In this document: positions 1 through 64,000 of the stretch, in pieces
Numbering within the stretch: position 1 is the stretch's first letter
How the letters are laid out: the number at the start of each line of letters is the position of its first letter
NCBI GenBank assembly: GCA_023664955.1
Contig: JAMPEV010000001.1
Span: 321,899-385,898 of the forward strand
DNA: 64,000 nucleotides
Reading direction: 5' to 3'
Source: Duncaniella sp.
GTDB lineage: Bacteria; Bacteroidota; Bacteroidia; Bacteroidales; Muribaculaceae
Position numbers and translations under genes: made by a program
Notes under the pieces: generated by a model
Seen by the model: the letters and a program-made list of their open reading frames with translations, nothing else
Databases searched by the model: none
Told to the model about the DNA's origin: nothing

Positions 1-331
1 TCTGCTCCTTCTGGCGCTTCTTTTGCTGATAAAGGAACTTTTGGTAGTCCAATATCTTACACACAGGGGGTTGTGCGGTGGGTGAAATTTCGATTAGGTC
101 GAGTCCGAGCCCATCAGCGATTTTCAACGCTTCCTGGATGGGATAAACGCCTGTTTCTACGTTGTCTCCGACAAGACGCACCTCACGGGCACGGATGTGT
201 TCGTTGGTTGCGTAAGGATCTTTATCCTTGTTGTTGTTAAATGGGCGTCGTGATCCGTTATTAGTGTTATTATTACTGTTATTGTTGTTAACGGGGCGCG
301 GAGGACGCGGATTGAAAGGTTTTTTCTCCAT
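1..331 (-). CDS. infC: Translation initiation factor IF-3, N-terminal part (cut by window edge)
   Basis: IF-3 binds the 30S subunit and checks start-codon and initiator-tRNA pairing. About 110 residues are present and the rest lies beyond the left edge. After a basic, Asn-rich N-terminal extension of roughly 35 residues come the typical IF-3 N-domain blocks: [47 protein letters not shown] and the [15 protein letters not shown] linker. The start is an ordinary ATG at 331, not the rare AUU known from E. coli infC. It lies 9 nt after the thrS stop, so thrS and infC form one leftward operon, the classical order; rpmI and rplT would be expected beyond the edge. The Asn run is encoded by a gtt/att-rich trinucleotide tract that could vary in length in frame. 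Confidence 0.95.
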
Positions 332-340
332 TCAGGGGGG

Positions 341-2284
341 TTATTGATTAATCATTTTGTTGACTTCTTCGGTCAATTCGGCTGCAAAGGTAGCAATTTT
401 CATCGAACCTTTATCACCTTCGCCCTGTTTTCTTACAGAAATTTCATCATTTTCTGCTTCTTTTTCGCCGACGATGAGCATATAGGGGATTCTTTTGAGC
501 TCGTTGTCGCGAATTTTCTTGCCTATTTTTTCATTTCTGTCGTCAACCTGGGTGCGGATGTCGAGGGCGTTGAGCCGTTCAGCCACGCTATGGGCGTAGT
601 CGTTGAACTTCTCGGAGATTGGAAGAACCACTGCCTGCTCGGGTGCTAACCACAAGGGGAAGCGTCCGGCGGTGTGCTCGAGGAGCACTGCCACGAAGCG
701 TTCCATTGACCCGAATGGAGCACGGTGAATCATCACCGGACGGTGCTTCTGGTTGTCGCTGCCGGTATATTCGAGCTGGAAGCGTTCGGGAAGGTTGTAG
801 TCGACCTGAATGGTGCCGAGCTGCCAGCGGCGTCCGAGGGCGTCCTTTACCATGAAGTCGAGTTTGGGGCCGTAAAAGGCTGCTTCTCCGAGTTCGGTGC
901 GAGCGTTGAGTCCTTTCTCTTTGCAGGCCTCGATGATGGCGTTCTCTGCGAGATGCCAGTTTTCATCGGTGCCGATATATTTATCTTTGTTATTGGGGTC
1001 GCGGAGTGAAATCTGTGCCTCGAAGTTGTCGAATTTGAGTGCCTTGAAGATGTAGAAAATGATGTCCATCACTTTGAGGAACTCATCCTTAATCTGGTCA
1101 GGTGCACAGTAGATGTGGGCGTCATCCTGCGTGAATCCGCGTACTCGGGTCAATCCGTGCAGCTCGCCGCTCTGTTCGTAACGGTACACGGTGCCGAATT
1201 CGGCGAGTCGCAATGGTAGGTCACGGTAGCTGCGTGGCAATGCACGGAATATTTCGCAGTGATGGGGGCAGTTCATCGGCTTGAGCAAGTATTCTTCGCC
1301 TTCTTCGGGGGTGTGGATGGGCTGGAATGAGTCCTTGCCATACTTGGCATAGTGACCTGAGGTGACGTAGAGGTTCTTGTTGCCGATATGCGGGGTGATT
1401 ACCTGCTGGTAGCCGTATTTCTTTTGAATTTTGCGGAGGAACTGCTCAAGACGGTCGCGCAATGCTGTGCCTTTCGGAAGCCAGAGCGGTAGACCTGCGC
1501 CTACGTTCTGTGAGAAGGCGAAGAGTTCCATCTCTTTACCGAGCTTGCGGTGGTCGCGCTTCTTAGCCTCTTCGAGTAGCACGAGATATTCGTCGAGCAT
1601 CTTTTTCTTGGGGAAGGTGATACCGTATACTCGCACGAGTTGGTTGCGCTTCTCGTCGCCGCGCCAGTAAGCGCCGGCGAGCGAGGTCACTTTCACTGCC
1701 TTGATGGGGGCAGTGTTGGCGATGTGCGGACCGCGGCATAGGTCGGTGAATGAACCCTGGGTGTAGGTGGTGATATGGCCGTCCTCAAGTTCGCTGATAA
1801 GTTCGCATTTGTATTCTTCGCCACGGTTGCCGAATAGGTTCAAGGCGTCGGCCTTGGAGATGTCGGCACGTACTATCGGGTTTTTCTGCTGGGCGAGTTC
1901 GAGCATCCGTTTTTCTATACGAGGGAAGTCGGCTGCTGTGATGGTGTGCTCTCCCGGGTCAATGTCGTAGTAGAAGCCATTTTCGATAGCCGGTCCGATA
2001 CCGAATTTCACGCCGGGAAACAGATCCTGGAGTGCTTCGGCAAGAAGATGGGCCGATGAGTGCCAGAATGCATGTTTGCCTTCCGGGTCATCCCATTTGA
2101 ATAGCTTGATAGTTGCATCCTCGGCGATAGGACGGGATATGTCCCATTCTTTGTCGTTGACTGAGGCTGCGAGAATGTCGCGAGCGAGCTGCGGTGACAG
2201 GCTTTCAGCAATCTGAAGGGGGGTTACACCGCTCTCAAACTGCTTTACGCTCTGGTCGGGGAATGTGATATTTATTGTTGCCAT
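341..2284 (-). CDS. thrS: Threonyl-tRNA synthetase
   Basis: Charges tRNA-Thr with threonine in the cytoplasm. The 647 residues match the full bacterial form: an N-terminal TGS domain (about 1-60); an editing domain with the HSSAH motif (His75, His79) and the downstream TDLCRGPHI block; a class II catalytic core (about 245-530) with the zinc-ligand motif MNCPHHC (Cys339) and the late [11 protein letters not shown] block; and a C-terminal anticodon-binding domain ([14 protein letters not shown]). It heads the leftward operon with infC. A -7 box lies about 60 nt upstream of the ATG at 2284. No T-box is visible in the leader, as expected in this phylum. Confidence 0.97.
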
Positions 2285-2343
2285 TATTTAATAATGTGGT
2301 GATTATGGAGCCATACGAGCGACTCCTTTTTATTTTCAGCTTG

Positions 2344-2351
2344 CAAAGATA
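2344..2351 (-). promoter_or_regulatory. Promoter -7 box for thrS-infC
   Basis: The minus strand reads TATCTTTG, matching the Bacteroidota consensus TAnnTTTG. It would start a transcript about 55 nt before the thrS ATG. A weak TTG lies 22 nt further upstream. Identified by consensus match and position only. Confidence 0.6.
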
Positions 2352-2470
2352 ATAAATATTACTTAAATATCACCAATTTACCCAAACTTTTAATCTTTGT
2401 TCACTGAAAAATATCAGAAAAATATCAGTTGACTTAACTACACTGTAAAGTTTCGTGGAAAATGATTCAC

Positions 2471-2508
2471 AAAAAAACTCCGTCAGTTCATCGAACTAAC
2501 GGAGCTTT
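2471..2508 (-). terminator. Rho-independent terminator of the DUF3861 gene
   Basis: Two 12-nt arms (2478-2489 and 2493-2504) pair with one mismatch around a 3-nt loop. On the minus strand the hairpin is followed by seven T (2471-2477). It ends the leftward transcript of the small gene at 2568 before it reaches thrS. A shorter T run on the other side could let it act in both directions. Confidence 0.8.
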
Positions 2509-2567
2509 TGCAATTAATCAAAAAGTTTTTAGCTTTCAAAAAGTTTTTGAGACGCTGTGGCTACATG

Positions 2568-2867
2568 CTATTTGCATGAGTCATCCGTGCCTTTAAGCTT
2601 ATGCTTGAAGTCGTCAAGCTGTGTAAGGAATGATGCAAAATCAGCATTGTCGGGATATTTCTTCAATGCGTGGTGGAGGAGTCGCATACCCAACACGAGT
2701 TCGCGGGCGTGTTTCTCAGTCATTCCCTGTTTCTGTTCTGCTTTCTGAGCCAAGGCGGCGAGGTCATGATGTCCGCCGAAATTGAAACTCATAACTTCTT
2801 GAATTTTACCATCGACCACTTCGGTAATATTGAAATGGTAAGAACGTTTTTCTTTATTGCAATCCAT
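2568..2867 (-). CDS. DUF3861-family small protein
   Basis: A 99-residue soluble protein with no signal peptide or membrane segment. The pattern SYHFNITEV - MSFNFGGHHDLAALAQKAE - AREL(V)LGMRLLHHALKKYP - LDDFKHKLK follows the DUF3861 family (an N-terminal strand, an HDDL-type motif, then helices ending near a conserved phenylalanine). The family has no established function, and I do not assign one. It stands alone between thrS and the divergent dnaG, and a terminator follows it. The family call is from pattern memory. Confidence 0.7.
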   Translation of the reverse strand: MDCNKEKRSYHFNITEVVDGKIQEVMSFNFGGHHDLAALAQKAEQKQGMTEKHARELVLGMRLLHHALKKYPDNADFASFLTQLDDFKHKLKGTDDSCK

Positions 2868-3061
2868 AATAGTTAGTTTTTTAGTAGATTCACCCTTAAC
2901 AACAAGCCCATGTCAAAAATGGTTCCCTCCTTAGCTGCCATGTGCCTGACATTTATGTTTTTTTAGTATCCGTTTGATAATATATGTTAAGAGTGTTTAA
3001 TCCCGTTAAGATTTCATTCTCCGGCATATTTCCGGAGTTGTTCCAATATAAAAATAATTCG

Positions 3062-3069
3062 TAACTTTG
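3062..3069 (+). promoter_or_regulatory. Promoter -7 box immediately before dnaG
   Basis: TAACTTTG is an exact TAnnTTTG match. It ends only 8 nt before the dnaG ATG at 3078. With the usual distance of about 5-7 nt to the start of transcription, the mRNA would begin at or within a few bases of the start codon. Confidence 0.55.
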
Positions 3070-3077
3070 TGGTCACG

Positions 3078-5279
3078 ATGAAGAAGATTGACAACGCAAC
3101 AGTGCAAAGAATCCTCGATGCCGCCGATATTGTGGAGGTGGTGGGCGACTTTGTGACTTTGAAGCGACGGGGCGCCAACTACGTGGGGCTCTGTCCGTTT
3201 CATAACGACCGTTCACCTTCTTTTTACGTCTCCAAGGCTAAGGGCATGTGCAAGTGCTTTAGCTGCGGCGAGGGTGGTAGTCCTGTGAGTTTCCTCATGA
3301 AACTCGAGCAGATGTCGTATACTGAGGCTCTGCGCTACCTGGCTCGGAAATATAATATCGAGGTAGAGGAACGCGAAATGTCAGCTCAGGAACAGCAAGC
3401 TGAGAGCGACCGTGAGAATATGCTCGCGCTCAACGATTTCGCCATGCGCTATTTCGAAAATAACCTCGTTGCCACTTCCGATGGCCGTGACATCGGATTA
3501 TCCTACTTCCGTTACCGCGGCATTAGCGACCAAATGATTGAGCGTTTTCACCTCGGATATGCACTCGAAGGCCGTGATGCTCTCTATGCCCATACCATAG
3601 AGCGTGGTTACAGCGAAAAATACCTTTTCGACACCGGTCTGTGTACCCGCACTGAGGATGGACATGTGTATGACCGTTTCCGTGGTCGAGTGATATACCC
3701 GGTACTCTCGCTTTCCGGTAAGGTGGTGGCCTTCGGCGGCCGTACTCTCAAAAAGGAGAAGACCCTTGCCAAGTATGTCAACTCCCCGGAATCGACCATC
3801 TATTCCAAGCGTAAGGAACTTTACGGTCTTTTCCAGTCTAAGCAAGCGATTTCCAAGGCGCAGAAGTGTATCCTCGTTGAAGGATATATGGATGTCATAT
3901 CTATGCACCAGGCAGGTGTGTGCAATGTCGTGGCTTCGTCCGGAACGGCCCTCACCGTGGAACAGGTACGCCTCATCAAGCGTTTCACAAATAATGTCAC
4001 CTTAATATATGACAGTGATGCCGCCGGAATCAAGGCCTCTCTCCGCGGTATTGAGCTGCTTCTGCAGGACGGTATGGATATTAAAGTACTTCTTCTACCT
4101 GAGGGTGAGGACCCTGACTCTTTCGCTCAGAGCCATAGTTCTACTGAAGTGGAGGAGTATATCGCCGCCCATGAGACCGACTTTATACGTTTCATGGCAG
4201 AGATTCTGATGGGGGAAGCCGCCAACGACCCCTCTAAACGTGCCCGTGTGATTACTCAGGTTGTTAAGACTATCGCATTGATTCCAAATGAAATCACTCG
4301 CAATGTATATGTGCAGGAGTGTTCGCGCATTCTTTTTATTGATGAGAATGTGTTGCAACGCGAAGTGGGAAAGTACTATAACGAGTATCAGCTGAAAACA
4401 CGCGAAGATAGGTTGCGGGCTGAGTCGCTAACTGTTGACAATCATCCCCAGCAGGGACAACCGGGCGCTGACGTTAGTCCCTTGCAGTCTGCAGAGCTGC
4501 AAAAGCCCGCTGTTACTGATTCGCCGGAAAATCGCCATGCCCGGTTCATGCGCCCTTATGAACTCGCTGTGGCGCGTTTAGTGGCGAAATATGGCAACCT
4601 TGTGTTTGCCGAGGGTATAGATGACGATGGGAACACCGTCCCGGTCACCGTGCTCGAATATATAATTGACGACCTTGCCGGTGATGACATCTCATTCTCC
4701 AATAGCGACATATCGCACTTTATGCATGAGGCGTTGCAGCTGAGTCGTGCCACTTGGGATGAGGATTACAATAGAAATTGTCAGAATCTCGAACGCGTAC
4801 GCCAGGAAGAATTTGCAGCCGGTGTTGCTGAAATTCGTGAAAAGGCCACTGATGTTGGAAGTATTACTGCAATGGAACGTTCACTGCAGGACGCAGTCGA
4901 TGCTCATTACACGCAGGGCATCGATGAATTCAGCGCAGCCTATCTCTCCAAGAAGATGTGCTCTTCCCCCGATGACGTTATCCGAAACCTCGCTACCGAC
5001 CTCGTGGTAGAGCGCCACATATTAAGTAAGGTGCACACGAAATACGCAAAGGTGGAAACAGAGCAGGAACTCCTTGGCGAACTGGTGCCCCGGGCGCTTC
5101 ACGAGTTGAAGGATGCCATTCTTTGGACGCGTCTTGAGGATACCCGGATGAAATTGCGAGAATGTGCGTCGGATTACGACCGGGCCATCCGGCTAATGGC
5201 GCAGATGAAGGAAATTGAAGCAACCCGATCCGAACTCGCCAAGCTAATCGGCGACCGTGTAATCGCCCCACGCAAATAA
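3078..5279 (+). CDS. dnaG: DNA primase
   Basis: Makes RNA primers for lagging-strand replication. The protein is 733 residues from the ATG at 3078. I prefer this to the GTG at 3069 because the family begins right at the IDxATVQRILDAADIVEVV helix. The N-terminal CHC2 zinc finger has Cys39, His42, Cys60 and Cys63. The catalytic TOPRIM domain shows LVEGYMD (Glu268) and the metal-binding DSDAAG motif (Asp312, Asp314). A variable Pro/Gln/Ser-rich linker (about residues 460-490) separates it from a C-terminal DnaB-binding-type region of roughly 240 residues. The gene has its own promoter and is not in the classical rpsU-dnaG-rpoD operon here. Several long opposite-strand frames inside it are shadows. 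Confidence 0.96.
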   Translation: MKKIDNATVQRILDAADIVEVVGDFVTLKRRGANYVGLCPFHNDRSPSFYVSKAKGMCKCFSCGEGGSPVSFLMKLEQMSYTEALRYLARKYNIEVEEREMSAQEQQAESDRENMLALNDFAMRYFENNLVATSDGRDIGLSYFRYRGISDQMIERFHLGYALEGRDALYAHTIERGYSEKYLFDTGLCTRTEDGHVYDRFRGRVIYPVLSLSGKVVAFGGRTLKKEKTLAKYVNSPESTIYSKRKELYGLFQSKQAISKAQKCILVEGYMDVISMHQAGVCNVVASSGTALTVEQVRLIKRFTNNVTLIYDSDAAGIKASLRGIELLLQDGMDIKVLLLPEGEDPDSFAQSHSSTEVEEYIAAHETDFIRFMAEILMGEAANDPSKRARVITQVVKTIALIPNEITRNVYVQECSRILFIDENVLQREVGKYYNEYQLKTREDRLRAESLTVDNHPQQGQPGADVSPLQSAELQKPAVTDSPENRHARFMRPYELAVARLVAKYGNLVFAEGIDDDGNTVPVTVLEYIIDDLAGDDISFSNSDISHFMHEALQLSRATWDEDYNRNCQNLERVRQEEFAAGVAEIREKATDVGSITAMERSLQDAVDAHYTQGIDEFSAAYLSKKMCSSPDDVIRNLATDLVVERHILSKVHTKYAKVETEQELLGELVPRALHELKDAILWTRLEDTRMKLRECASDYDRAIRLMAQMKEIEATRSELAKLIGDRVIAPRK

Positions 5280-5327
5280 TCGCTTTCCGCTAAACTACGG
5301 AGTGTAAAAAGCTCTCCTGCTATCATT

Positions 5328-5347
5328 TGATGCTTTGTCAAGCATCA
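5328..5347. repeat. Inverted repeat at the edge of the 10-bp repeat array
   Basis: TGATGCTT and AAGCATCA form a perfect 8-bp stem with a 4-nt loop about 50 nt after the dnaG stop. The right arm merges into the first unit of the decamer array. No T run follows, so it is a poor intrinsic terminator. Confidence 0.5.
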
Positions 5348-5460
5348 ACACGATTCAACAAGCATCAACCGGTTTCAACGTGCTTCAACACGATTCAACC
5401 AGCTTCAACTGACCTCAACGCGATTCAACCGGCTTCAACAAGTTCCAACACATTGAAACA
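5341..5460 (+). repeat. Degenerate 10-bp tandem repeat array (nnnnTCAACn)
   Basis: CAAC recurs at exact 10-nt spacing, with starts at 5346, 5356, 5366 and so on to 5446: eleven units plus one decayed unit. The first five bases vary (AGCAT, CGATT, GGTTT, TGCTT, AGCTT, GGCTT) while TCAAC is nearly fixed. No reading frame crosses it. The spacing equals about one turn of the DNA helix, so every unit faces the same side. A second array of the same type, inverted, is at 61849-61955. Confidence 0.85.
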
Positions 5461-5492
5461 ATTTACCCCCTTCCCCTGAAATTTTTAACACG

Positions 5493-5524
5493 AAAAAAGC
5501 AGACTAACCTCGCGGTCCATCTGC
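5493..5524 (-). terminator. Rho-independent terminator of the candidate small transcript
   Basis: The 11-bp arms at 5499-5509 and 5514-5524 pair with one mismatch and two G-U pairs, closed by a GCGA tetraloop. On the minus strand they are followed by six T (5493-5498). Confidence 0.75.
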
Positions 5525-5757
5525 TCCCTAATCTACAATCTTGTAAAACATATATATTGAAAAAACGATTCCTAAAGTTATGTCTTAACTCTCCACCACG
5601 CTGAGTGGTAGATGTCTGAAATGCTCGGTCTGCTTCTTTAATAGCGTCCGGCGATTGACCTTAACGATGTAGCATTGGGGATTGGCTCTGATTTGTCAAT
5701 ATTGTTGTGTCGATAGGTCCTTTGTTCATCCATCCACGCGGCATTGCTGCGAGTTGT
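5493..5757 (-). ncRNA. Candidate small transcript (noncoding RNA or tiny ORF)
   Basis: This leftward unit of about 265 nt is defined by a full consensus promoter (5763-5794) and a strong intrinsic terminator (5493-5524). It has no convincing long reading frame. The transcript contains a 7-bp hairpin (the ACCAC/GTGGT region near 5600). The best short frame starting downstream of the promoter is 31 codons (MDEQRTYRHN...), with nothing to support translation. I do not recognise a known RNA family; 6S-type RNA is one idea I cannot confirm. It converges on dnaG and runs toward the decamer array. Boundaries are inferred from the promoter and terminator. Confidence 0.4.
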
Positions 5758-5762
5758 TGCTG

Positions 5763-5794
5763 CAAATATAGGCAATGGGTTTTTCAAAACCAAA
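5763..5794 (-). promoter_or_regulatory. Full consensus promoter on the minus strand
   Basis: The minus strand has TTTG (5791-5794), exactly 20 nt of spacer, then TATATTTG (5763-5770). This is a perfect Bacteroidota TTTG-N20-TAnnTTTG promoter. No annotated gene lies downstream on that strand before dnaG, which is why a small RNA is proposed. Confidence 0.65.
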
Positions 5795-5963
5795 CTTTTT
5801 TGACCAAAATTTAAGAAAAATAGTAAAATTACTTCATTTTTCTCAAAAGTGTATACCATTGGTATACAGTTTGATATTTTCTCGTTTACCCATTTTTCCA
5901 TACATCTTACGTTTTGTTAGTTTTTTTTTACTATTCGAGGGCGATACTTAATGAAATTGTTTT

Positions 5964-5971
5964 TAACTTTG
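5964..5971 (+). promoter_or_regulatory. Promoter -7 box of the envelope cluster
   Basis: TAACTTTG matches TAnnTTTG and lies about 70 nt before the DUF6242 gene, leaving a leader of roughly 60 nt. No clear TTTG element is present at the -33 position. Confidence 0.5.
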
Positions 5972-6039
5972 CAACTTGAAATAAAACGAAATGGACTGAC
6001 CTGAACTTCAGCTCAATTTTTTGCGCTATATATCGCATT

Positions 6040-7575
6040 ATGACTACAAGAAAATTTCCTTTATATTTTCTGATTACCATTGTGTTAGCTGCGTTTTCCG
6101 TTGGTTGTAACAGCGACTCGGAATCGTATTCAATACAAGGGGATTTCGGAAATTGCACGGTCACCTCGTTTAATCTTAAGAAAAACGATAGTGTCCTTGC
6201 CAACCTCGATTCGGTGTATTTCTCCATTGATATAGTCAATGGCGAGATTTTTAATGCTGACTCTTTGCCGAAGGGCACTGACGTGAGCCGTTTGTTGCTA
6301 AACATTAGTGTGGCTTCTGCCCAGTCTTGCAATGTAACTTGGCGTGTCCCCGGCACTTTCCGTGACACCACCGTTAATTATATAGAGAATCCATCTGACA
6401 GTGTTAACTTCACAAACGGTCCCGTGAAGATGCTTGTGACCTCACTCGATGGTCAGACTAAATACGAGTACTCGATTCGTGTAAACGTTCACCAGGTTGC
6501 CCCCGATACGCTATATTGGAATAAGCTTGCCATGCGTCCTCTTCCCGGCGGCATCTCTAACCCAACTGCTCAGAAGACCGTGGAATATGATGGTAAAGTG
6601 ATGACTCTCACTTCCGACTGTGTTTCAGCTTCTATTTCCACCGTTGAGAATCCTTACGATGGCGCTTGGACTTCGGTAGTCACGACACTACCCGCCGGCG
6701 CGGATGTTAACTCCTTCACTGCCGCTGATGATGCACTATACCTTATAGATAATGTGGGTAATTTGTTCACTTCTTTCGACGGCATTTCTTGGTCTCCCAC
6801 CGGAGCTGTCATGAATTATATATATGGCGGTTATCAAAATATGGTGATAGGCGTACGAAATGGCTCAGATGGTTGGGTGCATGTAACATATCCCGCCTCC
6901 ACTGAAATTCCCGTTGAGGATGGATGCCCTGTTAGCGGAACAGGCCAAATGATGGTCTACGAGTCAAAATGGAGTGTCGCACCTATCGCAATGGTGATTG
7001 GTGGCCGCGATTCTTCAGGCGCAGTTGTAGGTTCAGCTTGGGGCTATGACGGAAAGATTTGGGCTAAAATCAGCATTTCCGATATTGACGAGCGTGAAGG
7101 CGTATCTATATTCCCTTATTTCACTCCGAAGGTAAACACTACGAGTTGGAGAGTTACTGAACAGTCAGTACTTGTAGCACTTGGCGGACGATATGAGACA
7201 ACCGACGGCGTTGTGGCTTCAAAGAATGTATATGTTTCTTATGACCAAGGTCTTAATTGGAAAGAAGCTGATAGCTATATGCAGCTCCCCGAGTATATTC
7301 CCGGGTTCTCTGATGCTCAGGCGATAGTCGTTAATTCGACAATGACTACCTCTTCTCGCAACATCTCCGATGGACAGTGGATTAACTTCGCATCTCGCCG
7401 TCTGCCGGCTTGGGCTTATTCTACTGATACTCCGTTGAGTCGTGCCGTCCGTCCAATTGACCAATGGGAGTGTCCCTTCATCTATCTTTTTGGTGGCGTT
7501 GATGCTGAGGGTAATCTCCATGACACCGTGTGGCGCGGGGTTATCACTCGCTTTACTTTTCGGCCCTTATACTAA
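6040..7575 (+). CDS. DUF6242-type lipoprotein
   Basis: A 511-residue exported lipoprotein: the signal peptide ends at Cys23 in the lipobox FSVGC, followed by an acidic-Ser stretch (NSDSES). The N-terminal part (about 30-160) resembles a beta-rich domain. The rest shows repeated short blocks such as DGISWSPTGAV, AMVIGGRDSSG and YLFGGVDAEGN, which suggest a Kelch-like propeller. The order DUF6242 - DUF6089 - uppS - bamA - Skp is, to my knowledge, typical of Bacteroidales, which supports the family call. The function is unknown; its position with outer-membrane assembly genes suggests an envelope role. The gene ends 14 nt before the next likely start. Confidence 0.75.
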   Translation: MTTRKFPLYFLITIVLAAFSVGCNSDSESYSIQGDFGNCTVTSFNLKKNDSVLANLDSVYFSIDIVNGEIFNADSLPKGTDVSRLLLNISVASAQSCNVTWRVPGTFRDTTVNYIENPSDSVNFTNGPVKMLVTSLDGQTKYEYSIRVNVHQVAPDTLYWNKLAMRPLPGGISNPTAQKTVEYDGKVMTLTSDCVSASISTVENPYDGAWTSVVTTLPAGADVNSFTAADDALYLIDNVGNLFTSFDGISWSPTGAVMNYIYGGYQNMVIGVRNGSDGWVHVTYPASTEIPVEDGCPVSGTGQMMVYESKWSVAPIAMVIGGRDSSGAVVGSAWGYDGKIWAKISISDIDEREGVSIFPYFTPKVNTTSWRVTEQSVLVALGGRYETTDGVVASKNVYVSYDQGLNWKEADSYMQLPEYIPGFSDAQAIVVNSTMTTSSRNISDGQWINFASRRLPAWAYSTDTPLSRAVRPIDQWECPFIYLFGGVDAEGNLHDTVWRGVITRFTFRPLY

Positions 7576-7589
7576 GTTTCCCCAAGGAG

Positions 7590-8285
7590 TTGAGGACTCT
7601 TTTAGTTGAAATATTGATGTTCATTGCGACTTTCCCCACGGTCGCAACCGCCCAGATTCAATCGCAGGCTGAGTCCTATCGGTGGGATGTTGGCGCCGGA
7701 GTCGGTCTTTCCGGTTATCTGGGTGATGTAAATGAGAGTTCGCTCTACGCTCATCCAGGTGTGGGGCTGAACGTTTCAGCAAGGTATTTGGTCAATACCC
7801 GCTGGGCTTTCAGAGGCTCGTATACCGCCGCTTCGCTTAGCGGTAATAGTGCCGATATGGAAAATGTGCTTCCCGGAGGGGAGGTATACCATTTCAAATC
7901 TTGGATTTACGACCTTGGTGTCAAGGCTGAATTTAATTTTTTCAATTATGGCATTGGAAAAGAGTATCAGCAGTTAAGCCGCTTCACCCCCTATGTTACT
8001 TTGGGAGTAGGCGTATCGATGGCGTCGGCGGATGGTGACACCTTTGTCGCTCCCACCTTGCCGATGGGGTTTGGGCTTAAGTATAAGCTGCGTTCCCGCG
8101 TGAATCTTGGTTTGGAATTCACTATGACCAAAGTGTTTGGTGACAATATTGATGGTAAAAGGCTTTCAGACATTTACCGGATTAAAAGTTCTTTCATTAA
8201 GAATACTGATTGGTACTCCACCGTCATGTTGTCAATAAGTTATGAATTTGGCGAGCGATGCGTCACTTGTCACAGGATTGATTAA
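7590..8285 (+). CDS. DUF6089-type outer-membrane beta-barrel protein
   Basis: About 230 residues. I chose the TTG at 7590 because it gives a normal signal peptide (LRTLLVEILMFIATFPTVATA, cut before Q) and lies 14 nt after the previous stop. The ATG at 7530 would overlap the previous gene by 46 nt, and the ATG at 7617 leaves too short a signal. The mature part alternates hydrophobic and polar residues in strand-like runs (WDVGAGVGLSGYLGD, YVTLGVGVSMAS, LGLEFTMTKVFGDNIDG) and ends with a strand, as in small outer-membrane barrels. Its role is not known. It sits in the uppS-bamA cluster and precedes uppS by 9 nt. Confidence 0.75.
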   Translation: MRTLLVEILMFIATFPTVATAQIQSQAESYRWDVGAGVGLSGYLGDVNESSLYAHPGVGLNVSARYLVNTRWAFRGSYTAASLSGNSADMENVLPGGEVYHFKSWIYDLGVKAEFNFFNYGIGKEYQQLSRFTPYVTLGVGVSMASADGDTFVAPTLPMGFGLKYKLRSRVNLGLEFTMTKVFGDNIDGKRLSDIYRIKSSFIKNTDWYSTVMLSISYEFGERCVTCHRID

Positions 8286-8294
8286 AAGATATAT

Positions 8295-9053
8295 ATGATA
8301 GAAGAAATTGACATAAACCGTATTCCATGCCACGTCGCTGTCATTATGGATGGCAACGGTCGATGGGCACAAGCTCGTGGCTTGGACAGAAGCGAAGGCC
8401 ATGTGGAGGGCGTTAACACCGTCCGTCGCATCACTGAAATCGCCTCCGAAATCGGTGTGAAATTTCTAACGTTATACACTTTTTCCACTGAAAACTGGAA
8501 TCGACCAAGAGCTGAGGTGGAAGCTCTTATGCACCTTATAGTAATAGCCATCGAGCGTGAGACTCCTGACCTAATCAAGAACAATGTGCGTCTAAACTTG
8601 ATCGGCGATACTTCCCGTATCCCGGCCGAGGCCTATCAGCGTCTCTGCCAATGCATGAGTGATACCTCGCACTGCACCGGCCTGACCCTCACCCTCGCAA
8701 TCAGCTACTCTTCCCGCTGGGAGATTATGGAGGCTTGCCGACGTTTTGCTGCCGATGTAAAATCCGGCGTGCGCAACGTCGAGGATCTAAAATCCGATTC
8801 CGCATTTGAAGCTTATCTAACCACAGCCGGAATCCCTGACCCGGACCTCCTGATCCGGACAGGTGGAGACCACCGTGTCAGCAATTTCCTCCTTTGGCAG
8901 ATTGCTTATTCTGAAATATATGTTACCGACATATTCTGGCCCGATTTCTCTAAGGACAATTTCCTTGAGGCCATTGCAAATTTCCAGCATAGGGAGAGGC
9001 GTTACGGCTTGACTTCCGACCAGATAAAAAATATGTCAATTGATAATAAATAA
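8295..9053 (+). CDS. uppS: Isoprenyl transferase (undecaprenyl diphosphate synthase type)
   Basis: Condenses isopentenyl diphosphate onto farnesyl diphosphate to build the lipid carrier for cell-wall and surface glycans. The 252 residues carry the cis-prenyltransferase signatures: HVAVIMDGNGRWA near the N-terminus (catalytic Asp), TLYTFSTENWNRP, and a C-terminal RTGGDHRVSNFLLWQ followed by AYSE. Two usually conserved positions differ: the NYGGR block reads SYSSR, and the RTGGEHR Glu is Asp. Both changes keep polar or acidic character, so activity is plausible. The gene lies inside the envelope cluster. Confidence 0.93.
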   Translation: MIEEIDINRIPCHVAVIMDGNGRWAQARGLDRSEGHVEGVNTVRRITEIASEIGVKFLTLYTFSTENWNRPRAEVEALMHLIVIAIERETPDLIKNNVRLNLIGDTSRIPAEAYQRLCQCMSDTSHCTGLTLTLAISYSSRWEIMEACRRFAADVKSGVRNVEDLKSDSAFEAYLTTAGIPDPDLLIRTGGDHRVSNFLLWQIAYSEIYVTDIFWPDFSKDNFLEAIANFQHRERRYGLTSDQIKNMSIDNK

Positions 9054-9084
9054 TCCGATTCCATTGTCACAACAACGTCTCATT

Positions 9085-11763
9085 ATGCGTTTTATGCGTT
9101 CAAAAATACTTACTTGCTTAGTTGTTGCAATTGTGATGTTAACCACGGCTTTTAATGCCACAGCCCAATTGCCCACCGATACCATCTACCAGCCTAATGT
9201 GCTTTTCACCGGTTTGCCTAAGACTTACGAAATTGCCGGCATTTCCGTAAAGGGTGCCGATAATTACGATGAAGACCGTGTGATTGGTTACACCGGCCTT
9301 AAAGTCGGCGACCTGATTGAAGTTCCGGGTCCGGATCTCACTGATGCCGCCAAGCTCTTATGGCAACAGTTACTGTTCTCTAAGGTCCAGATTACTATCG
9401 ACAAGGTAGTTGGCGACAAGGCTTGGATTCTCATCAATCTTCGCCAGCAGCCGCGAATCTCGGCCATCAACTATAATGGCATGAAGAAGGGTGAACGCCA
9501 GGATATCGAGGAAGCTCTTCAGCTCATGAAGGGTAATCACATTACCCAAAATATTGTTAACTCGGCCGAACGTATCATCAAGAAGTATTATTCCGGTAAA
9601 GGTTTCGGTAATGCGCAGGTGAAAATAAACCTTACCGATGATTTATCACGCCCAAATGAAGTGATTGTCGATATTAACGTTAACAAGAACGATAAAGTTA
9701 AGGTCCACAAAATTTATATCGACGGTAATGATGTGATGAGCGACAATCAGATTCAACGCACCATGAAGAAAACCAATGAGAAAGGTAAAATTCTCAATCT
9801 CTTCCGCCAAAAGAAGTTCGTGGAAAGCGACTATAACGATGACTTGAACCGCATTATCGAAAAGTATAATGAGAAAGGTTATCGCGACGCAGTAATTCTT
9901 GCCGATTCTGTGGTGCCTTACGATGAAAAGACCGTGGATGTTTATATCACGTTGGATGAAGGTAAAAAGTACTACATCAACGATGTTACATGGGTAGGTA
10001 ACACTGTTTTCCCCACTGAGGGACTTGACCGTGTGCTCGGTTTTGAGAAAGGTGACGTTTACAACCAGAAACTTCTAAAAAAACGTCTCTCTGAAGATGA
10101 CGATGCTATTTCGAGCCAGTATATGGACCAGGGCTACCTCTTCTTCCAGGCTGTGCCAATCGAAAAAAATGTGGAAGGTGACTCCATTGACCTCGAAATG
10201 CGTATCATGGAGGGTCCGCAGGCTCGCATTAATAATGTCATTATCAATGGTAATGACCGTCTGTATGAGAAGGTTATCCGCCGTGAATTACGTGTGAAAC
10301 CGGGCGAACTTTTCTCTAAGACCGACTTTGTCCGCTCTGTGCGTGAAATCGCCCAGACCGGTCACTTCAACCCTGAAAATCTTGATGCCCGTCCGGAACC
10401 TAATCAGGAAGATGGTACTGTGGACATTGTATTTGACCTTGAGTCTAAGTCCAACGACCAATTTGAATTCTCTATGGGCTGGGGTCAGACCGGTATCATC
10501 GGTAAAGTGGCCATCAAGTTTACCAACTTCTCCATCAAGAATTTATTCTATCCCAATTCTTATAGGGGTATAATCCCTCAGGGTGAGGGTCAGCAACTCA
10601 CTATTTCTGCCCAGACAAATGCCCGTTATTATCAGTCATATGGTATTTCTTTCCTTGACCCATGGTTTGGCGGAAAGCGTCCTAACTCTCTGTCTGTTTC
10701 TGCCTACTATAGTCGCCAGACCGGTGTGAACTCTTCATTCTATAACCGTAATCTCAATAACTATTATTATGGTTACAGCGGTCTCTACGGCTACAACTAT
10801 GGCTACGGCTATGGCGGTTATGGCGACAACTACTCATATGAGAATGCTTATGACCCCAACAAGTATCTCCAAATGCTTAACTTCTCCGTCGGTTTTGGTA
10901 AGCGTCTAAACTGGCCTGATGACTGGTTCACTTTCCAAGCCGAGATCGGCTACACATGGTATAGCTTGAAGAACTGGGAATACCTTTTCGAGATGCAGGA
11001 TGGTGTGTCTAATGCAATTACCCTCGGACTTACTTTGGCGCGTAACTCTACCGATAATCCTCTCTACACTCGTTCCGGTTCTAACATCTCCTTCAACCTT
11101 CAGCTCACACCTCCCGCATCGCTCTTCGGAAAGAAGGACTGGAAGCAGCTGTCTTACATGAAGGAACAGGCAATCCGCGAACGTGATACTGAAAAGCTTA
11201 ACATAGCTGCGCAACAGATGTATCGATGGATCGAATATTGGAAGTTGCGTTTCAAGTCCCGCACTTACACACCGCTCAATAATGCTGAGACTTATACTCT
11301 CGTGCTCATGACTCGTGCCGACTTAGGTCTCCTCGGTAGTTACAATCGTTACCTCAAGTCTCCGTTTGAAACTTTCTATGTGGGAGGCGACGGTATGTCA
11401 GGCTCTTACACTTACGCTCAGGAGACTATCGCTCTCCGCGGTTACGACAATGGTCAATTGACGCCGTGGTCAACCGGTGGCGCGGGATATGCTTACACCC
11501 GCTTCGGTATGGAGCTCCATTTCCCCTTCATGCTCCAGCCCACCACTACAATCTACGGTCTTGCATTCGTGGAGGGTGGTAATGCATGGACTTCGGTTAA
11601 GAATTTCTCACCGTTTGACCTCAAGCGAAGTGCCGGTGCCGGTGTCCGTATATTCCTACCGATGGTGGGTATGATGGGTATTGACTGGGCTTACGGTTTC
11701 GACAAAGTTTTCGGTGAGAAGGGTGGTTCTCACTTCCACTTCATCCTCGGTCAGGAGTTCTAA
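9085..11763 (+). CDS. bamA: Outer-membrane protein assembly factor BamA
   Basis: Core of the machine that folds and inserts outer-membrane barrels. I start it at the ATG at 9085, which gives a signal peptide ending TAFNATAQ. The in-frame ATG at 9040 overlaps uppS and adds a polar leader. About 890 residues follow: a series of POTRA domains (for example YEIAGISVKGADNYDEDRVIGYTGL, VHKIYIDGNDVMSDNQIQ, YINDVTWVGNTVFPTEGL and ARINNVIINGNDRLYEKVIRRELRV), then a C-terminal 16-strand barrel ending in Phe. The motif ALRGYDNG is the VRGF/Y-type loop 6 signature. A Tyr/Gly-rich insertion occurs near residues 555-590. The two Skp-like chaperone genes follow. Confidence 0.95.
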   Translation: MRFMRSKILTCLVVAIVMLTTAFNATAQLPTDTIYQPNVLFTGLPKTYEIAGISVKGADNYDEDRVIGYTGLKVGDLIEVPGPDLTDAAKLLWQQLLFSKVQITIDKVVGDKAWILINLRQQPRISAINYNGMKKGERQDIEEALQLMKGNHITQNIVNSAERIIKKYYSGKGFGNAQVKINLTDDLSRPNEVIVDINVNKNDKVKVHKIYIDGNDVMSDNQIQRTMKKTNEKGKILNLFRQKKFVESDYNDDLNRIIEKYNEKGYRDAVILADSVVPYDEKTVDVYITLDEGKKYYINDVTWVGNTVFPTEGLDRVLGFEKGDVYNQKLLKKRLSEDDDAISSQYMDQGYLFFQAVPIEKNVEGDSIDLEMRIMEGPQARINNVIINGNDRLYEKVIRRELRVKPGELFSKTDFVRSVREIAQTGHFNPENLDARPEPNQEDGTVDIVFDLESKSNDQFEFSMGWGQTGIIGKVAIKFTNFSIKNLFYPNSYRGIIPQGEGQQLTISAQTNARYYQSYGISFLDPWFGGKRPNSLSVSAYYSRQTGVNSSFYNRNLNNYYYGYSGLYGYNYGYGYGGYGDNYSYENAYDPNKYLQMLNFSVGFGKRLNWPDDWFTFQAEIGYTWYSLKNWEYLFEMQDGVSNAITLGLTLARNSTDNPLYTRSGSNISFNLQLTPPASLFGKKDWKQLSYMKEQAIRERDTEKLNIAAQQMYRWIEYWKLRFKSRTYTPLNNAETYTLVLMTRADLGLLGSYNRYLKSPFETFYVGGDGMSGSYTYAQETIALRGYDNGQLTPWSTGGAGYAYTRFGMELHFPFMLQPTTTIYGLAFVEGGNAWTSVKNFSPFDLKRSAGAGVRIFLPMVGMMGIDWAYGFDKVFGEKGGSHFHFILGQEF

Positions 11764-11832
11764 CTCTAATCTAAATTAAACTTTTCATCAAGTAATGCGT
11801 CTATATTTATATAACTATTACTTTCCATCGAA

Positions 11833-12348
11833 ATGAAAAAATTATTCATAACTTTAGCTATAGCTGTGATATGCGCTGTAGGCGCAAGTGCACAGAAGTT
11901 TGCCCTCGTCGATATGGATTATATCCTGGGCAATATGCCTAATTATGAGGTGGCCAACGAGACTCTCAATCAATTCTCTCAGAAATGGCAGAAGGATGTT
12001 GAAGCAGTGGCTAAGGAGGCAGAAACCATGTATAAGAATTATCAGAATGAGATGGTGTTTCTTTCCGACGACGTGAAGAAGGAGCGTGAGGCTGCAATAG
12101 TTGCTAAAGAGAAACAGGCTGCCGAACTCCGTCAGAAATACTTTGGAGCTGAAGGTGAACTTTACAAAAAGCGCCAAGCCCTCATGAAGCCTATTCAGGA
12201 AAGCGTATACAATGCGGTCAAACAGGTTTCCGAGGAACATGGATATCAGTGCATTTTCGACCGTTCATCCTCCGTAGATATCATTTTCGCTTCCCCACGT
12301 ATCGATGTCTCTAATGAGGTGCTGCAAAAGTTAGGTTATTCCAAATAA
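11833..12348 (+). CDS. OmpH/Skp-family periplasmic chaperone (first copy)
   Basis: A 171-residue secreted protein with a signal peptide ending ASAQ. The Skp/OmpH pattern is clear: a short N-terminal strand (KFALVDMDYILGNMPNYE), a long charged coiled-coil region (about 45-130) forming the tentacle helices, and a returning strand block (YQCIFDRSSSVDIIFASPRIDVS). The protein would hold unfolded outer-membrane proteins for BamA, whose gene lies 70 nt upstream. Confidence 0.93.
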   Translation: MKKLFITLAIAVICAVGASAQKFALVDMDYILGNMPNYEVANETLNQFSQKWQKDVEAVAKEAETMYKNYQNEMVFLSDDVKKEREAAIVAKEKQAAELRQKYFGAEGELYKKRQALMKPIQESVYNAVKQVSEEHGYQCIFDRSSSVDIIFASPRIDVSNEVLQKLGYSK

Positions 12349-12354
12349 ATTTTT

Positions 12355-12362
12355 TAACTTTG
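12355..12362 (+). promoter_or_regulatory. Promoter -7 box for the second OmpH/Skp gene
   Basis: TAACTTTG immediately follows the first ompH stop codon and matches TAnnTTTG. The second chaperone gene could therefore be transcribed on its own, with a leader of about 95 nt. Confidence 0.5.
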
Positions 12363-12425
12363 CAAAATATTCATCAATAAAGGTTTTGGCTGTGAGTTTT
12401 TAACTCTATCGCCAGTGCTTTAATT

Positions 12426-12445
12426 AAAATAAAATAAAATAAAAT
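12426..12445 (+). repeat. AAAAT pentamer tandem repeat upstream of ompH copy 2
   Basis: Four perfect AAAAT units end 17 nt before the ATG at 12463. They lie inside the predicted leader. Confidence 0.7.
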
Positions 12446-12462
12446 AACTTCAGAATAAAACA

Positions 12463-12957
12463 ATGATTAAGAAACTTTTGCTCGCAATCATGATTGCGCT
12501 CCCCATGAGTGTGTTCGCACAGAAATTCGCTGTTATAAACACTCAGGAACTCATGGAGGCTATGCCTGAACTCCAGACCGTGAAGGAACAAATGGATGCT
12601 TCTAACAAAAAGTATGAGGATGAGTTTGCTAAACTTCAGGAAGAGTTCTCTAAGAAATTTGAAGAATTCCAGGCTCTCGAGGAAACCACTCCCCAGACTA
12701 TAAAGGAGCGCCGCATGCAGGAAATGCAGGAGCTCGAAAACAAAATCAACCAGTTCCGTCAGACTGCCACTCAGGACCTCCAGCGTCAGCAGCAGCAGCT
12801 CATGGCTCCTATCCAGGAGAAGGTTATTAAGGCTATCCAGTCTGCCGGCCAGGAAGGCGGTTATACTTTCATCTTCGAAAATGTAGTGCCTCTTTACACC
12901 GGAACTGACGTAACCGATATAACTGCCACTGTGAAAACTCGTCTCGGCATTAAATAA
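12463..12957 (+). CDS. OmpH/Skp-family periplasmic chaperone (second copy)
   Basis: 164 residues with a signal peptide (IALPMSVFAQ) and the same layout as the first copy: KFAVINTQELMEAMPELQ, a long coiled coil rich in Glu, Gln and Lys (about 35-125), then GGYTFIFENVVPLYTGTDVT at the end. The two copies differ widely in sequence, so this is an old duplication. It has its own promoter-like box and an intrinsic terminator downstream. Confidence 0.93.
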   Translation: MIKKLLLAIMIALPMSVFAQKFAVINTQELMEAMPELQTVKEQMDASNKKYEDEFAKLQEEFSKKFEEFQALEETTPQTIKERRMQEMQELENKINQFRQTATQDLQRQQQQLMAPIQEKVIKAIQSAGQEGGYTFIFENVVPLYTGTDVTDITATVKTRLGIK

Positions 12958-12998
12958 CCGAGCCGCCGATTCCGTGAGGATAGATTAAATAAGATATA

Positions 12999-13041
12999 AG
13001 GACGTGTGACAAAACCTGATAGTTTTGACATGCGTCCTTTT
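12999..13041 (+). terminator. Rho-independent terminator after the OmpH pair
   Basis: AGGACGTGTGACAAAAC and GTTTTGACATGCGTCCT pair over about 17 positions with a few mismatches around a 6-nt loop, followed by four T. It closes the bamA-ompH-ompH unit before the LptF/G gene. Confidence 0.75.
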
Positions 13042-13061
13042 ACCAACACCCTCAGCCCGCT

Positions 13062-15017
13062 ATGTTCCGAATAAAACGCATGGATATATTCATCTTGCAG
13101 AGCTTCGTGCCTCTGTTTATGATGACGTTCTTCATCTGCCTGTTTATAGTGCTGATGCAGTTCTTGTGGCGTTATATCGATGACCTCGTGGGTAAAGGTT
13201 TGGGGGTCGACGTTATTGCTGAGCTTTTTTTCTATGCGGCTCTTACCATGATTCCTATGGCTTTGCCCCTGGCCATCCTTCTGGCTTCACTGATGACTTT
13301 CGGCAACCTTGGAGAACAGTTCGAGCTCACGGCTATGAAGGCTTCGGGTATATCCCTTATCCGCACAATGGCACCTTTAATCGTGCTGATGGTATTCGTC
13401 TCAGTCGGGGCTTTTTTCTTCCAGAATAACGTACTCCCGCTTGCACAGACCAAGATGTGGACGCTGCTTTACTCTATGCGACAGAAGTCCCCGGAACTGG
13501 AAATTCCTGAAGGGGTGTTCTATGACCAGATTCCGGGATATAACCTTTTTGTGCAGGAGAAGAATCGTGACACGGGCGTGCTTTATGACATGATGATTTA
13601 CGATGTGTCAAAAGGGTTTGAAAATTCATCAATTATACTTGCTGACTCCGGCAAGATGACTATCACTCCCGATAAGACTCACCTTTTCCTCCGTCTATGG
13701 CAAGGAGAATCGTTCGAAAATCTGAAGGATGCCGGAGGATCTTCTAATATGAAAAATGTGCCTTATCGCCGCGAATCATTTGATACGAAGGAGATTATGC
13801 TTAAGTTTGATGCTAATTTCAATCGTATGGATGAGCAGGGTATGCGCAATCAGTATGTCGGTAAGAATATGGCTGAACTTCAGGCTACCATTGACTCTGT
13901 GGGGGCCCATGTTGACTCGATGGGAAATTACTACGGTACTCTCCTTCGCCAACATCCGTTCTTCAATGTATCCACATATCGTATCCCAAAGGGCACAGTC
14001 ACTGTGATTAACGATGATGGCGAGGATAATCAGGAGGAGATTAAGAAAGAACGCATCCCGAATGTTCAGATGGATAAGCCCATGGATGTAGACTCGCTTT
14101 TCCGCGGTTCCTCGTCGGGTTATACGCTTACCTATCTTAATCAGGCTCTCTCAAAGGCACAACGTATGATGCAAGAGTATGAATATAAAGGACTCATTCT
14201 TGCTGATGATATGAAGACTATACGTCGCCATGCCATAGAGCTGCAAAAGAAGTTCACTCTTTCTTTTGCCTGTATCATTTTCTTCTTCATTGGCGCTCCG
14301 CTTGGTGCCATAATTCGCAAGGGTGGTCTCGGAACTCCTCTTGTGATTTCCGTGTTCCTCTTCATTTTCTATTATATTATCGACAACATGGGTTATAAGA
14401 TGGCTCGTGACGGGAAAATTGAGGTATGGCAGGGTATGTGGCTCAGTGCTGCTGTGTTGCTTCCTCTCGGTATCTTCTTTACCTACAAGGCGGTAAATGA
14501 CTCGGCGGTGTTCAATAAGGATGCTTATATGAATTTCTTCCGCAAGTTCTTTGGAGTGGCTGAGTCTCGTCATGTCGAGATGAAGGAGGTTTATATGCAG
14601 GAGGTTGACCCGCTTGTGGCTACGCAACGTCTTGATGCGCTAAAGATCCGTGTCGAGGAATTCCTTAACAATAATCCTGTTAAGCAAAGCTATCCCGATT
14701 ACTGGCTTAAGGGTTATAACCGCAACGAATTGCACGGTCTGCGTGATGAACTTGAAAGTGATGTGGAGTATATTTCTTACTCGCGCAAGAAAATGGTGGT
14801 ATTAAAGCTTATGGATTTCCCCATTATCAGAAGTTTGTGGTTCCATGAGCCGTCAGCCAATAAGTGGTTAAGCTGGACGATGATGGTGTTATTCCCGTTA
14901 GGAATACCCGTGTGGCTGTATGGCCGTCGCACTCAGCGTCAGCTGCGCGATGAACTTTCCACTGTTAATAAAGTGTCTGATGAATTGATTAATTTAATAA
15001 ATCGTGAAGGTAATTAG
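13062..15017 (+). CDS. LptF/LptG (YjgP/YjgQ) family permease, extended form
   Basis: Inner-membrane subunit of the lipopolysaccharide export ABC transporter. At 651 residues it is much longer than the usual 350-400. N-terminal membrane segments (about 12-34, 57-80, 100-122) carry the family block QFELTAMKASGISLIR. A large periplasmic jellyroll region follows, then three more segments (about 395-480, LSFACIIFFFIGAPLGAIIRKGGLG being the classic motif). Beyond them is an extra cytoplasmic region of about 170 residues with one more hydrophobic segment (WLSWTMMVLFPLGIPVWL). The periplasmic part also has an insertion rich in Asp and Glu. A shorter paralogue is at 22513. Confidence 0.9.
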   Translation: MFRIKRMDIFILQSFVPLFMMTFFICLFIVLMQFLWRYIDDLVGKGLGVDVIAELFFYAALTMIPMALPLAILLASLMTFGNLGEQFELTAMKASGISLIRTMAPLIVLMVFVSVGAFFFQNNVLPLAQTKMWTLLYSMRQKSPELEIPEGVFYDQIPGYNLFVQEKNRDTGVLYDMMIYDVSKGFENSSIILADSGKMTITPDKTHLFLRLWQGESFENLKDAGGSSNMKNVPYRRESFDTKEIMLKFDANFNRMDEQGMRNQYVGKNMAELQATIDSVGAHVDSMGNYYGTLLRQHPFFNVSTYRIPKGTVTVINDDGEDNQEEIKKERIPNVQMDKPMDVDSLFRGSSSGYTLTYLNQALSKAQRMMQEYEYKGLILADDMKTIRRHAIELQKKFTLSFACIIFFFIGAPLGAIIRKGGLGTPLVISVFLFIFYYIIDNMGYKMARDGKIEVWQGMWLSAAVLLPLGIFFTYKAVNDSAVFNKDAYMNFFRKFFGVAESRHVEMKEVYMQEVDPLVATQRLDALKIRVEEFLNNNPVKQSYPDYWLKGYNRNELHGLRDELESDVEYISYSRKKMVVLKLMDFPIIRSLWFHEPSANKWLSWTMMVLFPLGIPVWLYGRRTQRQLRDELSTVNKVSDELINLINREGN

Positions 15018-15088
15018 TAGATATCACGCAGGTTATATCCCACAATTTTGCTGATGTTCCCTAATCGATATCCAAACTTATTAATATT

Positions 15089-16297
15089 ATGAGTGATATT
15101 AAATTAAATACTATAGAGGAAGCAATCGAGGACTTCCGCCAAGGTAAATTCGTGATTGTGGTTGATGATGAGGACCGTGAAAATGAAGGAGATCTAATTA
15201 TGGCCGGTGAAATGGTCACTCCTGACCATGTAAACTTTATGATTACCAATGCTCGCGGCGAACTTTGCGCTCCACTCACTATTTCACGTTGTCACGAACT
15301 TAAGCTTGATCACCAAGTCCAGGAAAACACTTCGATGCTTGGCACTCCTTTCACTGTGACTGTTGATCTCCTCCCCGGCTGCACTACAGGTGTTTCAGCT
15401 CACGATCGTGCTGCTACCATCCGTGCTCTCGGTAATCTCGAATTCAAGCCTGAGGACTTCGGCCGTCCCGGTCATGTTCATCCCTTGTATGCACAGGATG
15501 CCGGCGTGCTACGTCGCACCGGTCACACTGAGGCTGCAATCGACCTTGCCCGCCTCGCCGGTCTCCGTCCGGCAGCTGCTCTTATAGAAATTCTAAATGA
15601 GGATGGTACAATGGCTCGATTGCCCCAACTTCGCAAAAAGGCTGATGAATGGGGCTTGAAACTTATTTCAATAGCTGATTTAGTGGCATATAGGCTTCGT
15701 GAGGAATCGCTCGTGGAGCAAGGTGTGGAAGTGGATATGCCCACCGCATATGGCCATTTCCGCTTGATTCCTTTCCGTCAGAAGAGTAACGGATTGGAAC
15801 ACATAGCATTGATTAAGGGGGATATTAATCCCGGCGAACCTGTGCTTGTCCGTGTTCACTCTTCATGTGCTACCGGTGATATTTTCGGATCTATGCGTTG
15901 CGATTGCGGCGAGCAGCTCCACAAAGCTATGCAGATGATTGAAAAGGAGGGTAAGGGTGCCATCGTATATCTCAACCAGGAAGGACGAGGTATCGGTCTG
16001 ATGGATAAAATTCGTGCGTATAAACTTCAAGAAGAGGGTCTTGACACTGTTGATGCTAATCTTCACCTCGGTCACAAGGCTGATGAGCGTGACTATGGCG
16101 TGGGCGCACAGATTCTACATCTTCTGGGCATTGAAAAGATGCGACTTATCACCAATAATCCTGTGAAGCGCATCGGTCTCGAAGGCTACGGTCTCGAAGT
16201 GGTCGAAAATGTGCAAATTGAAATCGCACCCAATCCCTTCAACCGCCGTTATATGGAAACCAAAAAACAGCGCATGGGCCACAAACTCGACCTCTGA
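15089..16297 (+). CDS. ribBA: Bifunctional 3,4-dihydroxy-2-butanone-4-phosphate synthase / GTP cyclohydrolase II
   Basis: Provides both entry reactions of riboflavin synthesis. The 402 residues split into RibB (about 1-200, with the acidic [18 protein letters not shown] motif, [12 protein letters not shown] and [11 protein letters not shown]) and RibA (about 205-402). RibA holds the zinc Cys260, Cys271 and Cys273 in [17 protein letters not shown], and [16 protein letters not shown] for GTP binding. No FMN riboswitch is visible in the 70-nt upstream gap. The gene ends just before the repeat-bearing stretch at 16.3-16.6 kb. Confidence 0.96.
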
Positions 16298-16393
16298 TTC
16301 TTTTATTTTGCCTTCCAATTTTATTTTCCGTATCTAATCGCACTGCCCCTCTATCTTTCAACCCTTATCATTGCATCTAAAATCCTCTTCTCG

Positions 16394-16492
16394 TAGGGAC
16401 GCTCCATGGAGCGTCCACTCCGATCGGGGTTGCCAAATCATAGTACTATTAACAAATTCCTTCTCGAAGAGGGACGTGTCCCCGGCGCGTCC
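16394..16492. repeat. REP-like palindromic repeat pair in the ribBA - znuC gap
   Basis: This is a gene-free stretch of about 310 bp between convergent genes. A perfect 20-bp palindrome, GGACGCTCCATGGAGCGTCC, lies at 16397-16416. It is flanked by GTAGG and by CCGATCGGGGTTGCC, and the same arrangement recurs inverted at 61212-61254. A related imperfect palindrome starting GGACGTGTCC lies at 16472-16492. I see no reading frame of substance in this gap. Confidence 0.8.
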
Positions 16493-16608
16493 AAATTGAA
16501 CCCACCATGCCGGTTCTAAATAAAAATCCCTTACACCCTCTACCACTTTTGTTAGAGTGGCTACGATATGTATTCAGAAAACCAGTATCGACCTTTTTTG
16601 TTATCTGG

Positions 16609-17307
16609 TCACTCCTCACAGTCGTAATGAACGTAGTGGTGGGCGGAGTGGCATTCGTGCAGTGTGTGATCGATAATGAGATGTCGGTTCGCCATGCCGG
16701 AAATCGTCGACATTTCATGCGACACGAGAAGCAAAGTGGTAGTCTCTGACAATTTTTCCATGAGATTGTAGATGTAGTGTTCAAACCGCTTGTCCACGTA
16801 GCTCAAAGGCTCGTCAAGCACGAGCACCTCCGGCCGCGAGATTATTGCACGTCCAAGTAAGGCGCGTTGCAGCTGTCCTCCCGACAGAGTTCCTATACTT
16901 TTCCTCGCATGCTCAGTGAGTCCCATGAGACGAGTCACCTCCTCAACCCTTTCTCTTTTCTCTTCATTGGTCAATCTGGTGCCGATTAGCCCGGAAGTTA
17001 TCACCTCTTCTACGTCAATCGGGAAGTGGGAATCAATCATGTTTTTCTGCGGTAGATACCCAATGGGAAGGTTTTTCACTGTTTGACCGTCACGTAAATA
17101 CTCAACAATGCCGGAGGTCGGTTTAAGAAGGCGCAGAAGTATGCGTAGTAGTGTTGTTTTCCCACCGCCGTTAGGCCCGGTTATGGCGATGAAATCCCCG
17201 CGATGAACATCGAAATTAATGTCATCAAGCACTTTTTTATGATCCCATACTTTGGAAATCTCCTTGAGTGAGATTATAGTTTCCATGACTGTCCCATTAT
17301 GATCCAT
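16609..17307 (-). CDS. znuC: Metal (zinc-type) ABC transporter ATP-binding protein
   Basis: Powers metal uptake across the inner membrane. The 232 residues have the full ATPase set: Walker A GPNGGGKTT (about 44-52), the Q-loop block IGYLPQKN, signature LSGGQLQRALLGRA, Walker B VLVLDEPLSYVD and switch His in LVSHE. The His/Cys-rich C-terminal tail (LHECHSAHHYVHYDCEE) suggests metal contact. The gene follows the binding-protein gene by 13 nt in one operon. The ATG at 17307 is in line with that spacing; the ATG at 17286 is an alternative. No permease gene follows, only repeats and the convergent ribBA. Confidence 0.88.
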   Translation of the reverse strand: MDHNGTVMETIISLKEISKVWDHKKVLDDINFDVHRGDFIAITGPNGGGKTTLLRILLRLLKPTSGIVEYLRDGQTVKNLPIGYLPQKNMIDSHFPIDVEEVITSGLIGTRLTNEEKRERVEEVTRLMGLTEHARKSIGTLSGGQLQRALLGRAIISRPEVLVLDEPLSYVDKRFEHYIYNLMEKLSETTTLLLVSHEMSTISGMANRHLIIDHTLHECHSAHHYVHYDCEE

Positions 17308-17320
17308 GGCGGATATTTTA

Positions 17321-18202
17321 TCAGTTTGCAGCGATTGAATCGGCCATTGCGCTTATTTCCGTCTCCCAATCATAAGCCAACGGGTTGATGCTTATCTCTT
17401 TAGCCCCGATTTGAGCATTTATCGCATTGACCTGGCGGCTATCAAAATCCTTCTGCGTGAAGAATATTTTAGCTTGATGCTTGTTAGAGTGGTCAATCAC
17501 CTCTTTCAGATTGCCAAGCGCGAGGTCCTTGTGCTCGGCATTTCCCATCACGATCTGCTCCAACTCGTAGTCGCGTGCAAAGTAGCTCAACGATGGATGC
17601 CACACCATGAAAGCGGCTCCTTTTTTCGTGACGAGTTTTGACGCAATCGCATTGTCAAGAGAATCAAGGTGTTGTGCGTATGCGTCATGGTTCTTTTGGT
17701 AATATTCCTTATGGTCAGGATCTATTTTCACCATCGCCGCAAGCATGTTTTTGAGTATGATTTTCGCATTCTTAACCGAACTCCATGTATGTGGATCAAC
17801 GGCATCAATGTCAACTATGCCGTCATGGCTATGAGTGCCGCGTATAGGTTCTATACCCTCAGAGGTGTTGAAGATCGGAAGTTCCGGATTAGCTTGACGG
17901 ATTTTGTCCAAAAGAGCAGCCTCAAATCCGATATTCCCCATTCTTAGATACCCCATTGACTTCTGCAGATTCATAAGGTGAGTCACCGAAGGGTCGTAGG
18001 TCTCGGGGTTTGCCCCATTCGCCAATAGACATCTCACCTCCGCACGGTCACCCACTATTTTCTCGAGAAGGAATTTCTGGGGCTCTATGCTGACGGTCAC
18101 AATCTTGCTCTCTGTAGGCTTCGACGAACATGCCACGATAGTCCATAGTCCTATCATAAGACCTGATAGTATAAGCAGTATGTTTATTTTTGATTTCATC
18201 AT
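17321..18202 (-). CDS. znuA: Zinc ABC transporter substrate-binding lipoprotein
   Basis: Captures zinc (or manganese) in the periplasm and hands it to the transporter. The 293 residues start with a lipoprotein signal ending at Cys25 (TIVAC). The family fold is clear: VTVSIEPQKFLLEKIVGD near the N-terminus, the ANPETYDPSVTHLMNL metal-site block, VDPHTWSSVKNA with the conserved His, and FMVWHPSLSYFARDY. A short His-containing loop (GTHSHDG) stands in the place of the longer His-rich loop typical of ZnuA. The gene heads the two-gene leftward operon with the ATPase. A -7 box lies 15 nt upstream of the start codon. Confidence 0.9.
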   Translation of the reverse strand: MMKSKINILLILSGLMIGLWTIVACSSKPTESKIVTVSIEPQKFLLEKIVGDRAEVRCLLANGANPETYDPSVTHLMNLQKSMGYLRMGNIGFEAALLDKIRQANPELPIFNTSEGIEPIRGTHSHDGIVDIDAVDPHTWSSVKNAKIILKNMLAAMVKIDPDHKEYYQKNHDAYAQHLDSLDNAIASKLVTKKGAAFMVWHPSLSYFARDYELEQIVMGNAEHKDLALGNLKEVIDHSNKHQAKIFFTQKDFDSRQVNAINAQIGAKEISINPLAYDWETEISAMADSIAAN

Positions 18203-18216
18203 GTCATATATTTTTG

Positions 18217-18224
18217 CAAATATA
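18217..18224 (-). promoter_or_regulatory. Promoter -7 box for znuA-znuC
   Basis: The minus strand reads TATATTTG, an exact TAnnTTTG match, and implies a leader of only about 10 nt. The surrounding 295-bp divergent gap holds this box and the glyS box at 18405; I see no clear Zur operator in it. Confidence 0.55.
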
Positions 18225-18404
18225 AGTATTTTTTAGCAATTGCGAGCGATTTATTAAATATTTTTTACTTTTTGGCACGCATTCCCATGTCATACGCTTA
18301 CTTTTATTGCCTAAACCACCTACGCTTTTTTACTTTTAACATTTTTAAAATTGAGCAAAGATGATTTAATCTTAACTTAAATCAATTCATTGAGAAAAAA
18401 TTAC

Positions 18405-18412
18405 TAATTTTG
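18405..18412 (+). promoter_or_regulatory. Promoter -7 box for glyS
   Basis: TAATTTTG matches TAnnTTTG and leaves a leader of about 80 nt before the ATG at 18498. Confidence 0.5.
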
Positions 18413-18497
18413 CGTCTTAAATGTAACGGATAGCGGACATGGATGTTCGTATTGTTCGAAATTAATGACCTAAATATTTGGTAAAATACGAAAATAA

Positions 18498-20042
18498 ATG
18501 GCAACTCAAGAAGACGTTTTCAAGAAAATCGTGAGCCACGCTAAGGAGTATGGCTTCGTGTTTCAATCAAGCGAAATATACGACGGCCTTTCTGCCGTAT
18601 ATGACTATGGACAGAATGGCGTGGAGCTTAAAAACAACATCAAGCGTTATTGGTGGGACTCTATGACTCTGCTCCACGAGAATATAGTCGGAATCGACTC
18701 CGCGATTTTCATGCACCCCACCATCTGGAAAGCTTCAGGCCACGTCGATGCTTTCAATGACCCCTTGATTGACAATAAGGATTCGAAGAAACGTTATCGT
18801 GCCGATGTGCTTATCGAGGACCAAATCGCTAAGATTGACGAGAAAATTGACAAGGAGGTCGCAAAGGCTGCCAAGCGTTTCGGCGATAGCTTCGACGAGG
18901 CTATGTTCCGCCAGACTAATCCTCGCGTCCTCGAACACCAGGCTAAGCGCGATGCTCTCCACGAACGTTTTGCAAAAGCGATGAATGATGGAAACCTCGA
19001 CGAACTTCGTCAGATTATCATCGATGAGGAAATCGTTTGTCCAATATCCGGAACTAAGAACTGGACTGAAGTGCGCCAATTCAACCTCATGTTCAAGACT
19101 GAGATGGGCTCGACAGCCGATGGTGCAATGACCGTCTACCTCCGTCCCGAAACTGCACAGGGTATCTTCGTAAACTACCTCAATGTCCAAAAGACCGGTC
19201 GTATGCGTATCCCCTTCGGTATCGCCCAGATTGGTAAGGCGTTCCGTAACGAAATTGTGGCACGCCAGTTCATTTTCCGTATGAGAGAGTTTGAGCAAAT
19301 GGAAATGCAATTTTTCGTTCGCCCCGGCTCTGAGATGGAATGGTTTAACAAATGGAAAGAGTTCCGCCTGCGTTGGCACAAGGCTCTCGGTCTTGGTGAT
19401 GAGAAGTATCGCTACCATGACCACGAAAAACTTGCTCACTATGCCAATGCGGCTACTGACATAGAGTTCCAAATGCCCTTCGGTTTCAAGGAGGTGGAGG
19501 GTATCCACTCTCGCACAAATTTCGACCTTTCTCAGCATGAGAAATTCTCAGGTAAGAAGATTCAATACTTTGACCCTGAGCTTAATGAAAGCTATACACC
19601 CTATGTCATCGAAACTTCTATCGGCGTTGACCGCATGGTGCTCTCCGTGCTATGTTCTTCTTACGAGGAGCAGGAACTCGAAGGTGGCGACAAGCGTGTG
19701 GTTCTCCACCTCCCGGCTCCCCTTGCCCCGGTGAAGTGTGCCGTAATGCCTCTCGTGCGTAAGGACGGCCTACCCGACAAGGCTCGTGAAATTGTCAACG
19801 AACTTAAGTTTGACTTCGCTACCCACTACGAGGAGAAGGATTCAATCGGTAAGCGTTATCGCCGTCAGGATGCCATCGGTACTCCATTCTGTATCACTGT
19901 CGACCATCAGACCCTTGAGGATAACACCGTCACCTTGCGTGAGCGCGACTCGATGAATCAAACTCGCGTGAACATTGATGACCTTCATTCCATTATTCAT
20001 AAAGAGGTGTCTCTTAACGCTCTTCTGCGAAAGTTGGGTTAA
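18498..20042 (+). CDS. glyS: Glycyl-tRNA synthetase, single-chain dimeric type
   Basis: Charges tRNA-Gly. At 514 residues this is the single-chain class II form, not the alpha/beta tetramer encoded by glyQ and glyS in E. coli. Seen are the N-terminal motif 1 region (FQSSEIYDGLSAVYDYGQNGVELKNNIKRYWW), motif 2 around FRNEIVARQFIFRMREFEQMEMQFF, TYxRPETAQGIF-type substrate binding (YLRPETAQGIFVNY), motif 3 SIGVDRMVLSVL and a C-terminal anticodon-binding domain (VKCAVMPLVRKDGLP). It has its own promoter and is followed 41 nt later by lemA. A 267-codon opposite-strand frame inside it is a shadow. Confidence 0.96.
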   Translation: MATQEDVFKKIVSHAKEYGFVFQSSEIYDGLSAVYDYGQNGVELKNNIKRYWWDSMTLLHENIVGIDSAIFMHPTIWKASGHVDAFNDPLIDNKDSKKRYRADVLIEDQIAKIDEKIDKEVAKAAKRFGDSFDEAMFRQTNPRVLEHQAKRDALHERFAKAMNDGNLDELRQIIIDEEIVCPISGTKNWTEVRQFNLMFKTEMGSTADGAMTVYLRPETAQGIFVNYLNVQKTGRMRIPFGIAQIGKAFRNEIVARQFIFRMREFEQMEMQFFVRPGSEMEWFNKWKEFRLRWHKALGLGDEKYRYHDHEKLAHYANAATDIEFQMPFGFKEVEGIHSRTNFDLSQHEKFSGKKIQYFDPELNESYTPYVIETSIGVDRMVLSVLCSSYEEQELEGGDKRVVLHLPAPLAPVKCAVMPLVRKDGLPDKAREIVNELKFDFATHYEEKDSIGKRYRRQDAIGTPFCITVDHQTLEDNTVTLRERDSMNQTRVNIDDLHSIIHKEVSLNALLRKLG

Positions 20043-20083
20043 TGAGTGCCAAATATCTGTTACAAACTAACAAATATTAAATT

Positions 20084-20662
20084 ATGAAGTACTTTAGACT
20101 GTTTATCCTCGTTGCTCTAATGCTCCCTATGCTGTCATCTTGCAACTACAATTCCCTCGTGGAGGAGAAGCAAGGTGTGGAGCAGGCTTGGGCTGAAGTC
20201 CAGAACCAGTATCAGCGTCGAGCCGACTTGATTCCTAACCTTGTCAATACTGTTAAGGGGTATGCTACACACGAAAGCGAGACTCTTGAAAAGGTGACAG
20301 AGGCTCGTGCGGCTGCGACATCTATCAACATCAACGCTGAGGACCTCAATGAGGAGACTCTTGCCAAATTCCAACAGGCGCAGAACAATCTAACCGGCGC
20401 ACTCAAGTCGCTCCTTGCTGTTTCTGAGGCTTATCCTGATTTGAAGGCCAATGAGAATTTCCGCGATCTCCAGGTGCAGCTTGAAGGTACTGAAAACCGT
20501 ATCGCAACAGCTCGTACACGCTACACTCAGGCGGTTGCTACATATAACACTTCTATCAAGAAATTCCCTACCAACATCTACGCAGGCTGGTTTGGCTTCA
20601 CCTCGGAGCCGCAGTTCAAGGCTGATGAGGCAGCCCAGCGTGCCCCGGAAGTGAAATTCTGA
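20084..20662 (+). CDS. lemA: LemA-family lipoprotein
   Basis: 192 residues: lipoprotein signal ending at Cys20 (MLSSC), then the LemA pattern of long helices with YNSLVEEKQGVEQAWAEVQNQYQRRADLIPNLVNTVKGYA and YNTSIKKFPTNIYAGWFGF near the end. LemA proteins are envelope-attached helical proteins of unclear role, often next to TPM-domain or peptidase genes. No such partner is here; the neighbours are glyS and an FKBP gene. The family assignment is firm, the function is not. Confidence 0.93.
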   Translation: MKYFRLFILVALMLPMLSSCNYNSLVEEKQGVEQAWAEVQNQYQRRADLIPNLVNTVKGYATHESETLEKVTEARAAATSININAEDLNEETLAKFQQAQNNLTGALKSLLAVSEAYPDLKANENFRDLQVQLEGTENRIATARTRYTQAVATYNTSIKKFPTNIYAGWFGFTSEPQFKADEAAQRAPEVKF

Positions 20663-20677
20663 TTTCAATGTATCAAG

Positions 20678-20720
20678 TCCTTCCGTGGAGGAGATTTGTC
20701 AAGTCCCATACCCGGAAGGA
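20678..20720 (+). terminator. Possible terminator after lemA
   Basis: TCCTTCCG (20678-20685) and CGGAAGGA (20713-20720) form a perfect 8-bp stem with a long loop. Only a weak T-rich tail follows, so efficiency is doubtful. Confidence 0.4.
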
Positions 20721-20783
20721 TTAATACAGTTTTATACTATCTCGGGATTCATCCCCGCACATTCTCTTGTGATCTAAAATTTT

Positions 20784-21344
20784 ATGAAACATTCTATTAA
20801 GGCGTTTTTCTTTTTGCTATTTGGCTTTGTGGCTTTTGTCGCTTGCAATAGCGATGATAATGAATCAACGTGGGAGGCCTATGAGGAATGGCGTGAAGCT
20901 AACGATAATTTCTTCTATGAGCAGAAATATCTTATGACTCCGCAAGGTAATTACTACCAGACCCTTATTCCCACTTGGAACAATTCGGCTCAGATTCTCA
21001 TCCGCTACCTCAACGACCGTAAGCTCACTGCCGGCAACCTTTCGCCACTCTTGACCTCCACAGTCGATGTGAAGTACATTGGCAGGCTTTATAATGGTGA
21101 GCCTTTTGACTCTTCCTACAATTTACGCACCAATGGCGATAGCATCTTCCGCACCGATATCACCGGTCTGATTCAGGGTTGGCAAATTGCTCTTGTGAAC
21201 ATGAATGTGGGCGATAGCGTAGAAATCGTTGTTCCCTACAATATGGGTTACGGCTCGTCATCAACCGGCATTATCAAGCCGTATTCCACCCTCGTATTTA
21301 ATCTTAAACTCGTGGATATACCTTTCTATGAGGTACGTCCGTGA
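20784..21344 (+). CDS. FKBP-type peptidyl-prolyl isomerase lipoprotein
   Basis: 186 residues with a lipoprotein signal ending at Cys21 followed by NSDDNES, an acidic stretch seen on surface-exported Bacteroidota lipoproteins. The C-terminal 100 residues are an FKBP domain: VDVKYIGRLYNGEPFDSSY, LIQGWQIALVNMNVGDSVEIVVPYNMGYGSSSTG and YSTLVFNLKLVDI. It would speed proline isomerisation in envelope proteins. A 70-residue helical spacer precedes the domain. The tgt gene follows after 41 nt, probably in the same unit. Confidence 0.92.
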   Translation: MKHSIKAFFFLLFGFVAFVACNSDDNESTWEAYEEWREANDNFFYEQKYLMTPQGNYYQTLIPTWNNSAQILIRYLNDRKLTAGNLSPLLTSTVDVKYIGRLYNGEPFDSSYNLRTNGDSIFRTDITGLIQGWQIALVNMNVGDSVEIVVPYNMGYGSSSTGIIKPYSTLVFNLKLVDIPFYEVRP

Positions 21345-21385
21345 TGTTCTCCGTGTCTCTTGTGTAGCTCCACTTAGGATAAGTT

Positions 21386-22516
21386 ATGGATTTTGAACTT
21401 CTCGCCACTGCCCCGGGTACCGATGCCCGTGCCGGTTTAATTACCACTGACCACGGCACCATCGAGACCCCGATTTTCATGCCGGTCGGTACGCTTGGTA
21501 GCGTCAAGGCTGTACATCAGCATGAGCTCCGCGATGATATTAAGGCTCAGATTATCCTTGGCAACACTTACCATCTATATCTGCGTCCGGGTATAGACAT
21601 CCTTGAAAAAGCCGGTGGCTTGCATAAATTTAATGGCTGGAAACGTCCGATTCTCACTGACAGCGGTGGCTTCCAGGTGTTCTCTCTTTCTTCCAATCGT
21701 AAACTCACAGAGGAGGGGGCGCATTTCCGTTCCCACATCGATGGCTCAAAGCATCTTTTCACCCCTGAGAATGTGGTAGATATTGAGCGTAGCATCGGTG
21801 CCGACATTATGATGGCTCTTGACGAATGTCCTCCCGGCACGGCTGATTATACCTATGCGCGCAAGTCGCTCGGACTTACTCAGCGTTGGCTTGAGAGAGG
21901 ATGGAAACGGTACAAGGAGACAGAGGGTAAGTATGGCTATAGCCAAGCTTATTTCCCCATTGTGCAGGGCGTGGTGTATCCTGACCTCCGCAGGGATGCC
22001 GCTAAGCATGTGGCTGATTTAGGCGCGGCTGGTAATGCTATCGGTGGTCTGGCCGTGGGCGAACCCACTGAAGTAATGTACGAGATGATTGAAGTGGTTA
22101 ATGAGATACTTCCTGCCGATAAGCCTCGTTACCTGATGGGTGTTGGAACTCCGGCCAACATTCTCGAAGCCATTGACCGCGGTGTCGACATGATGGACTG
22201 CGTGATGCCTACCCGAAACGGACGTAACGGAATGCTTTTCACTCGCCACGGAGTAATGAACATGCGCAATAAGAAGTGGGCTGATGACTTTTCTCCGATT
22301 CAGGAGGATGGCCCAAGCTATGTTGACCACGTATACTCCAAGGCTTATCTCCGGCATCTCTTCATCGCTGATGAAATTCTTGCCATGCAGATCGCCTCGA
22401 TTCATAATCTCGCCTTCTATTTATGGCTTGTGGGTGAGGCTCGTAAGCATATAATTGCAGGTGATTTCAAGCAGTGGAAAACTGAAATGATTGAATCTGT
22501 CACCCGACGTTTATGA
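21386..22516 (+). CDS. tgt: Queuine/preQ1 tRNA-guanine transglycosylase
   Basis: Exchanges guanine 34 for a queuosine precursor in GUN-anticodon tRNAs. The 376 residues carry the active-site blocks ILTDSGGFQVFSL (general acid/base Asp), GNAIGGLAVGEP, YLMGVGTPANILEAI and the nucleophile Asp block MMDCVMPTRNGRNG. The C-terminal zinc motif of Tgt (three Cys and one His) is not present: the expected region reads EDGPSYVDHVYSKAYLRHLF, with no Cys. As far as I recall this is common in Bacteroidota Tgt. The stop overlaps the next gene's start (ATGA). Confidence 0.95.
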   Translation: MDFELLATAPGTDARAGLITTDHGTIETPIFMPVGTLGSVKAVHQHELRDDIKAQIILGNTYHLYLRPGIDILEKAGGLHKFNGWKRPILTDSGGFQVFSLSSNRKLTEEGAHFRSHIDGSKHLFTPENVVDIERSIGADIMMALDECPPGTADYTYARKSLGLTQRWLERGWKRYKETEGKYGYSQAYFPIVQGVVYPDLRRDAAKHVADLGAAGNAIGGLAVGEPTEVMYEMIEVVNEILPADKPRYLMGVGTPANILEAIDRGVDMMDCVMPTRNGRNGMLFTRHGVMNMRNKKWADDFSPIQEDGPSYVDHVYSKAYLRHLFIADEILAMQIASIHNLAFYLWLVGEARKHIIAGDFKQWKTEMIESVTRRL

Positions 22517-23583
22517 AAATTCTTGATTGGTACATAATAAAGAAGTTTTTGGGTACTTACGTGTTTGCGATTGCCTTGATTTTGGCTATCACAATCATGT
22601 TTGACATCAATGAGAAGCTTGATGCCTTCCTGAAAGCGCCACTCAAAGCCACTATCTTTGACTATTTTCTTAATTTTCTTCCATATTTCGCCAATCAGTT
22701 CAGCCCGCTGTTCACTTTTATCGCGGTAATCTTCTTTACTTCTAAGTTAGCTGATAATTCAGAGATTATCGCAATGCTATCCACCGGAATGAGCTATCAG
22801 AGGCTTTTACGTCCATACATGATGAGTGCGACTGTGATAGCGGTGGTAACTTACCTTCTGAGTGCATATATAATCCCTCCTGCCAACGTCAAACGAATAG
22901 ATTACACTAACACCTACGTGCGAAACAAGCGTGTGGATTATGGCGCAAATATCCAGCTACAGGTGGCGAAAGGTGAGATTGCCTATATGTCACGTTATGA
23001 TAACATTCAGAAGGTGGGCTATAAGTTCTCGCTCGAATCATTTGAGAATAAGAAACTTGTGTCGCGCCTCACTGCACAGTCAATCCGATGGGACACTCTC
23101 CACAATTGGACCGTACGCGATTATATGATTCGCGATTTCGATGGTCAAAGGGAGAAAATAACTCGAGGCTCGCGACTTGACACTGTCATTCCCATTGAGC
23201 CGCGCGATTTCCTGATTTCCAAGGATGACCATGAGACTATGACCTCCCCCGCGCTTCGTGAGTATATCTCGCGCCAAAAGGAGAGGGGAGTGGCAAATAT
23301 TAAATCCTTCGAGATTGAGAATCATCGACGATATGCCATGACGGCTGCCGCTTTCATCCTCACGGTGATAGGTATGTCGCTTTCTTCACGCAAGGTGAAG
23401 GGTGGCATGGGACTGAATATCGGTATCGGCTTGGTGTTGAGCTTCAGTTACATCCTGTTTATGACTGTCACGTCAACGTTTGCCATCTCCGGTTATACTT
23501 CGCCTATGGTGGCCATGTGGATTCCGAATATCCTTTATTCCATCATTGCCGTGGTGCTTTATTACAAGGCATCCCATAGGTAA
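22513..23583 (+). CDS. LptF/LptG (YjgP/YjgQ) family permease
   Basis: A 356-residue inner-membrane protein for lipopolysaccharide export, of normal family length. N-terminal helices (about 12-34, 55-78, 95-118) include LDWYIIKKFLGTYVFA and the NSEIIAMLSTGMSYQRLLRPY motif. A periplasmic beta-jellyroll (about 130-265) and three C-terminal helices (RYAMTAAAFILTVIGMSLSSRKVKGGMG) complete the fold. It is translationally coupled to tgt by a 4-nt overlap. With the long permease at 13062 it may make up the LptF/LptG pair; which is which cannot be told from sequence alone. Confidence 0.92.
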   Translation: MKILDWYIIKKFLGTYVFAIALILAITIMFDINEKLDAFLKAPLKATIFDYFLNFLPYFANQFSPLFTFIAVIFFTSKLADNSEIIAMLSTGMSYQRLLRPYMMSATVIAVVTYLLSAYIIPPANVKRIDYTNTYVRNKRVDYGANIQLQVAKGEIAYMSRYDNIQKVGYKFSLESFENKKLVSRLTAQSIRWDTLHNWTVRDYMIRDFDGQREKITRGSRLDTVIPIEPRDFLISKDDHETMTSPALREYISRQKERGVANIKSFEIENHRRYAMTAAAFILTVIGMSLSSRKVKGGMGLNIGIGLVLSFSYILFMTVTSTFAISGYTSPMVAMWIPNILYSIIAVVLYYKASHR

Positions 23584-23592
23584 TACGTGTCA

Positions 23593-24981
23593 TCATGCTT
23601 GTGGAGATTCCGATGCCGGTTTCTGTGATGAAGATGGCGCGGTATTTATAGTTTTTGTTGTCGGTGAGGACGGTTGGATATTGACGGGATGCGATGATGT
23701 ATCCATGTTCTTAATCTGTATGTTGGTCACATCTGTTCCTGAAGGATCGTTGAAGAGGCGGAGCCCGAACGAGGGAGCTACGGCGATTAAATGCTCGAAA
23801 ATCGCACTTTGGATTGCTTCATACGCTGTCCACTGTGTAGTAGCGGTGTAGCACCATAACTGCAGTGGAATGCCTTCGCCGGTTGGTGTCATAACGCGCA
23901 CGAGTATCTGCTCCTCATCAGTGATAGCCGGGTTATTTATTAGCCACTGGCACATGTAGATACGGAAGAGACCGAGATTCGTTTCCAATGAACCGTTGAC
24001 CACGGCGATTCCCGGGTCGTAAATCATTTTACCTTCGCTTTTAAGCTTGTCTACGTATGGCTTAACGATAGGGAACTGATTGCATATTTTATCGATTAGT
24101 TCCGGAGTTGCCGTGCTGATGGTGTCAGAATCGAATATCACACTCCGTGCAATCTGACGGCAGCCGCTGTTGGTCATTCCGCGCCAGTTCTGAAATGAGG
24201 AGGAGATGAGTGAGTAAGGTGGGAGCGTGACTATTGTATTGTCGAAATTCTGTACTTTTACAGAGGTTAGCGAAACGTCAATCACTATGCCGTTGGCTAT
24301 TGTGGAAGGCACCACAATCCAGTCACCCACACGGAGCATGTCGTTTTGCGATAATTGCATACCTGCCACGAGCCCTAATATGCTGTCCTTGAACACCAAC
24401 ATCAGCACAGCTGCAAATGCTCCAAGTCCCGTGAGAAGGGTGACAGGCGATTTGTCTACTAAGATTGACACACATATTATAATTGTAATTACCCAAAGTA
24501 TGCCAACCACGGTGTCCATTATCCCTTTGAGTGGTAGATTTTTAGTGTTGCGCTTTTCGTCGAATCGCATCCATATAAATGAAGCTATCTTGCAAAGTGC
24601 CATGCATATCACTATGGATGTATAGATGAGTAGAACTTTAAATACGATATCCTTAAAGGTATTGTCAGATGTGAAGGCGAAAGGAAGCAACGCTAACATT
24701 ACCAATGGTGGAATCACATGGCTACACCTAACCAAAACGTGATGATCCATAAGTTCCTTGGTAAGAGAGCTGTCACGTATCATCATTATCTTCTTGGCGC
24801 AATAAAGAATTAACCATCGGGCCACCCAGCCTAAGAAGAGTGCCAGGACTACGATTATGCCTATGTAAATCGCATCCTCAAGACCTTTCTCTTTTTCAAG
24901 ACCTAAGAAGTCGAGGAGCTTATGTATGTTTACTAAGAGCAATTGGGCCACTTTGTGGGTTGGTATAATTGAAACTAACAT
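23593..24981 (-). CDS. MscS-family mechanosensitive ion channel
   Basis: Inner-membrane channel that releases solutes on osmotic downshift. From the ATG at 24981 it has 462 residues; a GTG at 25026 would add 15. Five hydrophobic segments occupy about residues 38-215, the last being the pore helix (LLTGLGAFAAVLMLVFKDSILGLVAGMQL). The MscS beta domain follows (MLRVGDWIVVPSTIANGIVIDVSLTSVKVQNFDNTIVTLPPYSLI), which resembles the larger YbdG-like group. The C-terminal 35 residues are rich in Ser, Thr and Pro and look disordered. It converges on the LptF/G gene with 9 nt between the stops. Confidence 0.92.
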   Translation of the reverse strand: MLVSIIPTHKVAQLLLVNIHKLLDFLGLEKEKGLEDAIYIGIIVVLALFLGWVARWLILYCAKKIMMIRDSSLTKELMDHHVLVRCSHVIPPLVMLALLPFAFTSDNTFKDIVFKVLLIYTSIVICMALCKIASFIWMRFDEKRNTKNLPLKGIMDTVVGILWVITIIICVSILVDKSPVTLLTGLGAFAAVLMLVFKDSILGLVAGMQLSQNDMLRVGDWIVVPSTIANGIVIDVSLTSVKVQNFDNTIVTLPPYSLISSSFQNWRGMTNSGCRQIARSVIFDSDTISTATPELIDKICNQFPIVKPYVDKLKSEGKMIYDPGIAVVNGSLETNLGLFRIYMCQWLINNPAITDEEQILVRVMTPTGEGIPLQLWCYTATTQWTAYEAIQSAIFEHLIAVAPSFGLRLFNDPSGTDVTNIQIKNMDTSSHPVNIQPSSPTTKTINTAPSSSQKPASESPQA

Positions 24982-25048
24982 AAATAAAAGAGTTGAATTA
25001 CGATGTTTACTTTGTATACTTAACACGACAAGATTGAATAATGTTTGC

Positions 25049-25056
25049 TAAATTTG
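25049..25056 (+). promoter_or_regulatory. Promoter -7 box for the unknown membrane protein
   Basis: TAAATTTG matches TAnnTTTG in the gap divergent from the MscS gene, about 63 nt before the ATG at 25119. Confidence 0.45.
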
Positions 25057-25118
25057 CAGAGAAAACGAGAATGAGGTAGGAACACTTTTCAAGTATATTT
25101 TACCATAATTTTTTAGAG

Positions 25119-25673
25119 ATGATTTTTGTGACTATAATTTTGAATATGATACTTATATCTATGTTTCAATCGGTGGAGTTCTATGTAATAGCCGCTGTGA
25201 TAGCTGCGGCTATTGTTGCATACTCTGCCAAAAACGGTGCTCATGGGCCTGCACGCCAATATCTCATTGCGGGTGTATTGACCAAGGAGGATAAGCATAT
25301 TTCGCCGATGATAGAGCTAATTTGTAATGAAGACGGCTCTGTTTTACTTCGCCGTTACGGGGTGGAAGGTGTCTCGTTATCAGGAGCCGTAAGCCTTGCT
25401 GTTACTGTGGTCGGATTCGATGTGAAAATAAAAGAAAGAATTGTTGAAGGCCAGCCCGGGCCGACAATGGAATCTGCTACTATACGTGACGATATTAAAT
25501 TATCATACCAGAACGGAGATGACGATGAAATGATTGATACTGCCTCGTTCCGCCTCGACTTCATGGCTCAAGAACGATACTTCTTAAGTTACACTTCCGA
25601 AACCACCGGCCTCTTCGCTGCCACACCCCTCAAAAACCGCCCCGGTAACCATTTGATAAAGACAATGCAGTAA
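25119..25673 (+). CDS. Unrecognised single-membrane-anchor protein
   Basis: 184 residues. A long hydrophobic N-terminus (about 1-36, two runs split by FQSVE) anchors it. The remaining 150 residues are soluble and begin with a basic GPARQYLIAG stretch, with strand-like alternation (SVLLRRYGVEGVSLSGAVSLAVTVVG). Internal ATGs at 25146 and 25161 are alternative starts. It ends at a strong bidirectional-type terminator. I recognise no domain. The codon use and frame integrity look real and a promoter box precedes it. Confidence 0.75.
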   Translation: MIFVTIILNMILISMFQSVEFYVIAAVIAAAIVAYSAKNGAHGPARQYLIAGVLTKEDKHISPMIELICNEDGSVLLRRYGVEGVSLSGAVSLAVTVVGFDVKIKERIVEGQPGPTMESATIRDDIKLSYQNGDDDEMIDTASFRLDFMAQERYFLSYTSETTGLFAATPLKNRPGNHLIKTMQ

Positions 25674-25776
25674 GGCGCATAAATTAAGTGTGACAATTAC
25701 AGTTGTAGTGATTGCCAACAGCAAACACCGACATATTGTTTCAAAATATACTTATCCTGACGAATATATTATACGA

Positions 25777-25809
25777 AAACGCCAGCTGTGAGAGTAGCAG
25801 CTGGCGTTT
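25777..25809. terminator. Rho-independent terminator between convergent genes
   Basis: AAACGCCAGCTG and CAGCTGGCGTTT form a perfect 12-bp stem around a 9-nt loop, with T-rich sequence on both sides. It can end both the gene at 25119 and the leftward GH operon. Confidence 0.85.
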
Positions 25810-25898
25810 CCTTTAAGTCAATTAGTTAGATTAATAACTTGGACTATATTGTTTAGCTATTCAAATTCTAATGAAGATTAATCCACAATGAATAATGG

Positions 25899-28121
25899 TT
25901 ACTTGAGCTCGAAAGGCACTGTGGCGCGGATGTCGGTTGAGGAGGAGCCGATGTAGGCGCGGAATTTGCCCGGTTCGGCTGTCCATTCACGGGTTTTGTC
26001 ATCGAAGAACATCAGGTCAGTCGGATTGATGGTGAATGTGACTGTTTCTTCCATGCCGGGTGCGAGATTGACCTTTTGAAAGCCCTTAAGTTCCTTAATT
26101 GGGCGCAAAACAGATGCTTGTTCGTCACCAATGTAGAGCTGGACTGTCTCTTTCCCCTCAACTGCACCGGTGTTCTTAACCGGAATGGTTATGGTCAATG
26201 ACTCACCTGATGCGATATTCTTGGCCGATGCAACCGGTTTGCCATATTCAAAAGTTGTATAGCTCAAACCGTGACCAAATGGATACATTGCAGGAATGTT
26301 CTTAGTGTCATGCCAACGATAACCAACTAATACGTCCTCAAGATATTCCTGCTTGATAGAATCACCCGGATATGAAATTTCACCGAAGTGATGTGCCGCA
26401 TTGTCTTCGAGCTTGACAGGGAATGAGAATGGCAATTTACCGGATGGGTTAACATTGCCGCTAAGCACCGCAGCGATTGAATTACCGGCCATTGAGCCCA
26501 GATACCATCCTTCGACAATAGCCGGGATTTTAGAGGCCCAGGGCATTTCTACTGCATTACCTGAAAGTAGCACCACCACAATGTTAGGATTAACAGCCTG
26601 AAGTTCGGTAATTAGTTCCGGCTGGCCGAAGGGAAGGGCGTATTCGAGACGGTCACCGCCTTCGCAATCCTGGAAATGATTCTTGTTAAGGCCACCGATA
26701 AACACCACTAATCCTGCATCCTTGGCCATCGCAACTGCTTGAGTACGAAGTGAATCAACGGTGTGTTGGGGAATCCCGTCAGCATGACCATACATCGGGC
26801 GACCGGCAACATAACCCTGGGCGTATTCAATCTTGTCGCCATAGGTAGCTTTTAGAGCTGCAAGAGGGGTCACAATATCCTTTGGCTTAAGTTCACTCGA
26901 CCCGCCACCGGCCATTAGATTACGAGTGGCATTATCGCCAACCACGAGAATTTTGCTATACTTATCGGCCTGTATGGGGAGTAGGGGAGTACCTTTCTTG
27001 CTGACCGGTTGATTTTTAAGAAGTACAATCGCCTCATTGCCAATTGCCTCAGCTACTGCATAGTGTTCGGGCGAAGCAACTGAGCCGAGTGGCTTCTGAC
27101 GGTTCATGGCAGTGCGGAAATTGAGTTTCAACAGTCTACGCACTTTGTCATCTAATGTCGACATTGGCAATTCTCCCTTTAGGAGCATATTCATATAGGG
27201 GTTGGCCATGTAATAGTCGTCTGTGGTAAATTCGCTCTCTGAAGTAAGTCCATTGGTATAAGAGCCCATTTCAAGGTCGAGACCGTTAAGAGCGGCTTCT
27301 TTGGTGTCGTGGGCACCACCCCAGTCAGTGATTACCACACCGTCGAAGTTCCAGTCATCCTTAAGTATCTTGTTGAGGAGGGTATCATTATGACACGCAT
27401 GCTGACCGCGGATTTTATTGTAAGCTCCCATGATTGACCATGCTTCGCCATCCTCTACGGCTCGTTTAAACGCCGGGAGATATATTTCGTTAAGAGCTCG
27501 TTCGGTTGGATATACGTCAATGTGTCCGCGCCATTTCTCCTGGTTGTTAAGTGCGAAATGTTTCACGCATGCCGCTACGCCATTCTGCTGCATTCCTTTG
27601 ATATAAGGAACCACAAGCTCGCCGGCAAGGAAAGGATCTTCGCCCATGTATTCAAAATTTCTACCGTTGAGAGGTGTGCGATATATGTTCACACCCGGAC
27701 CGAGCATCACATCCTTTTCACGATAAAGTGCTTCTTCGCCAAGTGCATTACCGTAGTCAAACGATAGTTCCGGATTCCATGTGGCGGCAAGTGCTGTCAG
27801 TGCTGGGAACGCAGTGATTGAGTCGTTGGTGCGGTGAGAGTACCCCCAGTCGTTCCAATTGATTTCTGCGCGCACACCGTGGGGGCCGTCGCTCATCCAT
27901 AGGTCAGGTATACCGAGGCGAGGTACGCCGGGAGATGCAAACTTTCCTTCGGCATGAACCATCGCGATTTTTTCACGAAGGGTCATCCTGGAAAGAGCAT
28001 CCTCGACACGCTCGTCCATGGGACGACTTTCATCCTGATATGCAGGTGCTTGCTTGGCTGCAAATGCTGATGTCGCAGCCAATGCCAATGAAACTGTGAA
28101 GAATGATAATTTTAAATTCAT
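25899..28121 (-). CDS. bglX: Glycoside hydrolase family 3 beta-glucosidase
   Basis: Removes terminal beta-glucose from imported oligosaccharides. The 740 residues comprise a signal peptide (LAATSAFAA, no Cys, so soluble periplasmic), a GH3 TIM barrel (about 35-340) with the nucleophile Asp266 in VVITDWGGAHDT, an alpha/beta sandwich (LPIQADKYSKILVVGDNA onward) and a C-terminal FnIII-like domain (GKETVQLYIGDEQASVLRPIKELKGF). It is the last gene of the leftward operon GH31-GH2-GH3, 33 nt after the GH2 gene. In xyloglucan loci a GH3 enzyme takes off glucose once xylose is gone, and the context supports that role here. Confidence 0.93.
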   Translation of the reverse strand: MNLKLSFFTVSLALAATSAFAAKQAPAYQDESRPMDERVEDALSRMTLREKIAMVHAEGKFASPGVPRLGIPDLWMSDGPHGVRAEINWNDWGYSHRTNDSITAFPALTALAATWNPELSFDYGNALGEEALYREKDVMLGPGVNIYRTPLNGRNFEYMGEDPFLAGELVVPYIKGMQQNGVAACVKHFALNNQEKWRGHIDVYPTERALNEIYLPAFKRAVEDGEAWSIMGAYNKIRGQHACHNDTLLNKILKDDWNFDGVVITDWGGAHDTKEAALNGLDLEMGSYTNGLTSESEFTTDDYYMANPYMNMLLKGELPMSTLDDKVRRLLKLNFRTAMNRQKPLGSVASPEHYAVAEAIGNEAIVLLKNQPVSKKGTPLLPIQADKYSKILVVGDNATRNLMAGGGSSELKPKDIVTPLAALKATYGDKIEYAQGYVAGRPMYGHADGIPQHTVDSLRTQAVAMAKDAGLVVFIGGLNKNHFQDCEGGDRLEYALPFGQPELITELQAVNPNIVVVLLSGNAVEMPWASKIPAIVEGWYLGSMAGNSIAAVLSGNVNPSGKLPFSFPVKLEDNAAHHFGEISYPGDSIKQEYLEDVLVGYRWHDTKNIPAMYPFGHGLSYTTFEYGKPVASAKNIASGESLTITIPVKNTGAVEGKETVQLYIGDEQASVLRPIKELKGFQKVNLAPGMEETVTFTINPTDLMFFDDKTREWTAEPGKFRAYIGSSSTDIRATVPFELK

Positions 28122-28154
28122 CGTTTTGTTGGTATGTTTAGGATTGAGTATTAA

Positions 28155-30683
28155 TTATTTATATGCGTTTACTGTGGCTGTGTAGGGCTTAAGTCCATCG
28201 GATGTGGCAGTGACGGTGATTGGTCCTTCGTTGCCGTCATTTTGGACGATAAGCATCGCTTTACCGTAGAAGGCTTTGCGTTTGTTATCCTTGAATCGTT
28301 CTAGAGAAATCGGCGAACCATTATCGACTCCGGCATTGACTCCGGCCCCTTTAACTTCAAAGTTCACAAGATTTTCAGCCCATGGACAGAGATTGCCATT
28401 CTTGTCGATAATCTCAACGAGTAGATAGCTTAGGTCGCGACCGTCAGCAATGATTTCAGTGCGGTCAGGTGTGAGGTGAATAGCATATGGTTCTCCGGCT
28501 GTGTGAATTTCCTGAGTGGCTACGATTTCACCATTCTTGCGGCTGACAGCTTTCACGGTGCCGGGCTCGAAATTCACTCGCCACATCACGTGATACTCGC
28601 CGGGTTTCTTGGAACGCACACCCTGCGATTCCCCGTTGATGAAGAGTTCAACCTCGTCGGCATTGTTGTAGTATGCCCACATATCAATTTCTTGACCATT
28701 TTCCCAATTCCAGTGGGGGAACAGGTGAAGCACATTCTTGTCAGGACGCCATTGTGATTGATACATATAATATACATCCTTAGGGATACCGGCAAGATCA
28801 ACAATTCCGAAGTAGGAGCTACGTGCAGGCCATCCGAATGGAGTTGGCTCGCCGAGATAGTCAAATCCGGTCCAGATGAACTCTCCTGAAATGTAATCGT
28901 TTCCGTCCACTCTGCGCAGTGTCTCTTCGTGGGTGGTGCCCCATGGCACGTGGCAATTATCGTATGATGAGCATGAGAAACTCTCCTCAAAGAATGGAAT
29001 ATCCCAGCGTTTTGGCCAAATGTACATCGTATCAGAGGGCATTCGGTAGTATCCGCGAGTTTGCAGTGCTGAAACCCCTTCGGTGATAACGAAAGGCTTG
29101 CCAGGAAACCATTTAGGTACTGAATCGAAATATTTATCCTGATAGTTATAGCCGATCACATCGAGCACACCGGCGCGGAAAAGGTGGTTGCCGGGATTGG
29201 CTTCATTGCATCCGGCGGTAATCGGACGAGCCGGGTCGAGGTGGTGGACCATGTCGTATAGTTTGCGGGTAAGTAGCGAATTAACGCTCAGTTCGCCTTC
29301 TTCCGATGCAAGCATATCCTTGCTGTGTCCGAAGTTGAGGATGAGATTTGCTTGTTCAAGCGAAAGAGTGTCGGCGTTAGCATCACTCCATTGTTCAAGT
29401 ACCTCATTACCAATACTCCACATTATGATTGATGGATGGTTACGATCGCGTACTATAAGGTCGGTGAGATCCTTTTCGTGCCATTCCGGGAAATAGCGGG
29501 CGTAGTCGTGGGCGGTTTTCTTCTTCCTCCACATGTCAAACGGCTCATCCATCACCAGGATGCCCATGCGGTCGCAAAGGTCAAGTACCTCTGGCGCAGG
29601 GGGATTATGTGTGGCACGATAGGCATTTACTCCCATCTCTTTCATTATTTCAAGTTGTCGCTGGATGGCGCGGGTATTGACAGCTGCACCAAGAGCCCCG
29701 AGGTCATGATGCATACACACTCCCTTGATTTTCATTGGTTTACCATTGAGGGTGAAGCCTTTCTCAGCGTCGAAATTGAAATATCGCAGACCTGTTGTGG
29801 AGGAGTAGGTGTCAAGCAATTCGCCGGTTTTAACATCGGAAACGAATGTCATAACGGTATAAAGATATGGGTCTTCGGTGCTCCAAAGATGTGGATTGGT
29901 AATCTTAACCGAGCCCTTTGCCACAACCTTATTCTGTCTTTTTGTGAGTTTTAGCACTTCGGATGCGGTTTTAGCTATCATTTTACCGTTATTATCGATA
30001 ACAGACGAATATACGCTAACCTGTTGAGACTTTGATGATTTGCTCACAATGTCAGTTGCAATGCTGATTTTGGCTTGGTGGTCTGAGACATCGGTGGTGA
30101 TTTGCTGGCCCCACAGTGGTATATGCACCGGATTAAGAGCGCGAATCCACACGTTTCGATAGATACCGCAGCCGCTATACCAGCGAGAATTAGGTTGTTC
30201 GGCATTATCAACACGCACTGCTATCACATTATCTCCCTCGCGGTTGAGATAAGGAGTCATGTCATAGCTGAACGATGCATATCCGTAGGGACGGGTGCCA
30301 AGCTCATGACCGTTAATGTAAACAGTGGAATTCATGTAGGCTCCGTCAAAATCGATATACAGTTCCTTGTCCTTCTGTTCAGGGGGGAGTGTGAACGTTT
30401 TGCGATACCACCCCACACCGCCGGGAAGTGCTCCTCCGCCGGTACCTGACGGATTGTCCTTGCTGAAATCACCTTCGATGGCCCAGTCATGGGGAAGGCT
30501 CAGCTTGCGCCATGAGGTGTCATTGAAGTCGGGATTGGAATACTCCTTGCTGTCGGAGAGGACAAATCTCCAACCATCGTTGAAAGGAAGAGCGCGACTG
30601 TCGGATGCTGAAACAAGAAAATTGGCTGCCACGCCTATGAAGGCGAGGCAAGCCAATAAAATCAATCTTTCCTTAGAAATCAT
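28155..30683 (-). CDS. Glycoside hydrolase family 2 beta-galactosidase
   Basis: 842 residues with an N-terminal signal peptide and no lipobox Cys, so probably periplasmic. Domain order: sugar-binding jellyroll (about 30-200, with LPFNDGWRFVLSD and LPHDWAIEGDF), immunoglobulin-like domain, TIM barrel (about 310-610) with acid/base Glu427 in MWSIGNEV and nucleophile Glu535 in FVITEGVSA, then two C-terminal Ig-like domains (DUF4982-like and the GH2 C-terminal type). Next to a PA14-GH31 enzyme and a GH3 enzyme, removal of galactose from xyloglucan side chains is the most likely task. Specificity is inferred from context. Confidence 0.92.
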   Translation of the reverse strand: MISKERLILLACLAFIGVAANFLVSASDSRALPFNDGWRFVLSDSKEYSNPDFNDTSWRKLSLPHDWAIEGDFSKDNPSGTGGGALPGGVGWYRKTFTLPPEQKDKELYIDFDGAYMNSTVYINGHELGTRPYGYASFSYDMTPYLNREGDNVIAVRVDNAEQPNSRWYSGCGIYRNVWIRALNPVHIPLWGQQITTDVSDHQAKISIATDIVSKSSKSQQVSVYSSVIDNNGKMIAKTASEVLKLTKRQNKVVAKGSVKITNPHLWSTEDPYLYTVMTFVSDVKTGELLDTYSSTTGLRYFNFDAEKGFTLNGKPMKIKGVCMHHDLGALGAAVNTRAIQRQLEIMKEMGVNAYRATHNPPAPEVLDLCDRMGILVMDEPFDMWRKKKTAHDYARYFPEWHEKDLTDLIVRDRNHPSIIMWSIGNEVLEQWSDANADTLSLEQANLILNFGHSKDMLASEEGELSVNSLLTRKLYDMVHHLDPARPITAGCNEANPGNHLFRAGVLDVIGYNYQDKYFDSVPKWFPGKPFVITEGVSALQTRGYYRMPSDTMYIWPKRWDIPFFEESFSCSSYDNCHVPWGTTHEETLRRVDGNDYISGEFIWTGFDYLGEPTPFGWPARSSYFGIVDLAGIPKDVYYMYQSQWRPDKNVLHLFPHWNWENGQEIDMWAYYNNADEVELFINGESQGVRSKKPGEYHVMWRVNFEPGTVKAVSRKNGEIVATQEIHTAGEPYAIHLTPDRTEIIADGRDLSYLLVEIIDKNGNLCPWAENLVNFEVKGAGVNAGVDNGSPISLERFKDNKRKAFYGKAMLIVQNDGNEGPITVTATSDGLKPYTATVNAYK

Positions 30684-30698
30684 AGCTATTGTGTAGAG

Positions 30699-33578
30699 TT
30701 AGATTTTCACAGTCTGGGAAGTTCCATCGTAGGTTACGAGAGTACCCTTGTTGTCACGATTGTAGCCAATGGGATTCTCTTTTGAAACCTTCACAATGTT
30801 AAACTTGCGGCTCTTAAGCATGCCGGGAAATTCACCCTTGCGTTCACCTATAGTTAGAGTGCTCTCAGAGTCGTTGTAGGTGAATGGAATTGTGGCATAT
30901 TGACCTTTTTCGTAGTTGTAGTTTACGTTTTCATCCTCATAGAGAGTGAATTGGCCGTTCTCGCCGGCATAAACGTAAAGGTTGATTTCCTCTGCCGGTT
31001 TTTCGTCGCTCCATTGCATTGCCGGTCCGAATGGCACGATTGAGCCTGAGCGGACATATAGGGGCATCCTTTCATAGGGGGCTTCGACTTTGAGGGTCTG
31101 ACCACCGTCCGTTATTTTACCGTTATAGAAGTTGTACCAAAGTGCCCCGGCAGGGAAATAAACTTCACGGGAGGTGGCTCCGTAGGTATAAACCGGGGCT
31201 ACAAGGAATGCCGGACCAAACATATATTCATCGCCGATATTACGTGTTGCCTTGTCAGCGGTGAAGTCCATTACGAGCGGACGCATGATGGTATAGTCAT
31301 CGAAGTATGTCATGCCTGCAAGCGAGTAAATATAGGGCATTAGGTCGTAACGGAGATTGGTATAGTAGACCACAGATTTGTAAGCCGGATGATTTTCCGG
31401 TGCAATGTTGAAGATTTCACGGTAGGGCCACTGACCGTGAGCACGGAAGAGTGGGGCAAACGCTCCAAACTGATACCATCGGGTGTTAAGTTCACGCCAT
31501 TCTTTCATGTCAGGAGTCTCTGTGCCGGTTTTCGCAAATTCTGCTGCGCCCTTTACGTATCGGTCTTCAACGCAGAAGCCGCCGATGTCCATTGTCCAGT
31601 AAGGAATACCGGAAGCAGCGAAATTAAGACCTGCTGAAATTTGGGCTTTCATATCCTCCCAACGGGTTGCGATGTCTCCACTCCAAGTAGCTGTGGAATA
31701 GCGCTGTTGGCCTGCGAAACCAGAGCGAGTGAGAAGGAATACGCGCTTGTCGGGGTCAACGCCGCGTTGCCCATTGTATATAGCGTCGGCGTTCATTAGA
31801 CCGTAGGCATTGAAGAATTTAGTTGACGGTCCCAACGCTGTAGGGGTAATCAAGTCTTTGCGATATTGGATATCAGTGCAATCGCGGATATTGGGTTCAG
31901 AAGCATCCATCCACCAGGCATCGATGCCCAGAGGGTAGTAGTGTTCCTCCATCTGTTGCCAAAAGAGTTTGCGTGCTCCTTCGCTGTAGGCGTCGTAGAA
32001 AGAACCAAGATAACCGGGCCCAACCCAGTCGCGGATGCTGTCCTGAACAGGAAGTTTGTACATCCATCCGTTCTTGTCAAATTCCTTATAATGTTCAGTG
32101 GTGACATAAAATTTAGGCCATACAGAGATCATAACTCGTCCGTGCATGTCATGGATAGAGTCGACCATGCCCTTAGGATCCGGGAAACGGTCGCGGTCAA
32201 ATTCGTGGCTTCCCCATGAATCTTGTTTCCAGTGTAGCCAGTCAATCACGATGTTATCTATGGGGATGTTACGCTTGCGGAACTCCGCGAGAGTAGAGAG
32301 AACCTCGTCGGAGGTATTATACTTTTCGCGGCTCTGCCAGTAACCCATGGCCCATTTAGCCATTATGGGAGCTTTGCCGGTGAGTGTGCGATAGCCGGAG
32401 ATAACGTCGTCCATGTCATCACCATAGATGAAATAGTAGTCAATCTGACTTTGCATTTCACCCCACCAGCTCATCTGCATTTGCTCTTTATTGTCACGTG
32501 GAGCGTAGGCACGAAGACCGCAATAAGCTACCGAGCCGTTGGGTTCCCATTGGATTTTGATGGGGACACGTTTGCCTTTTTCAAGTTCTACTGAAAATTT
32601 GTAGGAGTTTGGGTTCCAGGCGGTGCGCCATCTTTCTGGAACAACCTCCTTGCCATCGATTAGCACACTCATGTAGCCTGAGTAGTAGAGGATAAACTTG
32701 TATTCACCTGATTCAAGTGGCTCTATTTCGCCTTCGTAAGTCACGTGGCTTCCGTAGTAATTGAAATCTTGGGGAAGGTTGACCACATGCTTGAGCTCTT
32801 TACGGATTAGATGCTCGAAGTAGATTGAGTCTTCACGCTGTACGATAGTCGGTGTTTCGGACTTGGCAGGTGTGTACGAACCGGTGAGCGCGCCTTCTTT
32901 GCCATCTTTGTCATATAGCTTAAACACTTCACCGAGCTGACTATAGTCGTCGGGATTACCGAAGCGGCATAGCGAATAGCTGTCCCAAAGTATGCCGTAG
33001 TTGTTGGTAGATATTACGAAGGGGACAGAGACCTTGGTGTTGTATTGGAAAAGCTCCTCGTTAAGACCTTTGTAATTGAATTCGTCGGATTGATGTTGGC
33101 CAAGGCCATATATACCTTCTTCATCGTCAAGTGATTCGAATACCTGACGTACGGTGTAGCCATCGGTTTCTTCTACCTTGATGGGGGAGAATTCACGGCC
33201 GCCGTCGGCTTCGGAGACGATTAGTTTGCCCTCTTTGTCGAAGAATTTAACGTCGCCTGATGAGAGTGATACAACAGCTTTGACATCAGGAGTTACCACC
33301 GAAACGGTTGAATCGGATTCCTCCACTTTGTAGTCAGGTTTGCTTTCTTGGGGGGTTACCACGAGGCTCTCCTCATTGGCAAATTGCTTGTCGGGTGTGG
33401 CGGAGACACGGATAATCTTATTGCCAAGAACTTGCAGGCGCACCTTTTGAGTGGTGTTTGGCCCTGAAGATGCGACATTGACGATTATGCCATTGTCGGT
33501 TTTTTCGTACTTTCCCGTCGTACATGAAACTGCCATTAGAGCAGCCAGTAAAGAAGCTGATAGAAATCGAAATTTCAT
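30699..33578 (-). CDS. Glycoside hydrolase family 31 alpha-xylosidase with PA14 insert
   Basis: 959 residues. The lipoprotein signal ends at Cys19 (AVSC), followed by TTGKYEK without an acidic run, which favours the periplasmic side. An N-terminal beta-sandwich (about 25-245) is followed by a PA14-like insert (about 247-360: NYYGSHVTYEGEIEPLESGE, YSGYMSVLIDGKEVVPERW). The GH31 barrel has nucleophile Asp558 in WWMDASEPN and acid/base Asp635 in WSGDIATRWED. C-terminal beta domains follow. A PA14 insert is a hallmark of xyloglucan alpha-xylosidases in Bacteroides loci, so I call it an alpha-xylosidase. It is first in the leftward enzyme operon, 15 nt before GH2. Confidence 0.92.
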   Translation of the reverse strand: MKFRFLSASLLAALMAVSCTTGKYEKTDNGIIVNVASSGPNTTQKVRLQVLGNKIIRVSATPDKQFANEESLVVTPQESKPDYKVEESDSTVSVVTPDVKAVVSLSSGDVKFFDKEGKLIVSEADGGREFSPIKVEETDGYTVRQVFESLDDEEGIYGLGQHQSDEFNYKGLNEELFQYNTKVSVPFVISTNNYGILWDSYSLCRFGNPDDYSQLGEVFKLYDKDGKEGALTGSYTPAKSETPTIVQREDSIYFEHLIRKELKHVVNLPQDFNYYGSHVTYEGEIEPLESGEYKFILYYSGYMSVLIDGKEVVPERWRTAWNPNSYKFSVELEKGKRVPIKIQWEPNGSVAYCGLRAYAPRDNKEQMQMSWWGEMQSQIDYYFIYGDDMDDVISGYRTLTGKAPIMAKWAMGYWQSREKYNTSDEVLSTLAEFRKRNIPIDNIVIDWLHWKQDSWGSHEFDRDRFPDPKGMVDSIHDMHGRVMISVWPKFYVTTEHYKEFDKNGWMYKLPVQDSIRDWVGPGYLGSFYDAYSEGARKLFWQQMEEHYYPLGIDAWWMDASEPNIRDCTDIQYRKDLITPTALGPSTKFFNAYGLMNADAIYNGQRGVDPDKRVFLLTRSGFAGQQRYSTATWSGDIATRWEDMKAQISAGLNFAASGIPYWTMDIGGFCVEDRYVKGAAEFAKTGTETPDMKEWRELNTRWYQFGAFAPLFRAHGQWPYREIFNIAPENHPAYKSVVYYTNLRYDLMPYIYSLAGMTYFDDYTIMRPLVMDFTADKATRNIGDEYMFGPAFLVAPVYTYGATSREVYFPAGALWYNFYNGKITDGGQTLKVEAPYERMPLYVRSGSIVPFGPAMQWSDEKPAEEINLYVYAGENGQFTLYEDENVNYNYEKGQYATIPFTYNDSESTLTIGERKGEFPGMLKSRKFNIVKVSKENPIGYNRDNKGTLVTYDGTSQTVKI

Positions 33579-33695
33579 GGTTAAAAGAGATTGTTATGTT
33601 GTAAATATGATTGTCGCTAAGGCCCATACAGACAAAGTGAACTGGGTAATTAATCAAGGATAGTACTTGAATAGCAGTGGGCGTTTTGTATGTTA

Positions 33696-33703
33696 CAAAG
33701 ATA
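33696..33703 (-). promoter_or_regulatory. Promoter -7 box for the GH31-GH2-GH3 operon
   Basis: The minus strand reads TATCTTTG, which implies a leader of about 110 nt before GH31. The expected -33 position has no TTTG, in keeping with a promoter that needs an activator. The 206-bp gap also separates GH31 from the end of the sensor gene. Confidence 0.5.
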
Positions 33704-33784
33704 GCAAAATTTTAATTTCAGGGTGGATTTATAATGTTTACTGACCGGTATAAATTATGATATGCGGGGGTGTGGTTTGTTAAC

Positions 33785-36700
33785 TTAGAGGGTGCGATTT
33801 GTTATATGCTCCTCGCGCTGCTGGTAATCTGAAGGTAGTATGCCGAATTCCTCCTTGAAATATTTGCTGAAATTTTTGGGAGCGTTAAACCCTACCTGAT
33901 AGGCTATTTCCGAGACGTTAAGCTGACTCTCACGCAGCATTTGGGCACCTCGTTTTAATCGGAGGATGCGGATGAATTCGATTGGGGTCTTGCCGGTGAT
34001 AGCTTTGAGCTTCTTGTAAAGATGTACGCGGCTCATGCATAGGTGAGAACTGAGTTCGTCTACTGAAAGGTCAGAACGTTTTATGTTTGAGACAACGTAT
34101 TTCACGGCTTTTTCCACGAGCTGCTCGTCATAGGGTGTGATGGTAATATCATCGGGTTCGGGGTCTATGAGTGTACGGGAGACACCGCGTTTTGTCAGTT
34201 GGATGAGCCGTTTCATACGTAGGATAAGAAGCTGAAGGTCGAAAGGTTTGGTTACGTAGTCATCGGCGCCGATAGTCAGTCCTTCCACTTTATCGCTGGT
34301 ATCTTGCTTGGCCGTTAGTATGATGATGGGTATTGGGGAGAATTCAGGTTTAGCTTTAAGTTGGCGGCATAGTTCCACTCCATCCATCTCAGGCATCATA
34401 ATATCGGTAAGAATGATAGAGGGTCGAAGGGTGGAAATTGTGTTTAGGGCTTCCTTCCCATTTAGGGCTGTCATCACGTGGAAGTCATTTTGCAACCCAT
34501 CTTTAAGGAAATCAAGCATCTCAGTGGAGTCATCGACAACGAGCGCGATAGGTTTCTGGTCATTCTTGTCTTTTTTTATGGGCTGTTTAACAGGTTTTTC
34601 TGAATCGGCGGAAAGCAAGATTTTGGTCTCTGATGCCTGTTGGACCGGAGTTGTATCAATTTTTTTATCCTGAACTATAGGCAAAGAAACAATGAAAATA
34701 GAACCCCTTACAGAGTTGTCGATTACTTTGATATCGCCGTTGTGAAGACTAATATACTCTTTTACAAGACTTAACCCGATTCCATTACCCATTGCATTAT
34801 ATACGGTGGAATCATCAACTTGGAAGAAACGTTCAAAAATTTTCTGCTTGTTTTCATCCTTGATGCCCGGACCGGTATCAGCCACGCTGATTAGGAATGT
34901 TGAACCCTCAACCTTCAGATTGACATCGACTTGTCCACCCTCAGGGGTATATTTGAACGCATTTCCTAAGAGGTTCATGATGATTTTGGAAAGTTTGTCT
35001 TCGTCAAACCTCATCTGCAGTGATTCGACGGAGGATGAGAAGTTGAAGCTTATGTTGTTGCGTTCGGAGAGAGAGACAAAGGATTGACATACATTCCTGA
35101 TGAATGCAGCTACGTCGCCATGAGTGGGGTGAAGAGTGAGTCCGGTGACTTCATTCTTACGGAAATCAAGCAGCTGGTTCACCATGTTTAGTAGCCGTAA
35201 GGCGTTGTTACGCATTACAGTTAGCGTTTTTAGCTTAGAGGCGTCATTAGTCTCCTTAATCATGGCTTCAAGAGGTGAGATTATAAGGGTGAGGGGAGTT
35301 CGGAGGTCGTGACTCACGTTGGTGAAGAACTTGAATTTCATTTGGTTAAGTTCTTCTTGCTTTAGCCTTGCCACCTCTTTTCGCTTCTCATTGAATTTAC
35401 GACGTTCATGGCGTTGAATAAGACGGTAAACTAAGTATACAGCGAGAATGAACAGTATGGAATACAATATTTTAGCCCAAATAGAAAGCCAAAAAGGAGG
35501 ATGTACGGTGATTTCGACAACGGCAGGCTCGATGCTTTGGTATTTATCATTGTTATAAGCGGTTACAAGCAGACGATATTTACCGGTTGGGAGATTTGTA
35601 TATGTAATTTGATTGTGTTGGGTGGAATTCCATTCTTCGTTGAAACCTTCGAGTTTATACCGGTAACTATTTTTTTCGGGAAGTACATGGTTGTCTGTGG
35701 CAAGGTCAATGCTGAAATCGGAATTGCCATGCCACAGGTCAATCTTACGACATCGGTTAAGTGCCGTGTTGATGATGACGTGTCCATCGATTTTCTCACC
35801 GGGCCTAACTTCCTTATTCCCAATGTGGAGATTGGAAAAAATAACCTTGGGGAGAGTGCGATTAAAAGTGATGTTGGTGGGATTGAAATGGTTGATACCA
35901 TATAGTCCACCTACAAGAATGTCACCGGAAGGAAGTATGGCGAACGAACGTTGATTAAAGTCGCTGTTCTGAAGTCCGTCCTCAGTGCCGTAGCTCTGCA
36001 TGGTGACATTAAAATCACCGGTTTTGCTGTCAAAATCGGGGGTTATATGAATCAACCGGGACCCTTCGCTGACCCACATATTGTTCATCTTATCTTCCTG
36101 GATGCCAAGAATCAGCGATGGCGTATCGTTTTGATGAGTATTGATCGTGTGGACACGATTGCGATTTGGGTCATATACTTGCAAAGTTTCAGCCGTTGCT
36201 ATCCAAAGCAGCCCGCGGGAGTCATAACAGATGTCTATAATGTTATTTTCATATACGTTATCGAGTAAGGAAATTTTCTGAGTGGTAGGATTATAGGAGT
36301 TAACGCCGTAAGCGGTCCCAAAATAGACGACACAGTTTGCACCGACGGCAATCGATGTGACATAATCGGAGGTAAGACCGGAATTATTCAGGTTATATTC
36401 TTTTATGACAGAAGTAACAGGATTATAATTGAAAACACCGGCACCAAGGGTTCCGATCCAAATATTATTACCATTGTCGGAAAGTGCGAGTGACCATGTA
36501 TAAGTGCTATCTAACCTTGTGCCTGTTTTAATATGCTCAAACTTATTGTTATGTAGGCGTTTAAGACCTCTGCTATAACTTCCGATATATAAATCACCTA
36601 TAGGTGTTTCAAGAAGGGATGTTAAAGCCGGAGGATTATCATAGTCTGCCGGGTCCGGGTAATGTTTAATAGATCCTGTAGATGGGTCACGGCTCAAAAG

Positions 36701-37876
36701 TCCGGCCGCATCTGTTCCTATCCATTCTGTACCGTCACTCCCGACCGTAATACAATTTACATCAGGGAGTGAAAACAGGGAGAATTTATGTGCACTCTGA
36801 TTGTGGTAAAATACGCCTTTTTTATATGTGCCAATCCAAAGAGTTGATGATGGGTCATCGTAAATTGTTATGACTGTGTTGTTTACTTCTTTGTCAGAAT
36901 TATCAGCTACAGGCTCGAAACGTATTCCCTCACTTCCTTTCACTACTTGTTCGAGGCCATGATGGTCGCGACCTATCCATATTTTGCCATTGTTGCCCTG
37001 GTGTAATGTTTTGATTGTCAAGTTTTTACCGTGATGGGGCAAAAGGTCGCTTAACCACTTATGGTCAGTGAGATCATAAAGCCACAATTGCTCATAACTA
37101 TAAATCCACAGGAGGTTGTCACGGTCGAACATCAATGAAAAAGTGACCGGTCGATTCGTGAGGAGTTGATTGGCTATGTGATTTTCAGTGGTGACAATCC
37201 TTTTTGTTTCGTGGTCAATGAGGGACAATGTGCCTTTGTCATCTATGGCAACGATGCCATAAGGCGTTTCTATTAAATCAGTAATGACGGTATTTCCAAA
37301 CAGCTGTTCATCAATTTTTTCCGCTTGTTTTCCGTACACTTTCCGTACCTTTTCCGTACCTTTTCCGTACACTTTCCCCTCTCTTTCCCCTCTCTGTCCC
37401 CTCTCTTCAGCTCCATCTCCATCCATATAATATATGCCATCACCTGATATATATATCCACATCCCTTTATCACTATCTATGTATACGAGCGAAGGTGTGG
37501 AGTTAAGGCCATATTCCCTCAACCTATCAGTGACGGTAGTAGCGAGCATGTCTCTGTCAGGGTCGTATAAAAGATACCCTCCGCTGGTGCGAATCCAAAG
37601 GGAACCGTTAGCATCCTCCTGGATTTCCTCTATATTATTGCTGTTAACATTACCGGTTTCCGAGACATCAGGATGATATATTTTGAAGGAGTAACCATCA
37701 TAACGGCATAAGCCGGAAGAGGTGCCAATCCAAATATATCCTTCCGAGTCACGGTAAATAGAGTTAATCTTGTTGTTAGATAAACCATTACCGGTATCAA
37801 GATGCTTAAGGAAAAGCTCCGATGAATAAGCGATAGAAATGGTGAAAAGTGATATGAGAAATAGGAGAAAGCGCAT
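33785..37876 (-). CDS. Hybrid two-component system sensor-regulator (HTCS)
   Basis: A one-protein two-component system of 1363 residues that senses glycan fragments in the periplasm and activates the locus. Order: signal peptide (about 1-17); two seven-bladed Reg_prop propellers (about 20-710, repeats such as IWIGTSSGLCRYDGYSF); a Y_Y_Y domain; one membrane helix (about 801-823); histidine kinase with His856 in FFTNVSHDLRTPL; ATPase domain NLLGNAFKYTPEGG; receiver with Asp1158 in ILTDIMMPEMDG; C-terminal AraC-type helix-turn-helix. Residues about 158-183 come from seven tandem 11-bp repeats and read as a charged low-complexity insert between propeller blades. The frame is open in this sequence. 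It is transcribed away from SusC. Confidence 0.96.
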   Translation of the reverse strand: MRFLLFLISLFTISIAYSSELFLKHLDTGNGLSNNKINSIYRDSEGYIWIGTSSGLCRYDGYSFKIYHPDVSETGNVNSNNIEEIQEDANGSLWIRTSGGYLLYDPDRDMLATTVTDRLREYGLNSTPSLVYIDSDKGMWIYISGDGIYYMDGDGAEERGQRGEREGKVYGKGTEKVRKVYGKQAEKIDEQLFGNTVITDLIETPYGIVAIDDKGTLSLIDHETKRIVTTENHIANQLLTNRPVTFSLMFDRDNLLWIYSYEQLWLYDLTDHKWLSDLLPHHGKNLTIKTLHQGNNGKIWIGRDHHGLEQVVKGSEGIRFEPVADNSDKEVNNTVITIYDDPSSTLWIGTYKKGVFYHNQSAHKFSLFSLPDVNCITVGSDGTEWIGTDAAGLLSRDPSTGSIKHYPDPADYDNPPALTSLLETPIGDLYIGSYSRGLKRLHNNKFEHIKTGTRLDSTYTWSLALSDNGNNIWIGTLGAGVFNYNPVTSVIKEYNLNNSGLTSDYVTSIAVGANCVVYFGTAYGVNSYNPTTQKISLLDNVYENNIIDICYDSRGLLWIATAETLQVYDPNRNRVHTINTHQNDTPSLILGIQEDKMNNMWVSEGSRLIHITPDFDSKTGDFNVTMQSYGTEDGLQNSDFNQRSFAILPSGDILVGGLYGINHFNPTNITFNRTLPKVIFSNLHIGNKEVRPGEKIDGHVIINTALNRCRKIDLWHGNSDFSIDLATDNHVLPEKNSYRYKLEGFNEEWNSTQHNQITYTNLPTGKYRLLVTAYNNDKYQSIEPAVVEITVHPPFWLSIWAKILYSILFILAVYLVYRLIQRHERRKFNEKRKEVARLKQEELNQMKFKFFTNVSHDLRTPLTLIISPLEAMIKETNDASKLKTLTVMRNNALRLLNMVNQLLDFRKNEVTGLTLHPTHGDVAAFIRNVCQSFVSLSERNNISFNFSSSVESLQMRFDEDKLSKIIMNLLGNAFKYTPEGGQVDVNLKVEGSTFLISVADTGPGIKDENKQKIFERFFQVDDSTVYNAMGNGIGLSLVKEYISLHNGDIKVIDNSVRGSIFIVSLPIVQDKKIDTTPVQQASETKILLSADSEKPVKQPIKKDKNDQKPIALVVDDSTEMLDFLKDGLQNDFHVMTALNGKEALNTISTLRPSIILTDIMMPEMDGVELCRQLKAKPEFSPIPIIILTAKQDTSDKVEGLTIGADDYVTKPFDLQLLILRMKRLIQLTKRGVSRTLIDPEPDDITITPYDEQLVEKAVKYVVSNIKRSDLSVDELSSHLCMSRVHLYKKLKAITGKTPIEFIRILRLKRGAQMLRESQLNVSEIAYQVGFNAPKNFSKYFKEEFGILPSDYQQREEHITNRTL
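37328..37404 (-). repeat. Seven tandem 11-bp repeats inside the HTCS gene
   Basis: Seven back-to-back units of exactly 11 bp on the plus strand. The first four are of type yTTTCCGTACm (37328-37371), the next two are identical CTTTCCCCTCT (37372-37393) and the last is CTGTCCCCTCT (37394-37404). They encode GQRGEREGKVYGKGTEKV and nearby residues. Loss or gain of one or two units shifts the frame, and stops follow within about 4-18 codons in both other frames. Confidence 0.9.
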
Positions 37877-37907
37877 GGTATTAACATTTAAGTGTCATAT
37901 TAGATTA

Positions 37908-37939
37908 CAAACTTAGTTAAAGTTAACAAATCATGCAAA
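37908..37939 (-). promoter_or_regulatory. Full consensus promoter of the HTCS gene
   Basis: On the minus strand TTTG (37936-37939), a 20-nt spacer and TAAGTTTG (37908-37915) match the Bacteroidota housekeeping consensus. Steady basal expression of the sensor is therefore expected. The leader is about 30 nt. Confidence 0.7.
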
Positions 37940-38070
37940 TCAAAGATGTTAATAAATTTCCGATTAGATTTATGCCAAATAAAAACGCATTGAATATTAA
38001 TGTTTTGGCTATTATATCATTAACATTTAAACATCATGAATATAACAAATAATGCCCCTGTAAACTCTCT

Positions 38071-38101
38071 TTTGTGACGAAAATGTTTTAAAATAATTTT
38101 G
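38071..38101 (+). promoter_or_regulatory. Full consensus promoter upstream of the PUL susC
   Basis: TTTG (38071-38074), a 19-nt spacer and TAATTTTG (38094-38101) match the consensus. The predicted leader is unusually long, about 168 nt. The 398-bp divergent gap (37877-38274) is AT-rich and contains this promoter and that of the sensor; I see no clear direct repeat that would mark the HTCS operator. Confidence 0.65.
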
Positions 38102-38274
38102 TCATATAAATACATATTTTTACATTTGCTATGTGATATTATTAATATACGTAAAGCAAGAATAAACCTACCATGAGACGTTGAAAAATTTTGAAACTCC
38201 ATGAAAGTTTAAGCAATAACTGCGGAAAACAATAAATACTTTAAATATTAACCAGTTAAACTAAATTACATTCA

Positions 38275-41200
38275 ATGGGAAACAAACTAATGGGACGATG
38301 CAAATCATCATTGCATCTCTTCCGCTCAGCCCTGATAGCCCTCTGCTTCCTCGCGGGAGTCAGTGTTGCCTCGGCTGAACAGTTGACCGTTACCGGAACG
38401 GTAACCCAGGCCTCAGATGGAGAACCGCTGATTGGTGTCAGTATTCTCATCAAAGGAACCTCAAACGGTGCTACCACAGACATTGATGGTAACTATTCAA
38501 TCAAAACAGAGACCGGAGCCACTCTGGTGTTCTCGTATGTAGGTTGCCAGACACGTGAAATCGTGGTGAACTCTTCAAAAATTGACGTAGCTTTACTCGC
38601 CGATAATGAAGTCCTCGACGAAGTTGTGGTGGTAGGTTACGGCGTTCAGAAGAAGAAACTTGTCACTGGAGCAACTGCTCAAATCAAGGGTGATGATATT
38701 GCAAAAATGAATACCACAAGCCCATTGCAGGCTATGCAGGGTCAGCTTCCCGGTGTAAGCATTGCCTCTGAATCAGGTCAGCCGGGTTCAGGCATGAAGG
38801 TTACAATCCGCGGTCTCGGTACTATCGGTAATGCATCCCCTCTTTACCTCATTGACGGTGTCGGAGGTGACATTTCAACCCTTAACCCCGCCGATATTGA
38901 ATCAATAGATGTGCTCAAAGACGCAGCATCAGCTGCCATCTATGGCGCACAGGCCGCTAATGGTGTGGTTCTCATCACCACCAAGCAGGGGCGTGAGGGG
39001 AAGGCTAAAGTTACCTTCGACGGTTACTTCGGTTGGCAGACAGTAGCTCGCAAAATGGATATGCTCAACGCAAATGAGTATATGACTATCATGGACGAGA
39101 GCCAGCTCAACAGTGGTCTTGCACCTTACGACTGGGCATCTATGAAATCAATCTGGCGCACAAACGCAGCCGGAGAGAAGGAAATCATCGACACCGACTG
39201 GATTGACACTATGTTCCATGACAATGCCAAGACTTCAAGCTACACCATCGGCGTGACCGGGGGTAACACCGCTTCTACTTATGCGCTTTCACTCGGCTAC
39301 TTGAACCAAGAAGGTATCGTGGGTGGTCCGTCAGTATCTGATTATTCACGCTACAACTTCCGTATCAACTCTGACCATAAGCTGTTTAACGGCATTGTAA
39401 CTGTTGGTGAACAGGCAAGTTTCATCTACGTTAAGAGCACAGGTATCGGTGTGGGTAACCAGTATAACAACACTCTCCGTGGCGCATTCGGCGTTTCACC
39501 CCTCGCACCCGTGTACAACGAAGAAGGTAAGTACAACGACACCAGCAATAGCGACTGGTACATGTATGACGGCAACCCCTATGGCTCCATGATGGTAACA
39601 ACCAACAATCGTACAAAGAAGGCTACATTCAACGGCAACGTCTATGCCCAGATTGAGCCTATCAAGAATTTAAAAATTCGCACATTGTTCGGAGCCGTAT
39701 ACAACACAAGTGAATATCGCAGTTTCAGCCCGATTTATCGTTTCTCACCTTACTCATATAATGAATATACGAAAGTGAGCCAGAATATGAACCATTCACT
39801 TGGCATGACATGGACTAACACTGCAACTTATGATTTCAGCATTGGTGACCATGAGTTCAATGCCCTCATCGGTATGGAAAGTTACCGCTATAGCGGCACA
39901 TACCTTGGCGGCGGTCAGGGTAAGCTCAAGGAAGGCTTCGATGACTGGGCTCACGCTTGGATTAGCAACGGTACAGGCTCCACAGTCGGTGAAAATGGTG
40001 TCAGCGTGTCAGGTAATCCGCACGATGACTCTCGCTCAGTCAGCTATTTCGGCCGTCTCGGTTGGAACTGGCAGGAGAAATATATGATTAACGTGACAGT
40101 GCGTCGTGACGGTTCTTCACACTTCGCCAGCGGTCATCGTTTCGGTACATTCCCTTCTGTTTCTGCAGGTTGGAACATTTCCAACGAAAAATTCATGGAG
40201 TCAATAGCCTCATGGTTAAGCTTCTTGAAAATCCGCGGCAGCTGGGGTCGTGTAGGTAATCAAAACATTGATAACTACCAGTATCTAGCACCTATCAAGA
40301 ATCAGCACACACATTACTACTTCGGACAGTATCTCGGCCCTAACGGTACTCTCATGGATTACTCATCAGTCCTCGCCAATAACTGGGGCGCATATCCCTC
40401 ACGCCTTGGCAACCTTGATGTAACTTGGGAAACATCTGAACAGCTTGACTTCGGTTTTGATGCCCGTCTCTTTGACAGCCGTCTCGGTATCAACTTCGAC
40501 TGGTATCAGAAGACCAACAAGGACTGGCTCGTTGTTGCTCCTATCCTTGCAACAGCGGGTACCGACGCTCCATTCATCAACGGTGGTGATGTTAAGAACA
40601 CCGGTGTGGAACTCGGTCTCAGCTGGAACGACGTAATCGGACGCGACTTCTCTTATAGCGTAAGTGTGAACGGCGCATATAATAAGAATAAAGTCGGCTC
40701 AATACCCAACGAAGATGGTATCATCCATGGCGATTCCAACACTCTATATGACAATTCACTTGAATTCTACCGCGCGCAGAACGGTATGCCTATCGGTTAT
40801 TTCTGGGGATACAAGACAGCCGGTATATTCCAGAACCAGGAGCAGATTACCGACTGGATTTCAGCAGGTAACGGCGTACTTCAAGGTAATGTGCAGCCCG
40901 GAGATGTTATATACGTAGATGTTAACCATGACGGAGTGATTAACGATGCTGATAAAGTGGACCTCGGTAACGGGATGCCCAAATTTACTTATGGTTTCAA
41001 TATTAACCTCTACTACAAGAATTTCGACCTCGGCATCACAGCTAACGGAGCTGCCGGATTCGACATCGTACAAAGCTACCGTAACCAAGGTAACAAGCAG
41101 GCCAACTATACTTCAGCGATTCTTGACCGCTGGACAGGAGAAGGCACATCTAACAAAATACCTCGCGTGACTAACGAGAATATCAACTGGCAATTCTCCG

Positions 41201-41457
41201 ACCTCTACATTCAGGACGGTGACTACCTCCGTATCTCTAACGTGACATTCGGCTACAATTTCGCTCCTCTTCTCAACCAGAAATGGTGTAGCAACGCCCG
41301 CCTCTATTTCCAGGCTCAGAACCTCTTAACATTCACCAAGTATGACGGTATGGATCCGGAAATAGGTTATGGAACTCAGGCATGGGTGTCAGGCGTTGAC
41401 CTTGGTTACTACCCGCGTCCGCGTACCTATCTGATAGGTGTTAACCTTGCTTTCTAA
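38275..41457 (+). CDS. SusC-family TonB-dependent outer-membrane transporter (xyloglucan-type PUL)
   Basis: Imports oligosaccharides across the outer membrane with energy from TonB. The 1060 residues comprise a signal peptide (FLAGVSVASA), a carboxypeptidase-regulatory-like domain (about 35-115: VTGTVTQASDGEPLIGVSI), a TonB-box region DEVVVVGYGVQKKK, a plug (about 135-250 with PLYLIDGVGGDISTLNPADI) and a 22-strand barrel ending in Phe (LIGVNLAF). It is the first gene of the rightward operon, 33 nt before susD, and is expected to form the lidded SusCD complex with it. There is no sigma/anti-sigma extension, which agrees with control by the HTCS. Confidence 0.96.
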   Translation: MGNKLMGRCKSSLHLFRSALIALCFLAGVSVASAEQLTVTGTVTQASDGEPLIGVSILIKGTSNGATTDIDGNYSIKTETGATLVFSYVGCQTREIVVNSSKIDVALLADNEVLDEVVVVGYGVQKKKLVTGATAQIKGDDIAKMNTTSPLQAMQGQLPGVSIASESGQPGSGMKVTIRGLGTIGNASPLYLIDGVGGDISTLNPADIESIDVLKDAASAAIYGAQAANGVVLITTKQGREGKAKVTFDGYFGWQTVARKMDMLNANEYMTIMDESQLNSGLAPYDWASMKSIWRTNAAGEKEIIDTDWIDTMFHDNAKTSSYTIGVTGGNTASTYALSLGYLNQEGIVGGPSVSDYSRYNFRINSDHKLFNGIVTVGEQASFIYVKSTGIGVGNQYNNTLRGAFGVSPLAPVYNEEGKYNDTSNSDWYMYDGNPYGSMMVTTNNRTKKATFNGNVYAQIEPIKNLKIRTLFGAVYNTSEYRSFSPIYRFSPYSYNEYTKVSQNMNHSLGMTWTNTATYDFSIGDHEFNALIGMESYRYSGTYLGGGQGKLKEGFDDWAHAWISNGTGSTVGENGVSVSGNPHDDSRSVSYFGRLGWNWQEKYMINVTVRRDGSSHFASGHRFGTFPSVSAGWNISNEKFMESIASWLSFLKIRGSWGRVGNQNIDNYQYLAPIKNQHTHYYFGQYLGPNGTLMDYSSVLANNWGAYPSRLGNLDVTWETSEQLDFGFDARLFDSRLGINFDWYQKTNKDWLVVAPILATAGTDAPFINGGDVKNTGVELGLSWNDVIGRDFSYSVSVNGAYNKNKVGSIPNEDGIIHGDSNTLYDNSLEFYRAQNGMPIGYFWGYKTAGIFQNQEQITDWISAGNGVLQGNVQPGDVIYVDVNHDGVINDADKVDLGNGMPKFTYGFNINLYYKNFDLGITANGAAGFDIVQSYRNQGNKQANYTSAILDRWTGEGTSNKIPRVTNENINWQFSDLYIQDGDYLRISNVTFGYNFAPLLNQKWCSNARLYFQAQNLLTFTKYDGMDPEIGYGTQAWVSGVDLGYYPRPRTYLIGVNLAF

Positions 41458-41490
41458 ATATTGTGGAACATATAAAATTTAGAATTACAA

Positions 41491-43164
41491 ATGAATAAAT
41501 TTAAATTCAATATATTGACCCTTGGTGTGGTCGGAGCACTCAGCATGACCTCATGCTCAGATAGCTTCCTCGATGTCACATCAAAGACTGACTCAAATAC
41601 CGAGAACTTCTATAAGACAGAAGGTGATGCTTGGCGAGCGCTCCTTGGTTGCTACGACGGGTGGCGTCAGATTTCATCCAATCCCGGTAAGCAAATCTAT
41701 GTGTCTGCTACCGTTATGAGTGACGAATGTTACGGTGGTACCGGTAACGGCGACGGTTTCGGCTATCAGGTGCTTGATACATTCGACCCGATGAAATCAC
41801 CGGGCGATCAGCAGCTTTTTAGTACCGACTGGAAGGTTTATTATGCCGGTGTGTATCGTTGTAATGAACTTATTGCACATGAGGAGCAGATAACATGGGA
41901 AAGCGAAGCTAACCATGGACTTTACATGGGAGAGTGTCATGCAATTCGCGCGTTGCTTTACTTTGACATGGTGCGTCTGTGGGGTAATATCCCATTGTTC
42001 ATCGAACCTGTTAATGAGAACCGCGAGCAAGCTGATCCTGCCGAGGTATATGCTGCGATATTCGAGGATCTTAAGTTCGCAATCGCCAATATTCCGGCTA
42101 ATGCCAATCTCACAGAGAGTGAGTCAGGCCGTATTACCAAGTATGCCGTAGAGTCCATCCTTGCGCGCGCGTACCTATTTTATTCGGGATATTACGGTAA
42201 AGACCCCGGCTTCACCAATGCAGAGGGTGTAACTACCGGCGTAGTGACTAAGGCAGAAGCTCTTGCTGCTGTTGAAGATGTAATAAATTCCGGTAATTAC
42301 GGACTTGTGGCTGACTTTAAGACCCTTTGGCCGGCGGCCTCGCTCGTCCCCATACCTGACAGCAATGGATGGGACACTTCAAAGTCAACCTACGCAGGTG
42401 ACTACAACAAGGAAATCATTCTTGCCCAGAAATTCACACCTACCCAGGATTATAGCGGCAATAATGACTCCAACCGTTGGTTGGTGATGATGGGCATGCG
42501 CTCCCTTAATTTCACTCCTTACGGAAAAGGCTGGGGCGCTGCGACTGTGACTCCATACTTCTTGGAGAAATATCTCAAGGATGACCCACGTTACACCCCC
42601 TCGGTAATCGACCTCGAAGCTGAAGGTATCACCGGAACCAATGATTTCAACAGCTCATACAATGACCAGCGCGAATACACAGGTTACACAGTTAAGAAAT
42701 ATTCTCCACTTGTATATGGTAATGGTAACCCGGGAACAAACGCTGACGGTACAGCCGGATTCCAAGAATGTAACGCTAATCAGTGGGTAATAGTGCGTTA
42801 CGCCGATGTGCTGCTTATGGCGGCAGAACTTGGCTCAGGAAATGCTGCTAATTATATGCACCAGGTTCGCGCACGTGTGGGACTTGACGATATCGCAGTT
42901 AACCAGCAGAACATCATGGATGAGCGAGCTCGTGAACTTGCATTCGAGGGTCACCGTTACTGGGATCTCCTCCGTCAGGGTGTAAACGTTGCGGCAGATG
43001 CTATTGCTGCATCCGCAGGCAAGGTGTTTAATGGAGGTGTAGAAACCACAGTTTCTTATAACAAGAATACCATCGTGGCTACTCAGGGTCTTTCACAGAT
43101 TCCGGAGGATCAGATTACACTCTCCAATGGCGTACTCAAACAGAATCCCGGTTGGGGCAAATAA
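41491..43164 (+). CDS. SusD-family surface glycan-binding lipoprotein (xyloglucan-type PUL)
   Basis: Forms the lid on the SusC channel and binds the glycan. The 557 residues start with a lipoprotein signal ending at Cys22 followed by SDSFLD. Early TPR-like helices (about 60-200) include AIRALLYFDMVRLWGNIPLF and the SusD hallmark ILARAYLFYSGYYG. The C-terminal RagB/SusD block DERARELAFEGHRYWDLLRQG is present. Aromatic-rich segments may form the binding face. A 269-nt gap with a nested hairpin separates it from the next lipoprotein gene. Confidence 0.95.
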   Translation: MNKFKFNILTLGVVGALSMTSCSDSFLDVTSKTDSNTENFYKTEGDAWRALLGCYDGWRQISSNPGKQIYVSATVMSDECYGGTGNGDGFGYQVLDTFDPMKSPGDQQLFSTDWKVYYAGVYRCNELIAHEEQITWESEANHGLYMGECHAIRALLYFDMVRLWGNIPLFIEPVNENREQADPAEVYAAIFEDLKFAIANIPANANLTESESGRITKYAVESILARAYLFYSGYYGKDPGFTNAEGVTTGVVTKAEALAAVEDVINSGNYGLVADFKTLWPAASLVPIPDSNGWDTSKSTYAGDYNKEIILAQKFTPTQDYSGNNDSNRWLVMMGMRSLNFTPYGKGWGAATVTPYFLEKYLKDDPRYTPSVIDLEAEGITGTNDFNSSYNDQREYTGYTVKKYSPLVYGNGNPGTNADGTAGFQECNANQWVIVRYADVLLMAAELGSGNAANYMHQVRARVGLDDIAVNQQNIMDERARELAFEGHRYWDLLRQGVNVAADAIAASAGKVFNGGVETTVSYNKNTIVATQGLSQIPEDQITLSNGVLKQNPGWGK

Positions 43165-43271
43165 TTTGTGAAGATTCAGCGTTCAAGAATACTTGTAAAT
43201 TAACTTAACAGTTATATAAGAAGACTTAAAAAAGTTAAATATGTGATTTAATGCAATTTTGGCATGATTTT

Positions 43272-43317
43272 TGCGTTTATATTCAGCACGGTCAGCCCGT
43301 GAACCAATGAAAACGCA
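43272..43317 (+). promoter_or_regulatory. Nested hairpin in the susD - SGBP gap
   Basis: Outer arms TGCGTTT (43272-43278) and AAACGCA (43311-43317) enclose an inner hairpin CACGG/CCGTG (43287-43301). No T run follows. It may be a processing or attenuation site that sets the ratio of SusCD to the downstream binding proteins. The rest of the 269-bp gap is AT-rich and shows no clear promoter. Confidence 0.35.
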
Positions 43318-43433
43318 CCCGGGACTCACATATTTAACAAAGTCCTTCCTGATGATAACAAGATTTCTTGCACTACTGAATTTTCAATAGACATAAACAA
43401 ATTATCAAAATCTCTCTTATCAGATTTTATCCA

Positions 43434-45350
43434 ATGAAAAAACAATTGAAATATTTATTTTCGTTGTCACTGACTGCAATGGCGATGCTCACAGCTACGA
43501 CCGCATGTTCACCTGACGACCACGAGCTCGCCGCTCCTATTGCGACGCCTGAGGAGCTCGTTGAGGGTATCGCGTTTACCGCTACGCCCGATGCTAACGA
43601 CCCCAATACGATTCACTTGAAATCATTGGTTGTGGGTTGTACTCCCGTTTGGAAAACTCCCAATGGAATGTCGCAGAATATGGAACTCGACATCCAGTTC
43701 CCTTTCGCAGGTGACTATGACGTAACATTCGGTGTCATGACACAGGCTGGAACAGTGTGGGGCGAACCTTACACCATTTCAGTTACTTCCAACAACTTCG
43801 GCCTGCTTTCCGACGCAATTTGGACTAATCTCGCCGGTGGTGTCGATGAAAATGGCCATGGTAATCCTAAAAAATGGGTGCCTTGCAACAATAATTACGG
43901 TATCGGTAGCTGCTCTTCGCCCATGATGTACATGAGCCCCGACGATTATCCCGAACCATTGTTCGGCTCAGGCAATTGGGCTCCCAACTGGGACCCCGGT
44001 TTCCAATCATGGCTAATCCCTGCTGATGACCCCTATATGGATTCTTACATGACTCTTTCACTCGACCCGGTGAAAGGTTGCGTTGTGGAGATGATGCGTA
44101 AGACAGCTGACGGTGAAGAGCATATAACAGGTAAATTCAACCTTAATGTCTCTGATCCCAAGCATCCGATGATTACCTTCATGGATGGAGCTTACTCACT
44201 CCATAATAAGGGTATGGATGGAACTTGCTCTAACTACACCAACGATATCCGCATCCTCGAGTGCACTCCTTACCTCCTCCAGGTTGCCACAATGCGCACC
44301 AACAGTGAGGGCCCATGGTGGTTGGTCTGGAACTTCATTTCTGAGGATCTCAAGAATGATCCTTCAATTCTTCCCTCTGAAGGTCCCGACTTGATCGAAG
44401 GTAAACCGGTACAGGAGCCTGCTTACGACGACCTCGCAACTTCATTATTCACAATCTCTGGTGACAATGCTACCTATATCGCAACTCAGACCACATATCT
44501 TCTCGACGAAGAAACACCTTACGACTATATGTGGTGGAATCCAGCTAACGGTGCTTGGGAATGGATTAACGGTTACGGTTCAACTTGGGCTCCCGCTTAC
44601 GAAGGTGGCGAAGATTTCGCTCTCACACTCGATAAAGGTGGCAAGATGGAGCTTGAAAATGCTGAAGGTGGTGCTTCTACCACATTCACGCTCAAGGGCA
44701 ACAAGATTGTCTTTGGAAAGGAAGTGACCCTCCTTACCGCCGGCAATGTTTCGGTTAAGGGTAGTGAGTTCACAGTGATGAAATGTTCACCTGACGATAA
44801 TGAAGTGGTGTTCGGTGTCCCCGTTGAATATGACAACACTGGCGCTGCCAATAAGTATCTCTGCGCTAAGATGACTATCAAGCCTATCAGCGGTGGTGCC
44901 ACCGGCCCGACTGAGATAAAGGTTGACAACAGCAAGCTCGATATCTATCTTGAAGCTAACAAGTATCTCCGCATACAATTCTATAATCCATGGGCAGGTA
45001 AAGATGACAGCGCATGGCCCATCGATCCTACTAAACTCAAACTTAAGAAGAACCAGAAGCTAGTGCTTAAGTTCACAGTTTCAGGCATTGAATGGACAGG
45101 TACCCCCCGCGCGGCATTCTGTTGCAACATAGACGGATTTGAATGGGAACCTAACTGCTTCACCAACTTCCAGGGCGTTGACTTCAACACCACCGGCGAG
45201 AATGTGATGACACTCACAAATGAAACAGGTTCAACCTACAATTTCTACACTGTAGGTTCACTTCAAGTGTCAATCCAGCTATCAGACTTTGCTGCTTCTA
45301 CCGATATATCTAATGTGGTGGTGAATGTGACCTCTCTTACTATTGAGTAA
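43434..45350 (+). CDS. Putative surface glycan-binding lipoprotein (first of two)
   Basis: 638 residues in the position of the SGBP genes of Bacteroides xyloglucan loci. The lipoprotein signal ends at Cys25, followed by SPDDHE, an acidic surface-export pattern. An Ig/PKD-like N-terminal region (about 30-125) leads to a Trp-rich middle (about 130-310, WAPNWDPGFQSWLIP and GPWWLVWNFI). A second lipocalin-like stretch (about 335-480) and a C-terminal beta module (about 490-638) end it. The C-terminal module contains YLRIQFYNPWAGKD, which resembles segments in the next protein. No catalytic motif is seen. Glycan binding is inferred from position and aromatic content. Confidence 0.8.
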   Translation: MKKQLKYLFSLSLTAMAMLTATTACSPDDHELAAPIATPEELVEGIAFTATPDANDPNTIHLKSLVVGCTPVWKTPNGMSQNMELDIQFPFAGDYDVTFGVMTQAGTVWGEPYTISVTSNNFGLLSDAIWTNLAGGVDENGHGNPKKWVPCNNNYGIGSCSSPMMYMSPDDYPEPLFGSGNWAPNWDPGFQSWLIPADDPYMDSYMTLSLDPVKGCVVEMMRKTADGEEHITGKFNLNVSDPKHPMITFMDGAYSLHNKGMDGTCSNYTNDIRILECTPYLLQVATMRTNSEGPWWLVWNFISEDLKNDPSILPSEGPDLIEGKPVQEPAYDDLATSLFTISGDNATYIATQTTYLLDEETPYDYMWWNPANGAWEWINGYGSTWAPAYEGGEDFALTLDKGGKMELENAEGGASTTFTLKGNKIVFGKEVTLLTAGNVSVKGSEFTVMKCSPDDNEVVFGVPVEYDNTGAANKYLCAKMTIKPISGGATGPTEIKVDNSKLDIYLEANKYLRIQFYNPWAGKDDSAWPIDPTKLKLKKNQKLVLKFTVSGIEWTGTPRAAFCCNIDGFEWEPNCFTNFQGVDFNTTGENVMTLTNETGSTYNFYTVGSLQVSIQLSDFAASTDISNVVVNVTSLTIE

Positions 45351-45368
45351 CTTATAACTGAAAATCTA

Positions 45369-47948
45369 ATGAAGACAAAAATATTATTATCAATGGCGGT
45401 GCTCATGGGGCTATCACTTGCTTCATGTAACGACGATGACAATTATGTAATTGTCACCGAGCCGATTCTCACAGAGGATTCAGTGGTTACCGGTTCCTCT
45501 GATGTCACTGCCACCTCTGCTGTGCTCCATGGCACTGTTACCGGTCTGCAGAATTCGTCAACCAATTCCTACTCTGTAGGTTTCAAGTATGGCTTTGACC
45601 AAAATGTGCTTAATGAATCAATCACAGGCGCATACGAAAATAATGAGGTAACGGCCGAACTCACAGGCCTTACTGAAAACACAGTGGTATATTACCAGGC
45701 ATTTGCCACTCTTCAGGGTAAGGTTACTTTCCTTGGCCAAGTTAAGAGCCTTGTGACTACCGATACTCAACTTTCAACTTCTGATGCGCAGAATGTTGAC
45801 TACGCATTTGCCACCCTTGGAGGTAATGCTACCGGAGCACCGGCTGAGGCCACATACGGTGTGGTGATTTCCGCTAAGCCCGGTGAAGAGGCTGTACGTG
45901 CCGGTCTTATAGTTCCGGCTGCAGTTGCTTCATCTTCATTCTCCGTAGATTATGCAGGTCTGGTGCCTAACACCACTTATTACTATGCCTCATTCGCCGA
46001 CTTAGGTACCGGTATAGTTTATGGTGATGTAAAGAGCTTCACTACACCCGATTTCTCTATCGACCTTGATAACGACCTTGTTGACCTCGGTCTTTCGGTT
46101 AAGTGGGCAAAATTCAACCTTGGCGCACGCACTGAGTCAGAGCTTGGCGGTCTGTTTGGTTACGGTGATATTACCGGAGTCAACAATTCAATTGATATGA
46201 CAGAGTATGGTTTAGGTGACATTTACAAGACTGATAAAGATGTCGCTAATCAGGCATGGAGCGGTAGTGTCACACTTCCTACTGCTTCTGACTTCGAAGA
46301 ACTTTTCAATAGCTGTGCTAAGGAATGGACAGAAGTTGACGGCGTGATGGGCTATAAGCTCACCGGTCCCAACGGCAACTCCATCTTCCTCCCGGCTGCG
46401 GGTTCTCGTACCATTAACACTGTGAGCGGTGTTGGCACTAACGGTGCTTATGCTACCGGTTCGATCAACCCAAGCAATGAGCAATTTGCCGTTTCGTTCG
46501 GTTTCAATTCTTCTAACTCATCTCGATCATCAGTTCCCCTTTACGAGGCCCTCTCGGTTCGTCCTGTATCTACTGCCCGCAGTGCTAAGTTTGATAAGTC
46601 GCTCCTCTATCAGACATGGGAGATTGACTTCAATGAAGGCAAGTCAGTAATGTTCAGCGGCCCGGTATGGTTCTACGGTGTTGACGATTCATGGCGCACC
46701 ATCTCTAACAAAGAGCCTATCGTAGGTGACAGCTGGAGCTGGGAAGCGGATGCTTCTAATACCTGGGCATTCGGTAACTGCACCGGTTACATGACTATTA
46801 ACGAAGATGGTTCCATCGAGGTTAAGAATCAGAATGGTGAAGTCCAGAAGGGTACTTATACAATTGATGAAAAGAATAAGACTATCACAGCTACTATAGA
46901 CCTTCTTGCTCCGGATAATTTCGTTCCCAATATGGTTAACAACCGCAAGAGCGAAATCAAGATACTTGCCCTTGACGGCGATAAGCTCCAGCTGGGTTAC
47001 TTCCGTGACTCTGATCCTGCCACTCTCTCTGTCAACATGATTCCTCGCACCAAGAAGTATAGCTTCGCAGTCAATCTCCTCTGCGTAGGTTCTGACTGGA
47101 ATGGAACTTGGGGCACTGTGGTAGATGAAATCATGCCTGACAAGCTCGAAGGCAAGCACACATTTGCATATGAAGGCTCATGCGCCGGCGCTATGGTGTT
47201 CACTCTCGACTTTGCAGGACTCCTCGAAGCTTATCCGCAGGCCATCGTAGCTGTTAAGGATATCCGTTGCGATGGGAATTCCATTAAGTATGACCCGAGT
47301 AAATTCTACTATGGTGACATTGAAAATAACGGCAACTTCCGCATTGAACTCTTCAACATCTGGGGCAAGGGCTCAAACAATGGTGTCGTTGACTCACCAT
47401 TCAGCCCGTCAACTGTGGCTGATAAGGATGAAGCGTTTAATTTCGCCTCCAAGTTTGAAATGGACTATTACATCGTGCTTAATCCTAAGTTTACACCTAT
47501 GTGGATTACCATCAATCCTGATTGGGGTGGTGATTGGAACTACACACAGGGCGCATCATTCAATGTGGTAGTTGATGAAAACAAGAAACTTGCTATTGAC
47601 AATCCTAAGTTTGACATCACCCTCAACTCCGACATATACGCTAAGGGCTCAATCATGACATTCGCACAAGTTAACGATCTCCACAAGTACTTCCCCGGAA
47701 CTCATGCGACTCTCGATGCCCTATATCTTGATGGAAATCTCGTGAGCGGCTACGATGCTTCAAAAGTTCTCGACACCGCTGATGGCGATGCTTACCGTCT
47801 GGAACTTTGGAATATGTATGGCAGCACAAGCAGTAAGGGTTGTGCATTCGGTACACCGGTTGATGGTGTGATTAGCGGTCTTGGCTTCAATCAGTCAATG
47901 CGTGCTCAGTTCACATTCCACGGCCTATTCGGTACTGTTAACTGGTAA
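45369..47948 (+). CDS. Putative surface glycan-binding lipoprotein with FISUMP-like domain (second of two)
   Basis: 859 residues. The lipoprotein signal ends at Cys20 followed by NDDDN, a surface-export pattern. Two fibronectin-III-like repeats (about 35-235) with the phrases VVYYQAFATL and TTYYYASFADL precede a FISUMP-like domain (about 237-405: DLVDLGLSVKWAKFNLGA, TLPTASDFEELFNSC, GNSIFLPAAGSR, LSVRPV). A lipocalin-like stretch follows (about 410-570). The last 280 residues contain two related modules, each with an LDG/CDG turn, a YDxSK-like step and a closing RxELxNxxG strand. It begins 18 nt after the previous gene. Binding of the target glycan is inferred. Confidence 0.8.
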   Translation: MKTKILLSMAVLMGLSLASCNDDDNYVIVTEPILTEDSVVTGSSDVTATSAVLHGTVTGLQNSSTNSYSVGFKYGFDQNVLNESITGAYENNEVTAELTGLTENTVVYYQAFATLQGKVTFLGQVKSLVTTDTQLSTSDAQNVDYAFATLGGNATGAPAEATYGVVISAKPGEEAVRAGLIVPAAVASSSFSVDYAGLVPNTTYYYASFADLGTGIVYGDVKSFTTPDFSIDLDNDLVDLGLSVKWAKFNLGARTESELGGLFGYGDITGVNNSIDMTEYGLGDIYKTDKDVANQAWSGSVTLPTASDFEELFNSCAKEWTEVDGVMGYKLTGPNGNSIFLPAAGSRTINTVSGVGTNGAYATGSINPSNEQFAVSFGFNSSNSSRSSVPLYEALSVRPVSTARSAKFDKSLLYQTWEIDFNEGKSVMFSGPVWFYGVDDSWRTISNKEPIVGDSWSWEADASNTWAFGNCTGYMTINEDGSIEVKNQNGEVQKGTYTIDEKNKTITATIDLLAPDNFVPNMVNNRKSEIKILALDGDKLQLGYFRDSDPATLSVNMIPRTKKYSFAVNLLCVGSDWNGTWGTVVDEIMPDKLEGKHTFAYEGSCAGAMVFTLDFAGLLEAYPQAIVAVKDIRCDGNSIKYDPSKFYYGDIENNGNFRIELFNIWGKGSNNGVVDSPFSPSTVADKDEAFNFASKFEMDYYIVLNPKFTPMWITINPDWGGDWNYTQGASFNVVVDENKKLAIDNPKFDITLNSDIYAKGSIMTFAQVNDLHKYFPGTHATLDALYLDGNLVSGYDASKVLDTADGDAYRLELWNMYGSTSSKGCAFGTPVDGVISGLGFNQSMRAQFTFHGLFGTVNW

Positions 47949-48034
47949 TGAGTTGGTAGAAGATTATAAGGAATGTATTTATTTAGGTTATTTTGGTTTT
48001 TGACCTTATAATCTCTTAAACCCTAAATTTATAG

Positions 48035-48078
48035 GGAGGGGATATGCATCCCATAGTCAAGTGCATCCCCTCCTTTAT
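48035..48078 (+). terminator. Terminator-like hairpin before the GH5 gene
   Basis: GGAGGGGA plus TGCA (48035-48048, TA bulge) pairs with TGCATCCCCTCC (48062-48073) and is followed by TTTATTATA. It sits between the binding-protein gene and GH5, so GH5 would be expressed by read-through or on its own. Confidence 0.6.
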
Positions 48079-48109
48079 TATATCATGACGTTTGAAAAAG
48101 TCGTTATAA

Positions 48110-49855
48110 ATGAAAATGTATAAATCAATAATTACAGCTGTTGCCCTTACTATAATCGGCGGATTCGTAGCTTCTTGCGGAGGTGACAATGATAATCCTA
48201 AATTGGAGTTTGCATCCGGAGATTTTGTTGTGAGCCATACCGAGCTGGCTGTAGTGGGTACTAAGGAGTACACTTTGTCCATCAAGTCGCCCGTAAAACC
48301 TTCTTTATCAGCGGATGCGCAATGGATTCATTTGGGTGAACCTTCCACTACTTCTTCTAAGGTGTATACAGTGAGGTTATGGTGCGATGAAAATAGTGCC
48401 TACGATGTCCGCACCGGTACTGTGTCTGTTGAAGCAGGCGGCTATACCAAGACCGTCGCTATTTCTCAGTACGGAGCTGAGACAGTCGAAATACGTTCGT
48501 TAGATCCCGGGACTACTCTCTTGGCAGAAGGTGGAGTGTTGACACTGAATTATGCTGCGACAGGTGCTGTTGATGTAAAAGCGCCGGAATGGTTGCAACA
48601 GATTAAAAGTAAGGCGTTGACTGAGAACGCTATTCAATTTTCATACTCAGTAAATTATGGTGAAGCAGAACGTACGGGCGAAATTGTGATTTCACTTTCG
48701 AGTGATGCCTCTGTCTCAAAGAGTGTCACGGTTAAGCAGGCAAACATGAAGCCGTCATCCGACATGAGCGACAATGCTCTTCAGTTGGTCAAGAAAATAT
48801 ATGCCGGAGTCAACATCGGTAATACGATGGAATGTCCTGGAGAAGAGGGCGCATGGAGCGGCGCGAAGGTAAATGAAACCTATGTTAAGGGACTGAAAGC
48901 TCTTGGTTTTAATGCTGTGCGTGTGCCGTGTGCATGGGATAGCCATGTTTCTGACAAAGCAACCAATACTATCGACCCAGCATGGCTTGACCGTGTTAAT
49001 GAAGTTGTGGGTATGATTGTCGCCAACGATATGTATGCTATTGTCAATATCCACTGGGATGGCGGATGGCTTGAAGAGTCATGCGTTAAGGGATATGATG
49101 AGGCTGTTAATAAGAAGCAACATGACTACTGGACTCAGATAGCCGGCAGGCTCAATCATTTTGACCAGCATTTGCTCTTCGCAGGCATGAATGAACCCGG
49201 ACAGCAGGATCAGGGTGGTGTAAACAGCAGTTCTATGGATGCTATGATGAAGTATCAGCAGACTTTCGTGGATGCCGTTCGTGCAACAGGTGGCAATAAT
49301 GCAACTCGTTGTCTCGTACATCAGGCTCCCTATACCAACATTGACAAGGCAGTGGAGGGTGTCTATCACCTTCCCTCCGACAAGGTGTCAGATCGCTCTA
49401 TCCTTGAAGTTCACTTCTACGATCCGTCTGATTATACCATTATGGGCAAGGATGGCGAATGGGGCGCAGGCTCTAAGGTGCGTCTTTATTGGGGTAAGAA
49501 TTTCCACGTGGAGGGTTCTGACCGCAACTGTACTTGGGGTGAAGAAGATTACGTGGATGCTCAGTTCAAGAAAATCAAGGATAAATATGTCTCTGCCGGA
49601 ATCCCTGTGATTGTAGGTGAATATTCCACATCAATACGCAAAGCTTCTGACTTCAATCCATTTGATAAGGCCGCCTATGAGGCAAGTCGTGCCCATTGGA
49701 ATGAGTATGTCACCTTGTCGGCAAAGAATCATGGTTGCGCTACTTTCTACTGGGAGACAGGAAGCGACATTAGCCGCTCTACCGGTGTAGCTATCTTTCC
49801 CTACGCCATTGATGCCCTTATGAATGGCGCCAAAGCAGGCAAATATCCTTTCTAA
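48110..49855 (+). CDS. Glycoside hydrolase family 5 endoglucanase with two BACON domains
   Basis: A surface lipoprotein of 581 residues: signal ending at Cys23 followed by GGDNDN. Two BACON domains (about 30-115 and 118-205, with VKPSLSADAQWIHLG and WLQQIKS) space a GH5 barrel (about 215-575) from the membrane. Catalytic residues are Glu362 in FAGMNEPGQQ (acid/base) and Glu504 in VIVGEYST (nucleophile). Other GH5 marks are GVNIGNTMECPG, FNAVRVPCAW and VNIHWDGGWLE. BACON-GH5 is the same layout as the keystone surface endo-xyloglucanase of Bacteroides ovatus. I do not assign a GH5 subfamily. It would cut the polymer before import. Confidence 0.93.
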   Translation: MKMYKSIITAVALTIIGGFVASCGGDNDNPKLEFASGDFVVSHTELAVVGTKEYTLSIKSPVKPSLSADAQWIHLGEPSTTSSKVYTVRLWCDENSAYDVRTGTVSVEAGGYTKTVAISQYGAETVEIRSLDPGTTLLAEGGVLTLNYAATGAVDVKAPEWLQQIKSKALTENAIQFSYSVNYGEAERTGEIVISLSSDASVSKSVTVKQANMKPSSDMSDNALQLVKKIYAGVNIGNTMECPGEEGAWSGAKVNETYVKGLKALGFNAVRVPCAWDSHVSDKATNTIDPAWLDRVNEVVGMIVANDMYAIVNIHWDGGWLEESCVKGYDEAVNKKQHDYWTQIAGRLNHFDQHLLFAGMNEPGQQDQGGVNSSSMDAMMKYQQTFVDAVRATGGNNATRCLVHQAPYTNIDKAVEGVYHLPSDKVSDRSILEVHFYDPSDYTIMGKDGEWGAGSKVRLYWGKNFHVEGSDRNCTWGEEDYVDAQFKKIKDKYVSAGIPVIVGEYSTSIRKASDFNPFDKAAYEASRAHWNEYVTLSAKNHGCATFYWETGSDISRSTGVAIFPYAIDALMNGAKAGKYPF

Positions 49856-49964
49856 AATATTTACCGTGCTTGTTAATAGGACAATGCATTTGAGAAAGGG
49901 ACATAAACATTATCACTCATCAGCAGTGTTATGGTTGTGGCTTATTTCAGTTGCATAGCTATTA

Positions 49965-50000
49965 GTCCATCGGAAATGAAAACTTTCCGGTGGACTTTTT
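49965..50000 (+). terminator. Rho-independent terminator at the end of the PUL
   Basis: GTCCATCGGAAA (49965-49976) pairs with TTTCCGGTGGAC (49984-49995), with one mismatch-type pair, and five T follow directly. It ends the rightward operon after GH5. Confidence 0.85.
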
Positions 50001-50012
50001 CGTTATAAAGGC

Positions 50013-50540
50013 ATGATACGTTTCGCTTTAATACTCACGTTACTCGTGGTCGTGTCATGCGGTAGACATGATAGCGCAGCCACAGATTCCGACATTGTTT
50101 CTGATTCTATAGAAGTGATGGCGTTGGAATTGCCTGATATACCAAAGGTTATACCTACTATGGAGGGAAAAGCCGGTTATCTTGCCGCCCATTTTTGGGA
50201 TAATTTGGATTTTACTGACACTTCACGGTCGCTCAATGAGGATTTCATGGAGCGTAATTTCGTTGACTTTCTGACAATAATGCCAGCGGTGATGAGCCAC
50301 GACAGAGTCACTGCGTTTAAAAATCTCCTTAATCGCGCTTCAGCGTCCGAAGAAGCCTACTATCTCATTGTGGATTATGGCGATAAATATCTGAAAGGGG
50401 AGGATTCGCCTCTGCTTAACGAGGATTACTATGTCGACTTTATCACATGTGTAGTCGATGACCATGTACTAACCGATGAAGAGAAAGCCCCTTACCAAAA
50501 ATACCTCGCCTCAGTGCAGACACTCCCAATCATAGAGTAA
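50013..50540 (+). CDS. DUF5106-type lipoprotein lacking the thioredoxin domain
   Basis: 175 residues. The lipoprotein signal ends at Cys16 (VVVSC). The body has the DUF5106 pattern: LPDIPKVIPTMEGKAGYLAAHFWDNLDFTDTSRSLNEDFMERNFVDF near the N-terminus and YLIVDYGDKYLKGEDSPLLNEDYYVDF later. In most members I know, a thioredoxin-like domain follows. Here the protein stops right after the DUF5106 part, and the 32 nt before the next convergent gene hold no remnant. It starts 13 nt past the PUL terminator with no visible promoter box. Its function is unknown. Confidence 0.75.
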   Translation: MIRFALILTLLVVVSCGRHDSAATDSDIVSDSIEVMALELPDIPKVIPTMEGKAGYLAAHFWDNLDFTDTSRSLNEDFMERNFVDFLTIMPAVMSHDRVTAFKNLLNRASASEEAYYLIVDYGDKYLKGEDSPLLNEDYYVDFITCVVDDHVLTDEEKAPYQKYLASVQTLPIIE

Positions 50541-50572
50541 TGCCTAATGTGATGATATTTGGATTTTGAAAA

Positions 50573-51127
50573 CTATTTTTCTATTGGAGGATTTCCGAAT
50601 TCCCGGTGAAGGGAAAGGAAGCGGTGAAGGGTGGCGTCGCCGAGGCGTGACATGGAGGCTTTAACGCGTTCAAAGGTTTTGCGTTTCATTTCCCCGCTTT
50701 TGGAGTAGAATTTGTCGGCGTAGCACACGAGCCGTTCAAGCAGTGTCTCAGGCATGTAATTACCCGGGGGAAGCGGAAGCGATTGCTGTTGAATCTCTTC
50801 GTTGGTTATTCCCGCTCCGGTGTGACGCTCTGCCACTCGTGCGGTTTCCTCGCTGAACCCCTCTTCCCTGAGAAGTTGCGCTCCGAGTATTCCGTGCATT
50901 ATATAGGGGTACGTGCCGTTACACCCGATGTCGGGTGCGTCGGTGAGGTATATCCCGATGTCATGAAGCATGGCAGCCTCCTCTATTTCGTTGTCTTTAA
51001 GAGGAAGATTCAGCCGGTGCGCTATCTCAAGTGCTAAATCGGCTACTTGACGGCAATGTTTCATATAGATTACCCTGCTGAGACCCTCAGCAGGGTAATA
51101 CTTATCAATTATTTCGTTGAAATTCAC
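50573..51127 (-). CDS. HD-domain hydrolase
   Basis: 184 residues, soluble. The HD metal-phosphohydrolase motif is clear: an early His (MKHCRQVADLALEIA), AAMLHDIGIYL with the HD pair, a later His in MHGILGAQLLREEG, and AERHTGAGIT followed by LLERLVCYADKFYSKSG, where Asp completes the site. The substrate is unknown; such small HD proteins act on nucleotides or related phosphates. It lies 29 nt downstream of ilvE on the same strand, so it probably shares the ilvE transcript. Confidence 0.88.
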   Translation of the reverse strand: MNFNEIIDKYYPAEGLSRVIYMKHCRQVADLALEIAHRLNLPLKDNEIEEAAMLHDIGIYLTDAPDIGCNGTYPYIMHGILGAQLLREEGFSEETARVAERHTGAGITNEEIQQQSLPLPPGNYMPETLLERLVCYADKFYSKSGEMKRKTFERVKASMSRLGDATLHRFLSLHREFGNPPIEK

Positions 51128-51156
51128 AATCCGATTGGTTTTTACCTATTGTAACT

Positions 51157-52179
51157 TTATTCAACTATGGTGCACCAGCCGTGTGTATCTTCTATTTCGC
51201 CGAGCTGTATGCCGCGTAGCGTGTTGTAAAGTTTGGTGGTAATAGGTCCGGGTTCGCCATTCTTCGACACGATATATTTCTTGCCGGTATCGAGATCGTC
51301 GATTTCTCCCACGGGTGAGGCCACTGCAGCAGTACCGACAGCGGCAGCTTCTTGGATATCCTCCAGCTCATCCACGGTGATGTGTCGGCGTTCTACTTTC
51401 ACGCCCATGTCCTCTGCGAGCTGCATGAGGCTCTTGTTGGTAATAGAGGGGAGGATAGAGTTGGATGCGGGAGTAATATAAACACCATCTTTGATAGCCA
51501 TGAAGTTGGCAGGACCACATTCATCCAAGTATTTTTTCTCCTTGGGATCGAGGTAGAGCACGGCAGAGTAGCCGAGCTCATGAGCATGTTCGCCGGCTGT
51601 AAGAGATGCGGCATAATTTCCACCTACCTTCCACAGTCCAGTGCCGTTGGGGGCAACACGGTCATACTGACGCATAATGCATATGTTTGTCGGCTTGAAA
51701 CCGGTCTTGAAATATGGACCGACGGGTGATACGAGTATCATAAATAGGTACTCAGTAGCAGGCTTCACACCTATTTGGGCGGATATACCTAGTTCGATTG
51801 GGCGGATGTAAAGTGAGGCCCCGGAGCCGTAGGGGGGTACGAAGCGATCGTTGAGTTTCACCACCTTAAGCACCATTTCTTTGAATTTGTACTCAGGCAT
51901 AGGCTCCATGAGTATGCCTTTGGCTGACTCGCGAATACGTTTGGCATTTTCATCGAGACGGAATATGCGGATTTTGCCGTCCTTACCGCGAAAAGCCTTA
52001 AGGCCTTCGAAAATTTCCTGACCGTAGTGGAGACATGTTGAAGCGATGTGGAGATTAACCTCTTCACTTTGTGATACTTCTATTTCACCCCATTTGCCGT
52101 CGCGATAATAACATCTTACGTTGTAATCTGTCGGAATATAACCGAACGACAGGTTTTTCCAGTCTAATTCACTGTTCAT
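51157..52179 (-). CDS. ilvE: Branched-chain amino acid aminotransferase
   Basis: Makes or breaks down leucine, isoleucine and valine with 2-oxoglutarate and PLP. The 340 residues match the class IV fold: LHYGQEIFEGLKAFRGKDGKIRIFRLDENAKR, the PLP lysine in GTGLWKVGGNYAASL, and the C-terminal VGTAAVASPVGEIDDLD with a KYIVSKNGEPGPIT stretch. The N-terminal block DWKNLSFGYIPTDYNVRCYY is of the eukaryote-like long type. A -7 box lies about 55 nt upstream. Another branched-chain gene, ilvC, lies 10 kb away on the same strand. Confidence 0.95.
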   Translation of the reverse strand: MNSELDWKNLSFGYIPTDYNVRCYYRDGKWGEIEVSQSEEVNLHIASTCLHYGQEIFEGLKAFRGKDGKIRIFRLDENAKRIRESAKGILMEPMPEYKFKEMVLKVVKLNDRFVPPYGSGASLYIRPIELGISAQIGVKPATEYLFMILVSPVGPYFKTGFKPTNICIMRQYDRVAPNGTGLWKVGGNYAASLTAGEHAHELGYSAVLYLDPKEKKYLDECGPANFMAIKDGVYITPASNSILPSITNKSLMQLAEDMGVKVERRHITVDELEDIQEAAAVGTAAVASPVGEIDDLDTGKKYIVSKNGEPGPITTKLYNTLRGIQLGEIEDTHGWCTIVE

Positions 52180-52230
52180 TTTATGTGTTGTTATAATAGG
52201 CGTTAGCCGTTATTATTATATTTATAGCCG

Positions 52231-52238
52231 CAAAATTA
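52231..52238 (-). promoter_or_regulatory. Promoter -7 box for ilvE
   Basis: The minus strand reads TAATTTTG, a TAnnTTTG match. The 347-bp gap between ilvE and the second susC (52180-52526) contains this box, the susC box at 52368 and one hairpin; I see nothing else in it. Confidence 0.5.
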
Positions 52239-52367
52239 ATAAAATTCTTAACAAATTAATAACAAAATGATACTTTCAGCGTGGTGTAACTAACAAAAAT
52301 TTAGTGTTTAACTTTTAATTTAACATATTTTTGCATAAATTCTATTAACACATTTCTATAATAATTG

Positions 52368-52375
52368 TACTTTTG
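52368..52375 (+). promoter_or_regulatory. Promoter -7 box of the second SusCD operon
   Basis: TACTTTTG matches TAnnTTTG and gives a leader of about 145 nt. No TTTG is found at the -33 position. Confidence 0.5.
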
Positions 52376-52437
52376 CGACCATAAGACAAATAATTTGCTG
52401 CTCTTTGTTAGCGAATTTCCAATCCATCACATTTCCC

Positions 52438-52467
52438 GCTCTCCAAAATGAAACCATCGTGGAGAGC
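52438..52467 (+). promoter_or_regulatory. Hairpin in the leader of the second susC
   Basis: GCTCTCCA (52438-52445) and TGGAGAGC (52460-52467) form a perfect 8-bp stem with a 14-nt loop, 60 nt before the start codon. No T run follows, so it is more likely a leader structure than a terminator. Confidence 0.4.
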
Positions 52468-52526
52468 ATTGCAAATATAGTATTCACTTAATTTATCAAC
52501 ATTATCAATTGCAGTAACACATTCGT

Positions 52527-55500
52527 ATGAGAAAAAGTATTATGATGCTGTTAATCCTCATCCTTGCCGGAGTAGGGTTAGCATCGGCTCAAACGCCAAG
52601 AACTGTGTCGGGTGTTGTCCTCGCTGCTGATGACAACGAGCCTATCGTTGGGGCAAGTGTAATGGTGAAAGGTACGAAGATCGGTATCGCCACTGACGTG
52701 GACGGTAACTTCACCATCACGAATTTGCCAAGTAACGCTAAGACCCTTGTGGTAAATTACATTGGTATGAAACCGCAAGAAGTAACCATCACATCAGGTA
52801 AAATGACAATCCTCTTGCAGACTGACACTGAACAGCTTGAAGAAGTCGTGGTGACAGGTATGCAGAAAATGGATAAGCGACTCTTCACCGGAGCCGCCAC
52901 TAAAATTGACGCTCAGTCAGCCCGCATCAGCGGTATGGCCGATATCAGCCGAAGCCTTGAAGGGCGCGCGGCAGGTGTGTCAGTGCAAAATGTGTCGGGA
53001 ACTTTCGGTACAGCACCGAAAATCCGGGTGCGTGGTGCCACCTCTATCTACGGTAGCTCTAAGCCTCTGTGGGTGGTCGACGGTGTGATTATGGAAGATG
53101 TCATGGAGGTTTCAGCCGACGACCTTTCATCAGGTGACGCTGAGACCCTTATCTCTTCTGCAATCGCCGGTCTTAATGCCGACGACATCGAGAGCTTCGA
53201 CATTCTTAAAGACGGCTCTGCAACATCTATTTATGGTGCGCGCGCAATGGCGGGTGTGATAGTAGTTACTACGAAGCGTGGTAAAGCCGGTCAAAATGGC
53301 ATCACCTATTCAGGTGAATTCACTATGCGTCTAAAGCCGAGCTATAGCACGTTCAACATTATGAACTCTCAGGACCAGATGAGTGTCTATCAGGAACTTG
53401 CTCAGAAAGGTTATTTGAATTATGCTGAAATAGCCAACGCTGCCACAAGCGGTGTGTATGGCAAGATGTACCAATTGATTTCTGACTATGACACTTCTTC
53501 AGGTCAATTTGGCCTTGTAAACACTCCCGAAGCTCGCGCCGCTTACCTACGTGCTGCCGAGTATCGCAACACTGACTGGTTTGACCAGCTATTCTCCAAC
53601 TCAGTGATGCAAAACCACTCGGTGTCAATTTCTTCCGGTACTGAAAAAGCTCAACACTATGTATCAGCATCAGTGATGCACGATCCGGGATGGTACAAGC
53701 AGAGCAACGTGCAGCGTTACACCGCCAATTTGAATTCTAACTTCAATATCTCTGATAAGGTAGCTTTCAACCTTATAAGCAACGCTTCATTCCGTAAGCA
53801 GAAAGCCCCCGGTACTCTCGGTAGTGAAATGGATATGGTGTCAGGCGAAGTGAAACGCGATTTCGACATCAACCCCTACTCCTATTCAATGAACACCTCA
53901 CGTACGCTCGATGCAGGTACCTTCTACCAGCGTAGCTACGCTCCGTTCAACATCCTCCACGAGCTTGAGAACAACTACATGAAGCTCGGCGTGAGCGATT
54001 TCCGTCTCACCGGTACTCTCACTTATAAGCCCATCAAGAAGGTGGAAGTCTCATTCCTTGCCGGTGTGCAGAACACTGCCACTTCACAGGAACACTTCAT
54101 TACTGACGATTCTAACCAGGCTCAGGCTTACCGCGCAATGCCTACTGCCGCTATCCGCGACAAGAACCCATTGCTTTATACCGACCCTGACAATCCCTAT
54201 GCACTTCCAATTTCGATTCTCCCCAATGGCGGTATCTACGAGCGTTCTGACCGCAGTATGTTCAAGTGGGACATGCGTGCAGCTGCCCGTTATAATGATG
54301 TGTACTTCGATAATCACATCGTTAATCTCTACGCGGGTATGGAAACCAACTCAGTCAACCGTCATTCCACATGGTTCCGCGGCTGGGGCATGCAGTACAG
54401 CATGGGTGAAGTTGCCAACTACGCTTATGAGGCTTTCAAGCGTGGTAAAGAGGAGAATACCGACTATTACACTCTTACCAACGCAAGGGTGAGAAGTGCG
54501 GCTTTCTTCGCTAATTTGACTTACTCTTTCCAAGGCAAGTATAACCTCAATGGGACTATACGTTATGAAGGTACCAATTCGCTCGGTAAGAGCCGTAAAT
54601 CACGCTGGTTGCCTACTTGGAACATTTCAGGTTCTTGGAATGCACATGAGGAGTCATGGTTCAAGGATTTCAACCCCACTTGGAGCCACCTTACATTAAA
54701 GGCTTCTTACTCGCTCACCGGCGATCGCCCCTCTGTGAGCAACGCATTCGCCATCATCGGTTCAAGCAACCCCTGGCGTCCGTTCGCTGGTGTGAGCGAA
54801 AGCCAACTTTACGTGTCAAGCCTCGCCAACCAGGATCTTACCTACGAAAAGAAGCATGAACTTAACCTCGGAATTTCAACCGGTTTCATCGACAACCGCA
54901 TCAACCTCGAATTTGACTGGTACAAGCGTAACAACTACGACCTTATCGGTGTGGCAAACTCGCAAGGTATCGGTGGTGAAATCCAGAAATATGGTAACAT
55001 CGCCTCAATGAGGTCTCACGGTGTGGAACTTTCACTCACCACTCGCAATATCATCACTAAGGACTTCTCGTGGACCACTAACTTCATATATTCTTACACA
55101 AAGAATAAAGTTACCGACCTCAAGACCACAAAACGCATGATGGAACTTGTGGCAGGTAGTGGGTTCGCACAGGAAGGCTATCCGGTGCGTTCGCTATTCT
55201 CTATTCCCTTCATGGGGCTTAACGATGAAGGTCTCCCCACATTCCTTGACCAAGATGGCAATATCTCTGTGTCCGGTATCTATTTCCAGACCACTGACCC
55301 CGAGAAGCTTAAGTTCCTTGAATACTCCGGTAGCATTGACCCGACCGACATCGGATCATTCGGTAACATTTTCCGTTACAAGGGCATCACACTTAACGTA
55401 TATGTCACCTACTCATTCGGTAATGTCATCCGTCTCGACCCTGTATTCAAGAAAGAGTATAACGACATGACCGCTACCCCGAAGGAATTCAACAATCGTT

Positions 55501-55856
55501 GGGTAGTGCCCGGTGATGAGCTTTTAACCGACGTTCCCGTCATCGCATCAAAGCGTCAGAACAAAAATGACTCTAACCTTAGCTACGCTTACAATGCTTA
55601 CAACTATTCAACCGCACGTGTGGCTAAGGGTGACTTCATCCGCATGAAGGAAATCTCACTTTCCTACCAATTCCCCAAGAAGATCACAAATGCGATGCGT
55701 ATGTCAAGCGCGATGGTAAAACTGCAAGCCACTAATCTCTTCCTTATCTACGCTGATAAGAAACTCAATGGTCAGGATCCGGAATTCTTCAACACCGGTG
55801 GTGTGGCCGCTCCTACTCCAAAGCAGTTCACCCTCACAGTTAACTTAGGTTTCTAA
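52527..55856 (+). CDS. SusC-family TonB-dependent transporter (second locus)
   Basis: 1109 residues. A signal peptide (AGVGLASAQ) is followed by the carboxypeptidase-regulatory-like domain (about 27-110, VSGVVLAADDNEPIVGASVMVKG), the TonB-box region EEVVVTGMQKMDKR, a plug (KPLWVVDGVIMED, DIESFDILKDGSATSIYGARA) and a long barrel ending LTVNLGF. It opens a five-gene rightward operon with tight spacing (the next likely start is 21 nt after the stop). No regulator gene is adjacent. The transported substrate cannot be read from the sequence; the partner genes suggest peptide- or protein-linked material rather than a plain glycan. Confidence 0.95.
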   Translation: MRKSIMMLLILILAGVGLASAQTPRTVSGVVLAADDNEPIVGASVMVKGTKIGIATDVDGNFTITNLPSNAKTLVVNYIGMKPQEVTITSGKMTILLQTDTEQLEEVVVTGMQKMDKRLFTGAATKIDAQSARISGMADISRSLEGRAAGVSVQNVSGTFGTAPKIRVRGATSIYGSSKPLWVVDGVIMEDVMEVSADDLSSGDAETLISSAIAGLNADDIESFDILKDGSATSIYGARAMAGVIVVTTKRGKAGQNGITYSGEFTMRLKPSYSTFNIMNSQDQMSVYQELAQKGYLNYAEIANAATSGVYGKMYQLISDYDTSSGQFGLVNTPEARAAYLRAAEYRNTDWFDQLFSNSVMQNHSVSISSGTEKAQHYVSASVMHDPGWYKQSNVQRYTANLNSNFNISDKVAFNLISNASFRKQKAPGTLGSEMDMVSGEVKRDFDINPYSYSMNTSRTLDAGTFYQRSYAPFNILHELENNYMKLGVSDFRLTGTLTYKPIKKVEVSFLAGVQNTATSQEHFITDDSNQAQAYRAMPTAAIRDKNPLLYTDPDNPYALPISILPNGGIYERSDRSMFKWDMRAAARYNDVYFDNHIVNLYAGMETNSVNRHSTWFRGWGMQYSMGEVANYAYEAFKRGKEENTDYYTLTNARVRSAAFFANLTYSFQGKYNLNGTIRYEGTNSLGKSRKSRWLPTWNISGSWNAHEESWFKDFNPTWSHLTLKASYSLTGDRPSVSNAFAIIGSSNPWRPFAGVSESQLYVSSLANQDLTYEKKHELNLGISTGFIDNRINLEFDWYKRNNYDLIGVANSQGIGGEIQKYGNIASMRSHGVELSLTTRNIITKDFSWTTNFIYSYTKNKVTDLKTTKRMMELVAGSGFAQEGYPVRSLFSIPFMGLNDEGLPTFLDQDGNISVSGIYFQTTDPEKLKFLEYSGSIDPTDIGSFGNIFRYKGITLNVYVTYSFGNVIRLDPVFKKEYNDMTATPKEFNNRWVVPGDELLTDVPVIASKRQNKNDSNLSYAYNAYNYSTARVAKGDFIRMKEISLSYQFPKKITNAMRMSSAMVKLQATNLFLIYADKKLNGQDPEFFNTGGVAAPTPKQFTLTVNLGF

Positions 55857-55877
55857 TCTTTGAATTTGATTATCATA

Positions 55878-57461
55878 ATGAACAAATATATTAAGTGTGC
55901 TTTTGCACTGTCATTGTCAACTGTGGCTCTCACAAGCTGCGATGATTATCTTGACACCATGCCTGATAATCGCGCCACTCTTGACAGTGAGGAGAAAATC
56001 AAGAACATTCTTGTCTCGGCTTATCCCGACCATGATTACTGCCTGGTTGCGGAGCTTTCCTCAGATAATGTAGACGACTTTGCGCCTAAGTTTAACAAGA
56101 CTATCCGCTGGGTCGACGATGCTTACGCTTGGAAGGATGAGTCGGAGTCTAATAATGAATCTCTCAATTCTTTCTGGGAAACTTCATACGTATGCATCGC
56201 TTCCACCAACGAGGCCATCGCTGCGATAAACGAGCTTGGCGGTCCCGATAAGTCAACCAATCTCTCAGAACTTATGGGTGAAGCTCTCGTGTGCCGTGCT
56301 TATAACCATTTCATGCTTGCCAATATGTTCTGCATGGCATGGACTCAGAATGCAGCCCAGGATTTAGGACTGCCCTATATGGAGCATCCTGAAACTGAAC
56401 TTCAGCCTAAATACGAACGCGGTAATCTTGCAGACTTCTACACCAAGATTCAGGAGGACCTTGAAGAGGGTCTGACTCGTATAAGCGATTCTTACTACAC
56501 TGTACCCAAATATCACTTCAATGTCAAAGCCGCATGGGCATTTGCAACTCGTTTCTACCTCTACACTGAGCAGTGGGAGAAGGCTGTACAGGCTGCTAAC
56601 AAGTGCCTTGGCTCTCAACCGGCGGTGATGCTCCGTGACTGGGCTTACGTTGCTACTATGCCGCAGGATGTGCAGGCTATCTGTAATGAGTACGTGAATG
56701 CTAATTCCAACTGTAACCTCCTTATGTTCACCGCTTATTCGAGCCTCGGTCTCTACATGAGTAATTACAGCTCTATGAACCGCTTTAACCACGGTCAGTA
56801 TCTCGCCTCCAACGAGGATATCCTTGCGGTTAACATTTTCGGTGACTCTAATTCCTTCTATCACACTCCGAAACGCTACACCGGCTCTATGGACCGTGTG
56901 ATTTTCTGGAAGTGTCCCAACATGTTTGAATACACTGACCTCGTGGCTGGTATCGGTTACCGCCGTTGTGTTTACCCGGCTTTCACAGCTGATGAGACGC
57001 TCCTTAACCGTGCTGAGGCTTACATCATGCTGCGCAAGTATGACGAAGCGGCTGCCGACTTGACTATGTGGTCAAAAAATATCTCAAAAAGCACACTCGA
57101 CCTAACTCCCGACAATATCACAGAGTTCTATAAGGACCGTGGCTATTGCTACGATGACGCCCAGGGACTTGAGTCGGCCATGAAGAAGCACCTCCATCCG
57201 GCTTTCGCAATTGATGGCGAAGGTTCTACCCAGGAATCTATGCTCCAGTGTATGTTGGCATTCCGCCGCATCGAGACACTCCAGCTCGGCCTTCGTTGGT
57301 TTGACATTAAGCGCTACGGCATCGAGATTCCTCGCCGTGTGATGGATGCTTCCGGATATCCGATTGAGAAAACTGATTTTTTGGCAAAGGACGACCTTCG
57401 CCGTATGTTCCAGATTCCGCAGAAGGTTCGCGATGCTGAATTCGAGCCTAATCCCCGTTGA
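55878..57461 (+). CDS. SusD/RagB-family lipoprotein (second locus)
   Basis: From the ATG at 55878 the protein has 527 residues with a normal lipoprotein signal ending at Cys21 (VALTSC), followed by DDYLDTMPDN. The upstream ATG at 55860 adds a six-residue leader and is less likely. The RagB/SusD helices are present (ALVCRAYNHFMLANMFCMAW, AWAFATRFYLYTEQWEKAV, LLNRAEAYIMLRKYDEAAADL), and the C-terminal block MLAFRRIETLQLGLRWFDIKRYGIEIPR matches the family. It pairs with the SusC upstream. Confidence 0.94.
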   Translation: MNKYIKCAFALSLSTVALTSCDDYLDTMPDNRATLDSEEKIKNILVSAYPDHDYCLVAELSSDNVDDFAPKFNKTIRWVDDAYAWKDESESNNESLNSFWETSYVCIASTNEAIAAINELGGPDKSTNLSELMGEALVCRAYNHFMLANMFCMAWTQNAAQDLGLPYMEHPETELQPKYERGNLADFYTKIQEDLEEGLTRISDSYYTVPKYHFNVKAAWAFATRFYLYTEQWEKAVQAANKCLGSQPAVMLRDWAYVATMPQDVQAICNEYVNANSNCNLLMFTAYSSLGLYMSNYSSMNRFNHGQYLASNEDILAVNIFGDSNSFYHTPKRYTGSMDRVIFWKCPNMFEYTDLVAGIGYRRCVYPAFTADETLLNRAEAYIMLRKYDEAAADLTMWSKNISKSTLDLTPDNITEFYKDRGYCYDDAQGLESAMKKHLHPAFAIDGEGSTQESMLQCMLAFRRIETLQLGLRWFDIKRYGIEIPRRVMDASGYPIEKTDFLAKDDLRRMFQIPQKVRDAEFEPNPR

Positions 57462-57499
57462 TATTCGTGTTAGGTTTAACATCTTAAAATTTTATCGCT

Positions 57500-58402
57500 A
57501 TGAAATTTCTGAAATTATTAAATATAGCTATACTCTCAGCGGTGGCTGTCGGATTTTCAGCCTGTGACTCTGACGACCCCGATACTACCATCAGCGTGAT
57601 CACTGATGGCAACACTGAGAAGAATGACTTCGACCGCTGGCTGACTGCCAATTTCAACGAGCCTTACAATATTGATTTCAAGTATCGCTACGAGGATATC
57701 GAGGGAGATTTTGATTATTACCTCGTTCCGGCCCGTTATGAGGATGCTATTACAATGGCCCATCTTGTTAAATACCTCTGTGTGGAAACCTACAATGAAG
57801 TTGCCGGCACTGATTTTACCTGCCGTTACTTCCCCAAGATGTTCTACACCGTGGGTGAATGGGAGTACAAGAACAATGGTACTTTCATCCTTGGAACTGC
57901 CGAAGGAGGCCGTAAGATTTTCCTTGCCGGCCTGAATTATCTTCCCCAGTATCTTGGAAGCGCGGCAAGTCTCAACCACTATTATTTCAAGACTATCCAC
58001 CACGAGTTTACTCACATCCTTAACCAGACTCGTTCAATTCCCGCCGACTTCCAGCTCATCACCGGCTCCGGTTATGTGGCTGATGCTTGGAGCACCGAAC
58101 CTTACAATTCGGAATATCTTCTCAACGGCTTTATTTCGGCTTATTCACAACATTCATTTACTGAGGACTTTGCTGAAATGTTGTCAATTTATATCACTAA
58201 CGATGCTGAAGGTTGGGAAAATATTCTCAGCGGATGCACCGCTTCAAGCCGTTCACTTATCCTGCAGAAACTCGACATCGTGAAATCATACATGAATGAG
58301 AACTTTAGCATCGACATCGATGAGTTGAGAGACGTGGTTCAGCGTCGCCAGCGTGATGTGGTGGCAGGAAAGATTGACCTTACGGATATCACTGTTAAAT
58401 AA
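57500..58402 (+). CDS. Substrate import-associated zinc metallohydrolase lipoprotein
   Basis: 300 residues. The lipoprotein signal ends at Cys22 followed by DSDDPD, so surface display is likely. The zinc site is HHEFTHILNQTR: His168-Glu169-Phe-Thr-His172, a gluzincin-type HExxH. A downstream Glu in SFTEDFAEMLSIYI (about residue 225) is the probable third ligand. The family is known as a lipoprotein found next to SusC/SusD genes, and the gene here is third in such an operon. It may trim a peptide or other ligand before uptake. True substrate unknown. Confidence 0.85.
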   Translation: MKFLKLLNIAILSAVAVGFSACDSDDPDTTISVITDGNTEKNDFDRWLTANFNEPYNIDFKYRYEDIEGDFDYYLVPARYEDAITMAHLVKYLCVETYNEVAGTDFTCRYFPKMFYTVGEWEYKNNGTFILGTAEGGRKIFLAGLNYLPQYLGSAASLNHYYFKTIHHEFTHILNQTRSIPADFQLITGSGYVADAWSTEPYNSEYLLNGFISAYSQHSFTEDFAEMLSIYITNDAEGWENILSGCTASSRSLILQKLDIVKSYMNENFSIDIDELRDVVQRRQRDVVAGKIDLTDITVK

Positions 58403-58422
58403 CTCTCTAAGGACTTTAAATT

Positions 58423-59787
58423 ATGCGTATTAATAAGATATATACTTACATATTGATTGCGATGGCAATGCTTTCATTGCAGTCATGTCTGAAGGATCAG
58501 GAGGATATTTTCGAGGATTCTGCTTCTATTCGTATGCAGAAGGTTCTTGACAATGCCAAGTCAGTGCTGATGAGCTCTGCTGATGGTTGGGTGTTTGACT
58601 ATTTCCCTGATAGCCAAAAGTCGTATGGCGGCTATGTCTACGTGGTGAAATTTGATGACTCTCATGCCACTGTGTGGAGTGAACTTGCCCCCGGCGAGTC
58701 TGAAAGAAGCCTCTACAAGATGACCAACGACAATGGTCCGATGCTTTCGTTTGACTCATATAATACCCTTATGCACTTCTTCGCCACTCCTTGGGGCAGC
58801 TCTCAAGGCTCAGGCGGTTACGAGGCATACGATGGTGACTTCGAGTTCATGATTATGGAAGTTACTGACGATTTGATTACCTTGAAAGGTAAGCGCACCG
58901 GCAACCTTATGTACATGCGCCGTCTGAATAGTGACCCTGACGCATACGTGATCGCAGCAAGTGAAATGGGTGAAAATCAGTTCCTCACCTCTGTGTCAGG
59001 CAACATTGGTTCTACCGCAGTCCAGGGTTCAATTGACCTTGATGTCCGCTATATGTCATTCACACTCCCGGGTACTTCTAATGCTGACGGCTCTGAAGAG
59101 ACTGCCGATGAGGCAGGTGCTTATTTCGTAACTACTCCCACCGGTATTCGATTTCCGGAGGTCCTGGAGGTTAATGGCGTTTCAATCAGTGAGCTTTCCT
59201 ATGACGCTGACGCACTCACATATACCGGCACTGACTCCAATGGAGCTGCCGTTCAGCTCACTGGTGACATCCCCGATACTTATGCATTCTTTGACGAGTT
59301 CCTTGGTGACTTCACTATTATCTCTAATAAGACTCGTAAGAATAATGTGACCATCGAGGGTGATAAGAAGACCGGCACTTTCACTATTAAGGGCATAAAT
59401 CCTCAGTATAATGTAGTGGGTAGGTACATCAAGTCAAAGGGTATTATGGAAGTTGTGTCACAACAGGTGGCAGTCGATCCTTCCAATGGTCAGTTGATTT
59501 GGTTCTGCATGTGGGGCCTTAATCCTGCCACCGGTTCAGGTTCAATCACTTGGTCGACCGATGCGGGAGTATACTTCATCAAGGATCCGGAGAATCCGGG
59601 CACTTTTAACATTACATCCAATGGTTATAGTGAATTGAGCTATCCGCCTAACTCGTTTGCAGCTTATTATTTCACCGGTTCGGTGGGTGGTTCACCCCGT
59701 GGACAAGCCGCAAACAAATGGCGTCCCTTAAACACTAATAACTCATATGCTCAGATGACTTATCTTCAGACTATGGTTAAACGTTAA
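58423..59787 (+). CDS. DUF4302-family lipoprotein
   Basis: 454 residues with a lipoprotein signal ending at Cys22 followed by LKDQEDIFEDSAS. The first half follows DUF4302: RMQKVLDNAKSVLMSSADGWVFDYFPDSQKSYGGYVYVVKFDD and the DDLITLKGKRTGNLMYMRRL block. The second half is beta-rich, with GYSELSYPPNSFAAYYF near the end. In my knowledge DUF4302 genes are usual partners of SusCD-metallohydrolase operons. Its position, 20 nt after the metallohydrolase gene, suggests an accessory ligand-binding protein on the cell surface. This role is inferred. Confidence 0.8.
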   Translation: MRINKIYTYILIAMAMLSLQSCLKDQEDIFEDSASIRMQKVLDNAKSVLMSSADGWVFDYFPDSQKSYGGYVYVVKFDDSHATVWSELAPGESERSLYKMTNDNGPMLSFDSYNTLMHFFATPWGSSQGSGGYEAYDGDFEFMIMEVTDDLITLKGKRTGNLMYMRRLNSDPDAYVIAASEMGENQFLTSVSGNIGSTAVQGSIDLDVRYMSFTLPGTSNADGSEETADEAGAYFVTTPTGIRFPEVLEVNGVSISELSYDADALTYTGTDSNGAAVQLTGDIPDTYAFFDEFLGDFTIISNKTRKNNVTIEGDKKTGTFTIKGINPQYNVVGRYIKSKGIMEVVSQQVAVDPSNGQLIWFCMWGLNPATGSGSITWSTDAGVYFIKDPENPGTFNITSNGYSELSYPPNSFAAYYFTGSVGGSPRGQAANKWRPLNTNNSYAQMTYLQTMVKR

Positions 59788-59798
59788 TACTATAAAAG

Positions 59799-60929
59799 AT
59801 GAAAAAGATTTTTAACATATTAATGGCTTCAATCATGGTGGGTGGCGTGCTCACTGCTTGTAGCGACTATGAGGCACCTGAGGTGAGTAACGATACCGCG
59901 GTGAAGGTGTTGAGCCGTGAGACTTCATTCCCGGCCGGTCCTTCACAAGGCACCATCGTCATCGAATCGGAATCGCCGGTTACTGCCATTGCGGGTAGTG
60001 ACTGGATGAGGGCCGAGGTTGTAGGTAACACTGTTAATGTGTCGGTTGACCAGAATCCCTCAATGGATGGTCGTTCGGCTATGCTCACACTTAAAAATAA
60101 CCTCGGAACCACGCAAATTGCCATTATCCAGGCCGGTATAATCATCAGTTTTGGTGACCTTGTCAATATCAACACTAACGATGAGGCTAAAACGCTCACT
60201 TATCCCATCAAGGCAAATTGTCCTCTCGTTCTTGAATCCGATAATGACTGGATTGACGCTAAGGTGGTAGGTGATGAGTTAATTGTCAATTTAACCGCTA
60301 ACACTACCGGCCATGTCCGCAATGGTGCTATAAAGTATGGTTTGGACAAGGCTGATAATGTTATTCCCATAACTCAGCTCGATTTTGCTAAGGATATTGC
60401 GGGCAATTATATGCTGGTATATTTGGACAATAGCGATAATAAATGGTATTATTTCAATGCTGTGTTAGGAAAGTCCGGTTCAAAGTATGCTATCGATTTG
60501 CCTGATGCCGGTATCTCACTGCCTGTGTATTTCAGTACTTCTACCTATAAGTTGACCCTTAACGCCGGTGAATTTATCGGACAATTTGAAGCCGGTTATC
60601 TCCACACTGTTGTTTGGGACACTTCTGCCGGTTATCTTACCTGGGGCGCTGGTATCGGCATGGATGCCTCTTTCATCTATGACGAGGATGAGGCAACTAC
60701 GATTGCAGAATTTGAGGACAACGATACTTGGGGAAGTTACAAAGCCACTGCATTACGTCTGGAATGGTTCTCAGGAACACCGGCTACTTCGGCCAATCGT
60801 CTGAAAAGTACGTGGCTAAGCTTGATTTATCCCTACCTAATGAAGGTTGAAGCAGCGCCGGCATCACAGGCAAATGTTGTATCAAAATCACTTTCAAGGT
60901 CTCCTCTCACCATTAATCCTTCACTCTAA
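59799..60929 (+). CDS. BACON-domain lipoprotein, last gene of the second locus
   Basis: 376 residues with a lipoprotein signal ending at Cys21 (VLTAC) and SDYEAPE. Two BACON-like beta-sandwich repeats (about 30-115, ITAIAGSDWMRAEVVG-type; and 120-205, VLESDNDWIDAKVVG) are followed by a lipocalin-like region (about 210-360, DIAGNYMLVYLDNSDNKWYYFNAVL). BACON domains act as spacers or mucin/glycan contacts in Bacteroidota surface proteins. No catalytic motif. It lies 11 nt after the DUF4302 gene; a terminator follows about 100 nt after its stop. Confidence 0.8.
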   Translation: MKKIFNILMASIMVGGVLTACSDYEAPEVSNDTAVKVLSRETSFPAGPSQGTIVIESESPVTAIAGSDWMRAEVVGNTVNVSVDQNPSMDGRSAMLTLKNNLGTTQIAIIQAGIIISFGDLVNINTNDEAKTLTYPIKANCPLVLESDNDWIDAKVVGDELIVNLTANTTGHVRNGAIKYGLDKADNVIPITQLDFAKDIAGNYMLVYLDNSDNKWYYFNAVLGKSGSKYAIDLPDAGISLPVYFSTSTYKLTLNAGEFIGQFEAGYLHTVVWDTSAGYLTWGAGIGMDASFIYDEDEATTIAEFEDNDTWGSYKATALRLEWFSGTPATSANRLKSTWLSLIYPYLMKVEAAPASQANVVSKSLSRSPLTINPSL

Positions 60930-61033
60930 GTCCTCGCCCCGCCGCTCTATGGGATAAAATGTGGTAATCTATGATTACCATACGCAAATAAAACTGCAAT
61001 AACAGTGCAGTCAGAAACTGCACAAATAATGTT

Positions 61034-61079
61034 AGGCCTCACCCCTGCGTAACGCACCGGTGAGGTCTCACATTTTTTT
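61034..61079 (+). terminator. Rho-independent terminator of the second SusCD operon
   Basis: AGGCCTCACC and GGTGAGGTCT pair over about 9-10 bp around a 15-nt loop, followed after a few bases by seven T (61073-61079). A smaller hairpin (GGTAATC/GATTACC) lies at 60962-60980 just before it. Confidence 0.75.
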
Positions 61080-61186
61080 GTATCAATATGTCAATGTGCG
61101 TGTGTCGTGCGGGGATTATAGCCAGGTGGGTGTGGAATCACTATTCCGGTTTTGGCTATTTTTGAAGGGCGGAGCACGGCGTACCG

Positions 61187-61761
61187 CTATGTTCGTCGAT
61201 GATTTGATGTTTCGGCGAACCCAATCGGGGAGGACGCTCCATGGAGCGTCCCTACTGGGTGGTAGGTGGTTATGGCTTGTCCGATGGATTGGAGGACGTA
61301 GGCTACGGTACCGACTGTGACGGGTGGGGGCGGGTCGGGGGATTTGGGTTTGGTGGCGATGTGGCGTTTGATGGCCGGGGGTAGGTGCTGGATGAATTTT
61401 GCGACGCTTGCCACATTGTCGGGGAGCCGGAGATGCATGATGAGGAAGCCGGATGGGCTTTGTATTCTGTCCCTGGAGCGAACACGACGGTCCGGATGTC
61501 GGGGTTGTCGAGTTTGTCGAGCCGGTAGTTGAGGTAGTCCCTTAGTAGCTGGGAGGAGTCAAAGCCGGGAGGGTCGATGACGAGTTGGGGCTGTGGAAGT
61601 CGGCCTTTCAGTTGGCGGTGGTGCTGGCGTTCGAGGAGGGTGATGATGGAGCGTTCGCGATCGGAGAGCCTGCGCCGGAGGTATTTCTCGAAGCTATATA
61701 CCCAGACGGCCGGCGCGGGCCGGCGGGTGGGGGTGTTGGTCGTGATGAGGAATTTTTTCAT
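61187..61761 (-). pseudogene. Frameshifted orphan gene of unknown function
   Basis: The frame from the ATG at 61761 (MKKFLITTNTPTRRP) runs well to about 61465 (VVFAPGTEYK). It then turns into Ser/Pro-rich nonsense. A different frame continues naturally from there (PSGFLIMHLRLPDNVASVAKFIQHLPPAIKR) to a stop at 61187. Joined, they would give a basic, Pro-rich protein of about 190 residues; I recognise no family. A -7 box at 61785 precedes the start, so it may once have been or may still be transcribed. Its last about 20 codons fall in the dispersed palindromic repeat at 61212-61254. GC content looks higher than the neighbours. A sequencing error is the alternative to real decay. Confidence 0.5.
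61212..61254 (-). repeat. REP-like palindromic repeat, second copy
   Basis: The 20-bp perfect palindrome (61232-61251) and its flanks (GTAGG on one side, CCGATTGGGTTCGCC on the other) match the element at 16394-16436 in inverted orientation, over about 43 bp with few differences. Confidence 0.8.
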
Positions 61762-61784
61762 AGCTTCGGGGGGGATTTTTGATG

Positions 61785-61792
61785 CAAAGATA
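61785..61792 (-). promoter_or_regulatory. Promoter -7 box before the frameshifted orphan gene
   Basis: The minus strand reads TATCTTTG, a TAnnTTTG match 24 nt upstream of the ATG at 61761. No TTTG lies at the -33 position. Confidence 0.4.
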
Positions 61793-61848
61793 AGGGGTTG
61801 GGAGGGGCGTTGGAGTACGATAATGTCAAAGATGGTGGATTTTTTCTT

Positions 61849-61955
61849 GTTGAAACGAGTTGCAGCGAGTTGGATCGAGTTGAATCATTGGTTGGAATGG
61901 GTTGAGGCGAGTTATGGCATCGTTTGAGTGGGTTGTGGCTGGTTGAATCATGGTT
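61849..61955 (-). repeat. Second degenerate 10-bp repeat array, inverted relative to the first
   Basis: On the plus strand GTTG (or gtta/gttt) starts at 61849, 61859, 61869, 61879, 61891, 61901, 61911, 61922, 61932 and 61942. The spacing is 10 nt with occasional 11 or 12. Read on the minus strand, units have the same nnnnTCAACn form as the array at 5341-5460. No gene covers it. Confidence 0.75.
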
Positions 61956-62493
61956 TTGTGGAGGGATGGGGTTCGGCAGGGTATTCTGCGTGAGGCTCTG
62001 TGTTTTGATTGTCCGGTCTACTCGCTACCTGTCGCTGAAATCCAAACTATTAAGTATGACAATGGGACGGAAGAGAAATTCAATGAAAAATCTATACCCG
62101 TGGTCAGAGTGAATTTAAATTCAGGCACAGTGCAAGTGAATAATGACTAAGGTAATTATAATTAGGTGACAATCAAAATTCGTATAATTACGCAAATAGC
62201 AATCAGAGTGTAAGCGATAGGAGACTTTTGCAAATTAATGGTATGGCAGAAATGTATGAAAGAAAAGCAAGAACTTATAGATGGGTTGGTGTGATGATAT
62301 TTCGACAGCAGAGGGGAAAATCAAGCTCAACAAGCGAAATCTAGTGGAAGCACAGGAGCTCGCAATTGTTGAGGCATTGATGGCGTATCGATGTGCAACT
62401 CTTTTCAATCCTCAATATACCCACCTTGTTAAAGGGAATAAGATACTTCGAGTAACGGTGTATGGGTATCCGGCCCGCTACAAGGCGAAGTGA
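61950..62493 (+). pseudogene. Decayed remnant of a Bacteroidales secreted-protein-like gene
   Basis: Protein-like pieces appear in all three forward frames in order. The first is VYSLPVAEIQTIKYDNGTEEKFNEKSIPVV, ending at 62150. The second is GDNQNSYNYANSNQSVSDRR...NGMAEMYERKARTYRWVG (from 62165). The third is NLVEAQELAIVEALMAYRCATLFNPQYTHLVKGNK...VTVYGYPARYK, ending at 62493. The motifs IKYDNGTEE and VTVYGYPARYK recur in Bacteroidota secreted proteins of unknown function. Order and strand agree, so one gene broken by at least two frameshifts fits best. There is no signal peptide or clear start. Confidence 0.45.
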
Positions 62494-62528
62494 CGCGATT
62501 GATACGTTCAATGAAAATTGATATAAAT

Positions 62529-62566
62529 TAAATGTGTCGGTAGGCGTATGCCAACTGACACATTTA
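62529..62566. repeat. Long near-perfect hairpin
   Basis: TAAATGTGTC and GACACATTTA form a perfect 10-bp outer stem. An inner GGC/GCC closes a GTAT tetraloop, and the bases between pair with one mismatch and one G-U pair, about 17 bp in all. No T run follows on either side. It lies between the decayed gene and the ilvC terminator. Confidence 0.6.
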
Positions 62567-62582
62567 ATGTGTTACAACCGAC

Positions 62583-62620
62583 AAAAAGCGCGACCCTCCT
62601 TGTGAAAAGGAGGGTCGCGC
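62583..62620 (-). terminator. Rho-independent terminator of ilvC
   Basis: GCGCGACCCTCCTT (62588-62601) and AAGGAGGGTCGCGC (62607-62620) form a perfect 14-bp stem with a 5-nt loop, followed on the minus strand by five T (62583-62587). Confidence 0.9.
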
Positions 62621-62650
62621 GGGTAGTTGTTATGCTTTTATCAGCGATGA

Positions 62651-63694
62651 TTAGCAGTTTTCGGGGCGTAGTGTGCGGACGGTAGCACCTGCACGCCACA
62701 TTTCGCTTTCGCGGAGAGCTTTGAGTTCTTCCTCAAGCTTTTCGCGATAGTCGGGCTGGGTGTTGGAGTCGATAGAACGTTGAGCTTCACGACCGGTTTT
62801 CACGCTCTCATAAAGGTCATAAACTACCGGTTTGATTGCATCATGGAATGGTCCCATCCAGTCAAGGGCACCGCGCTGAGCAGTGGTAGAGCAGTTAGCA
62901 TACATCCAGTCCATACCTTTAGCAGCAAAGAGTGGCATGAGTGACTGAGTAAGTTCCTCGACAGTCTCATTGAAAGCCTCAGATGGAGTGTGACCATTTT
63001 CGCGTAGCACTTCATATTGGGCAAGGAGCAAGCCCTGGATAGCACCCATTAGAGAACCGCGTTCGCCGGTTAGGTCCGAAACAGCCTCACGCTGGAAAGT
63101 AGTCTCGAATAGGTAGCCCGAACCGATGCCGATACCGATAGCCAAAGTACGTTCAAGGGCCTTACCGGTAGCATCTTGATAAACAGCGAAGCTTGAGTTT
63201 GTGCCTTTACCTTCCTTGAAAAGCACGCGGAGCATAGTACCTGAACCCTTAGGAGCCACCATAATAACATCAACATCAGCAGGGGGTACCACACCTGTGC
63301 GGTCGCTCCAGTTGATAGCGAAACCATGGCTAAAATAAAGAGCTTTGCCGGGGGTCAGGTGCTTCTTGATTACAGGCCACTGAGAGATAACGGCGGCGTC
63401 GCTGAGAAGGCACATGATAATGGTGCCTCGCTTGCAAGCCTCTTCGATAGAGAAAAGAGTTTCGCCGGGAACCCAACCGTCGGCTACAGCCTTTTCGTAA
63501 GTTTTACCTTCGCGCTGGCCAACGATAACGTTGAAACCGTTATCGCGGAGGTCAAGACCCTGGCCGGGACCCTGCACGCCATAACCAATCACTGCGAGAG
63601 TCTCGTCCTTGAGTACCTCACGTGCCTTTTCCAAGGGGAATTCTTCGCGGGTGATGACTGTTTCTTCAACACCGCCAAAATTTAATTTTGCCAT
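62651..63694 (-). CDS. ilvC: Ketol-acid reductoisomerase
   Basis: Second common step of valine and isoleucine synthesis: NADPH-linked rearrangement and reduction of acetolactate. 347 residues: a Rossmann domain with AVIGYGVQGPGQGLDLRDNG and IIMCLLSDAAV, FSHGFAI, PPADVDVIMVAPKGSG, then the C-terminal knotted domain with the metal-site acids in SDLTGERGSLMGAIQGLL and NETVEELTQSL. The RDNG...QR cofactor loop is the form usual in Bacteroidota. It follows the acyl-ACP thioesterase gene by 20 nt in a leftward operon; ilvB, ilvN or ilvD could lie further right, outside the window. Confidence 0.97.
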   Translation of the reverse strand: MAKLNFGGVEETVITREEFPLEKAREVLKDETLAVIGYGVQGPGQGLDLRDNGFNVIVGQREGKTYEKAVADGWVPGETLFSIEEACKRGTIIMCLLSDAAVISQWPVIKKHLTPGKALYFSHGFAINWSDRTGVVPPADVDVIMVAPKGSGTMLRVLFKEGKGTNSSFAVYQDATGKALERTLAIGIGIGSGYLFETTFQREAVSDLTGERGSLMGAIQGLLLAQYEVLRENGHTPSEAFNETVEELTQSLMPLFAAKGMDWMYANCSTTAQRGALDWMGPFHDAIKPVVYDLYESVKTGREAQRSIDSNTQPDYREKLEEELKALRESEMWRAGATVRTLRPENC

Positions 63695-63714
63695 AATATT
63701 TATATTTATATGTT

Positions 63715-64000
63715 TTATCGTTGCTTAAATTGTATCCTTGCAAGCGCGCATGGAGTACGGTTCACCTCAATCATTACATCAAATAGTTCAGGACTGCCTT
63801 CATGAGGAGCGCTCACCGTGCGTGACAATTCATCATAATGGGCTTCACGCTTGAAAGCTATTTCAAAACGTGAAATGGAATTAGCCTCATAACGGTGAAG
63901 CGGCCATTGGTCGACTATCAGGTCAATGTAACGCCTTGTGGTTACATGGCGGTTGACATCAATGTCGGAAACTGCAAACCGATATTCCTTCTCCGTCTCT
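63715..64000 (-). CDS. Acyl-ACP thioesterase, C-terminal part (cut by window edge)
   Basis: The last 94 codons and stop of a gene entering from the right. The residues VSDIDVNRHVTTRRYIDLIVDQW match the second hotdog domain of FatA/FatB-type acyl-ACP thioesterases (D-x-N-x-H-V-N-N-type motif, here DVNRHVTT, then Y-I). It would release fatty acids from acyl carrier protein. Such a gene directly before ilvC is a pattern I know from Bacteroides branched-chain operons. The N-terminal hotdog domain lies outside the window. Confidence 0.85.
   Translation of the reverse strand, partial: ETEKEYRFAVSDIDVNRHVTTRRYIDLIVDQWPLHRYEANSISRFEIAFKREAHYDELSRTVSAPHEGSPELFDVMIEVNRTPCALARIQFKQR

Follow-up and report, generated by a model that had tools for sequence, protein, structure and literature searches.

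In a lineage of the Bacteroidales, the gene of a hybrid two-component sensor/regulator (HTCS) carries within its coding sequence a tandem array of seven 11-bp units, which we regard, with a probability of roughly 0.6, as a lineage-specific minisatellite located in a tolerant turn of the periplasmic propeller of the sensor and capable of causing a slow, reversible loss of the sensor. The array was found in a stretch of DNA of 64,000 nucleotides, which is referred to hereafter as the window.

The sensor gene and its array

The sensor gene (33785–37876, minus strand) is an intact frame of 1363 codons that stays open through the array, and its 1363-aa product unites in a single chain the Reg_prop propeller and Y_Y_Y sensor part, HisKA, HATPase_c, a receiver and an AraC-type HTH, as is proper to an HTCS. 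These domains, together with the nature of the neighbouring genes, bear out what a previous sequence-only reading of this DNA had proposed, namely that the gene encodes the hybrid two-component sensor of a PUL. The same reading had placed seven 11-bp units at residues ~158–183 of this protein, and the array is indeed found there, at 37328–37404 on the minus (coding) strand, corresponding to residues 158–183. The units had also been described as contiguous and of exactly 11 bp; their length stands, while the units are not identical and fall into three main types, GAGAGGGGAMA (three units), GTGTACGGAAA (two) and AGGTACGGAAA (two).

With the units phased so as to end in GGAAA, their order is GAGAGGGGACA, GAGAGGGGAAA, GAGAGGGGAAA, GTGTACGGAAA, AGGTACGGAAA, AGGTACGGAAA and GTGTACGGAAA, followed on the same strand by a degenerate eighth unit, ACAAGCGGAAA (37318–37328). 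The three GAGAGGGGAMA units constitute Block A (37373–37405, minus strand), which contains a perfect period-11 run of 24 bp (37395–37372), and the following four (GTGTACGGAAA, AGGTACGGAAA twice, GTGTACGGAAA) constitute Block B (37329–37372, minus strand), with a perfect run of 31 bp (37370–37340); these two runs are the longest perfect period-11 stretches of the array and correspond to ~2.8 perfect copies in a row at most. Unit 3 is identical with unit 2, unit 6 with unit 5 and unit 7 with unit 4, a distribution that fits a stepwise duplication of units. A uniform mutation pattern across the 11-bp unit was considered and rejected, in that 13 of the 14 differences between adjacent units (eight units compared) concern positions 1–6 and the remaining one GGAAA, a bias that is suggestive, although the core was picked post hoc. 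The insert encoded by the repeat, at 11 residues per 33 bp, is basic and charged.

Rarity of the array

The array far exceeds what chance would produce: the sensor gene scores 48.2 at period 11, vs a maximum of 14.8 over periods 5–40 in 300 codon shuffles, and the 20 other scored genes of the window reach 13.0 at most. Further copies of the GGAAA type in the same genome were looked for and discarded, the pattern of three successive GGAAA units spaced 11 bp apart having a single occurrence in this genome (83% complete), the sensor array itself; an 11-bp array of another core lies outside genes (locus L151, 12177–12223).

A TRF survey of the own genome covered the window plus 400 kb (20 stretches), i.e., 464 kb in all, genes being defined as script-kept frames of at least 120 aa. 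In these 464 kb, all arrays with at least 3.5 copies and a period not divisible by three, except that of the sensor, fall outside the kept frames; as to the nine coding TRF rows detected outside the window, the period is a multiple of three in eight and amounts to 19, with 2.1 copies, in the ninth. Twenty stretches from as many other genomes, some of them picked because their contig held an array, yielded one further coding row of this sort, with 4.1 copies of period 10, within a frame of 144 codons that consists largely of the repeats. Finally, 19 rows with a period not divisible by three were recorded in the 99 kinase-like frames present in 113 loci, the window gene included. Three of these rows are the sensor array. 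The other 16 comprise a 15-bp array read with a period of 4 bp (10 copies, 72% matches) and otherwise only rows of 3.1 copies or fewer. The sensor array is an outlier both among these 99 frames and within the window.

Relatives of the sensor and the insertion site

In the genus set of 27 genomes, including the own genome, the sensor is matched in 16 with an E value of 1e-100 or better. As orthologues we took the nine non-self matches that ranked highest (47–56% identity), and the other rows (28–38%, bar the second piece of one orthologue) were treated as other sensors. The insert of ~27 residues is absent from all nine aligned orthologues, so that presence of the same array in them is ruled out. 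In more distant sensors from named records, the corresponding segment measures 31–44 residues in 33 cases out of 33, vs 63 in the window sensor; these 33 consist of 29 in the main alignment and four initially left out for their longer sensor parts (35–43 residues), the candidate loci L040, L052 and L069, devoid of a long frame, being left out of the set. The segment bearing the insert comes after the G-[IL]-x-x strand of a blade of the propeller, and the site is probably a surface hairpin turn, judging from the sequence pattern. The insert, which had been surmised to lie between propeller blades, falls at a turn at which the length of the segment varies among relatives.

Beyond the array the protein is well preserved: compared with the orthologue of genome G001, the sensor part is 48% identical, vs 62% for the kinase, 58% for the receiver and 82% for the HTH, and the window sensor has intact H, N and D boxes. 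Since kinase, receiver and HTH are conserved beyond the array, the gene has probably been ON most of the time, and the data suggest that it has long been in use.

The alignments also bear on the suspicion that the array might be an assembly or consensus error. The source assembly is 83% complete and in 21 contigs, and repeats are error-prone; nevertheless, the array is heterogeneous and hence easier to place, it lies within a contig of 1.70 Mb, the frame is open through it, and both flanks align to the orthologues in one and the same frame, so that an error of this kind appears very improbable. The genome comparison sets comprise one genome per species, and a search of viral_contigs by exact flank pattern found no second strain.

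Predicted consequences of a change in unit number

The effect of unit number was determined in silico for 1–13 units, obtained by removing or repeating the last units. The sensor frame is intact with 1, 4, 7, 10 and 13 units, whereas counts of 2, 3, 5, 6, 8, 9, 11 and 12 yield a protein of 173–215 residues, ending ahead of the kinase part. The array itself contains no stop in any frame of the coding strand, and a stop is encountered 5 codons past it with six units and ~18 codons past it with eight. The arithmetic of the sequence-only reading is borne out: it had foreseen that a one- or two-unit change would cut the sensor short ahead of its kinase part, that a change of three would keep the frame (as it does with 1, 4, 10 and 13 units), and that the two alternative frames would stop ~5 and ~18 codons past the array. 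The sensor gene, in other words, contains a coding array whose unit length is not divisible by three and whose change in count entails truncation.

It is in light of these properties that a dedicated phase-variation switch must be weighed, that is, an array changing its unit number at high rate, such that a part of every population is without sensor and unable to induce the PUL, while three-unit changes stay ON. The non-triplet coding unit and the stops that either of the other frames meets shortly after the array are what such a device would require, and the exceptional standing of the array, both among the 99 kinase-like frames of the 113 loci and in the window, points in the same direction. 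Furthermore, the array lies early in a master sensor and regulator, a position that one would expect of a selected switch and that counts against a slow minisatellite, and there is precedent in the frameshift phase variation of the sensor kinase genes bvgS and flgS (PMC1891110, PMC3930126). On the other hand, the units are degenerate, the conservation of the C-terminal half suggests a mostly ON history, and other GGAAA 11-mer arrays are found neither in the genome nor in the orthologues; on balance we consider a dedicated switch rather unlikely.

Preference is given instead to the minisatellite, whose history would have begun with a purine-rich seed at the turn, amplified by replication slippage or unequal exchange, after which selection would have kept a unit count leaving the frame open. 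A step of one or two units in either direction would then cut the sensor off ahead of the kinase in an event that could be reversed, and the outcome would be a PUL sensor that is lost now and then, reversibly, and not a dedicated fast switch. A fast switch is expected to have nearly identical units. Those of the sensor array have drifted apart, and classical contingency loci are consequently expected to undergo such events more often; we infer the qualification “slow” from this degeneracy, and with perfect runs of 24–31 bp, spaced at 11 bp, slippage might yet be appreciable. A DNA hairpin as the cause of instability was considered and set aside as weak (z of −1.97 and −0.66).

Similar arrays elsewhere in the Bacteroidales

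Four GGAAA units in a row at 11-bp spacing occur in 10 of 397 genomes of the family, vs one for the reversed pattern, and a stricter ACGGAAA pattern is found in four of the 397. At the level of the order, three CGGAAA units are present in 10 of 393 genomes (own genome included), the reversed core in one of 393, a single control core of the same composition in two of 393 and the reversal of the latter in none, a comparison based on small numbers and on a core chosen after seeing the window, from which no defined repeat family is claimed.

Twenty array loci outside the window (10 + 10) were inspected with a frame cut-off of 100 or 80 aa. In 12 of them the array is overlapped by frames of 100–496 aa; in the other eight there is no overlapping frame above the cut-off, one of these (L186) being a gene end cut by the end of the locus. 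Ten overlapping frames plus that of L189 were checked against Pfam, leaving out the frames of 100–107 aa in L118, L122 and L192. Seven of the ten have no family match; the array precedes the matched domain in an L-rhamnose mutarotase frame (L123) and in a DUF4960 frame (L188), and the occurrence within a radical SAM/TRAM protein (L195) is probably fortuitous. The clear coding case is that of L189, a SLFN_AlbA_2/HATPase_c_4 protein having an in-frame 11-bp CGGAAA array after HATPase_c_4; the gene end in L186 is similar to it, the locus stopping two bases past the match.

Of 247 genomes of the order, 42 contain relatives of this SLFN_AlbA_2/HATPase_c_4 family at E 1e-60 or better. The loci of the best 30 of these 42 genomes were added to L189, giving 31 loci, 29 of which were readable. 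Arrays of 11 bp are present in three of the 29 (L189, ~1465–1540; L200, 2755–2826; L217, 2605–2675) and arrays of 12 bp near the same linker in nine; the reading frames are open through the 11-bp linker arrays of all three loci, which indicates that arrays of this unit length can arise and persist in protein linkers within the order. The array of L189 resembles that of the sensor in having a CGGAAA core and an 11-bp unit and in being in frame, but the SLFN_AlbA_2/HATPase_c_4 arrays belong to another protein family and occupy a site, a linker, other than that of the HTCS array.

Linkers that tolerate open-frame arrays of both 11 bp (3/29) and 12 bp (9/29) would also suit the proposal that the basic, charged repeat of the sensor is a stable feature at the protein level, i.e., a selected or neutral propeller loop devoid of any switching, as would the fact that the array is in frame, stop-free and at a length-variable turn. 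Nevertheless, such a loop is absent from every orthologue examined and a frameshift-prone unit is a poor way of coding for a loop that is needed, which leaves this proposal improbable. Doubtful, although less so, is the broadest proposal, according to which the array would be a true coding switch, operating by slipped-strand 11-bp changes and setting the HTCS and its plant-glycan locus on or off in part of the gut population, and would represent one case of a wider tendency towards 11-bp CGGAAA-cored arrays in regulator-like genes of the Bacteroidales.

Other repeats were noticed in the course of the survey. Degenerate intergenic arrays of ~10 bp with a CAAC core occur at 5339–5451 of the window, directly 3′ of a dnaG-like gene (3069–5279), and at 17796–17959 of L155, and similar cores are present in two places of the genome sample. 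In L120 (genome G353, ~1490–1575, reverse strand) tandem GGAAA units face their own inverted copies and could form a long hairpin, and in L180 of genome G123 there are 10-mer arrays of AATCCGTG (52–462 and 2524–2569) with an array of AAAAGTACGGA in the same contig.

The PUL around the sensor

Downstream of the sensor and on the same strand lie the genes of a GH31 (30699–33578), whose closest solved relative is the alpha-xylosidase BoGH31A (1489 bits), of a GH2 (28155–30683) and of a GH3 (25899–28121), all three on the minus strand and the next ones after the sensor, so that a frameshift in the latter might affect them by polarity. Divergent from the sensor, on the plus strand, are a SusC-like TonB-dependent transporter (38275–41457), a SusD-like lipoprotein (41491–43164), two open frames (43434–45350 and 45369–47948) without a family match above the curated cut-off, which from their position are possibly surface glycan-binding proteins, and a BACON + GH5 protein (48110–49855) related to xyloglucanases, with cel5D as best match followed by an exo-xyloglucanase and entry 3zmr. 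The gene set of a xyloglucan-type PUL (SusC/SusD pair, GH5, GH31, GH2, GH3 and HTCS) is thus complete in the window, and from its gene content the locus looks like a xyloglucan PUL.

The locus is conserved, gene order included, in a related species (genome G015), with identities of 77% for GH3, 78% for GH2, 84% for GH31, 84% for SusC, 80% for SusD, 76 and 70% for the next two frames and 63% for GH5; at 52%, the sensor exceeds only the DUF5106 protein (47%), the last one compared. In genome G001 (L232, L233) the PUL looks decayed, in that a tblastn search recovers SusC for its first 80 residues only, just the end of the protein following SusD, a GH2 split into two pieces ~1.5 kb apart and no SusD.

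An invertible promoter between sensor and susC was considered as the real switch and rejected, the inverted repeats of this region (37850–38320) being only short or imperfect. The same gap contains a 19-nt direct repeat (37880–37898 and 38019–38037, 84% alike) with a ATTAACATTTAA core, possibly representing regulator sites. The window also holds a second locus of the SusC/SusD type (52527–60929), with a Peptidase_Mx1 lipoprotein, DUF4302 and BACON proteins.

Comparison with known systems

The locus has its nearest counterpart in the xyloglucan locus of Bacteroides ovatus, to which we take both 3zmr and BACOVA_02651 to belong: the likeness consists of a BoGH31A-like GH31 and a GH5 matching 3zmr, along with the presence of GH2, GH3, SusC, SusD and HTCS. 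The difference is that the window SusD is nearer to other SusD homologues (6gcz, E 1e-40) than to BACOVA_02651 (E 2e-10).

If the sensor array were a frameshift switch, the cells with 4, 7 or 10 units would be ON and those with counts in between OFF, and the use of a substrate would become a bet-hedged trait of a kind missed by scans for inverted repeats. Among the matches listed in the open PMC literature, no title or opening of an abstract was found to describe an HTCS that varies in phase by tandem repeats. For sensor kinases as such, frameshift phase variation is established in the case of bvgS of Bordetella pertussis, in which a change in the length of a coding repeat truncates the kinase and switches a whole regulon (PMC1891110). 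The bvgS repeat is a C6/C7 tract with demonstrated switching, whereas the degenerate 11-bp array of the PUL sensor is a putative switch. The same contrast holds for flgS and flgR of Campylobacter jejuni, two-component genes that are reported to be phase-variable, flgR through coding homopolymer tracts (PMC3930126): there the tracts are homopolymeric, the regulon is flagellar and the switching was measured.

As for the Bacteroidales themselves, phase variation is best described via DNA inversion. The inversion of promoters is a described route for their surface and glycan-related loci (PMC11868660, PMC12548429, PMC10994844). That route relies on site-specific inversion, whereas the feature of the window is a tandem array within a coding sequence; a frameshift switch in the sensor, if true, would therefore constitute a second route.
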